Below are positions 1 through 35,869 of a DNA stretch of 35,869 nt, piece after piece. The notes beneath the pieces were generated by a model. That model worked only from the letters and a program-made list of their open reading frames with translations, made no database searches and was not told the DNA's origin. The stretch is taken from NCBI GenBank assembly GCA_031267295.1, contig JAIRZI010000045.1, positions 1 to 35,869 of the forward strand, in the 5' to 3' direction. Position 1 is the stretch's first letter; every line of letters begins with the position of its first letter. Source of the stretch: Propionibacteriaceae bacterium. Lineage in GTDB: Bacteria > Actinomycetota > Actinomycetes > Propionibacteriales > Propionibacteriaceae. The position numbers were made by a program, and so were the translations under genes.

Positions 1-2
1 TT

Positions 3-1046
3 GATGTTGCGGAGCAGATTGAGTTGTTGGGGTTAGATGCCACGGTTGTTGCGGGGTCAAGCCCGCAGAGTGTGTCGTTGTTTGTGTCGGATTATTTTGT
101 TGATCGTAGTGAGATGGCAACAGATTTGGGGTGGGTGAGTCAGGAGTGGTCTTCTTTGGGAGCTTCGGTCACGGTGGAGACAGCGTTATCGGGTACGGTG
201 TTGATGTTGGTGGGGGTGGCTTTGTTGGCGGGTGCGGTAGGCATGGTGGTGTGTGCTGTTACTAGCGCTAAAGGGTTACGTTTCTCGGTTGGAATACTGC
301 GGGTGATCGGGTGGCGTGAACGGCGAATTTTACGACTAGTAGCAGGCGAGTTGGCTCCGGCATCGTTGTTAGTTGCTGTGATGGGCGTGGGGTGTTTCAT
401 GTGGGTGCCTTATCAGTTGCGTTCGCTTTTCGCGGCAGGTGTGGTGTTCGCAGGAGTGTTGTTTGGGGCTGAGACGGTGGCTGCGTTGCGTCCTACACGG
501 GTTCGTTCGGGTACATCGCGTGATGGTGAGCCGGTGCTGAGTTTGCGTGGAGTTGCGCTGCGGTTGTTGCGTAGTCGTGCGGTTTGGGTGGGGTTGATTG
601 TTGTGGGAGTGTCGTTGGTTGCTGTGTTGACAACGTTGGGTGTGGTGGTTGTTCGGGAGGGTCGAGAGCGTGCCGGTGCGACTCGGTTAGCTGAGTTTGC
701 GTTTAGTGCTACCGGCTCGTTGACGTTGGGGATTGAAGTGTTAGGGGTGGGTGCTGCGATATTGTTGCTGGTTTTGGCGCACCGGATGGAACGTTTGCAA
801 GCTGCTGGCGATACGGCTGTGTTTAATGCCGTCGGGTTTACGCTTGCAGCACAGGCGGTTATTGCTCGCTGGCAGGAGTTTTTGGTTGCTGTTGGATGCG
901 CCATTGCGGGGCTGGTTGTTGTTTCGGTGGTCTCGGTGATGTTTGCTGGCGGATGGGTAGCTTGGCTGGCTGGGGTGGGCGCTTTGGTGTTAGTTATGAT
1001 GCTGCGTTTTGTGAGCAGTTCCAATAAGACGGAGGTGATTCGGTGA
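3..1046 (+). CDS. FtsX-like/ABC transporter permease, 5'-truncated by the window edge
   Basis: Frame is open from the window start to a stop at 1046; several hydrophobic TM-like segments and the permease-like phrase 'GLRFSVGILRVIGWRERRILRLVAGEL', typical of FtsX-type permeases. Confidence 0.55.
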   Translation, partial: DVAEQIELLGLDATVVAGSSPQSVSLFVSDYFVDRSEMATDLGWVSQEWSSLGASVTVETALSGTVLMLVGVALLAGAVGMVVCAVTSAKGLRFSVGILRVIGWRERRILRLVAGELAPASLLVAVMGVGCFMWVPYQLRSLFAAGVVFAGVLFGAETVAALRPTRVRSGTSRDGEPVLSLRGVALRLLRSRAVWVGLIVVGVSLVAVLTTLGVVVVREGRERAGATRLAEFAFSATGSLTLGIEVLGVGAAILLLVLAHRMERLQAAGDTAVFNAVGFTLAAQAVIARWQEFLVAVGCAIAGLVVVSVVSVMFAGGWVAWLAGVGALVLVMMLRFVSSSNKTEVIR

Positions 1047-1089
1047 ATGTGCCGTCTGGGCTTGCGATGGTAGTTACGGAAACCGGCTC

Positions 1090-1466
1090 GGAAAGAGACG
1101 GTGTTGATTTGATGGGCAGATTGTGTTTGTCCGGTGATGATGCGTTCGTGTCTGGCTTGTTGGTTGAGTTGGTGTACGGTTTCGTTACTGTCTGCTATTA
1201 GTAGGGATGTGAGGCTGTGGTTGGTATCGTTGCGCCGTGTTTCGTAGGCGATTTGGGTGATGCTGTCTAGCTGACTTTCGTGTATGCGGTCGTGTTCTGC
1301 TAGCCATCTAGCGGTGTTTTCGCATTCGATACCCAAATCTTCGGCGAGTACTGCGGCGGCGGTAGTGGGTGGTGCTAAACCAACTATGCTGTGGGTTCCG
1401 TGGGTGGTTTCCCATGCGGTGCGGAGTTTGGTGGACTTGGCGGGGTATTTCTCAAATTTGGGTGTT
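1090..1466 (-). pseudogene. Remnant of a MobF (TraA/TrwC-like) relaxase-helicase
   Basis: Minus-strand translation reads 'KSTKLRTAWETTHGTHSIVGLAPPTTAAAVLAEDLGIECENTARWLAEHDR...ITQIAYETRRNDTNHSLTSLLIADSNETVHQLNQQARHERIITGQT', resembling the relaxase helicase motif region (GLAPSAAAA.VL...ENTAKWL; SLMIADTNE.V..LNQRAR..RI..G). No complete gene; resemblance decays on both sides. Confidence 0.55.
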
Positions 1467-1562
1467 TCGTTGGAGTGGCTTGTCAGGGAGTTTTTTTCGG
1501 TTGAAGATGGGGCAAGTTGAGGTTGTTATAAGGCCAAAAATTGTGGATTCTCGGGGTTTGTT

Positions 1563-1736
1563 GTGCAAAATTTGAGAGTTTCTCAAACCCGGTTGCCCCT
1601 GAATCGAGTTGATGAACTGTTGACCGGGTATGTGGCTGGGGTGCCTGTTAAAGAGTTGGCGTTACGTTATGGGGTGAGTCGTCAAACGATTTATGAACAC
1701 ACTTCCAGAGAGCTGGTGTGGTCAACAAACCATTAG
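1563..1736 (+). CDS. Small helix-turn-helix ORF, resolvase C-terminal-like HTH fragment
   Basis: Translation 'VQNLRVSQTRLPLNRVDELLTGYVAGVPVKELALRYGVSRQTIYEHTSRELVWSTNH*' looks like the HTH tail found in site-specific recombinases; only ~57 codons, possibly a remnant. Confidence 0.35.
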   Translation: MQNLRVSQTRLPLNRVDELLTGYVAGVPVKELALRYGVSRQTIYEHTSRELVWSTNH

Positions 1737-1976
1737 CGTTTGGTGGCTGATATTCGTCGAATCATGGCAGAGTATCGTGATGGTGAAAGGATCGAGGCCA
1801 ACGCGGTTAAAAGTTCCGCTGCCATGGTGGATGCCAACTTAACCAACGATTCTCTGCTAGTCACCCAAAGTAGTTGCGCGGAGTTCGTCCAATATTTTGC
1901 CGAGACGAATCCTGCGTTAATTTTTTATATAGGGTGGCTTTGGTTGGGTGTTTTGTTCACGAGAGTATAGGAGAAA

Positions 1977-4805
1977 GTGATGATTGATCCGCGTCGGGTG
2001 GCAATCTTGATTCGTTCTCAAATTGGAGATATCTATCAAGACCGGACGAGCGATGTGTATCAATGGGAACGAACCTCGGTGGGTGCGAACATTGTTTTTA
2101 AGCAGTTGACAGAGACAAAGAGCTACTCCTACAGAGAAGATTCGGGGAAGCTGCTCGTTCTTGAACGTCCGTATCGGGAACTGCTTGAAGGTCGTCTGGT
2201 CGAAGTGCGAGGCAGTTTGTGGCTCAACGTGAGTGAGGTGTTGCGCTTTGGCTGTGCTACTGGTTCCTGGACGCGTGTCTTTTACAGCACAAAGGGTGGT
2301 GAAAGCTACAAAACCTACCTTTCGAGTGAAGTTCGTATTCTCACAGATATTGCCAAGCAGTCGCGAGCTACAAAAATTTTGAACTATTGGCATGATCTTG
2401 TGAATCATCTTCCGAACCTAAAAAGCGGGCCTAATCCGCTTGTTCATGCATATGAAAGTATGGAAATCATTCACCCTGATAGCGTTCTAGCACACTACCT
2501 TTCTGGCAAACGGATAAGTGAGAAACAAGACGGAAAGCTTCCCCTCTTTCCATTTTCCTCAAACTTAAGCCAACGCGACGCATTGTTGCAGGCATTGAAG
2601 TATCCAATTTCGGTCATTGATGGGCCACCTGGCACGGGTAAGACACAGACCATTCTCAACCTGCTGGCTACTCTAAGCGCGATGCCGGGGGTTTGCATAG
2701 GCGTTGTTTCGGCCACCAACACGGCAGTCGATAACGTCCGCGACAAGCTTGACGAACTGGGGTTTGGGTATGTGATTGCGAATCTGGGAAATAAAGACAG
2801 GAAAGAGGCTTTCTTCGCGGCGCAAGAAGATCGCAATACCGTAGTTGATAACTTTCTTGCTTCGAGTAGTTCTGGCACTAGGAACACTAGTGCGGAATCC
2901 GTTGTGAAAGGACAGTTGCGTGTACTTGAGGGCAAGCTTCTCAAGTTGCAAGAAAATGAGCGAACTCTTGCCAGATTACGACAGAGTTTGGACAGCTACC
3001 GGCTGGAGTATCGCCATTTCACCCGGTATTTGAATGGATATGAGGTGGCCAATCTTGATGGAGTGGTGCTGTTAGACCGGGCATCAGATCGAATTCTTGA
3101 TTATCTAGTTGAAACTCAGCTACCTGAAAGCCATCTGGTGTGGCCACTTCGCTGGATAAAACGATTACGCCAACAGGTTAAGTACGGTTCGCTTAAAGAT
3201 GTTGACCCTACAGACTCCGATGTTGTTCTTAGGCTTCAGCGAGCCTACTACGAGAAAAAGATCAGTGAGTTCGAAGAACAGGTCATCACCCTAGAAGACG
3301 AGTTGTTTCATGGTGATCTGAAAAAAATGGTTGCACAGCAGCAGAAACTTTCATTGCAAGTACTCCGTACTGGTCTGCGAGAGCGTTACAGTGCCCTGGA
3401 GCGGAAACAGTATGATGAAGCTAAATACTTGGATAAGCTTGATGCATTCAGTGTTGATTATCCAATCATTTTGAGCACCTGTCACTCATTGCGTCAGAGT
3501 GTCGGCCAAGAGCGCTTGCTCGACTATTTGATCATTGATGAAGCATCTCAAGTAGATCTACTTGCAGCAGGTTTGGCGTTGGCTTCCACTAAACGTGTAA
3601 TCGTCGTCGGCGATCTTGCTCAACTCCCTCATATTCCAGTGACCGAGGCAGTCGATAGTGTCGGTATATCCTCGCCATTACCTGCTTACGATTACGTTAA
3701 ACACAGCCTGCTCTCGTCACTGCAAGAACTATATGGCGACAAGCTTCCGCGAACGATGCTGTGCGAGCATTACCGATGTGATCCCGCCATCATTGGGTTT
3801 TGTAATGAGAAGTTTTATGGTCAGAAGCTCATCCCCTTCACGACTAGCACCCCTGAGCATCACCCATTGATTCTGCACACTACAACGGAGGGCAACCATA
3901 TGCGCTCGCACCGCGAGGGTGGATTGTCTAACCAGCGTGAGGTTGATGTGATTGAGCAAGAGGTGATTCCGAGATACTGCACTGGTATCTCGCGAGATGA
4001 GATCGGAATAGTCTCCCCGTACCGGAAGCAGGTCGGCAAGATTAACGATATCCTTGTCGGCGAATTTGAAGAGATTGAAGCCGATACGGTGCATCGATTC
4101 CAGGGTCGCGAGAAACAGGCCATTATCATGAGTACAGTGCTTGACGAGACTTGGCGGGGGCGACTGGGAACCTCGTTTATAGATGATCCGCATCTAGTCA
4201 ATGTGGCAGTTTCCCGCGCTAAAGACAAATTTGTGCTAGTGACAGACCACGACATGCTGCCAACAAGCAAGAATCTTCGTGACCTCATGGGCTATATCCA
4301 ATATTATGACCCGGAACATCAACCGTATCAAAGCTCAATAGTTTCAGTTTTTGATCTTTTGTATAGGAACTATTCGGCGCGTCTTGAATCATTATTTAAC
4401 CGTGTGCTGAACCGGACGAAGTATCGCTCCGAAAACATAATCTGGACTGTGATACAGGATATTCTGGCAGAAGAGCCATACCATGATCTGAACGTTCACG
4501 CCCAGGTACTTGTGCAAAATTTACTTTTGGGATTAGAAGGGCTCACGGAAGAGGAAACTACCTATGTCAAGAATCGATGTTCGCTTGATTTTGTGGTGTA
4601 CCGACGCGTAACACGTCAACCAGTTCTAGCGATCGAAGTGAACGGGTTCGCTTTTCACGAGAATAATCCTAAGCAACACACTAAAGATACGCTTAAAAAG
4701 GCCATCCTCGATAAAAATGGTATCCCGCTGTTAGCGCTACCCACGACCGGCAGCGGTGAACAAGCTCTTATCCGTGCCGCCCTAAACGTAGCAATGAACA
4801 GATAA
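1977..4805 (+). CDS. Superfamily 1 (UPF1-like) DNA/RNA helicase with C-terminal DUF2726/Vsr-like nuclease-fold domain
   Basis: Walker A 'GPPGTGKTQTILNLLATL', Walker B 'LIIDEASQVD', 'VVGDLAQLPHIP', 'VHRFQGREKQAIIMS', 'VNVAVSRAKDKFVLV'; C-terminus 'RCSLDFVVYRRVTRQPVLAIEVNGFAFHENN...KKAILDKNGIPLLALPT' fits DUF2726. AGGAGA Shine-Dalgarno just upstream; start is GTG 1977 or ATG 1980. Confidence 0.8.
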   Translation: MMIDPRRVAILIRSQIGDIYQDRTSDVYQWERTSVGANIVFKQLTETKSYSYREDSGKLLVLERPYRELLEGRLVEVRGSLWLNVSEVLRFGCATGSWTRVFYSTKGGESYKTYLSSEVRILTDIAKQSRATKILNYWHDLVNHLPNLKSGPNPLVHAYESMEIIHPDSVLAHYLSGKRISEKQDGKLPLFPFSSNLSQRDALLQALKYPISVIDGPPGTGKTQTILNLLATLSAMPGVCIGVVSATNTAVDNVRDKLDELGFGYVIANLGNKDRKEAFFAAQEDRNTVVDNFLASSSSGTRNTSAESVVKGQLRVLEGKLLKLQENERTLARLRQSLDSYRLEYRHFTRYLNGYEVANLDGVVLLDRASDRILDYLVETQLPESHLVWPLRWIKRLRQQVKYGSLKDVDPTDSDVVLRLQRAYYEKKISEFEEQVITLEDELFHGDLKKMVAQQQKLSLQVLRTGLRERYSALERKQYDEAKYLDKLDAFSVDYPIILSTCHSLRQSVGQERLLDYLIIDEASQVDLLAAGLALASTKRVIVVGDLAQLPHIPVTEAVDSVGISSPLPAYDYVKHSLLSSLQELYGDKLPRTMLCEHYRCDPAIIGFCNEKFYGQKLIPFTTSTPEHHPLILHTTTEGNHMRSHREGGLSNQREVDVIEQEVIPRYCTGISRDEIGIVSPYRKQVGKINDILVGEFEEIEADTVHRFQGREKQAIIMSTVLDETWRGRLGTSFIDDPHLVNVAVSRAKDKFVLVTDHDMLPTSKNLRDLMGYIQYYDPEHQPYQSSIVSVFDLLYRNYSARLESLFNRVLNRTKYRSENIIWTVIQDILAEEPYHDLNVHAQVLVQNLLLGLEGLTEEETTYVKNRCSLDFVVYRRVTRQPVLAIEVNGFAFHENNPKQHTKDTLKKAILDKNGIPLLALPTTGSGEQALIRAALNVAMNR

Positions 4806-5050
4806 CGCACCTATGGGATACTGGTGATCGAAGCAGCAGCAATGTAGCGCTACTCGGAAAAGCAGCAATACCCCCGTCTGGCTCGGCTTGCTGCGCTGTG
4901 GTAGCCACTTCGACAAACGCCTTCCGGGGCACTGCCCGAAAAATCAAAGCCCACGCTAGCATCCGCCCATTCCCCAATGACGGCTCCATTAATTTTTCCC
5001 GAATCGATTGAGCTACATAGACAATGGCGTGATCTGTAGTCCGCTCCTAA

Positions 5051-5056
5051 TAGACT
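5051..5056 (+). promoter_or_regulatory. Putative -10 element (TAGACT) for a leaderless drmD transcript
   Basis: TAGACT lies 7 nt before ATG 5064 with no Shine-Dalgarno; fits the actinobacterial TANNNT leaderless pattern. No clear -35 seen. Confidence 0.4.
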
Positions 5057-5063
5057 TAACGGC

Positions 5064-8000
5064 ATGTCTTTACGCGCGCCGACAGGTGGCGTGGCTGTGG
5101 ACTCCACAGTCACACGCCATCAGCATCCTACGCCGTCTTTGCCCGAACCGGGGCAGGTAGTTGAGGTACGCGGCTCGACATGGGCGGTCGCTGGAGTCAC
5201 AGCGCAGGGGTTGCCGGTGTCTCCGGCGGATGATTCGACGGTCGGTTTATCGCATGTGGTCGATCTGCAGTCGATGGACGAGGATCGTTTGGGTGAGATG
5301 CTGTCGGTGGTGTGGGAGTTGGAGGTTGGGAACTCGATTACTCCGGCACAGGGTCTGCCTGATCGAATCACCGACCAGGGGTTCGACGATCCGGTGACGT
5401 TGGCGGGGTTCATTGACGCGATGCGGTGGGGCGCGGTCACCTCGGCTGATCCGAACCGCTACCAGGCTCCATTCTGGTCAGGCGTGAATGTAAATGCGTA
5501 CCAATTGGAACCGCTGCACCGCGCATTGTCGTCACCTCGCGCGAATCTGCTGTTGGCTGATGACGTGGGTCTGGGGAAGACTATCGAGGCCGGGCTTGTT
5601 GTCCAGGAACTCTTACTGCGCCACCGGGCGCGGACGGTCGTGATTGTCTGTCCGCCGAGTTTGAGCATGAAGTGGGCCGACGAGATGCGGGACAAGTTTG
5701 GCTTGGGATTCGTTATCGTCAACTCCGAACTGATGTCGTCGATCCGCCGCAGCCACGGGTTGAATGCGAACCCGTTCACGTTGTTCCCGCGTGTGATCGT
5801 GTCAATGGCTTGGCTGCCTCAGAACCGCGCTCAACGCCTGCTGCGCCCGGTTTACGCTGAGGTCGACAATCCGAAATCGGGCCGCCGGTTCGCGTTTGAT
5901 ATCTTGATCGTTGATGAAGCCCACCATGTCGCACCATCATCCCCGTTGACCGTCGCACAGGGGCGGGGCTACGCCACAGACACGAACCGCACTGTCGAGG
6001 TGCGCCGTCTGGCCGAACGTTGCGAGCACCGCCTGTTCCTTTCGGCGACTCCGCACAACGGCCATCCAGAGTCGTTCATGGCACTGATGGAGATGATCGA
6101 TCCGCAGCGCTTCTCGCGCGGCGCATTGCTCGACAGTGTCGCGCTGAAGGATGTTATGGTGCGCAACCTCAAACGCGACTTGACCGATAAGGGGTTCAAA
6201 CGCCGCCAGGTCAAGTCGTTGGTGTTCACCCCGTCCGATCAAGAGCAAGTCATGTTCTCTGCCCTAGATGAAATCGTGCGCGCGTCGGCTAAACTGAACG
6301 ACGCTAAACCGGGTAGCGACATTGTGACGATGCTGTTGAAAAAGCGGTTTATGTCCAGCCCCTACGCCTTCGGCCAGACCTTGGCGCGCTACATGAACTC
6401 CCGCGACGGCTCCGGCCTGATCGATGACGATTACGACGACATTCTGGGCGAGGGCCAGTCCGACGAGGAAGAGGGCCTGTGGGAGCAGGATGAGTCGGAG
6501 TATCTGAAAATGTCGAAACGCTCCGGCTCCGACCCACTGCGATCCGCCACCCGCGAGCAGCTTGAACAGCTGCGAGATTGGGGATTGGGCTACGAGTCGA
6601 AAACTGATTCCCGAGCCGAGGCGCTGCTGGGCTTCCTTGACTCGGTGTGTCGCCCAGACGGCAAGATGTGGACGAATGAGCGGGTGGTCGTGTTCACCGA
6701 GTACGCCCACACCGTGGATTGGCTGGCGAGAATTCTGCGGCAACGCGACTACACGGACAGAATGGCTGTGATTCAGGGTTCGACACCGACGGGCAAGCAG
6801 CCCGGCGAGCGGGGGTATATTCGCGAGCAGTTCACCGAGAATCCGGTGGAGCAACCGGTCAGGGTATTGCTAGCGACTGACGCTGCCGGAGAGGGCATTG
6901 ACCTGCAAGACTACTGTCATCGGCTCGTCAACTTCGACATTCCGTTCAACCCATCCCGATTGGAGCAGCGCATCGGTCGAATCGACCGTTACGGCCAAAC
7001 TCAGGCTCCGCTAGTGTTTCACTTCCTGCCCGACCAAACGTCGTCAACCTATGCGGCGGACACGGCGTTCATGGGCGGTATCGCCCGGAAGATCGCCAAT
7101 GTCGAGCAAGACCTCGGCTCAACCAATGAGGTCATCGCCGACCAGATCCAGCGCCACTTCACCGGCGGCAAAGTCCCGACAAAACCAAAGGCTAGAGGCA
7201 ACAACTCTAACGATGTCATCAATCAGAACCTGGCGAGCGGCTTAGAGTTGAACGCCCGTTTGACTGAGTTGGAGCAGGGCTACGACGAGTCGCGTTCCCA
7301 GATTCACCTAGAGCCGGACAACCTTCGCCGTGTGGTCGACACCGCGTTGCGGATCAATAACCAGCTACCGCTGGTGCCCATCGCCGACCCATTCATCCCC
7401 TACGACCCTGACGGAGATGTGAAGCCCGCCGACACCCAGGTTTTCGAGGTGCCAAACCTGACCCTAGGTTGGCAGGTCGCACTGCGGGGTCTCGACATAG
7501 TTCTCAAACCAGGCGAGCGCCGACCTATTACATTCGATCCGGCAGCGATGGAGATCCGCGAACCCGACGGGGCGGGCGGAGTAACCGTCCGGCGGCGCAA
7601 CGATTTGGCCTACGTCCACCTTGGCCATCCGCTCGTCCAGAAAGCTCAACGTTTGCTGCGCCGCTCCTTGTGGAACGTTGGCTCGTCGCTGAACCGGGTG
7701 ACCGCAGTTGTCGTGGACGATTTGCCGGAGTCGTTCGTCGCCGCTGTCACGCGGATGGTGCTGGTCGGCAGGGGCGGTGTCCGGCTACATGAAGACGTGT
7801 TCCTTGCCGGAGTTCGTTTGCACGGCCGCCGAGTCATGGACGAAGACAAAGCCGAGGGTGCCCTCGATCAGGCTCTCGACACGGGCAACCTGGCTTTAGC
7901 CGACGAGCGCGTACGGCAGCAGATCGCCGCGATGTGGAACGCGCCGGATGCGCCGATCAAGGCTCGGCTCGAAAGCCGCATACAGACTCTCGCCGCACGC

Positions 8001-8345
8001 AAACACAAAGCGGTGCAGAGCCTGCTCGACAAGCGCCACGAGTCCGACGTGAAGCGCGCCCATGACATCTTCGCTGCGTTCCGCGAGAACCTGCGCCAGT
8101 CGCTGCGGCAACTCGAAGATGCACAAGCCGAGGAGGAAGCCCGGCTTTTCCTCGACCCAGACCAGCAGCGACAGCGACGGCGGGACATGGAGGCCATGAG
8201 TCGCCGCCTGGACGAGCTCGCCTCCGAGGAGGATCGAGAAATCACCGCGATCAACGAGCGCTACACCCAGCCTGAGCCGAACACCACAGCAGCGGCTTTG
8301 GTGTTTGCCCTGACCCGCGCCGACGCCGAAGGATGGATCGACTGA
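5064..8345 (+). CDS. drmD: DISARM DrmD, SNF2-family helicase
   Basis: 1093 aa; 'LLADDVGLGKTIEAGLVVQELL', 'LIVDEAHHVA', 'FLSATPHNG', 'LLATDAAGEGIDLQDYCHRLVNFDIPFNPSRLEQRIGRIDRYGQ'; first gene in class 1 DISARM order. Confidence 0.88.
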   Translation: MSLRAPTGGVAVDSTVTRHQHPTPSLPEPGQVVEVRGSTWAVAGVTAQGLPVSPADDSTVGLSHVVDLQSMDEDRLGEMLSVVWELEVGNSITPAQGLPDRITDQGFDDPVTLAGFIDAMRWGAVTSADPNRYQAPFWSGVNVNAYQLEPLHRALSSPRANLLLADDVGLGKTIEAGLVVQELLLRHRARTVVIVCPPSLSMKWADEMRDKFGLGFVIVNSELMSSIRRSHGLNANPFTLFPRVIVSMAWLPQNRAQRLLRPVYAEVDNPKSGRRFAFDILIVDEAHHVAPSSPLTVAQGRGYATDTNRTVEVRRLAERCEHRLFLSATPHNGHPESFMALMEMIDPQRFSRGALLDSVALKDVMVRNLKRDLTDKGFKRRQVKSLVFTPSDQEQVMFSALDEIVRASAKLNDAKPGSDIVTMLLKKRFMSSPYAFGQTLARYMNSRDGSGLIDDDYDDILGEGQSDEEEGLWEQDESEYLKMSKRSGSDPLRSATREQLEQLRDWGLGYESKTDSRAEALLGFLDSVCRPDGKMWTNERVVVFTEYAHTVDWLARILRQRDYTDRMAVIQGSTPTGKQPGERGYIREQFTENPVEQPVRVLLATDAAGEGIDLQDYCHRLVNFDIPFNPSRLEQRIGRIDRYGQTQAPLVFHFLPDQTSSTYAADTAFMGGIARKIANVEQDLGSTNEVIADQIQRHFTGGKVPTKPKARGNNSNDVINQNLASGLELNARLTELEQGYDESRSQIHLEPDNLRRVVDTALRINNQLPLVPIADPFIPYDPDGDVKPADTQVFEVPNLTLGWQVALRGLDIVLKPGERRPITFDPAAMEIREPDGAGGVTVRRRNDLAYVHLGHPLVQKAQRLLRRSLWNVGSSLNRVTAVVVDDLPESFVAAVTRMVLVGRGGVRLHEDVFLAGVRLHGRRVMDEDKAEGALDQALDTGNLALADERVRQQIAAMWNAPDAPIKARLESRIQTLAARKHKAVQSLLDKRHESDVKRAHDIFAAFRENLRQSLRQLEDAQAEEEARLFLDPDQQRQRRRDMEAMSRRLDELASEEDREITAINERYTQPEPNTTAAALVFALTRADAEGWID

Positions 8346-11300
8346 TGTTTCACCGCCCGCATCAACGCCGCGCCCTCAACGCCACCGAACAACACCGCGC
8401 TTGGCTCCAACTTGTCGACACCGATGGCCCGTTCCTCGCCGTGCCTGTCCTTAAACGGGTCTGGCCAGACGGCATACCCAATTTCGCCACCATCCATCCC
8501 GAGCGCTACGACCTGCTACATGACAAGTTCAAGACGTTCGGTGCGGCTTTCGATGCTGTCGATGCCGAACCCGAATCCGAAGAGCTTCAAGCCAGCTATC
8601 GACAGACCCGTGACCAGTGGGTCGAGACGGTGCTGCGGGCCGTGGTCGGTTGGGGCGATACGCTCGACTGGGGCGAAACGACGGGCATCCGGGCCACATC
8701 CCCGAACCGGGCTGTAACCATCCACTCCCAGGGCGTGCTGCGCGGCGCGGATGGTATCGGCGCGCTCGTCCATATCGTCGAACGCACCGTCAGCCTCCGC
8801 TCCACCCCCGCCGACCTATGGGCCACGACGCCCATCGACCGGATGGATGCCTTGCTGCGCGCCTCCGGCGTTCCCATCGGCATCGTTACCGACGGCCAAT
8901 GGTGGGGTCTAGTCTGCTCTCGCGAAAGCAGAATGACCGCATCCGGCATCGTCGACGCGCTGACCTGGATTTCCGAGCCGCGCACCCGTGATGCTTTCTT
9001 CACCTTGCTTGATCGGCAGTACATCATCGGAGGCGACCCTGACGAGCTTCTGCCGGAACTGTTCAAGGCATCTGAGACTGAGGCTGAGGAGACCACCGAA
9101 GCGCTGGGGGCGCAGGTTCGCAGCGCCGTTGAACTGCTCATCCAAGCGTTCGCCGAAGCCGCCGTCGAGGCCAAGCGTCGTGGCCAGGGCGACTCGCTGC
9201 CAGACGATCCGCACGCCACCTACGAGGCTGCGGTCACGGTGATGATGCGGGTCGTGTTCTTGCTGTTCGCGGAGGAGCGCGGTCTGCTGCCGTCCGGCGA
9301 CCTATTCGACCAGGGCTACGGCATCGCCCAAGAACTAGCCCGGCTCGAAACCCGCGAAGCCGCTGAGAGTGAGGAGATACTCGACTCCACCACCTTAACC
9401 TGGCACCGGTTGCTCGCCACCAGCCAAGCGCTCTACACCGGTGCGTCGTTCGAGAATCTGCGCATGCCCGCCTACGGTGGCTCCCTATTCGACCCGACCA
9501 GGTTCCCTTTCCTCAACGCCACCACCGAGCAAGGCAGCCTCGCCGTCGCCGTCTCTGACCGCGTCATGCTCCATGTCCTACGCTCTGTCCAGCTTGTCAA
9601 GGTCGGAGGCGAGTCCAGACACATCTCTTTTCGCGACATCGACGTGGAACAAATCGGCTACATCTACGAAGGTTTGCTTGGCTTCACTTGCCGCACCGTC
9701 GGTGAGGTTTACGTTGGCCTGCAAGGCACAGCAGGAGCTGAACCTGATATTCCGCTCGCCAGACTCGAAACACTGCGCGCCGAGAACCCAACCCCCGCCG
9801 CGTTCGCCGATGCCCTGCGCGCCTGGCTGGTCACCGACCAGCCATCAACCAAACCCAAGTCCGCGTCCGCCATTGCCCGCGCCTTGGACGCGCTGCCCGA
9901 CCCGATCATCGTCAGCGCCCTCACTCAGGCCGTCGGCGGCGACACCGACCTGCGCGCCCAGATTGAGCCATGGCTCGGGCTGATTCGCCCCGATTTGCGC
10001 AACCAACCCTTCATCGTCCTGCCTGGCGGGCTACTCGTCAAAGAAACCCCGTCGCGCAAGAACGCCGGAGCGCATTACACGCCCCGCTCTTTGGCCGAGG
10101 AAGTCGTCCTTCATGCGCTCCAGCCGCTTTGCTATTCGCCCGGCCCCTACCAAAGCGCTGACGAAAGCAGATGGGTGCTCAAGGGCTCCGTTGACATCCT
10201 GCGATTACGGATCGCCGACATCGCCTGCGGCTCCGGCGCATTCCTTGTCGCCGCCGCCCGCTACCTCGCCGACCGAATGGTCGAAGCCTGGACTATTGAA
10301 GACCCCTCGAATACCTACCACCGCGACCTCTACAGCCGAGCCATCCGCCAGGTCGTCGCCAAATGTCTCTACGGAGCCGACATCAATGGCATGGCCGTCG
10401 AGATGTGCAAACTATCGCTGTGGTTGGTTTCCCTCAACCCGAAATTGCCTTTCAGCTTCGTCGACGACAAAGTGTTGCACGGCAACTCCCTACTCGGCCT
10501 GACCGACCTTGACCAAATCCGCGAACTCCACATCTACCCGGCGGATGCCCGCAGCAACGGCGACCGGGATGCCCTGTTCTACACCAGCGCCGGGCGCATG
10601 ATGACCCAGCGGATCGACGTCAACGGTGTCATCTCCCGCGTCGCTGAACGTCGCCAACAACTCGCCAGCGAAGTCTCCGAAACCGACCCGGCGCGCACTG
10701 CGACCGCCAAGCGCCGCATCATGGCCGATAACGAACGCGACCTCGTCCAACTGACGACCCTCGCTGATGCCGTCGTGGCTGCCGGACTGCCCCTCGGCGC
10801 GCCCCGAGGCCGCGACAAGGAAACAACCCGCCCCGAGGTCGACCCAGACGGCAACGCCCGCTTCGTCGTCGAACACACCCCCGATGCGAAGCTCCAGACC
10901 AAATACAAGGCGTTGGCCGAGACCGCCAGCGTCGCCTTCCCCAAGAATGGCGACGGAGACCGTTCCGAAATTCTGCGCCTCATCGACACCGGCCTCACTC
11001 CCACCGTCGAAACGGACTATGACCACTGGCGATGCCTACATTGGGTTCTCGCAGTTCCCGACGTGATGGAACGTGGCGGCTTCAATGCCATCATCGGAAA
11101 CCCGCCGTTCTTGGGCGGACAGAAGCTGACCGGGGCTATGGGCACTGATGTGCGCGACTGGTTTGTCAACGTGCTGGCAGAGGGCCGCAGAGGAAGCGCC
11201 GACCTGGTGGCCTACTTCTTCTTGCGTGCCACCTCGCTCTTGCAAGCGAATGGGACTTTGGGGTTGATTGCCACGAATACTGTTGCGCAGGGCGATACTC

Positions 11301-12463
11301 GGGAAGTTGGTCTTGATGCGATGGTTGCGGAGGGGTTCACTATCACCCGCGCTATTCAGTCAAGGTCTTGGCCTGCTGCGAGTGCCAACCTTGAATATGC
11401 TGCCGTCTGGGGTACTCGCGCTGCTGTCGCCGACGCAGTGTCGAGAGTGGCCGACGACAGTCCGGTACGACGCATCAGCACCCTACTCGAACCAGCTGGA
11501 CGAGTCGAAGGTAATCCAGTCAGGTTGGCCGAGAACACAGGCATCGCCTTCCAAGGTTGCATCGTCCTTGGTATGGGATTCGTCATCGAGCCAGAGTTGG
11601 CACATGAGTGGATTGCCGCTGATGCACGCAACGCTGAGGTGTTGCTCCCCTACCTGAACGGTGAGGATTTGAACTCCCGCCCGGATGCCTCGGCATCCCG
11701 GTGGGTCATCGATTTCAACGACCGCAGCGAGGAGGAAGCTGCTAAGTACGAGTTGCCCTATGCGCGCACTTTGGAACTGGTCAAGCCAGAACGGCAACGG
11801 TTGAATGCGGAGGGGTCTTTCGTGCTGCGGAGACCACTACCGGAGCGCTGGTGGCAATACGGAGAGAAGAGACCGGCCATGCGGCAGGCTATCGCCGCTT
11901 TGTCGGAGGTGTTGGTCATCGCGCTTGTCAGCAAGACGGTCATGCCTGTTCGGGTTCCAACGGGACAGGTCTTCAGCCACGCCCTCGGGGTGTTCGCCTC
12001 GGATGACTACAGTGACCAGGCAGTCTTGTCATCAAGCCTGCATCAGGCTTGGGCAATCACTTACGGTTCGGGGATGCGCAACGACCCGCGTTACACGCCA
12101 TCAGATGTGTTCGAGACCTTCGCTCGCCCCGCCGCGACCGGGAGACTTGAGAGTGTCGGGCAGATTCTCGATAGCGAACGGCGGACAATCATGGTTCGCC
12201 GGAATCTGGGCTTGACCAGCCTCTACAACATGGTGAGTGATCCCGACATTACTTCAAGCGGCGACCATGACATCGCTCGACTGCGCGACATACACGTCGA
12301 ACTCGATGACGCAGTCTTGGATGCCTACGGTTGGTCAGACATTGACCTGCAGCGGGGTTTCCATGTCTTCAGACAGATGCGGCGATGGACTGTAAGCCCG
12401 GCCGCTCGAATCGAAATTCTGGGTCGTCTTTTGGAAGAGAACCACCACAGAGGTGATCGATGA
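8345..12463 (+). CDS. drmMI: DISARM DrmMI, N6-adenine DNA methyltransferase (current ON allele of an invertible gene)
   Basis: Motif I 'IADIACGSGAFLV', motif IV 'IIGNPPFLGG'; PglX-like C-terminus. The ORF track starts at 8333, but ATG 8345 overlaps the drmD stop (TGATG), implying translational coupling. Confidence 0.88.
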   Translation: MFHRPHQRRALNATEQHRAWLQLVDTDGPFLAVPVLKRVWPDGIPNFATIHPERYDLLHDKFKTFGAAFDAVDAEPESEELQASYRQTRDQWVETVLRAVVGWGDTLDWGETTGIRATSPNRAVTIHSQGVLRGADGIGALVHIVERTVSLRSTPADLWATTPIDRMDALLRASGVPIGIVTDGQWWGLVCSRESRMTASGIVDALTWISEPRTRDAFFTLLDRQYIIGGDPDELLPELFKASETEAEETTEALGAQVRSAVELLIQAFAEAAVEAKRRGQGDSLPDDPHATYEAAVTVMMRVVFLLFAEERGLLPSGDLFDQGYGIAQELARLETREAAESEEILDSTTLTWHRLLATSQALYTGASFENLRMPAYGGSLFDPTRFPFLNATTEQGSLAVAVSDRVMLHVLRSVQLVKVGGESRHISFRDIDVEQIGYIYEGLLGFTCRTVGEVYVGLQGTAGAEPDIPLARLETLRAENPTPAAFADALRAWLVTDQPSTKPKSASAIARALDALPDPIIVSALTQAVGGDTDLRAQIEPWLGLIRPDLRNQPFIVLPGGLLVKETPSRKNAGAHYTPRSLAEEVVLHALQPLCYSPGPYQSADESRWVLKGSVDILRLRIADIACGSGAFLVAAARYLADRMVEAWTIEDPSNTYHRDLYSRAIRQVVAKCLYGADINGMAVEMCKLSLWLVSLNPKLPFSFVDDKVLHGNSLLGLTDLDQIRELHIYPADARSNGDRDALFYTSAGRMMTQRIDVNGVISRVAERRQQLASEVSETDPARTATAKRRIMADNERDLVQLTTLADAVVAAGLPLGAPRGRDKETTRPEVDPDGNARFVVEHTPDAKLQTKYKALAETASVAFPKNGDGDRSEILRLIDTGLTPTVETDYDHWRCLHWVLAVPDVMERGGFNAIIGNPPFLGGQKLTGAMGTDVRDWFVNVLAEGRRGSADLVAYFFLRATSLLQANGTLGLIATNTVAQGDTREVGLDAMVAEGFTITRAIQSRSWPAASANLEYAAVWGTRAAVADAVSRVADDSPVRRISTLLEPAGRVEGNPVRLAENTGIAFQGCIVLGMGFVIEPELAHEWIAADARNAEVLLPYLNGEDLNSRPDASASRWVIDFNDRSEEEAAKYELPYARTLELVKPERQRLNAEGSFVLRRPLPERWWQYGEKRPAMRQAIAALSEVLVIALVSKTVMPVRVPTGQVFSHALGVFASDDYSDQAVLSSSLHQAWAITYGSGMRNDPRYTPSDVFETFARPAATGRLESVGQILDSERRTIMVRRNLGLTSLYNMVSDPDITSSGDHDIARLRDIHVELDDAVLDAYGWSDIDLQRGFHVFRQMRRWTVSPAARIEILGRLLEENHHRGDR
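11606..11716 (+). repeat. 111-bp perfect inverted repeat, proximal copy inside drmMI
   Basis: Reverse complement of 13220-13330 matches base for base by hand alignment. Encodes EWIAADARNAEVLLPYLNGEDLNSRPDASASRWVIDF. Confidence 0.97.
11675..11706 (+). promoter_or_regulatory. Candidate serine-recombinase crossover site, proximal
   Basis: TCCCGCCCGGATGCC-TC-GGCATCCCGGTGGGT: imperfect dyad (12 of 15 positions symmetric, inner 7 perfect) around non-palindromic dinucleotide TC at 11690-11691. Confidence 0.6.
11989..12070 (+). repeat. 82-bp perfect inverted repeat nested inside the invertible region, copy in drmMI
   Basis: Hand-aligned identical to the reverse complement of 12887-12968; encodes VFASDDYSDQAVLSSSLHQAWAITYGS. 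Confidence 0.95.
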
Positions 12464-12886
12464 GACACATCCCACGGCGGCCTACGAGTTTTGCTTTCCG
12501 TTAGCACGATGATGGTTCTCCTCAAGCAGACGGTCGAGTATCTCCAGCATGACTGCCTCGGAACAAGCCCAACGTCGCGCGCCTCGATATGAATAGAATC
12601 CGTAGTCAAGGCGGAGGTCGCCCCAACCATAGGAAGCGACGACAGCCTCGTCTAACTCTCTATGAATGGCACGAAGGTGCGCTACGTCTGCGTCGGCTGC
12701 GTCTAGCACATCCGGATCGTTGACCAAGTTGTAAAGCTTGGTGAGGCCGAGGGATCGCCGGAGCATGATCTCTTGCCTCGTACCGTCCAGGGTGGCTCCA
12801 ACAGTGCCCAAGCCGACCGTTGACCGTGGGCGAGGGAACGTCTCGAAGACATCGGATGGGGTGTAGCGCACCCTGGTCTCTAACGT

Positions 12887-12968
12887 CGAACCGTAAGTGA
12901 TTGCCCAAGCCTGATGCAGGCTTGATGACAAGACTGCCTGGTCACTGTAGTCATCCGAGGCGAACACC
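12887..12968 (-). repeat. 82-bp perfect inverted repeat, copy in silent cassette
   Basis: Reverse complement equals 11989-12070. Confidence 0.95.
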
Positions 12969-13219
12969 ACGCAGGCATCGCTGAGTACTTGCCCAGTGGG
13001 TACCCGCAGAGGCATGACAGTCTTGCTGACACGCGCGATGACCAACACCTCCGACAAGTCTGCAATCGCTCTGCGCATCGCTGGAGCCCACGCCGCAAAG
13101 AGCCACCAGTTTTCGCGGCGATAGTCGATAGAGACTTTGTCCCGCTGCGGCTTGACATAGTGCAATACTCGGTGGAACGGGAGTAGATACTTAGCCGCTT
13201 CCTCTCGACTCTTCGTGCC

Positions 13220-13330
13220 GAAATCGATGACCCACCGGGATGCCGAGGCATCCGGGCGGGAGTTCAAATCCTCACCGTTCAGGTAGGGGAGCAACACCTC
13301 AGCGTTGCGTGCATCAGCGGCAATCCACTC
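13220..13330 (-). repeat. 111-bp perfect inverted repeat, distal copy
   Basis: Reverse complement equals 11606-11716; carries the same dyad with central GA (top strand) at 13245-13246. Confidence 0.97.
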
Positions 13331-13372
13331 CTGCGCCGGCAAATGGCAGTTGTAGGGTCAGCATTGTTAAGC

Positions 13373-14695
13373 ATGAACCTAATGAAACAAGTCTGTCGGT
13401 GTGTCCTGTACGCTCGGCTCAGTGTCACCAAAGAAGAATCCGTCTCCATTGCCCGGCAGCTTCAATCCTGTCGCAGCTACGCTCAGGCGCGCGGCTGGGA
13501 AGTCGTTGGTGAGTTTGTTGACGACGGCGTGTCCGCGACAGCGAATCGTCCCGAGGAACGCAAGGGTTGGGCGGCGCTCTTGGCCACAGGCGGCTTTGAT
13601 GCCGTCGTGATTTGGAAAGTGGATCGACTCGCCCGGCGTGTTCTCGACTTCCTGCACGCCGACGAAGCCCTCCAGAGGCGCGGCGCTGGCCTAGTCGCAG
13701 TGGAAGACCCTATTGATATGACCAGCCCCCAGGGTCGGGCTTTCGCCGTCATGCTGGCCGTGTTTGGCGAGATGGAGGCCGAGGCGATGCGGGCGCGAGT
13801 GCGCGCAGCTCGTTCGGCGTTGCTCAAGGTTGGGCGCTGGCCGGGCGGTGGCATCCCGTTCGGTTATCTGTCGGTAGCGAACCCCGATGGGCCGGGACGG
13901 GTGCTCGCGAAGGATGCCGAGCGTATCCACTGGCTGGCTGAGGTGGCGGCGATGGCCTTGTGCGGCGAGGCTGTCAATGCCATCGCCCGATGGCTGACAA
14001 CCGAGGGCGCACCAGTCCCAGGAGAACGCAAAGTGAGTCAGAGCGATCCCATCTGGAACCGGCAGACAGTCTATGGTCTGTTGCGCAACCCCATCCTGGC
14101 TGGGATGCGACCCCACAATCCCGGTCGAGGCAGGCAGGGCGCACGAGTCGACCCGTTCTCTGTCGTCCGTGACGATGTTGGCGTGCCTGTCATCGATGAA
14201 TCGCTAGCAGTTATCACTTTAGATGAATTCACCCAGCTTCAGCAGCTGCTCGATTCCCGTGACCTGCCGCAGGCTCGGAAGCATGGCGAACGGGTGACGA
14301 CCAGTCCGTTCCTCTCCTGTGTGGCTCGCTGCGATGATTGTGACGTGTTTTTGTGCCGGGGTACTAATCAGGGTAGGCCTGTTTTGTCGTGTCCGCAGTG
14401 CCGTCAGACTATAGGTCGTACTGCTCTCGATCCGTACCTTGCTGAACGTCTACTTACCGAACGTGGTGGTGAGCCGCTTGGCGATTCTACTGTCCGAGAT
14501 TGCTGGAATGTTGTCAAGTACAACGAGTCCGCCAAGCGTGACATTCTTCTGACTCAGCTTGATTTCCTGTATATCCGCCGAGGTGTGGTGGGTCGCTACT
14601 TCGATGAGGAGCGCATCATCCTGGCTTGGCGCAGATCTGCCGATCCTGCGCATTCTGGCATCGGCGACGGAAACTGTCATACCTGGCTGGAATAA
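13373..14695 (+). CDS. Large serine recombinase, putative DrmMI invertase
   Basis: 'CVLYARLSVTKEESVSIARQLQSCRSYAQARGWEVVGEFVDDGVSAT...GFDAVVIWKVDRLARRVLDFLHADEALQRRGAGLVAVEDPIDMTSPQGRAFAVMLAVFGEMEAEAMRARV' is the serine resolvase catalytic domain; followed by a recombinase domain ('GRWPGGGIPFGY...') and zinc-ribbon-like cysteines ('CVARCDDCDVFLCRG...LSCPQC'). The ORF track starts at 13343. Confidence 0.88.
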   Translation: MNLMKQVCRCVLYARLSVTKEESVSIARQLQSCRSYAQARGWEVVGEFVDDGVSATANRPEERKGWAALLATGGFDAVVIWKVDRLARRVLDFLHADEALQRRGAGLVAVEDPIDMTSPQGRAFAVMLAVFGEMEAEAMRARVRAARSALLKVGRWPGGGIPFGYLSVANPDGPGRVLAKDAERIHWLAEVAAMALCGEAVNAIARWLTTEGAPVPGERKVSQSDPIWNRQTVYGLLRNPILAGMRPHNPGRGRQGARVDPFSVVRDDVGVPVIDESLAVITLDEFTQLQQLLDSRDLPQARKHGERVTTSPFLSCVARCDDCDVFLCRGTNQGRPVLSCPQCRQTIGRTALDPYLAERLLTERGGEPLGDSTVRDCWNVVKYNESAKRDILLTQLDFLYIRRGVVGRYFDEERIILAWRRSADPAHSGIGDGNCHTWLE

Positions 14696-14721
14696 TGGAG
14701 TCTGGATTGAAGAGGTGACAG

Positions 14722-15045
14722 GTGAACTTGCCAGACAGAGTCAGCGCCGAGGCGGGCGAGCGGGGTGCGGGTGTGTCTTCTGGGTCTGGAGGTGAAGCGG
14801 TGAGAAAGCGCGAGTACTACGAGTTGGAAGCGGCGCGGAACGGGTGGACGGGTCGGGAGTTGGAGCGGCAGGTCGACTCGATGTTGTTTGAGCGGGTGTT
14901 ATTGTCGCAGGACAGGAAATCGGTTATGGAGATGGCTCGGCGGGAGCGTCTACCTGAACGTCCAGCCGAGTTGAAGCGCGAGATCAAGGCGGTCGAAGAG
15001 CAACAGGCCGATGCCGAACAGGAAAGCGAGAGTGAAAATGACTGA
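14722..15045 (+). CDS. Small ORF resembling the N-terminal part of DUF1016 (YhcG-like), possible remnant
   Basis: 'YYELEAARNGWTGRELERQVDSMLFERVLLSQDRKSVMEMARR' resembles the DUF1016 N-terminal pattern (FY...A..NGWS.RELERQI.S.LYER..LS.DK); no PD-(D/E)XK domain follows. Overlaps the drmA start. Confidence 0.5.
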   Translation: MNLPDRVSAEAGERGAGVSSGSGGEAVRKREYYELEAARNGWTGRELERQVDSMLFERVLLSQDRKSVMEMARRERLPERPAELKREIKAVEEQQADAEQESESEND

Positions 15046-18000
15046 AACCGTAACACCACCAACCGCACCCGGCTATCAACTCGGCTATCCGTTGGATGGT
15101 ACCTCGTATGCGGTGCGGGAAAATTTCGTCGACATTCTCGGCAGGGAGCTTGTCGGGCCGATGAACGGTTCTGAGGAGGTCGTGCTACTGAGCCCGCGCC
15201 AGCTCTATTTAGCGGGATATCTGGCTCCGGTGAAGGTGGTAGAGACATCCGCCGAAACCGAAACCGAAACCGGACGAGATGATGACGGCAATCTGGTCGA
15301 GATGCTAGCCGATCCGGGAGCGCGGGCTGCGGGTCGTGGCGTACCGGTCGCCATAGTCGATTCCTCAGACGCTGATGATGAAGACGATGATGCCGAAGAT
15401 CGCGCACCAAAGTCTGGGTTGATGGCGGCATCGTCGATGGGGTTGCGGTTCCAAATTGGTATGGACGTGGAGTCTTTTCAGGTGACGGCATCATGGGGGT
15501 TGTACGAATCGGTGGCGACGGACAAGATATCGAAGTCGGGCCATCCGATTCGTCATTACAAGCGCACACCCATTGAAGAGCCACGCACCATCAAAGTTGC
15601 CGACTTACAGCTGGGTGTGACAAAGACGGTGCCGTTGCGTGATGCGGCGGTGTTGCGCATTGACCGGTACGACGACGCGGAACACGGTCGGCGGCTGATC
15701 GAAATCGCTTTGTGTAACGACCGGGAGACGCCGTTGCCAATCCCGTTGGGAATGTGGATGTGGCAAACGGGTATGCGGGTAGACGCTTGGGGCGCTGAGG
15801 TGTTCCTGCCGGTGCGCGACATGCTGGAGCAAGACTGGCAGGAACACGACGAAGAGGTCAGGCGACTGAATCTTCAGTACCGCGACAGGCTGGAGTTCGC
15901 GGTCGGACGGACGTGTTCGGTGGACTGGGTAGTCAAGGCTGGTTCGCGGCGAGCAACAGAGGTGTCTACGACGTGGGTGCCGACGGCGGAGACGCCGCAG
16001 ACTTTGGCCGGGTCGGTTGAGGGAGCACTGCTGAGCATGGATGCTTTGTCGGCAGCGGATGCGCAGGCTGTCAAGGCTGGATTAGCCCCATTGGTGGACG
16101 GCTACGGAGCGTGGCTTGATGTTCAGGAGTCCGCCGCAAAGAACCTGCCGCCATGGCTGGCCGAGACCGCCGATCTGGCGTTGTGGGAGGCGCGGCGCGC
16201 ACACCAGCGACTGGTGGACGGTTTGGAGTTCTTGGGGTCAGATGTGGAGGCGCTGCGGTGTTTCCAGTTTATGAACCGGGTCATGCGCGACCAGCGGGTC
16301 GCGTCGCAGGTAGCTGGGGAACGGGCGGGCAACCCGTCGGTATCGATCCAGCAGGCTCGTGACCAGGTGCTAACCGACAGTTCTGGGAATCAGGTGGCAG
16401 CTTGGCGTCCATTCCAGTTAGCGTTCATCCTGATGCAGCTTCGGGCGTTGACCGACCCGGCGGCGACTTTACGGAGCGCCGAGCACCAGGCGCAGGTCGA
16501 GTTGCTGTTCTTCCCGACCGGTGGCGGTAAGACCGAGGCGTATCTGGGGTTGGCTGCGTACACGTTCGCCATCCGCCGTCGCCAGGGCGTGATCAAGTTG
16601 GCAGACGATTCATTGGATGGGTTGGATGGCGTGTCGGTGTTGATGCGGTACACGTTGCGGTTGTTGACGGCGCAGCAGTTCCAGCGGGCGACGGCGTTGG
16701 TGTGCGCGGCAGAGTTGGCTCGCCGGGAGGATGAAGCGATGTGGGGTTCGACGCCGTTCCGAATCGGCTTATGGGTGGGCACAGATGTGTCCCCGAAGCA
16801 GTTCGAGGAGGCGAAGGAACAGCTCGATCGGGTCAATGACCATGGCGGCTATCGGCTACCGGTGTTACAGATCAAGCGCTGCCCGTGGTGTGGCACGCCG
16901 ATCACTCCGGCGCAAGTGAAGACCGACAAAACCATGCGGCGGGTCTATGTGTATTGCGGCGACGATCTGGCACGCTGCCCGTTCTCCAAAGGCGGCGGCA
17001 TCGTGGAAGGTCTGCCGGTGTTGACGGTGGACGAGGAGATATACCGACTGACCCCAGTGTTCGTGATTGCTACGGTCGATAAGTTCGCCCGACTGGCTCG
17101 GGAGGGTCATGCGGCATCGTTGTTCGGCTACGTGTCGAAGAAGTGTGGCAGACACGGCTACGTCCACCCGGACTACTTGGGTTGCACCATCACCACCCAG
17201 CACCAAGCCGAGGATGGCCATCCGAAGGCAACCATTACCCCAGTGAAGCGTCTGCGTCCGCCTGATTTGATTATCCAGGACGAGTTGCACCTGATCACGG
17301 GGGCTTTGGGCACATCGGTTGGTTTGTTCGAGGTCGCAGTCGAGACATTGTGTTCTTGGGAGGCTTCGGATGGCCAGCCGGTCAGGCCGCTGATCGTGGC
17401 ATCAACGGCGACAGTACGAAACGCCCGTGAACAGGTGCGCGGCTTGTATGGCCGGGCGGTGTCGATCTTCCCGCCACAGGTGTTGGACGTGGCCGACACG
17501 TATTTCTCCCGCGAGATGCCGGTAAACCGAGATCATCCGGGTCGCCGCTATGTCGGCATATCGGCTTATGGGGTGCGGCTGACGGCGGCTGAAATCCGGG
17601 TCGCCGAGACTCTGTTGGAGAGCGGGCAGTTGTTGTTCGACCAGGTGGGAGCGGTTGCGGATCCGTACATGACGTTGGTGGGCTATTTCAACGCAACCCG
17701 CGAGTTGGCCGGTATGCGTCGGTTCATTGACGACGACGTGTCCAGCCGAGTGAAACGTCCACGGCTTGGCTCTGGCTTCTCGCCCAGGCGAGGCGCATTC
17801 CCGAACGGCATTCTAGGAGTCGAGGAGTTGACCAGTCGGAATGACTCAGACCGGATCGCAAACGTGTTGAACCTGCTCGGCTTGGCGTTTGACCCGGACT
17901 ACGACACGACTACCGCCTATCAAGATCGGATGGCTCGCATTAAAGCTAAAGAGAAGGTGCCGCAGCGCAAAGAGAAAGACTCTCCGTTCGATGTGGTGCT

Positions 18001-18778
18001 GGCCACGTCGATGCTGCAAGTCGGTGTGGATGTGCCCCGGCTCGGCTTGATGCTGGTGGTTGGCCAGCCGAAGAACACCGCCGAGTACATCCAGGCATCC
18101 TCCCGCGTGGGCCGCGACACCGGCAGGGGTGTCGAGCGTGATAAGCCCGGCCTAGTGGTTACGCTAGCCAACTGGGCCAGACCGCGCGACCTGGTGCATT
18201 TTGAGCAGTTCCGCCACTACCACGACACGTTCTACGCCCAAGTTGAAGCGTTATCGGTCACACCGTACTCACCGACGTCGCTGGAACGCGGCATTGACGG
18301 GCTACTAGTATCGACCGTCAGGGTGCTGCAGGCTCCGCTTGACTACGGCCTATCACCGGAACGCAACGCCGGGCGGATTGCCGCGCAGCATGACGTGATC
18401 GCCAAGGCTGTGGAGCGGTTGAAGGCTCGAATCGCCACCGCAGCGCTAGACGACAAGGCCACCAGGCAGGCGTCCGACGCGCTGGCCAACCGACTCGACC
18501 GGTGGGCCGAGCGCGCCAGACACGCCGCCGCGATGAGCCAAGCGCTGGTGTATGAGCGGGTCGGCGGCACGGGGCAATTCCTGTCATTGATTGTATCGCC
18601 GGAGAATTTGCGGGCAGCCAGCGGGATGGGAGACCGAGCTCCGTTCGTCGTCGCCAACTCGATGCGCGAGGTGCAGCCTGAGATCAACGTACTCGTCTCA
18701 CCGCTACCCGACCGCATGTTCACCAGCACCCCCGGCGGCGTCGCCGGATGGACGTTGCCCGCCGAAGGAGATGACTGA
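15038..18778 (+). CDS. drmA: DISARM DrmA, large helicase
   Basis: 'LLFFPTGGGKTEAYLGLAAY', 'PPDLIIQDELHLITGALGT', 'IVASTATVRNA', 'ATSMLQVGVDVPRLGLMLVVGQPKNTAEYIQASSRVGRD'. The ORF track starts at 15011; ATG 15038 is likelier. Confidence 0.88.
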   Translation: MTETVTPPTAPGYQLGYPLDGTSYAVRENFVDILGRELVGPMNGSEEVVLLSPRQLYLAGYLAPVKVVETSAETETETGRDDDGNLVEMLADPGARAAGRGVPVAIVDSSDADDEDDDAEDRAPKSGLMAASSMGLRFQIGMDVESFQVTASWGLYESVATDKISKSGHPIRHYKRTPIEEPRTIKVADLQLGVTKTVPLRDAAVLRIDRYDDAEHGRRLIEIALCNDRETPLPIPLGMWMWQTGMRVDAWGAEVFLPVRDMLEQDWQEHDEEVRRLNLQYRDRLEFAVGRTCSVDWVVKAGSRRATEVSTTWVPTAETPQTLAGSVEGALLSMDALSAADAQAVKAGLAPLVDGYGAWLDVQESAAKNLPPWLAETADLALWEARRAHQRLVDGLEFLGSDVEALRCFQFMNRVMRDQRVASQVAGERAGNPSVSIQQARDQVLTDSSGNQVAAWRPFQLAFILMQLRALTDPAATLRSAEHQAQVELLFFPTGGGKTEAYLGLAAYTFAIRRRQGVIKLADDSLDGLDGVSVLMRYTLRLLTAQQFQRATALVCAAELARREDEAMWGSTPFRIGLWVGTDVSPKQFEEAKEQLDRVNDHGGYRLPVLQIKRCPWCGTPITPAQVKTDKTMRRVYVYCGDDLARCPFSKGGGIVEGLPVLTVDEEIYRLTPVFVIATVDKFARLAREGHAASLFGYVSKKCGRHGYVHPDYLGCTITTQHQAEDGHPKATITPVKRLRPPDLIIQDELHLITGALGTSVGLFEVAVETLCSWEASDGQPVRPLIVASTATVRNAREQVRGLYGRAVSIFPPQVLDVADTYFSREMPVNRDHPGRRYVGISAYGVRLTAAEIRVAETLLESGQLLFDQVGAVADPYMTLVGYFNATRELAGMRRFIDDDVSSRVKRPRLGSGFSPRRGAFPNGILGVEELTSRNDSDRIANVLNLLGLAFDPDYDTTTAYQDRMARIKAKEKVPQRKEKDSPFDVVLATSMLQVGVDVPRLGLMLVVGQPKNTAEYIQASSRVGRDTGRGVERDKPGLVVTLANWARPRDLVHFEQFRHYHDTFYAQVEALSVTPYSPTSLERGIDGLLVSTVRVLQAPLDYGLSPERNAGRIAAQHDVIAKAVERLKARIATAALDDKATRQASDALANRLDRWAERARHAAAMSQALVYERVGGTGQFLSLIVSPENLRAASGMGDRAPFVVANSMREVQPEINVLVSPLPDRMFTSTPGGVAGWTLPAEGDD

Positions 18779-18780
18779 CC

Positions 18781-20853
18781 ATGACTATGACCGAGACCAT
18801 GACCGAGACCATCGCTGCTTTCGAAGCGCCCGTCATGTTGGAAGATACCCAAACCCTCGACCCGCTGGCCGATGCCGAAGAAGCCAACGCCAAGAACCGT
18901 GCTAAGGTCGGCACCGCCCGTCCCTCGTCGCTGCTCTACACGTACGGGCCAGGGTCGATTATGGATTTGCCGAACTTCTCAGTCATGCCCGCCGGATTGG
19001 ACGACTGGGAGCCGATCTGGAGATGTCGCTCCCAGATTCCAGTCATCGCTGAACCGCGCCTGCTGGACGTGGTGCGCCTCCACCTAGGGCCGCAGGTGGA
19101 CTCACTGCGCCCCTATCCGTGGCAACCATCCCGTGGGTTCGGCACCCAGGAAGGCTCCGACCTGGGCATCCCAGCCAGAGTGTTCCCGCAATGGCTGCGC
19201 TGCACCGGCTGCGACTACCTCGGCCCGCTTCCCCGGTTCACATATGAGAACACCCACCCGTTCCGGCCTGACCGAGCTGAGTTCACTCACACCGGCTGCC
19301 CTGGTCGTAGCGGGCAAAGCTTCGGAAAGCGCAAAAGTTCCGCCGTCCCGACTCCGCATCTACTGACCTGCACCAACGGGCATCTGGACGAGTTTCCCTA
19401 CGCGCTGTGGGTTCACAACGGCCTGCCGTGCCCGAACACCGATCCGGGCGTGATCCCTGACTTGAAGATGCGCGACGCGAATCTGGGAAAGTCTGTCGGC
19501 TCCACTATTAGCTGCGGAGCCTGCGGCGCGAAGCGCGGCATGGCCGAAGCCCAAGGTGAGGTTGGCAAGCAGAAACTTCCCCAAACCTGCCGTGGGCGAC
19601 ATCCGCACTTGGGCGCGTTCGATCCAAGCTGCGACGCCAAGCCGACGCTGATCATGATGGGCGCGTCCAACCTGTGGTTTCCGTCCACCCAGTCGGTTAT
19701 CGTCATGCCGCGCACAGATGCGAACAAGACCGAAGCCATCGCTGACCATCTGCGAGCCGAACTGGGTCTGGACTCGCTCCGGCAGTTCGGCGACCAAATT
19801 GCCGTCATTCGTGCGCTCGCGGCTGCCCGAAGCATCGACCTGATCGGCGTGACCGATGCGGATATCCATGCGATTGTCGCTGATGCGCTCAAACCGGCAG
19901 ATTCCGTTGAGGAACGGATGGAGAAGCTCGCCCGCTGGGATCCGGTAGAACTTCTCGTCTCCGAATGGGACTACCTGCAACGCCCAACCCTGTTCGCTCA
20001 GCAGGAGAACTCGTCTGGGCTGATGGTCACCGAGATGCCGCTCGGCGACAGCTTGCGTCCCGGAATCACACGGGTTGTCGCGGTGAACAAGATGAAGAAG
20101 ATCAACGCCGTTCTCGGCTTCACCCGCCTTGACGAAATGGATCGGGCGGGCGACCTCGCTTCCCGGCTGGTCAAGCTCACCAGGGATCGCAAGCCCCGCT
20201 GGGTGCCCGCCACCGAGGACCGGGGCGAAGGCATCTTCCTGCAACTCGACCTCAACGCTGTGGAGGCTTGGGAGCGGCAGGTGCTCGGCTCAGCCTTATG
20301 GGAAGCCCACCGGGCGGCGCACTACCGCAACTTCAAGAACCGCTACTCTGAGACCGCCCAGTGGGTCAATCCCGACACCCGGCTGCCAAAGCCGCGCTAC
20401 TGGCTGCTCCACACTCTCGCGCACATCCTCATCCGCGAGATGGCGATGTTGTGTGGCTATGGGGCAGCGTCTTTGAGCGAGCGTATCTACGGCTGGAGCC
20501 AGTCTGCCAACCGTGCCGCCGCTGCCGGGCTACTGATCTGCACCACTGCGTCCGACTCAGAAGGGACTCTCGGCGGACTGGTCGCTCTGTCCGACCCGGT
20601 GCGGCTGCAAGGGATTGTTGAATCGGCGTTGCGCCGAGCCTGCCGCTGCTCATCTGACCCACTGTGCGCGACCCGAACCCCAGGTTCCAGCGAGGATTTC
20701 CTACACGGCGCGGCCTGCCATTGCTGCGCATTCGCGTCGGAGACCAGTTGCGAGCGCTCCAACCGGTTCCTTGATCGCCGCTTCCTGCTCGACCTGCCTC
20801 AACCAGTCGGCGAGCCAACCGTGCCCGGCTTCTTCGGGAGAATTTATGCCTGA
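18781..20853 (+). CDS. drmB: DISARM DrmB, DUF1998 protein
   Basis: 'RPSSLLYTYGPGSIMDLPNFSVMPAGLDDW' N-terminus; C-terminal DUF1998-like region with 'HTLAHILIREMAMLCGYGAASLSERIYG' and a cysteine cluster 'CRCSSDPLCATRTPGSSEDFLHGAACHCCAFASETSC'. Confidence 0.88.
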   Translation: MTMTETMTETIAAFEAPVMLEDTQTLDPLADAEEANAKNRAKVGTARPSSLLYTYGPGSIMDLPNFSVMPAGLDDWEPIWRCRSQIPVIAEPRLLDVVRLHLGPQVDSLRPYPWQPSRGFGTQEGSDLGIPARVFPQWLRCTGCDYLGPLPRFTYENTHPFRPDRAEFTHTGCPGRSGQSFGKRKSSAVPTPHLLTCTNGHLDEFPYALWVHNGLPCPNTDPGVIPDLKMRDANLGKSVGSTISCGACGAKRGMAEAQGEVGKQKLPQTCRGRHPHLGAFDPSCDAKPTLIMMGASNLWFPSTQSVIVMPRTDANKTEAIADHLRAELGLDSLRQFGDQIAVIRALAAARSIDLIGVTDADIHAIVADALKPADSVEERMEKLARWDPVELLVSEWDYLQRPTLFAQQENSSGLMVTEMPLGDSLRPGITRVVAVNKMKKINAVLGFTRLDEMDRAGDLASRLVKLTRDRKPRWVPATEDRGEGIFLQLDLNAVEAWERQVLGSALWEAHRAAHYRNFKNRYSETAQWVNPDTRLPKPRYWLLHTLAHILIREMAMLCGYGAASLSERIYGWSQSANRAAAAGLLICTTASDSEGTLGGLVALSDPVRLQGIVESALRRACRCSSDPLCATRTPGSSEDFLHGAACHCCAFASETSCERSNRFLDRRFLLDLPQPVGEPTVPGFFGRIYA

Positions 20854-21547
20854 CAATCCGTTCACCGCGCTCGGCGCGTACCTCACTTCGACCGAAGCCG
20901 AGGCTCTCGCCGTGCTCCTTGAGAACGGGCAGCACATCTCTCTTGCCGTCAACAGCGTCAACCAATCCCGGCGCGAGAAAGCCAAGAAGTTGCTGGCCGA
21001 CGCGGGTATCAGCCATACCGAACCCAGGTTTGCCGGGGCGGTATTACGCTCTGTCGTCGGAGCCAAGTCCGTTCTCCATGACCTAGTCCCAGTGTGGACG
21101 ATGCCCGGTAACGAGGCCGACACTGGACACTTGACCGGCGAGTTCTCCCGGCTCGTCCACAACGCTAGAATCTCAATCACCTGCGCCACCTACAACTTCG
21201 AGACCACCTCCCAGATGTGGGATGCCCTCAAACAAGCCGCCGAGCGGCTCGACATAGCCGTGACTGTCTATCTTGATGCCTCCGCCTCCGCTTCTGCCGC
21301 TGTCAAGACCCGGTTGGCTAAAGCGACGGTGTACCGGTCGTCCAACATCGCCGGGAAACTAATCCGTAGTCACGCCAAGTTCGTTATCATCGACCACACC
21401 CTCGTCCTACTCACCAGCGCCAACTTCTCCTGGTCGGCCGAGAACCGCAACATCGAGTTTGGTCTACTTGTCCATGATGCCACGCTCGCCACCAGTGTCG
21501 AATCCACGATGGTTTCCAAGCACGGCACCTTGTACGAAATTGTGTAG
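20846..21547 (+). CDS. drmC: DISARM DrmC, phospholipase D-like protein
   Basis: ATG 20846 overlaps the drmB stop; single HKD motif 'SHAKFVIIDHTLVLLTSANFSWSAENRNIEFG'. The ORF track 5' extension (20615) lies within drmB. Confidence 0.85.
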   Translation: MPDNPFTALGAYLTSTEAEALAVLLENGQHISLAVNSVNQSRREKAKKLLADAGISHTEPRFAGAVLRSVVGAKSVLHDLVPVWTMPGNEADTGHLTGEFSRLVHNARISITCATYNFETTSQMWDALKQAAERLDIAVTVYLDASASASAAVKTRLAKATVYRSSNIAGKLIRSHAKFVIIDHTLVLLTSANFSWSAENRNIEFGLLVHDATLATSVESTMVSKHGTLYEIV

Positions 21548-21750
21548 ACAACGTCGCGTACTCAATCAGCGGGCATCCCACGACCCGCTGACGACAGTCT
21601 TCGACTTGGCGGTGTCACTGAACGATGTACCGTATTCATACAGCCCTGACGGACCGCTACCGTTGCCTGACAGCGAATTTGGCTATGCATTTAAGAACTG
21701 TTCCCTCTCCAGGCGATGCATTCCAAGTAGTGCCACCCGAGTTCGCCATT

Positions 21751-22017
21751 TTAGTGCGGAATGGTTTGTAGTTGGTTGAGGATGGTTGTGGTGGTTTGGG
21801 GTATTGCTGGTGGGATGGTGGTTTGTTGTCCGTTGATGTTGATGGTGGCGGAGCGTAGTGGTTGTAGTAGGTTTCTGAAGCGTTTCAGGGTGAGGCCGGT
21901 GCGGGTTTTGATGGTTCTGGTGATGGCGAGTGCGGCGAATACGGTGGTTAGATGGGTGTCTATTGAGTCTCGTTGCCGGTGGAAGATTGGTTGGGCTTTC
22001 AAGTCGTGTTTACTCAT
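21751..22017 (-). pseudogene. IS1634-like transposase C-terminal part in a shifted frame
   Basis: 'MSKHDLKAQPIFHRQRDSIDTHLTTVFAALAITRTIKTRTGLTLKRF' is the expected continuation after '...FEVETSFR', displaced by one base (AGAAATGAGTAAA). Confidence 0.7.
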
Positions 22018-23236
22018 TTCTGAATGATGTTTCGACTTCGAAGAGTTGGTGGTAAGCGGTAATGATTTGTTGTGGATCGGTGATGTTGAGGTCGAGGTTC
22101 GTTATATAGCCTTTGATACCGGCTCGTAGACGGGCTTGTTCAACAAGGGTGGTGTTAATGCTTGGTTGACCGCCCCGTATGCTCACGAACCGGTTCGTTG
22201 ATACTGGACGGGTTCCTTCGCTTACTTGTAACGCTTTAGCGATTTGTTTATCAATGTTACGCAAATCAAGACTCGCTCGTTTCTGTCGATACTGGTAGAC
22301 AACATTCCAGTCTCGGGGTTTAGTTAACGTGCCTTGAGTCCAGTTCTCAACAAAAACTTGCCCATCGGTGACAGGTTTTCCAACACTAGTTGTGTATTCA
22401 CTGATCGAGTACGGTGTTTTTTTGACTCTGGAACCAACAATGAATTTAAACCCGGCGTCTTCTAACACGCCAAGATTCGTTTCAGATAACATGCCAGCAT
22501 CAGCAACGATCGTTACCCCGGAAAGATCATGATCGGAAACGAAAGCTTCAACCACCGGAAGAATAGTAAGCGTCTCGGCTTTATTCCCCTCGAAAGACTG
22601 CACAGCGAGCGGGAAACCATCAACATTAACAAGCAACCCCACAATGATTTGTGGTTCTAAACGCCGTTCTTTCGAATACCCCGGTATCCGGTAATCATCT
22701 TCTTGATGAACCTCGAAATATAGTGTTGTCACATCGTAAAGCAGTAAACCTAAACCGTTCGAACCAACATGAGCGAAACACGCCCGCTGCAACAAACCCC
22801 GATAATCTTGTTCCTGGCAACGACGCAAACTCCGATAGATTCCCGACACGGAACCCGAACAAACACCCAAATCTTCTAACACCCGAATCGAATCCAGTTT
22901 CGATGTCGGTTCCACAACCCGCGCTAACACCAACCGCCGAAACACCTCATCATCAAGCAACCCGAAACCAAGCTGAACCCACAACTGCTCCAACGCATCC
23001 CACAACACCGAAGAGAAAGTACGAACAACCTCAACAGTTGAACCACCCTCACCAGGAAACAGTGAATCCTGACCAGCATGAATCAACCTGTCAGCCTCCG
23101 CGACCAACAACGCAACCTCAACCTCACTACAACCAGAACCCACATGAGTCATATCTTTCCGACCACCATGTTCAGACCACACCACCTGAACAGCAACCGC
23201 CCCAGAAGCAGTCCCAACCCTACGAACATAAGCCAC
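22010..23236 (-). CDS. IS1634-like transposase, N-terminal/main part
   Basis: 408 aa 'MAYVRRVGTASGAVAVQVVW...LLLYDVTTLYFEVHQEDDYRIPGYSKERRLEPQIIVGLLVNVDGFPLAVQSFEGNKAETLTILPVVEAF', DDE transposase-like. Confidence 0.8.
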   Translation of the reverse strand: MAYVRRVGTASGAVAVQVVWSEHGGRKDMTHVGSGCSEVEVALLVAEADRLIHAGQDSLFPGEGGSTVEVVRTFSSVLWDALEQLWVQLGFGLLDDEVFRRLVLARVVEPTSKLDSIRVLEDLGVCSGSVSGIYRSLRRCQEQDYRGLLQRACFAHVGSNGLGLLLYDVTTLYFEVHQEDDYRIPGYSKERRLEPQIIVGLLVNVDGFPLAVQSFEGNKAETLTILPVVEAFVSDHDLSGVTIVADAGMLSETNLGVLEDAGFKFIVGSRVKKTPYSISEYTTSVGKPVTDGQVFVENWTQGTLTKPRDWNVVYQYRQKRASLDLRNIDKQIAKALQVSEGTRPVSTNRFVSIRGGQPSINTTLVEQARLRAGIKGYITNLDLNITDPQQIITAYHQLFEVETSFRNE

Positions 23237-23442
23237 AACCCCAATCTACCCCCCAAACCAACCACCACCTTAGTGCGGAAAAACCCACCCCAAAAACAAC
23301 AAAACACCTAACCAAAACAACAACCAACACCAAAACCCACAAAAAGCGACGAACTCGGGTGCATAGTAGTGCCATCGGCTGAGTGATTCGGTGAACCGCT
23401 CTGGGTTTGGTGGAGGGTTTGATTCCGCGAAAGGATCAGATC

Positions 23443-23535
23443 ATGTCTGTAGCTAGGAAGTATCCTGATGAGTTGAGGCTCCAGGCTGTGCGGTTTGTGT
23501 TGGATGCTCGGGAGCAGGAACCGGAATTCGAAGCC
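23443..23535 (+). pseudogene. Truncated IS3-family OrfA (N-terminus only)
   Basis: 'MSVARKYPDELRLQAVRFVLDAREQEPEFE' matches an OrfA start, then similarity stops. Confidence 0.6.
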
Positions 23536-23647
23536 CTAGGCTTCGCCATCATCGGCAACAAACACACTCAACAACAAGCACAAAAAAACACCACCAACCC
23601 AACCCACAACACCCACGATGTCCAGGGTTTGAACATTACCCATCAGG

Positions 23648-23720
23648 TGGAGCATAGGGGACTCGAACCCCTGACCTGTTCGTTGCGAACGAACCGCGCT
23701 ACCACCTGCGCTAATGCCCC
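23648..23720 (-). tRNA. tRNA-Ala (anticodon CGC)
   Basis: Reverse complement folds as a full cloverleaf: GGGGCAT-TA-GCGC-AGGTGGTA-GCGC-G-GTTCG-TTCGCAA-CGAAC-AGGTC-AGGGG-TTCGAGT-CCCCT-ATGCTCC-A; G3:U70 wobble (Ala identity element). Confidence 0.95.
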
Positions 23721-23942
23721 ACTGCTTTGTATTTAGCAGTAGCGAAAGTGATTCTATCATCGGGTACTGGAGCCGGGGAAACTCGTAGGATTTCGTAAGC
23801 AGACATACCTAGCGGTAGTGTTTTTCCTTGCCTGGCGAGGGGCGAGGCGCCCGTCATCGACTAGCTGATGGCCGTGCGGTTGCGCGCTGTCCTCTTTCGG
23901 GTAGTACAACTTTATGTACCGAAAATTGAGAGAGAGTGACCG

Positions 23943-24566
23943 ATGGCCGAGATTGAGCTAATAGCTGGCGCGCGTAGTGAGTTTGGTAAAGGTGCCGCTC
24001 GCCGAGTGCGTCGGGCAGGGTATATCCCCGCAGTGTTGTACGGACATGGTGCCGATCCCATTCATATCACCTTGCCAGCACATGAAACGATGCTGGCGTT
24101 ACGGCAAGCTAACGCACTGCTAGAGATCGCGCTTCCGGACGGTAAGAAGCAGCTCGCATTACCAAAGCAGGTGCAGCGTGACCCGATACGCGACGCTGTG
24201 GAGCATGTCGATCTTGTCATCGTGCGGAAAGGTGAGCGGGTCACCGTCGAGGTACCGTTGACGCTTACTGGTGATGTGGAATCTGGCGCTTTGTTGGTAC
24301 AAGATCGTACTTTCATTACGGTACAGGCGGAAGCTACTGGTATTCCGGTGGGGATCGAAGTTTCGGTAGCAGGGTTGAGTGTCGGTACCCAGTTAACGTT
24401 GGCTGATGTGCAGTTGCCTGTCGGTGTCGAACTTGCCGATAACCCAGAAGTGTTGGTGTTGGCGGTATCGCAGCCTCACGTTGCTGCGCCGGAAGAGAGC
24501 GCCGAGGACGCAGCCAGTGCAGCTGTTGAAGATGCTTCCGCTGGGTCTGCGGAGTCTGCTGCGTAA
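23943..24566 (+). CDS. rplY: 50S ribosomal protein L25/general stress protein Ctc
   Basis: 207 aa 'MAEIELIAGARSEFGKGAARRVRRAGYIPAVLYGHGADPIHITLPAHE...', classic bL25/Ctc. Confidence 0.93.
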   Translation: MAEIELIAGARSEFGKGAARRVRRAGYIPAVLYGHGADPIHITLPAHETMLALRQANALLEIALPDGKKQLALPKQVQRDPIRDAVEHVDLVIVRKGERVTVEVPLTLTGDVESGALLVQDRTFITVQAEATGIPVGIEVSVAGLSVGTQLTLADVQLPVGVELADNPEVLVLAVSQPHVAAPEESAEDAASAAVEDASAGSAESAA

Positions 24567-25156
24567 TGACCTGGTTGGTTGCCGGGCTAGGCAACCCCGG
24601 CGCTGCATACGCCGACACTAGGCACAATGTCGGTTGGATGTGTGCTGACGAGTTGGCGCACCGTTCAAAAGTTTTCTGGAAGAAGCCACTGTTGGCGCGC
24701 GCTCAAGTGGCTGAGGTGCGGCTACGTGATTTTGGAGTAGCTGGGGAGAGCGCCGCTGAGAAACTAATTCTTGTCAAACCGCTGACCTATATGAACGATT
24801 CCGGTATAGCGGTGCGTAAGCTGGCCAGTTTCGCTAAAGTGCCGCCAGATCATGTCATCGTAGTTCACGATGAGCTTGATCTAATATTCGGTACGCTTCG
24901 GTTAAAGTTTGGCGGTGGCGATAACGGTCATAATGGGTTGAAATCGGTTCGGGCGCATCTTGGCACCGGAGACTACTACCGGGTACGCATCGGCATTGGA
25001 CGTCCAGCAGGCAGCCAAGACCCTATTGACTATGTGCTCGGCAAGTTTCCTAAGAAAGATGCCACCGAACTGGCGCTTACTATTGGTGACGCTGCTGATG
25101 CCGTGCTGGCACTGCTCACCGACGGATTAGCTAACGCGCAAAACCGTTTCAACTGA
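24566..25156 (+). CDS. pth: Peptidyl-tRNA hydrolase
   Basis: 'WLVAGLGNPGAAYADTRHNVGWMCADELA...VKPLTYMNDSGIAV...HDELDLIFGTLRLKFGGGDNGHNGLKS', start coupled to the rplY stop. Confidence 0.95.
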   Translation: MTWLVAGLGNPGAAYADTRHNVGWMCADELAHRSKVFWKKPLLARAQVAEVRLRDFGVAGESAAEKLILVKPLTYMNDSGIAVRKLASFAKVPPDHVIVVHDELDLIFGTLRLKFGGGDNGHNGLKSVRAHLGTGDYYRVRIGIGRPAGSQDPIDYVLGKFPKKDATELALTIGDAADAVLALLTDGLANAQNRFN

Positions 25157-25253
25157 ACTGACAATACTGGCGCGGTGTGCGGTGTGCGGTGTGCGAGAAC
25201 GACCACTTTGGTTCGACTGGTAACGTTGTCCCCAGCGATTAGGAGGTGGGAAA

Positions 25254-25757
25254 GTGCGCAAGGCGATATGTGCGGCGTTGCTGGGAGCGACGGTGCTGTT
25301 GGCAGGAGCTTGCACGCCGTCGTCAAGTACTGCATTCAGTGTGGATGGCAAAGTTACCACTAATAATGAGCTGGATAGCTGGGCGGCGGCTTGTGCGCAG
25401 GCGTTCGACAAAACCTCAAGCGAAATGCAGACGATTGTGTTGGGGTTTTTGGTAAACGCTCAGGTGGCTGAGCGTATCCAAGCTGAGACGGGCATCAGTT
25501 TCTCAGATGCCGAACGTGAGAATCTGTTGCGACAAAGTGACACAGGTCGGGCTATGTTACGTAATCCGTTATGCAAAGAAGTGGGCTATGGCGTGGCTGA
25601 ATATGCGTTATTGATAGACCGAATGCGAATAACGGAGTTTAATGCGGCTCAAAGGCGAATAGCTGTGGTTGTAAACCCGCGTTACGGATATTGGGATTCC
25701 AGCTCCGCTCTTGTTACCGGTGAGGGTTCACTTTCCGGACAGGCTGGCGATAGATGA
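25254..25757 (+). CDS. Putative lipoprotein, SurA N-terminal-like
   Basis: Signal peptide with lipobox 'LLGATVLLAGAC'; gene position between pth and eno fits the actinobacterial SurA-like lipoprotein. Confidence 0.6.
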   Translation: MRKAICAALLGATVLLAGACTPSSSTAFSVDGKVTTNNELDSWAAACAQAFDKTSSEMQTIVLGFLVNAQVAERIQAETGISFSDAERENLLRQSDTGRAMLRNPLCKEVGYGVAEYALLIDRMRITEFNAAQRRIAVVVNPRYGYWDSSSALVTGEGSLSGQAGDR

Positions 25758-25853
25758 CGCAGATCAGGCGGCGCGGACAGCGGGTGCGCGCGCTTGAAGC
25801 GCAAGTTATGCGCTACGGAAAACTTAAGTTAGCGCGCTAGAATGATCGTTTGA

Positions 25854-27173
<1,320 letters not shown>

Positions 27174-27208
27174 TTTGCTGAACTGCTCCCAGCGGCTCCG
27201 CATTAACA

Positions 27209-27252
27209 ACGTTCGTTTCGAGTTAGCGCTTTGGCGCGAAAACGTTTTTTTG
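27209..27252 (+). terminator. Putative rho-independent terminator after eno
   Basis: ACGTTCGTTTCGAGTTAGCGCTTTGGCGCGAAAACGTTTTTTT: hairpin-forming arms followed by a T run. Confidence 0.55.
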
Positions 27253-27567
27253 GTAAATCTACCGTCTTTTTTAGAGGCTTCGGGTAAGCGACTCCGTACT
27301 TAACAGTGAGTTTCTCCCGCAACGTACCGCGAATATGCTTCTCACAAGCAATAAATAAACTTCAATAATACAAAGTTTAATAAATAAAATAAATGCGATA
27401 TAGCCGGGTTTTGTGCCGGAAAATGGGGATAATTGGAGTATGAAATAATCGCTAATAGTTGTATTATTAGTTCCTGCGTTCAATTATTTGCGCTTAGAAT
27501 TAAAGTTCCTGGGCGAAAGCGGCATAAGACCCTTCCTTCCTCCCCGGAGCGGATTTTGGAGGGATTT

Positions 27568-30500
27568 ATGTTTCGTAAAGTTAATATTGGCAGCCGTTGC
27601 AGTATCGCTAAGAGGTTATCGCTCATGTTGGCCGTCGCTTTAATGGCTGGAGTACTTCCATTTGGTGCGGTGGTACAAGCTGCTCCGACTGCAACCATCA
27701 ATGTGGGCAGTACTGCCATTACTGGCGGCACGGGTTGGAAGTATGCCAACAACGTGTTCACCATCAGCAACGCCGCTAAGGTGGTTCTCACCGGTAACAC
27801 TACTGCGAATCGGGTGGTGGTGGCTGCTGGTGCTACTGCGACAGTGACGTTACAAAATGTGAATATTGACCTTAGCGCTATGTCCGATACCACCGCTTTT
27901 GACTTAAGCGGTGCAAACGTCACCTTGATACTTGCCGGTAAGAACACTCTGAAAAGTGCTGGTAGGGCTGCTGGAATTCACGCAAATATCGGTTCCGCGT
28001 TGACTATCGAAAGCGCTAATGGCGGAGGCTCCACGAATGGCGTTTTGGATGTTATCGGTGGGGACAGAGCTGCTGGTATTGGCGGTAGCGGTTTTGGTAA
28101 TGACGTATCGCTTGCTGCTGGAGCAGCGGCATCTCGTGCTGCTGGGAGTATCACCATCAATGGCGGAACGGTGAATGCTACCGGGAGTGGTTATCAGGTA
28201 GCAACCGAAAACAAAGTTGGCGGTGGTGCTGGCATTGGCGGTGGTTATCAGGGTGATGGCGGCACAATCACTATCAATGGTGGCGAGGTTAGAGCGCAAG
28301 TTAACACCGATGATTGGGGCGCTGCCTGCATCGGTGGTGGTGGTAGCGACACCGATAACGATACTTTTGACGCCGGTGAGGCTGGTGATATTACGATCAC
28401 TGGTGGTGTAGTGAAGCTGGAGTGTGGGTTGTGGAGTGCTGGGATTGGTAGTGGATACACTCCGCGAAACCGCAATGATAACGGTCGTATCACTATTACC
28501 GGTGGTGTGGTTACGGTGTCATCTAAAGATGGTGGTGCCGCTATTGGTGGTGGCAATTTGGGCAATGCCGGCACGATTAGTATTAGTGGCGGTGAGGTCT
28601 CAGTGCTTAGTACGCGCTACGGTGCAGGTATTGGCGGTGGTGACCGTGGTGGTTCTGGGACAATCAATATTAGCGGAGGCACCGTCTCGGCGGAAAGCCA
28701 GGATAGTGGTGCTGGTATTGGGAGCGGTTACTCCGGTGATGCCGGCCAGATCAATATTAGTGGTGGCACAGTTTCGGTAATAGGCTGGAATGGTGCTGGT
28801 ATTGGCGGAGGTCAGCGAGGTAGTAGTGGGGTGACCCATATTTCTGGTGGTACGGTTACGGCGACAGGCAATGGTGGGGGTGCTGCTATTGGTGGTGGTC
28901 TAAATGGTAAGAGCGACACCGTCATTATTTCTGGTGGTACGGTTACGGCGACAGGCAATGGTGGGGGTGCTGCTATTGGTGGTGGTCAGGATGGTACGGG
29001 TGGTGCGATCAGTTTTCTTGGCGGCACGATTACGGCGACGGGTATGGTATATGGTGCTGGCGTTGGTGGTGGCCAGCGTGGCGCGGGTGGCACCATCAGT
29101 TTTCTTGGCGGCACAGTTACGGCATTAAACAAAAAATATGGTGCTGCTATTGGCGGAGGTCTTTTTGGTGCCGGTGGGAAAATTTGGGTTAAGGGCGGCA
29201 CAGTTTGGGCAACAAGCTTAGGTGGCGGTGCTGCTATGGGCGGCGGTTACTCTGGCGCTGCTGGAGAGATATTGATTGATGGTGGGATGATTGAGGCTCG
29301 GTCTTTTCAGGAGGGTGCTGGTATTGGTAGTGGTTTCCAGGGCGCTGGCGGCACGATAACCATTAACAGCGGCAGGGTTTTTGCGCACACGACGAGAGCT
29401 GATGGTACTGGCACTAGTGCTACGGTTGGTAATCCGGCAGCGATTGGCGGCGCTCGTGGGAGTGGTTCTGGCGTGATTAATATTTCTGGCGGGGTGGTTG
29501 TTGCTGACACCGGCGATGCTTCAAGTGCTGGTATTGGTGGTGGTTTTGGACAGACTACTGGCGAGATTAATATTTCTGGCGGGGTGGTGATTAGTTACGG
29601 CGGAGTTGGTGTTAATGCTAGCAATGATGATATGGGCGCTCGTATCACGACTCGTATTTCTGGTAATGCGATGGTGTTTGCTAACAATGATAAAACAGAG
29701 GCTATCAATAATCAGAGTAACCAGGGTGGGTCTGTTTTTGGCAATGATGGTATGGACATAAAGTACAACGTGATACGTCTTAAAGCTGATTTGACGATTC
29801 CGGAAGGTGCGTTTCTTATCATTCCAGAAGGCTATTGTCTTCGTACTGCTGATCGTAGGCTCACAAATTATGGCGTGATTATCAGTGAAGGTGAAATAAT
29901 CGGTGATGTTCCGCCGCTTTATCCCATAAGTTTTACCGCCATTCTTGCGGGCGAAGGGAGCAACACTATGATGAACGCAACTTACGCTGGGGAGTCCGTC
30001 CTTAGCGGCGCGCAGGTATCAAGCGGTGAAACACTGATCGTTTCGGTATCTACTGAGAATACGAATCCGCATTCGTTTGAGTGGACGAAAAATAATATTG
30101 TCCAGGACGAAACATCAAATACGTTCACGGTAAAAAATATTTTCGGCCCAACTGCGCTAACTTGTACGACGCGGGTTAGTTTATCTAATGCAGTGTTGGT
30201 GATTGCTGACCAAGCATGGACCGGTAGCGCGTTAACTCCGGCTGTGCAGATTGAGTTATCAGGCGAGATCGTTGCCTTGACGGAATCTAAGGATTATGTG
30301 ACGAAGTATGCTCTCAATATCGATCCCGGTACTGCGTCCGTGACGGTAGTTGGTATTGGTAAATATACTGGTGCGGCAACCGGTTCGTTTCAAATTATCC
30401 GACTTCCTGTGGTGCCGACGTTTGTAGATGTAGCGGCTACGCATGTGTTGTTTGAGCGAGTTGAATGGTTGGCGGCGCAAGGGATCACTTCGGGTTATTT

Positions 30501-30996
30501 GGGTGCTAATGGCGCGGAGTATCGACCAGCTAACACTGTGTTGCGTTCTGAAATGGCTACATTTTTGTATCGCTTGGCCGGTTCCCCAACGTTTAATGCG
30601 TTAGGTTCGTCTGCGTTTGTCGATGTGCCCACTACTGCGGGTTACTTCAACGCGATGTCTTGGTTAGTTGAACATAAAATCACTTCTGGTTATACCGGCG
30701 CTAACGGGGTGGAGTACCGTCCGGGGAACAATGTGTCTCGCGCCGAGATGGCTACTTTCTTGTATCGCCTAGCTGGTTCTCCAGCGTTCTCAGCTCCGGT
30801 TGACTCTATGTTTGTTGACGTGTCTCCTAGTGCTGGTTACTACAAGGCAGTGGCTTGGTTGGTATCTACGGGAGTGACTACCGGCTATGCAGATACTGCT
30901 GGCACCCAATACCGTCCTAGTAACTCGGTGACTCGCGGCGAGATGGCAACATTCCTATGGCGAATGGCTGATAAGGAGTTAGTGGCAAACTTCTAA
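27568..30996 (+). CDS. Secreted surface protein: signal peptide, glycine-rich 'GAGIGGG' repeat domain, Ig-like/MBG-like segments, three C-terminal SLH domains
   Basis: ATG 27568 preceded by GGAGGG; 'LSLMLAVALMAGVLPFGAVVQA' signal; many 'GTI.ISGGTV.A....GAGIGGG..G' repeats; three repeats of 'FVDV......AV.WL...GITSGY.G....YRP...V.RAEMATFLYRLAG' (SLH). Confidence 0.85.
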   Translation: MFRKVNIGSRCSIAKRLSLMLAVALMAGVLPFGAVVQAAPTATINVGSTAITGGTGWKYANNVFTISNAAKVVLTGNTTANRVVVAAGATATVTLQNVNIDLSAMSDTTAFDLSGANVTLILAGKNTLKSAGRAAGIHANIGSALTIESANGGGSTNGVLDVIGGDRAAGIGGSGFGNDVSLAAGAAASRAAGSITINGGTVNATGSGYQVATENKVGGGAGIGGGYQGDGGTITINGGEVRAQVNTDDWGAACIGGGGSDTDNDTFDAGEAGDITITGGVVKLECGLWSAGIGSGYTPRNRNDNGRITITGGVVTVSSKDGGAAIGGGNLGNAGTISISGGEVSVLSTRYGAGIGGGDRGGSGTINISGGTVSAESQDSGAGIGSGYSGDAGQINISGGTVSVIGWNGAGIGGGQRGSSGVTHISGGTVTATGNGGGAAIGGGLNGKSDTVIISGGTVTATGNGGGAAIGGGQDGTGGAISFLGGTITATGMVYGAGVGGGQRGAGGTISFLGGTVTALNKKYGAAIGGGLFGAGGKIWVKGGTVWATSLGGGAAMGGGYSGAAGEILIDGGMIEARSFQEGAGIGSGFQGAGGTITINSGRVFAHTTRADGTGTSATVGNPAAIGGARGSGSGVINISGGVVVADTGDASSAGIGGGFGQTTGEINISGGVVISYGGVGVNASNDDMGARITTRISGNAMVFANNDKTEAINNQSNQGGSVFGNDGMDIKYNVIRLKADLTIPEGAFLIIPEGYCLRTADRRLTNYGVIISEGEIIGDVPPLYPISFTAILAGEGSNTMMNATYAGESVLSGAQVSSGETLIVSVSTENTNPHSFEWTKNNIVQDETSNTFTVKNIFGPTALTCTTRVSLSNAVLVIADQAWTGSALTPAVQIELSGEIVALTESKDYVTKYALNIDPGTASVTVVGIGKYTGAATGSFQIIRLPVVPTFVDVAATHVLFERVEWLAAQGITSGYLGANGAEYRPANTVLRSEMATFLYRLAGSPTFNALGSSAFVDVPTTAGYFNAMSWLVEHKITSGYTGANGVEYRPGNNVSRAEMATFLYRLAGSPAFSAPVDSMFVDVSPSAGYYKAVAWLVSTGVTTGYADTAGTQYRPSNSVTRGEMATFLWRMADKELVANF
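28200..29600 (+). repeat. Degenerate coding tandem repeats (~29-32 codons)
   Basis: Perfect 61-bp duplication at 28840-28900 and 28927-28987 (period 87 bp); further near-repeat 'atcagttttcttggcggcac' at 29009 and 29096, also 87 bp apart. Confidence 0.85.
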
Positions 30997-31051
30997 ATCA
31001 CAGCAAGTAACTTCTCTTACGAGTGAAAGCGGGTAACACTTTCGCAAAATA

Positions 31052-31104
31052 GGGGGTTCCGTAGTGGGTTGCGCGATTACGCTGACGTCCATTACGGAAC
31101 CTCC
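31052..31104. other. Large imperfect hairpin downstream of the SLH gene
   Basis: GGGGGTTCCGTAGTGG (31052-31067) pairs with CCATTACGGAACCTCC (31089-31104) with 2 mismatches/wobbles; no obvious poly-T. Confidence 0.5.
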
Positions 31105-31209
31105 TTACCCGTTTATGGGTGAATAGCCGCACATAACAACTGGTTTTGGTATGGCTTGCGGCTTGCGGTCATATCAAAAGTGGGCACACCTTAAGATAAC
31201 TGGTGCAAG

Positions 31210-31902
31210 TTAGTTTTCGTTTGTATTCAACGCGCGACCGAAAGAACGGTAGGTATCTCGGCCAACATCGCGACCTGCGATGTAAGTGTGTGCTGATGGT
31301 GGCGCTTTGCGGTGACGAATATCACCAGAATTCGCCAACGCTTCGGTGATAGTTTCTTTCGCACGGTCTCGCACTGGTATTAAACCGCTTTGACTACCAT
31401 GTTTGTTCTCGTATTGGGTGACGCGCTGGGTTGCGGCGGCGGCACAACCGTCCCAAAAACCGCGAATAAAACTAGCTCGTTCTAGGCGGCGTTCCTGACG
31501 TAAAGCGACGGTTGCAGCGCAGATCGCCGCTAAACCAAGGCTGAGCCGCCGGAATGGTTCTGGGTCAGTGATTGCCATGTCTAACTGGGTTGGCAATCTA
31601 CTGCCGCTCCAGCGTGTCATTAGGCCATATCCGCCGAGCGCTCGCGCCAGTTTCAAAATGCCGTAGCCATGCTCCAAGCTGTAAGGGGAGGGCAGTTGTG
31701 CTGCCGTAATGGTTATTGTTGCAACTCCATAGTCGCTGCGGTGGTCGCTGTTCGCTGTGTTTAGCATCGCTTGAGTCACCGCGTGCTCTGCCATCATGTC
31801 GAGCGCTTTATCTTGATAAGTATCCGCCTCAGCCACATTTCCTAGCATGGCCGCAGACTCTGCATGAGCCAACAAAGCTCGGATACGCTGCTCAACATTC
31901 AC
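31210..31902 (-). CDS. DUF2786-like protein
   Basis: 'VNVEQRIRALLAHAESAAMLGNVAEADTYQDKALDMMAEHAV' matches the DUF2786 N-terminal pattern. Start chosen at V48 of the 277-aa ORF. Confidence 0.6.
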   Translation of the reverse strand: MNVEQRIRALLAHAESAAMLGNVAEADTYQDKALDMMAEHAVTQAMLNTANSDHRSDYGVATITITAAQLPSPYSLEHGYGILKLARALGGYGLMTRWSGSRLPTQLDMAITDPEPFRRLSLGLAAICAATVALRQERRLERASFIRGFWDGCAAAATQRVTQYENKHGSQSGLIPVRDRAKETITEALANSGDIRHRKAPPSAHTYIAGRDVGRDTYRSFGRALNTNEN

Positions 31903-32051
31903 GATGAATAACCCTACTAGACGGTTGCACGGTTGATTTCTCAAGTCATGCTTGGCAGGTGAACCGGTTGGGTGTAATTGATAAGTTGCACTAGTTGGGT
32001 TAAATAACTTAACTGGTGAGAAGAGATACCTGCTGACAACCAAAAACTGTT

Positions 32052-32057
32052 TAGACT
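32052..32057 (+). promoter_or_regulatory. Putative -10 element (TAGACT) for leaderless mfd
   Basis: Same hexamer as upstream of drmD, 6 nt before GTG 32064, no Shine-Dalgarno. Confidence 0.35.
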
Positions 32058-32063
32058 AGTGCA

Positions 32064-35000
32064 GTGCGGCTCGCCGGGCTGGTTGCGGCCTTAGCAACGG
32101 ATGCCACCGTTTTACAAGCGGTGGAGTATGCCCGTATGCGAATTTCAACGCTTGATCTAAGTGCTCCAGCGGCGGCTCGGGCATTTGTGATCGCCACTTT
32201 GGCTGCCGAGTCTGCGCGACCCATGCTCGTCGTCACCCCTACTGTGCGCGCAGCGGAAGCTTTGCTTGCTGATCTAGCTGCGGTGTATGGAGGTGATGCT
32301 AGTGGCAAACCCGGGGAACCTGCTGCCGAAGTGGCCTACTATCCCTCTTGGGAAACACTGCCGCATGAAAGGTTTTCTCCGCGTTCTGACACTGTGGGGC
32401 AACGGTTGCGGGTGTTGCGTCGTCTCGCTGGCCGCGACCTGCTTGACGCTCCGCAAATAATAGTGGCTCCGGTTCGCGCACTGCTGCAACCACAAGCGGC
32501 TGGGTTACAAGAGTTACTTCCGGTTACTTTGCGTGTCGGTGCCGACTACGAATTGGCGCAACTCGCCGCCGATTTAGTAGCGGCTGCTTATAACCGAGTT
32601 GACTTGGTGGAACGTCGCGGTGAGTTTGCAGTGCGCGGCGGCATTGTCGATCTGTTCCCGCCAGATGAATCGCACCCGGTGCGTATCGACTTCTTTGGTG
32701 ACACCATTGAGGAGATACGCCATTTTGGAGTAGCCGACCAGTTATCACTAGAGGATACCCTGGATGAACTCACGGCTGCCCCTTGTCGGGAACTGCTCAT
32801 CACCGCTGAGGTGCGGGCGCGAGCTGCTGCACTCATCGACGACCATCCGGCGCTTTCCGACATGCTGGAACGAATCGCTCAAGGTCAGGCAGTGGAGGGC
32901 ATGGAGGCGTTATTGCCTGCTTTAGTGCCCAAAATGGAGTTATTCATCGATAAGTTGCCTCCGGACGCACTCGTCGTTGTTATCGATCCAGAACTGACTA
33001 CTAGCCGTGCTAGTGAACTTGTGCGCACGAGTCAGGAGTTTTTACATGCTGGGTGGGTGGCTGCTGCTGCCGGTGGTAAAACCCCAATTGACCTAAAAGC
33101 CAGCGCCTACTGGGAGTACAAAGACGTGCGTGCTCGCGCTTTAGCGGCAGGTATGAGTTGGTGGGGATTGTCAACTTTTATGACTGACGCAGTTGCGTTT
33201 GATGCCGCTGTAGCGCAAGCAAACACTGCTGTTACGCATACCATTTCCGGCGATCACTTAACGGGCGTTACGGAAACGGGAGTAAGCACTGCGCTGGCGT
33301 TGCCCATCAGGCCGCTTCCCACTTTTCGAGGTGATGCTGACGGTGCCATTCAGGCGATGCGTGCCGATGTGCTGCATGGTTGGAGCGTAGTGGTGGCCGT
33401 CACGGGCAAAGGGCTTGCTAAACGGTTGGCCGAACTGCTTTCTGCAGTTAATGTGAGCGCCAGTGCCGCCGCCGAGTTCACCACTTTGCCACACTCCGGC
33501 ATGGTCACCATTGTGTCAGCGCCGCTCACTGCCGGATGGCGTATGCCCGAATTGAAACTTGCGCTCTACACGTCAGCAGACATCTCTGGGCAGACGAATG
33601 AGCGACAGCAGCGCACGAAACTGGCATCCAAAAGACGCAATCAAGTGGTGCCGTTGGAGTTAAACCCCGGCGACATAGTGGTACATGAATACCAAGGTAT
33701 AGGCAGATATATCGCGATGGCGCACCGCAGCGTCGGCGGTGCTGAACGGGAGTATCTCGTTATTGAATACGCACCGCGTAAGCGGGGTCAGCCTGGAGAT
33801 CAGCTCTATGTTCCTATGGATCAACTCGATCTCGTCACTCGTTATATTGGCGGCGAATCTCCGGCGTTAGACCGGATGGGAGGCGCTGATTGGAAAGCGC
33901 GCAAATCCCGCGCCCGTAAGGCAGTACGTGAGATTGCTGCGGAACTTATCAAACTGTATGCCGCGCGACAAGCCACCAAAGGGCACGCTTTTAGTTCCGA
34001 TACGCCTTGGCAGCGTGAGATGGAAGATGCTTTCGCATACACCGAAACGCCCGATCAACTCACCGCTATTAACGATGTCAAAGCCGATATGGAGTTAATC
34101 GTTCCGATGGATCGCTTAGTGTCCGGGGATGTCGGTTACGGCAAAACTGAAATCGCGGTGCGAGCAGCGTTCAAGGCGGTGATGGATAGCAAGCAAGTAG
34201 TCGTATTGGTGCCAACAACGCTGCTAGTCAGGCAGCATTTCGAGACGTTCACTGCGCGTTACGCCGGATTTCCAGTACGGGTACGTCCGCTGTCGCGCTT
34301 TCAAAACGACACTGAGGTTCAAGCGACTCTCGCCGGGCTAGCCGATGGCACCATCGATGTAGTCATCGGCACTCACCGACTACTCAGTGGCGACGTGAAG
34401 TTCAAAGACTTAGGGCTAGTTATCGTGGACGAGGAGCAGCGCTTTGGCGTAGAACATAAAGAATCTTTGAAACGATTACGGGTCAACGTGGACGTGTTAT
34501 CGATGAGCGCCACGCCGATTCCGCGCACCCTGGAGATGGCAGTTACCGGAATACGTGAAATGTCAACTATCGCCACGCCGCCGGAAGAACGTCACCCGGT
34601 GCTTACTTTCGTCGGAAATTATGACGCAGGGCAGGTTAGCGCCGCTATTCGACGCGAATTAGCGCGCGAGGGACAGGTGTTCTATGTACATAATCGGGTG
34701 CAATCCATCAACAAAGTTGCCGCTCGGTTGCGCGAATTGGTGCCGGAAGCGCGAGTGATCGTCGGGCATGGGCAGCTAGGGGAGCGGCAGCTTGAATCCC
34801 TGATGCAGGATTTTTATGACCGCAAAGCCGATGTGCTAGTTTCCACTACGATCATCGAATCGGGTTTAGATGTTGCTTCCGCGAACACTTTGATTGTGGA
34901 AAATGCTGATCGTTTTGGCTTGTCACAGCTACATCAACTCAGAGGACGGGTGGGGCGTAGCCGAGAACGCGGCTATGCGTATTTCCTGTATCCGCCGTTG

Positions 35001-35726
35001 AAAGAACTACATGAAGCTGCTCACGATCGACTGAGTGCATTGGCCACTAACACTGATTTGGGTGCTGGAATGGCGATCGCCATGCGTGATCTGGAGATTC
35101 GTGGAGCCGGTAATCTGTTGGGCGCAGAACAGTCCGGCCACATCGGTGATGTTGGTTTTGATCTCTATCTCAGATTGGTAGGTGAAGCGGTTGCTGATTA
35201 TCGCGGTGGAGCGGACGAACACGCAGCGGAAGAGATTCCGATGCGTATCGATTTGCCGGTGGATGCGCACTTAAGTGTCGCATATATCGAATCGGAGCGA
35301 CTGCGGCTAGAGATGTATAAACGCATCGCTGAGACGCGCAGTATGAGTGATCTGCGTGCTTTGGGCACAGAGTTAGTTGATAGGTACGGTGAACCGCCAG
35401 CGGAAACTGCGCGGCTGTTAGCAGTAGCGGCGTTCCGATTGACTTGTCGGGAAATCGGTTTGCGTGAGGTGGTAGCTCAAGGTGAGTTTTTACGGTTATC
35501 ACCGGTAACTGCCGTCGGTGCTACTTCGCAGTTTGGCGCGGGGGAAGGCGTTCAACTGCCCCAGTCGCGGGTGATGCGGTTGAACCGAGTGTATCCCGGG
35601 TCTCTCATCAAACCCGGACAAATTTTGGTGCGCCGTCCCCGCACTGTCTGGGCAGTAAGCGCTACTAAAACGGAGTTTGACTGGCTGCAATGGTCGTCGG
35701 ATGTTATCAAGGCTCTTTTTGGATGA
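32064..35726 (+). CDS. mfd: Transcription-repair coupling factor Mfd
   Basis: 1220 aa; 'LELNPGDIVVHEYQGIGRYIAM', 'RLVSGDVGYGKTEIAVRAAFKAVM', 'LVIVDEEQRFGVEHKE', 'STTIIESGLDVASANTLIVENADRFGLSQLHQLRGRVGRS'. Confidence 0.96.
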   Translation: MRLAGLVAALATDATVLQAVEYARMRISTLDLSAPAAARAFVIATLAAESARPMLVVTPTVRAAEALLADLAAVYGGDASGKPGEPAAEVAYYPSWETLPHERFSPRSDTVGQRLRVLRRLAGRDLLDAPQIIVAPVRALLQPQAAGLQELLPVTLRVGADYELAQLAADLVAAAYNRVDLVERRGEFAVRGGIVDLFPPDESHPVRIDFFGDTIEEIRHFGVADQLSLEDTLDELTAAPCRELLITAEVRARAAALIDDHPALSDMLERIAQGQAVEGMEALLPALVPKMELFIDKLPPDALVVVIDPELTTSRASELVRTSQEFLHAGWVAAAAGGKTPIDLKASAYWEYKDVRARALAAGMSWWGLSTFMTDAVAFDAAVAQANTAVTHTISGDHLTGVTETGVSTALALPIRPLPTFRGDADGAIQAMRADVLHGWSVVVAVTGKGLAKRLAELLSAVNVSASAAAEFTTLPHSGMVTIVSAPLTAGWRMPELKLALYTSADISGQTNERQQRTKLASKRRNQVVPLELNPGDIVVHEYQGIGRYIAMAHRSVGGAEREYLVIEYAPRKRGQPGDQLYVPMDQLDLVTRYIGGESPALDRMGGADWKARKSRARKAVREIAAELIKLYAARQATKGHAFSSDTPWQREMEDAFAYTETPDQLTAINDVKADMELIVPMDRLVSGDVGYGKTEIAVRAAFKAVMDSKQVVVLVPTTLLVRQHFETFTARYAGFPVRVRPLSRFQNDTEVQATLAGLADGTIDVVIGTHRLLSGDVKFKDLGLVIVDEEQRFGVEHKESLKRLRVNVDVLSMSATPIPRTLEMAVTGIREMSTIATPPEERHPVLTFVGNYDAGQVSAAIRRELAREGQVFYVHNRVQSINKVAARLRELVPEARVIVGHGQLGERQLESLMQDFYDRKADVLVSTTIIESGLDVASANTLIVENADRFGLSQLHQLRGRVGRSRERGYAYFLYPPLKELHEAAHDRLSALATNTDLGAGMAIAMRDLEIRGAGNLLGAEQSGHIGDVGFDLYLRLVGEAVADYRGGADEHAAEEIPMRIDLPVDAHLSVAYIESERLRLEMYKRIAETRSMSDLRALGTELVDRYGEPPAETARLLAVAAFRLTCREIGLREVVAQGEFLRLSPVTAVGATSQFGAGEGVQLPQSRVMRLNRVYPGSLIKPGQILVRRPRTVWAVSATKTEFDWLQWSSDVIKALFG

Positions 35727-35869
35727 AAAGCGCAGAGGTTTCCTTAACAGGTGGGTTGCGGTAGGTATTTTCACCGCTATGAAACATTAACTCGCACGTA
35801 TGTTTTTATGTGTTAGGATACCCATGGTGTTCAAATAACCATTTGGATACTTAAGTGTCTGGGTTGTTG

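Follow-up and report, generated by a model that had tools for sequence, protein, structure and literature searches.

A probable specificity switch in a class 1 DISARM operon, with at least two candidate exchange sites in the methylase gene drmMI

The window (the whole stretch of DNA analysed, 35,869 nucleotides) carries a class 1 DISARM operon in which an inverted spare 3' end of the methylase gene drmMI and the gene of a large serine recombinase lie between drmMI and drmA. The locus is probably an hsdS-like specificity shufflon with at least two exchange sites, and the dinucleotide TC at 11690-11691, which a sequence-only reading had put forward as the crossover core, is probably not one of them. 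Briefly, the recombinase would invert the DNA between matching sites of the main and the spare drmMI copy, the inversion would swap the 3' end of the expressed drmMI in frame, and the new 3' end should alter the target sequence methylated by DrmMI. Exchange at site 1 (the 5' part of the inverted repeat IR1, approximately 11594-11641) would replace nearly the whole recognition domain, and exchange at site 2 (in the inverted repeat IR2, 12020-12041) only its C-terminal part. The genes concerned are the following.

5064-8345, forward strand: drmD, SNF2-type helicase of class 1 DISARM (PADLOC DrmD, 1209 bits)
8333-12463, forward strand: drmMI, the expressed copy, an adenine methylase carrying an MmeI-type target recognition domain (PADLOC DrmMI, 1608 bits; Pfam MmeI_Mtase and MmeI_TRD)
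12482-13342, reverse strand: spare drmMI 3' end, inverted, with target recognition domain and C-terminus (matches to the DrmMI profile and MmeI_TRD)
13343-14695, forward strand: large serine recombinase ORF (Resolvase and Recombinase domains)
15011-18778, forward strand: drmA, DISARM helicase (PADLOC DrmA, 982 bits)
18781-20853, forward strand: drmB (PADLOC DrmB)
20615-21547, forward strand: drmC, PLD nuclease (PADLOC DrmC; the true start lies within the ORF)

All five DISARM genes have PADLOC matches, form a single operon and follow the class 1 order drmD-drmMI-drmA-drmB-drmC, to which the spare recognition domain cassette and the recombinase are additions; the Nocardioides JS614 DISARM locus has other genes in the interval between drmMI and drmA. 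DrmMI is an MmeI-like (type IIL) methylase, its methylase domain being followed by the MmeI-type recognition domain. The predicted model of its last 453 amino acids (mean pLDDT 86.9) was aligned to MmeI (5hr4) with a Z score of 24.9 across 394 residues in a fold comparison, and from about residue 143 onward the model also aligns to type I HsdS subunits, with Z below 8. The spare 3' copy is headless, the methylase domain being absent from it.

The recombinase (450 amino acids) exceeds the cut-offs of both PF00239 and PF07508, has an intact catalytic motif (YARLS) and is similar to solved serine integrases (e.g., TP901-1), with which it shares the Resolvase and Recombinase domains. Its start is likelier to be the ATG at 13373 than the ORF start at 13343. 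A small serine invertase of the Hin/Gin type (about 190 amino acids, with a resolvase domain and HTH only) was considered and ruled out by the length and the Recombinase domain. In contrast to the large serine integrases, the enzyme is encoded in a defence operon and lies beside inverted near-identical sites, not attP/attB, and its role in inversion is putative. No relative of it was found among the viral contigs or plasmids searched.

The repeats, dyads and candidate sites of the window are given below.

11606-11716, forward strand: IR1, first copy, 111 bp, perfect
13220-13330, reverse strand: IR1, second copy
11989-12070, forward strand: IR2, first copy, 82 bp, perfect, within the recognition domain
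12887-12968, reverse strand: IR2, second copy
11900-11924 and 13033-13057: 25-bp perfect inverted repeat, within the silent-conservation island 11897-11932
11680-11701: dyad put forward as crossover core, TC at 11690-11691, not kept in relatives
11594-11659: candidate exchange site 1, the part of IR1 whose silent sites are conserved specifically in recombinase-bearing loci (mirror image at 13277-13342)
11897-11932: island of recombinase-specific silent conservation, with its copy at about 13025-13060
12020-12041, forward strand: candidate exchange site 2, GCAGTCTTGT-CA-TCAAGCCTGC, based on conservation in relatives, the dyad and a swap boundary
12916-12937, reverse strand: candidate exchange site 2, inverted copy

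IR1, IR2 and the 25-bp repeat all lie inside the two drmMI gene copies, and IR1 is far above chance expectation as a repeat. The sequence-only reading had described the IR1 pair correctly as 111-bp inverted repeats, and it had overlooked the 82-bp and the 25-bp ones. The core it proposed, CCCGGATGCC-TC-GGCATCCCGG, is indeed present and recurs inverted at the mirrored position (GA at 13245-13246), with 12 of 15 positions symmetric about TC and the inner 7 perfect; since both copies are in the same frame, a crossover anywhere in IR1 would, as it had also pointed out, leave the 37 codons unchanged. As a dyad, this core is only marginal: the window contains four instances of perfect 7-bp arms separated by 2 bp, and two centres reach a symmetry of at least 12 of 15, versus 0.7 expected from local shuffles.

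The window was compared with ten further loci, giving a set of eleven recombinase-bearing loci. In these ten, the recombinase is 67-80% identical and is always found in a DISARM operon, adjoining drmMI and/or drmA, in hosts from the window's own family, Aeromicrobium, Nocardioides, Tsukamurella and a genus from another family of the class; this recombinase subfamily thus occupies the same DISARM slot in all 11 loci, which are all actinobacterial. More distant recombinases, at 39-53% identity (L023, L027, L028, L033 and L034), are not in DISARM operons beside drmMI or drmA, and neither a DrmMI match nor convincing inverted repeats were found with them. The same architecture is present in the single-contig genomes G003 and G448 and is therefore no artefact of MAG assembly. 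Contig ends of Nocardioides G141 that fall inside IR1 were considered as an inversion junction and rejected, since the two have exactly 63 bp in common and break off there, which is how an assembler is expected to behave at any repeat.

For the location of the exchange sites, we used an independent silent codon test, in which the fraction of identical codons between loci is computed only at positions with the same amino acid, for the eleven recombinase-bearing loci and for 26 control drmMI genes without the recombinase. The identity peaks at 11594-11641 (0.74 versus 0.34 in controls), is 0.59 versus 0.36 at 11642-11674 and falls to 0.30 versus 0.29 at the proposed TC core (11675-11707); it is 0.68 versus 0.30 at 11897-11932 and 0.52 versus 0.28 in IR2 (12011-12046). 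Because the controls diverge further from one another, on average, than the recombinase-bearing loci do, the fairer comparison is with the background stretches of the same genes (0.36-0.48 versus 0.34-0.44), against which the site contrast also holds. These fractions are little changed by dropping any single locus, and when the main and spare copies are analysed apart, both peak at 11594-11638. The comparison indicates that IR1 is under a recombinase-linked constraint at the DNA level, upstream of the TC core. Such a constraint might in principle reflect transcriptional control of the recombinase (a promoter or operator) or a structured mRNA instead of a recombination site, as the second IR1 copy lies directly upstream of the recombinase start in the window. 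We regard this as highly unlikely, considering that the main copy, distant from the recombinase, is equally conserved, and that in loci with a longer spare cassette the IR1 of the spare copy is about 400 bp away from the recombinase.

The same comparisons bear on the possibility that the shufflon operates as proposed here, with the recombinase cutting at TC. In favour of this, the dyad is found in both copies of the window and inside the identical repeat; the half-sites, however, are not kept in both copies and across the orthologous loci, with 7/7 inner matches in the window but 2-6/7 among the further copies examined from recombinase-bearing loci. The main and spare copies differ at the TC core in G642, G730 and G635. 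The perfect identity within a locus, 111 bp in the window, covers 73 bp in G642, where it stops just upstream of the TC core, and only 46 bp in G730 (TTGCCGCTGATCCCCGCAATGCTGAGGTCTTGTTCCCCTACCTGAA), where it likewise ends upstream. Together with the control-level silent conservation, these observations make cutting at TC very improbable, and the crossover point most likely lies elsewhere than TC at 11690-11691. Of the earlier interpretation, the inversion idea is well supported, since the two drmMI 3' copies carry inverted repeats next to a serine recombinase and segments change places between relatives, and the TC core is not.

Within IR2, the sequence GCAGTCTTGTCATCAAGCCTGC forms an 8/10 dyad around a non-palindromic CA, centred at 12030/12031. 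The motif is unchanged in G642 and retained at 21 of 22 positions in both copies of Aeromicrobium L002, a locus whose spare copy is without IR1 and whose remaining IR1 has no silent conservation. It is kept in one copy only in G730, G635 and G034, and is absent or degenerate in G003. No IR2-like pattern was found in the viral contigs searched. The codon rarity of the motif was considered as a sign of selection and discarded as uninformative, since the whole recognition domain region is codon-atypical. In site 1, the best dyad of the block is centred at 11617/11618 and is weak (mean 7.4/12). These two positions, the weak one and the clearer one at 12030/12031, are our best candidates for the crossover centres.

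Sites 1 and 2 show no convincing common motif, which is awkward for a single recombinase and counts against the proposed mechanism. Given that their candidate centres are unlike each other, one of the two may be exchanged by homologous recombination. The recombinase would then act at one site only (1 or 2), and exchange at the other repeat would be due to gene conversion or to homologous recombination of the RecA type. A precedent exists in the pneumococcal locus Spn556II, where PsrA is reported to be needed for the 15-bp IR1 but not for the repeats of 298 bp and 85 bp (PMC4948785). Moreover, in G448 (L024, 4256-7003) the main and spare copies are mosaics in which identical tracts alternate with approximately 60% identical ones, and similar tracts of identity are found in G635; both look like the result of homologous exchange or gene conversion. 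Both blocks are, however, silently conserved between loci, which gene conversion within a locus does not yield. We give this explanation serious weight, if somewhat less than an even chance.

Evidence that modules have changed places comes from the recognition domains themselves. The C-terminal module (codons 318-450 of the compared segment) of the window's main copy is 86% identical to that of the G642 spare copy, and the window's spare to the G642 main copy 78%, versus 58% within the window. In the tree, window-main groups with G642-spare (support 99/98) and window-spare with G642-main (100/97), and the main and spare labels are thoroughly intermixed overall. The affinity switches inside IR2, window-main resembling G642-main just 5' of the switch and G642-spare just 3' of it, and the boundary of the window/G642 swap therefore lies in IR2. 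The N-terminal halves of the recognition domain assort independently (window-main is closest to G448, 79%), and this different pattern needs a boundary between the halves plus one further upstream, as IR2 and IR1 offer. An expressed module and an inverted silent copy share in-frame inverted repeats, and the modules exchange places between loci, in comparisons between species only. No strain was found with both orientations, which counts against the shufflon reading. The swapped modules could have arisen by homologous exchange or gene conversion without the recombinase, and ongoing switching at the window's locus, as well as cutting by its recombinase, is what we infer from the pattern.

It could further be argued that there is no programmed switching. 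On this view the recombinase is an integrase or a passenger gene product, while the spare 3' end is a decaying duplication that takes part in occasional homologous recombination only. Consistent with this, G635 and G1233 carry insertions that interrupt or truncate the recombinase gene, and IR1 has been lost from the spare copy in G420 and G034. Nevertheless, the subfamily is confined to one slot in eleven loci, the spare copies remain open reading frames in the recombinase-bearing loci, and neither the recombinase-specific silent conservation nor the opposite placement of modules between loci fits such decay. We therefore consider this unlikely, and prefer a programmed shufflon.

Phase-variable BREX pglX loci combine a phage-defence adenine methylase, silent inverted copies and a recombinase. 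The window resembles them in these respects and differs in being a DISARM locus with a serine recombinase. A further likeness is with inverting type I R-M specificity genes (the pneumococcal Spn556II hsdS with PsrA, and Mycoplasma pulmonis HvsR), in which an expressed recognition gene is accompanied by inverted silent copies and several inverted repeats, recognition domains are swapped and the recombinase gene lies within the locus (PMC4948785). In those systems the swapped protein is a type I HsdS subunit and the recombinase is of the tyrosine type, whereas in the window it is the recognition domain of an MmeI-like DISARM methylase that would be swapped, and the recombinase is a large serine enzyme. 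In the open-access literature searched, we found no description of invertible DISARM specificity.

DISARM is thought to distinguish self from foreign DNA partly via methylation (PMC9142583), and with self-marking of this kind, switching the methylase target would alter the cell's own mark. If true, a changed mark might be of use against phages that already bear the former one, and it raises the question of how the cell escapes self-attack on its own DNA when the methylation pattern changes. The recombinase-specific silent conservation points to concrete, testable site positions in place of the TC core, which was plausible but is probably wrong.

A broader reading, which we put forward tentatively and hold to be less likely than not, is that a DISARM-specific recombinase subfamily recombines several different short drmMI sites, sites 1 and 2 at the least. 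The island 11897-11932 and the 5' edge common to the long spare cassettes, at about 11228, may be among them, and the outcome would be combinatorial methylase specificities in a defence system of broad phage range. When the window is scanned with a matrix built from site 1, the spare copy's version of the 11897-11932 island comes 7th, which is suggestive only. Five relatives (L021, L024, L032, L003 and L029) have a longer spare cassette that in each begins at one and the same drmMI codon, at about amino acid 966 (11228-11260), and this common start suggests another shared boundary.

Some loci show signs of a locked switch: in L031 (12095-19044) an insertion of about 5.7 kb splits the recombinase gene, in L004 (1-434) an insertion truncates it at its 5' end, and the spare copy is without IR1 in L002 (7426-8019) and L042 (479-1012). 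In the window itself, a Superfamily 1 helicase gene with DUF2726 (1977-4805), resembling Mko defence proteins, lies directly upstream of drmD, and a small ORF of 107 amino acids without an NCBIfam family match (14722-15045) is placed between the recombinase and drmA. An IS1634-family transposase gene (22010-23236) adjoins the DISARM operon, and a predicted large surface protein with approximately eleven 87-bp repeats is encoded at 27433-30996.

What the first reader, a model, noticed from the sequence alone, without database searches (positions are those of the whole stretch)
13343..14695. Large serine recombinase built into the DISARM operon between drmMI and drmA
The gene sits codirectionally in the operon, ~40 bp from the distal repeat, leaving all five drm genes intact. 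This argues for a dedicated specificity switch rather than random insertion. Most known DNA invertases are small serine (Hin-like) or tyrosine enzymes; a ~440-aa large serine recombinase acting on identical inverted sites would be mechanistically unusual, since these enzymes typically use non-identical attB/attP sites with directional control.
Basis: partly seen in the sequence, partly recalled or inferred. Interest (0 to 1): 0.7.

Follow-up and report, generated by a model that had tools for sequence, protein, structure and literature searches.

The report
Recombinase-driven specificity switch inside DISARM
A bacterial anti-phage system carries a spare copy of the part of its DNA-marking enzyme that chooses which sequence to mark, plus a dedicated DNA-cutting enzyme that appears to flip the spare copy in and out, so a population could keep changing the marks that phages have to match.

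Summary
Confirmed, and stronger than proposed. The gene is a large serine recombinase (LSR; probable start 13373) between drmMI and drmA of an intact class 1 DISARM operon. It sits next to an inverted, silent copy of the DrmMI target-recognition/C-terminal region. The two copies share a 111-bp exact inverted repeat.

Twenty-nine related loci were found across Actinomycetota. Wherever the upstream sequence is assembled and undisturbed (26 of 29), the recombinase follows this cassette. Fourteen DISARM loci without the recombinase have no cassette.

Recombinase-bearing drmMI genes show DNA-level codon conservation at four short sites; genes without it do not. Four hybrid junctions break at the same aligned dinucleotide of three of these sites, as a serine recombinase with a 2-bp overlap would produce. 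C-terminal alleles have swapped between active and silent positions during evolution, including between the window and its nearest relatives.

The DISARM recombinases all lack the coiled coil present in their nearest LSR relatives. Published work shows that a coiled-coil-deleted LSR recombines identical sites, but only within one molecule.

Not shown: inversion in living cells, or altered methylation. I found no earlier report of an invertible DISARM or an LSR invertase in the library searched.

The parts
13373..14695 (+). large serine recombinase (catalytic domain, recombinase domain, zinc ribbon, no coiled coil); the ORF opens at 13343 but homologues start at the ATG at 13373
   Evidence: Pfam PF00239 and PF07508; alignment of 24 sequences; AlphaFold2 model and Foldseek to Bxb1/phiC31 integrases
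8333..12463 (+). drmMI, active copy of the class 1 DISARM adenine methyltransferase; residues after ~1092 are exchangeable
   Evidence: PADLOC DrmMI E=0; MmeI_TRD 1083-1267
12482..13342 (-). silent alternative DrmMI C-terminus (MmeI-type TRD plus C-terminal region, 286 codons), inverted and without its own 5' part
   Evidence: PADLOC DrmMI 4.6e-119; Pfam MmeI_TRD 6.7e-9
11599..11716 (+). left arm of main inverted repeat, holding site A (35-bp core 11606-11640; predicted crossover dinucleotide TT at 11613-11614)
   Evidence: 118 nt, 98%, 111 bp exact; site A defined; core unique
13220..13337 (-). right arm of main inverted repeat, holding site A (core 13296-13330; dinucleotide at 13322-13323)
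11900..11951 (+). site C in the active copy (predicted dinucleotide TC at 11916-11917); silent counterpart about 13006-13057
   Evidence: exact 25-bp block and near-identical flank; codon conservation; three hybrid loci use C-right with 0-left and one with A-left
11989..12070 (+). site B block in the active copy (conserved codons 1230-1233 at 12020-12031); silent counterpart 12887-12968
   Evidence: 82 bp exact between the copies; codon conservation; no hybrid junction seen, so less certain
5064..8345 (+). drmD
   Evidence: PADLOC DrmD E=0
15011..18778 (+). drmA
   Evidence: PADLOC DrmA 4.7e-296
18781..20853 (+). drmB
   Evidence: PADLOC DrmB 9.2e-64; Pfam MZB
20615..21547 (+). drmC (PLD nuclease)
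   Evidence: PADLOC DrmC 1.9e-91; Pfam PLDc_2

Best explanation
The gene encodes a dedicated DNA invertase of DISARM, made from a large serine recombinase that has lost its coiled coil. It binds matching inverted sites in the active drmMI gene and in the silent cassette, 1.7 kb apart, makes double-strand breaks with a 2-bp overlap (TT at site A), and rejoins the ends so that the intervening DNA is inverted. This swaps the target-recognition and C-terminal part of DrmMI (about 285 of 1,376 residues) without touching the rest of the operon. It should therefore change the sequence that DISARM methylates to mark self. Further sites (0, C, B) allow exchange of smaller segments, so two cassettes could yield more than two enzymes. 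Losing the coiled coil would let the enzyme act on identical sites, in both directions, but only within one DNA molecule. Shown by sequence: anatomy, association, DNA constraint, in-register hybrid junctions, evolutionary swapping, absence of the coiled coil. Inferred: that this recombinase does the inverting, that it is reversible in living cells, and that methylation specificity changes.
For: (1) Association: 29 distinct loci with recombinases >=64% identical. In 26 the cassette or its arm lies immediately or shortly upstream; the other 3 have a contig end or altered upstream sequence. In an unbiased class sample, 4 of 4 recombinase-bearing DISARM loci have the cassette or its arm against 0 of 14 without. 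(2) DNA constraint: of 925 drmMI codon columns, 18 show same-codon use beyond each gene's own codon usage at p<1e-4. Thirteen of these lie at sites 0, A, C and B and one more at 1215; for example ATT at I1094 in 15/17, p=2e-12. Recombinase-free genes show none at these sites. (3) Hybrid junctions in L040, L043, L047 and L057 join the left half of one site to the right half of another, all at the same aligned dinucleotide with at most 1 bp of shared sequence. Sites A and C, and 0 and C, are alike in that register (17/36; 2 of 61 shifts as good). (4) C-terminal tree: 16 of 18 loci carry exactly one X-type allele, active in 8 and silent in 8. Window-active groups with the silent copies of L049 and L054 (100/99) and window-silent with their active copies (100/99). 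(5) All 22 DISARM recombinases in the alignment lack the ~65-residue coiled coil found in all 7 nearest non-DISARM LSRs examined. (6) A coiled-coil-deleted Listeria integrase recombines all four site pairs tested, identical ones included, within a molecule but not between molecules (PMC3783163).
Against: No pair of strains or reads showing both orientations in one population was available. No biochemical evidence. Dyad symmetry around the predicted dinucleotides is weak. Site B fits the common register poorly and has no hybrid junction. Unlinked histories of segments S1 and S3 across all cassettes (Mantel r=0.00 against 0.36 within S3) are less clear when only active copies are compared (r=0.24). 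Several loci have a broken recombinase (L048, L054, G038), so the switch is not always kept. In phiC31 integrase, deleting the coiled coil abolished activity (PMC10754689), so its loss alone does not guarantee function.
Confidence: 0.86

Rival explanations
1. The cassette inverts by ordinary RecA-dependent homologous recombination between the long arms; the recombinase is incidental.
For: Arms are long enough (111 bp exact here, up to 467 bp exact in L033). In several loci the recombinase is broken although the cassette remains.
Against: Near-perfect presence/absence match between recombinase and cassette. Short codon-conserved sites only in recombinase carriers. Hybrid junctions at one dinucleotide with 0-1 bp of homology. 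Some loci keep exact matches of only 41-46 bp over site A (L038, L044).
Confidence: 0.06
2. The recombinase is the integrase of a mobile element that landed in DISARM; the duplicated C-terminus is by-product cargo and no longer moves.
For: The nearest non-DISARM relatives (46-53%) are coiled-coil LSRs; the neighbourhood of one (L053) carries further recombinase genes and an AAA gene. LSRs are mostly integrases.
Against: Same site and same orientation in 29 loci across many families, mostly with no other cargo. The silent cassette is homologous to the local drmMI. Alleles have swapped position since divergence. Lack of the coiled coil is unlike an integrase, which needs it to join separate molecules.
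Confidence: 0.05
3. The inversion is an on/off switch rather than a specificity switch: one of the two C-termini gives an inactive DrmMI.
For: The silent allele's function is untested. In L040 the active gene carries a frameshifting 0/C deletion, an off state.
Against: In the window both alleles are in frame and carry TRD homology, and in most loci both copies align over the full C-terminal segment. Members of both allele groups are found in the active position in different loci, so both are retained.
Confidence: 0.08

Closest known systems
Invertible type I restriction specificity genes (hsdS shuffling, e.g. pneumococcal SpnIII / PsrA; PMC4948785, PMC7096588)
   Same: A silent partial specificity gene in inverted orientation next to the active one, exchanged through inverted repeats to alter DNA-methylation specificity.
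   Different: Here the target is a single-chain DISARM methyltransferase, the enzyme is an LSR rather than a tyrosine recombinase, and the sites are short DNA-constrained motifs inside conserved coding segments.
Phase-variable BREX pglX cassettes (recalled from memory, e.g. lactobacilli; not tested here)
   Same: Anti-phage methyltransferase with an inverted partial copy and a recombinase nearby.
   Different: Different defence system and, from memory, a tyrosine-type recombinase.
Large serine recombinases / serine integrases (Bxb1, phiC31, LI, A118)
   Same: Catalytic domain, recombinase domain, zinc ribbon, 2-bp overlap; best structural matches 9iu2 (Bxb1) and phiC31 entries.
   Different: No coiled coil; apparently acts on matching inverted sites within a gene instead of joining attP and attB.
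Hin/Gin-type small serine DNA invertases
   Same: Inversion between inverted sites with a 2-bp overlap (from memory).
   Different: About 190 aa with a small DNA-binding domain (from memory) and a Fis-bound enhancer (abstract of PMC3798978); this enzyme is 440 aa with LSR DNA-binding domains, and no enhancer was looked for.
Class 1 DISARM
   Same: drmD-drmMI-drmA-drmB-drmC, all intact.
   Different: The passages on DISARM gene content that I read (PMC9142583) do not mention a recombinase or an invertible drmMI.

Membership tests
Large serine recombinase | N-terminal resolvase domain with nucleophilic serine (YARLS) and conserved arginines | tested here: met
   PF00239 1.7e-31; serine (S17 from M at 13373) and the DRLAR motif invariant in the alignment
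Large serine recombinase | Recombinase domain and zinc ribbon C-terminal to the catalytic domain | tested here: met
   PF07508 1.7e-10; two CxxC pairs C320/C323 and C340/C343 invariant or nearly so; Foldseek to Bxb1, phiC31 and LI integrases
Large serine recombinase | Coiled coil inserted in the zinc-ribbon domain (in characterised serine integrases) | tested here: not met
   About 65-residue gap in all 22 DISARM members against 7 relatives with it; the model has only a 9-residue loop
Serine integrase (directional, attP x attB) | Two different attachment sites, irreversible without a directionality factor | tested here: not met
   The two sites are identical over at least 35 bp; reversibility inferred from evolutionary swapping, not from biochemistry
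DNA-inversion switch of methyltransferase specificity | Active and silent alternative recognition cassettes in inverted orientation with shared sites | tested here: met
DNA-inversion switch of methyltransferase specificity | Both orientations observed | tested here: inconclusive
   Seen between related species; not testable within one population here
DNA-inversion switch of methyltransferase specificity | Different methylation motif in each orientation | not testable with these tools
   Needs methylome data
Class 1 DISARM | drmD, drmMI, drmA, drmB, drmC in one operon | tested here: met
Hin-type small serine invertase | About 190 aa with a short C-terminal HTH and a Fis enhancer | tested here: not met
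   440 aa with LSR domains; enhancer not searched

The most novel reading that the evidence does not exclude
A natural class of coiled-coil-less large serine recombinases that work as reversible, intramolecular invertases on several short sites embedded in one gene. Same-type sites would recombine efficiently and mismatched central dinucleotides (AC, TT, TC) would limit cross-recombination, giving a combinatorial shuffler of DISARM methylation specificity.
Probability: 0.5. Interest if true: 0.88.

Novelty: new variant of a known kind. Interest (0 to 1): 0.8.

Why it matters
It would be the first DISARM found to change its self-mark by programmed inversion, and the first LSR found to serve as an invertase (as far as the library searched shows). 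It would also suggest that evolution removed the coiled coil that gives integrases their directionality, a natural test of the published model of directionality. For biotechnology, a compact bidirectional LSR with short sites and no partner protein could be a resettable DNA switch. For phage biology it predicts that phage modified by one DISARM state lose protection when the cassette flips.

Tried and rejected
A palindrome in the arm (CCGGATGCC TC GGCATCCCGG, 11681-11701) looked like a crossover site; it lies outside the codon-conserved stretches found later and no hybrid junction falls there, so it was dropped in favour of site A. Sliding-window codon-identity excess was too noisy and was replaced by a per-column test against each gene's own codon usage. 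Dyad symmetry of the sites: weak, not used. Recent horizontal exchange of cassettes between loci: no near-identical cassettes. Plasmid-borne homologues: none at E<=1e-30. Same-genus relatives with a close homologue: none. A family survey (245 genomes) gave no new DISARM locus beyond two known ones. Literature searches for invertible DISARM or LSR invertases found none.

Full report
What is there. The window is contig C36 of a 1.69-Mb genome, 95.65% complete. A genome of the same family in the search, G038, has contigs that match Propioniciclava flava, so the window's organism is probably a member of Propionibacteriaceae. It carries class 1 DISARM: drmD, drmMI, drmA, drmB and drmC, all open. 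Between drmMI and drmA lie two extra items. On the minus strand at 12482-13342 is a 286-codon copy of the DrmMI C-terminus with an MmeI-type target-recognition domain. On the plus strand is the recombinase (Pfam PF00239 and PF07508). The ORF opens at 13343, but homologues begin at the equivalent of the ATG at 13373. The drmMI 3' part and the silent copy face each other and share a 118-bp arm (98%, 111 bp exact) and an inner 198-bp arm (86%, with 82 bp exact).

It recurs. Three genomes among 96 relatives carry recombinases about 67-72% identical, all next to drmA and to drmMI cassettes or arms; in one of them (G038) the gene is split across contigs and interrupted by what looks like an IS3-type element. 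A scan of one genome per species found 30 loci. Counting each genome once and adding those, there are 29 DISARM loci, from Propionibacteriaceae, Microbacteriaceae, Nocardioidaceae, Micromonosporaceae, Pseudonocardiaceae, Promicromonosporaceae and others. In 26 the silent cassette, or the repeat arm at a contig end, lies upstream of the recombinase. In the remaining three the contig begins there (L042) or the upstream sequence is changed (L046, L056). A class-wide sample of drmMI genes gives the control: all four recombinase-bearing loci have the cassette or its arm, and none of 14 recombinase-free loci does; in several of the latter drmMI runs straight into drmA.

The sites. Exact matches between active and silent copies cluster at a few positions of drmMI. 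I tested codon use column by column against each gene's own codon usage. In 17 recombinase-bearing genes, 18 of 925 columns reach p<1e-4. Thirteen fall in four short stretches: residues 965-970 (site 0), 1090-1101 (A), 1190-1200 (C) and 1230-1233 (B), with one more at 1215. The 14 recombinase-free genes show none there. Site A reads GCGCAAGAGTGGATTGCCGCNGATNCNCGCAACGC. Its 35-bp core occurs exactly twice, inverted, in the window's genome, and in the 394-genome class sample only in one other carrier. In the window the cores are 11606-11640 (+) and 13296-13330 (-).

The crossover point. Four loci carry hybrids of two different sites: L040 in its active gene (0-left with C-right, a frameshifting deletion of about residues 973-1193), L043 and L057 at the silent edge (0-left with C-right), and L047 at the silent edge (A-left with C-right). 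When sites 0, A and C are aligned (A with C and 0 with C each match at 17 of 36 positions; only 2 of 61 shifts are as good), all four junctions fall at the same two positions, with at most 1 bp of shared sequence. That is what a 2-bp overlap leaves, and not what homologous recombination leaves. It predicts TT at 11613-11614 and 13322-13323 for site A. Site B has no hybrid and fits the register poorly, so its role is less certain.

It has moved. In a tree of the segment after site B (18 loci, both copies), clade X (96/84) holds exactly one copy from each of 16 loci, active in eight and silent in eight; most of the partner copies fall in clade Y (99/93) or beside it. The active/silent label needs 15 changes against a shuffled mean of 13.9, so it is not clustered. 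The window and its nearest relatives L049 and L054 are swapped, with support 100/99 on both sides. The segment between A and C has different closest relatives from the segment after B, as expected if inner sites are also used. The Mantel comparison supports this across all cassettes but weakly among active copies, so I treat shuffling at the inner sites as likely rather than shown.

How an integrase-type enzyme can do this. Serine integrases normally join attP to attB and will not recombine other pairs (PMC3783163). All 22 DISARM enzymes in the alignment have a gap of about 65 residues exactly where their seven closest non-DISARM relatives have the coiled coil. The model shows a 9-residue loop there (mean pLDDT 80, domain arrangement uncertain with pTM 0.47). 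In the Listeria LI integrase, deleting the coiled coil gave an enzyme that recombined all four site pairs tested, attB x attB and attP x attP among them, within a molecule, but none between molecules (PMC3783163). That is the behaviour an inversion switch over 1.7 kb needs. Caution: the same deletion abolished phiC31 integrase activity (PMC10754689).

What it would do. DISARM's core is thought to be restrained by methylation of self DNA (PMC9142583). Exchanging the DrmMI recognition region would change that mark, so phage modified by cells in one state would meet a different system in the other. This step is inferred.

Novelty. Inversion of restriction-specificity genes is a known kind (hsdS, PMC4948785 and PMC7096588). 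The library searched held no report of an invertible DISARM or of an LSR as an invertase; it lacks most subscription papers. I therefore file this as a new variant of a known kind.

Noticed in passing
window 14722-15045: Small ORF (107 aa) between the recombinase and drmA with a weak match to the DUF1016 N-terminal domain (1e-5, below the Pfam cut-off); possibly a remnant.
   Followed up: no
window 1977-4805: SF1 helicase with AAA_11/AAA_12 and a C-terminal DUF2726, similar to MkoA/MkoC models, directly upstream of drmD; it was not found in the related DISARM loci at the same place, only a weak match in L036.
   Followed up: partly
L040:8020-8140: The active drmMI of a Pseudoclavibacter MAG carries a 0/C site deletion that shifts the frame, while its silent copy is intact: possibly a naturally off state.
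   Followed up: partly
L048, L054, L024/L057, L037, L046: Recombinase broken, deleted, or separated from the cassette by inserted DNA (an IS3-like element in Propioniciclava flava), so the switch seems to be lost repeatedly.
   Followed up: partly
L051:3877-4758: Truncated copy of a DISARM-type recombinase (73% identical) with no drm genes within the fetched stretch.
   Followed up: no
window 27433-30996: Large beta-helix repeat protein with 87-bp DNA repeats and SLH domains, unrelated to DISARM; two adjacent repeats share an identical 45-bp stretch.
   Followed up: no
window 22010-23236: DDE transposase (PF01609) just beyond drmC, marking the edge of the defence region before ribosomal L25, peptidyl-tRNA hydrolase and enolase genes.
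   Followed up: no
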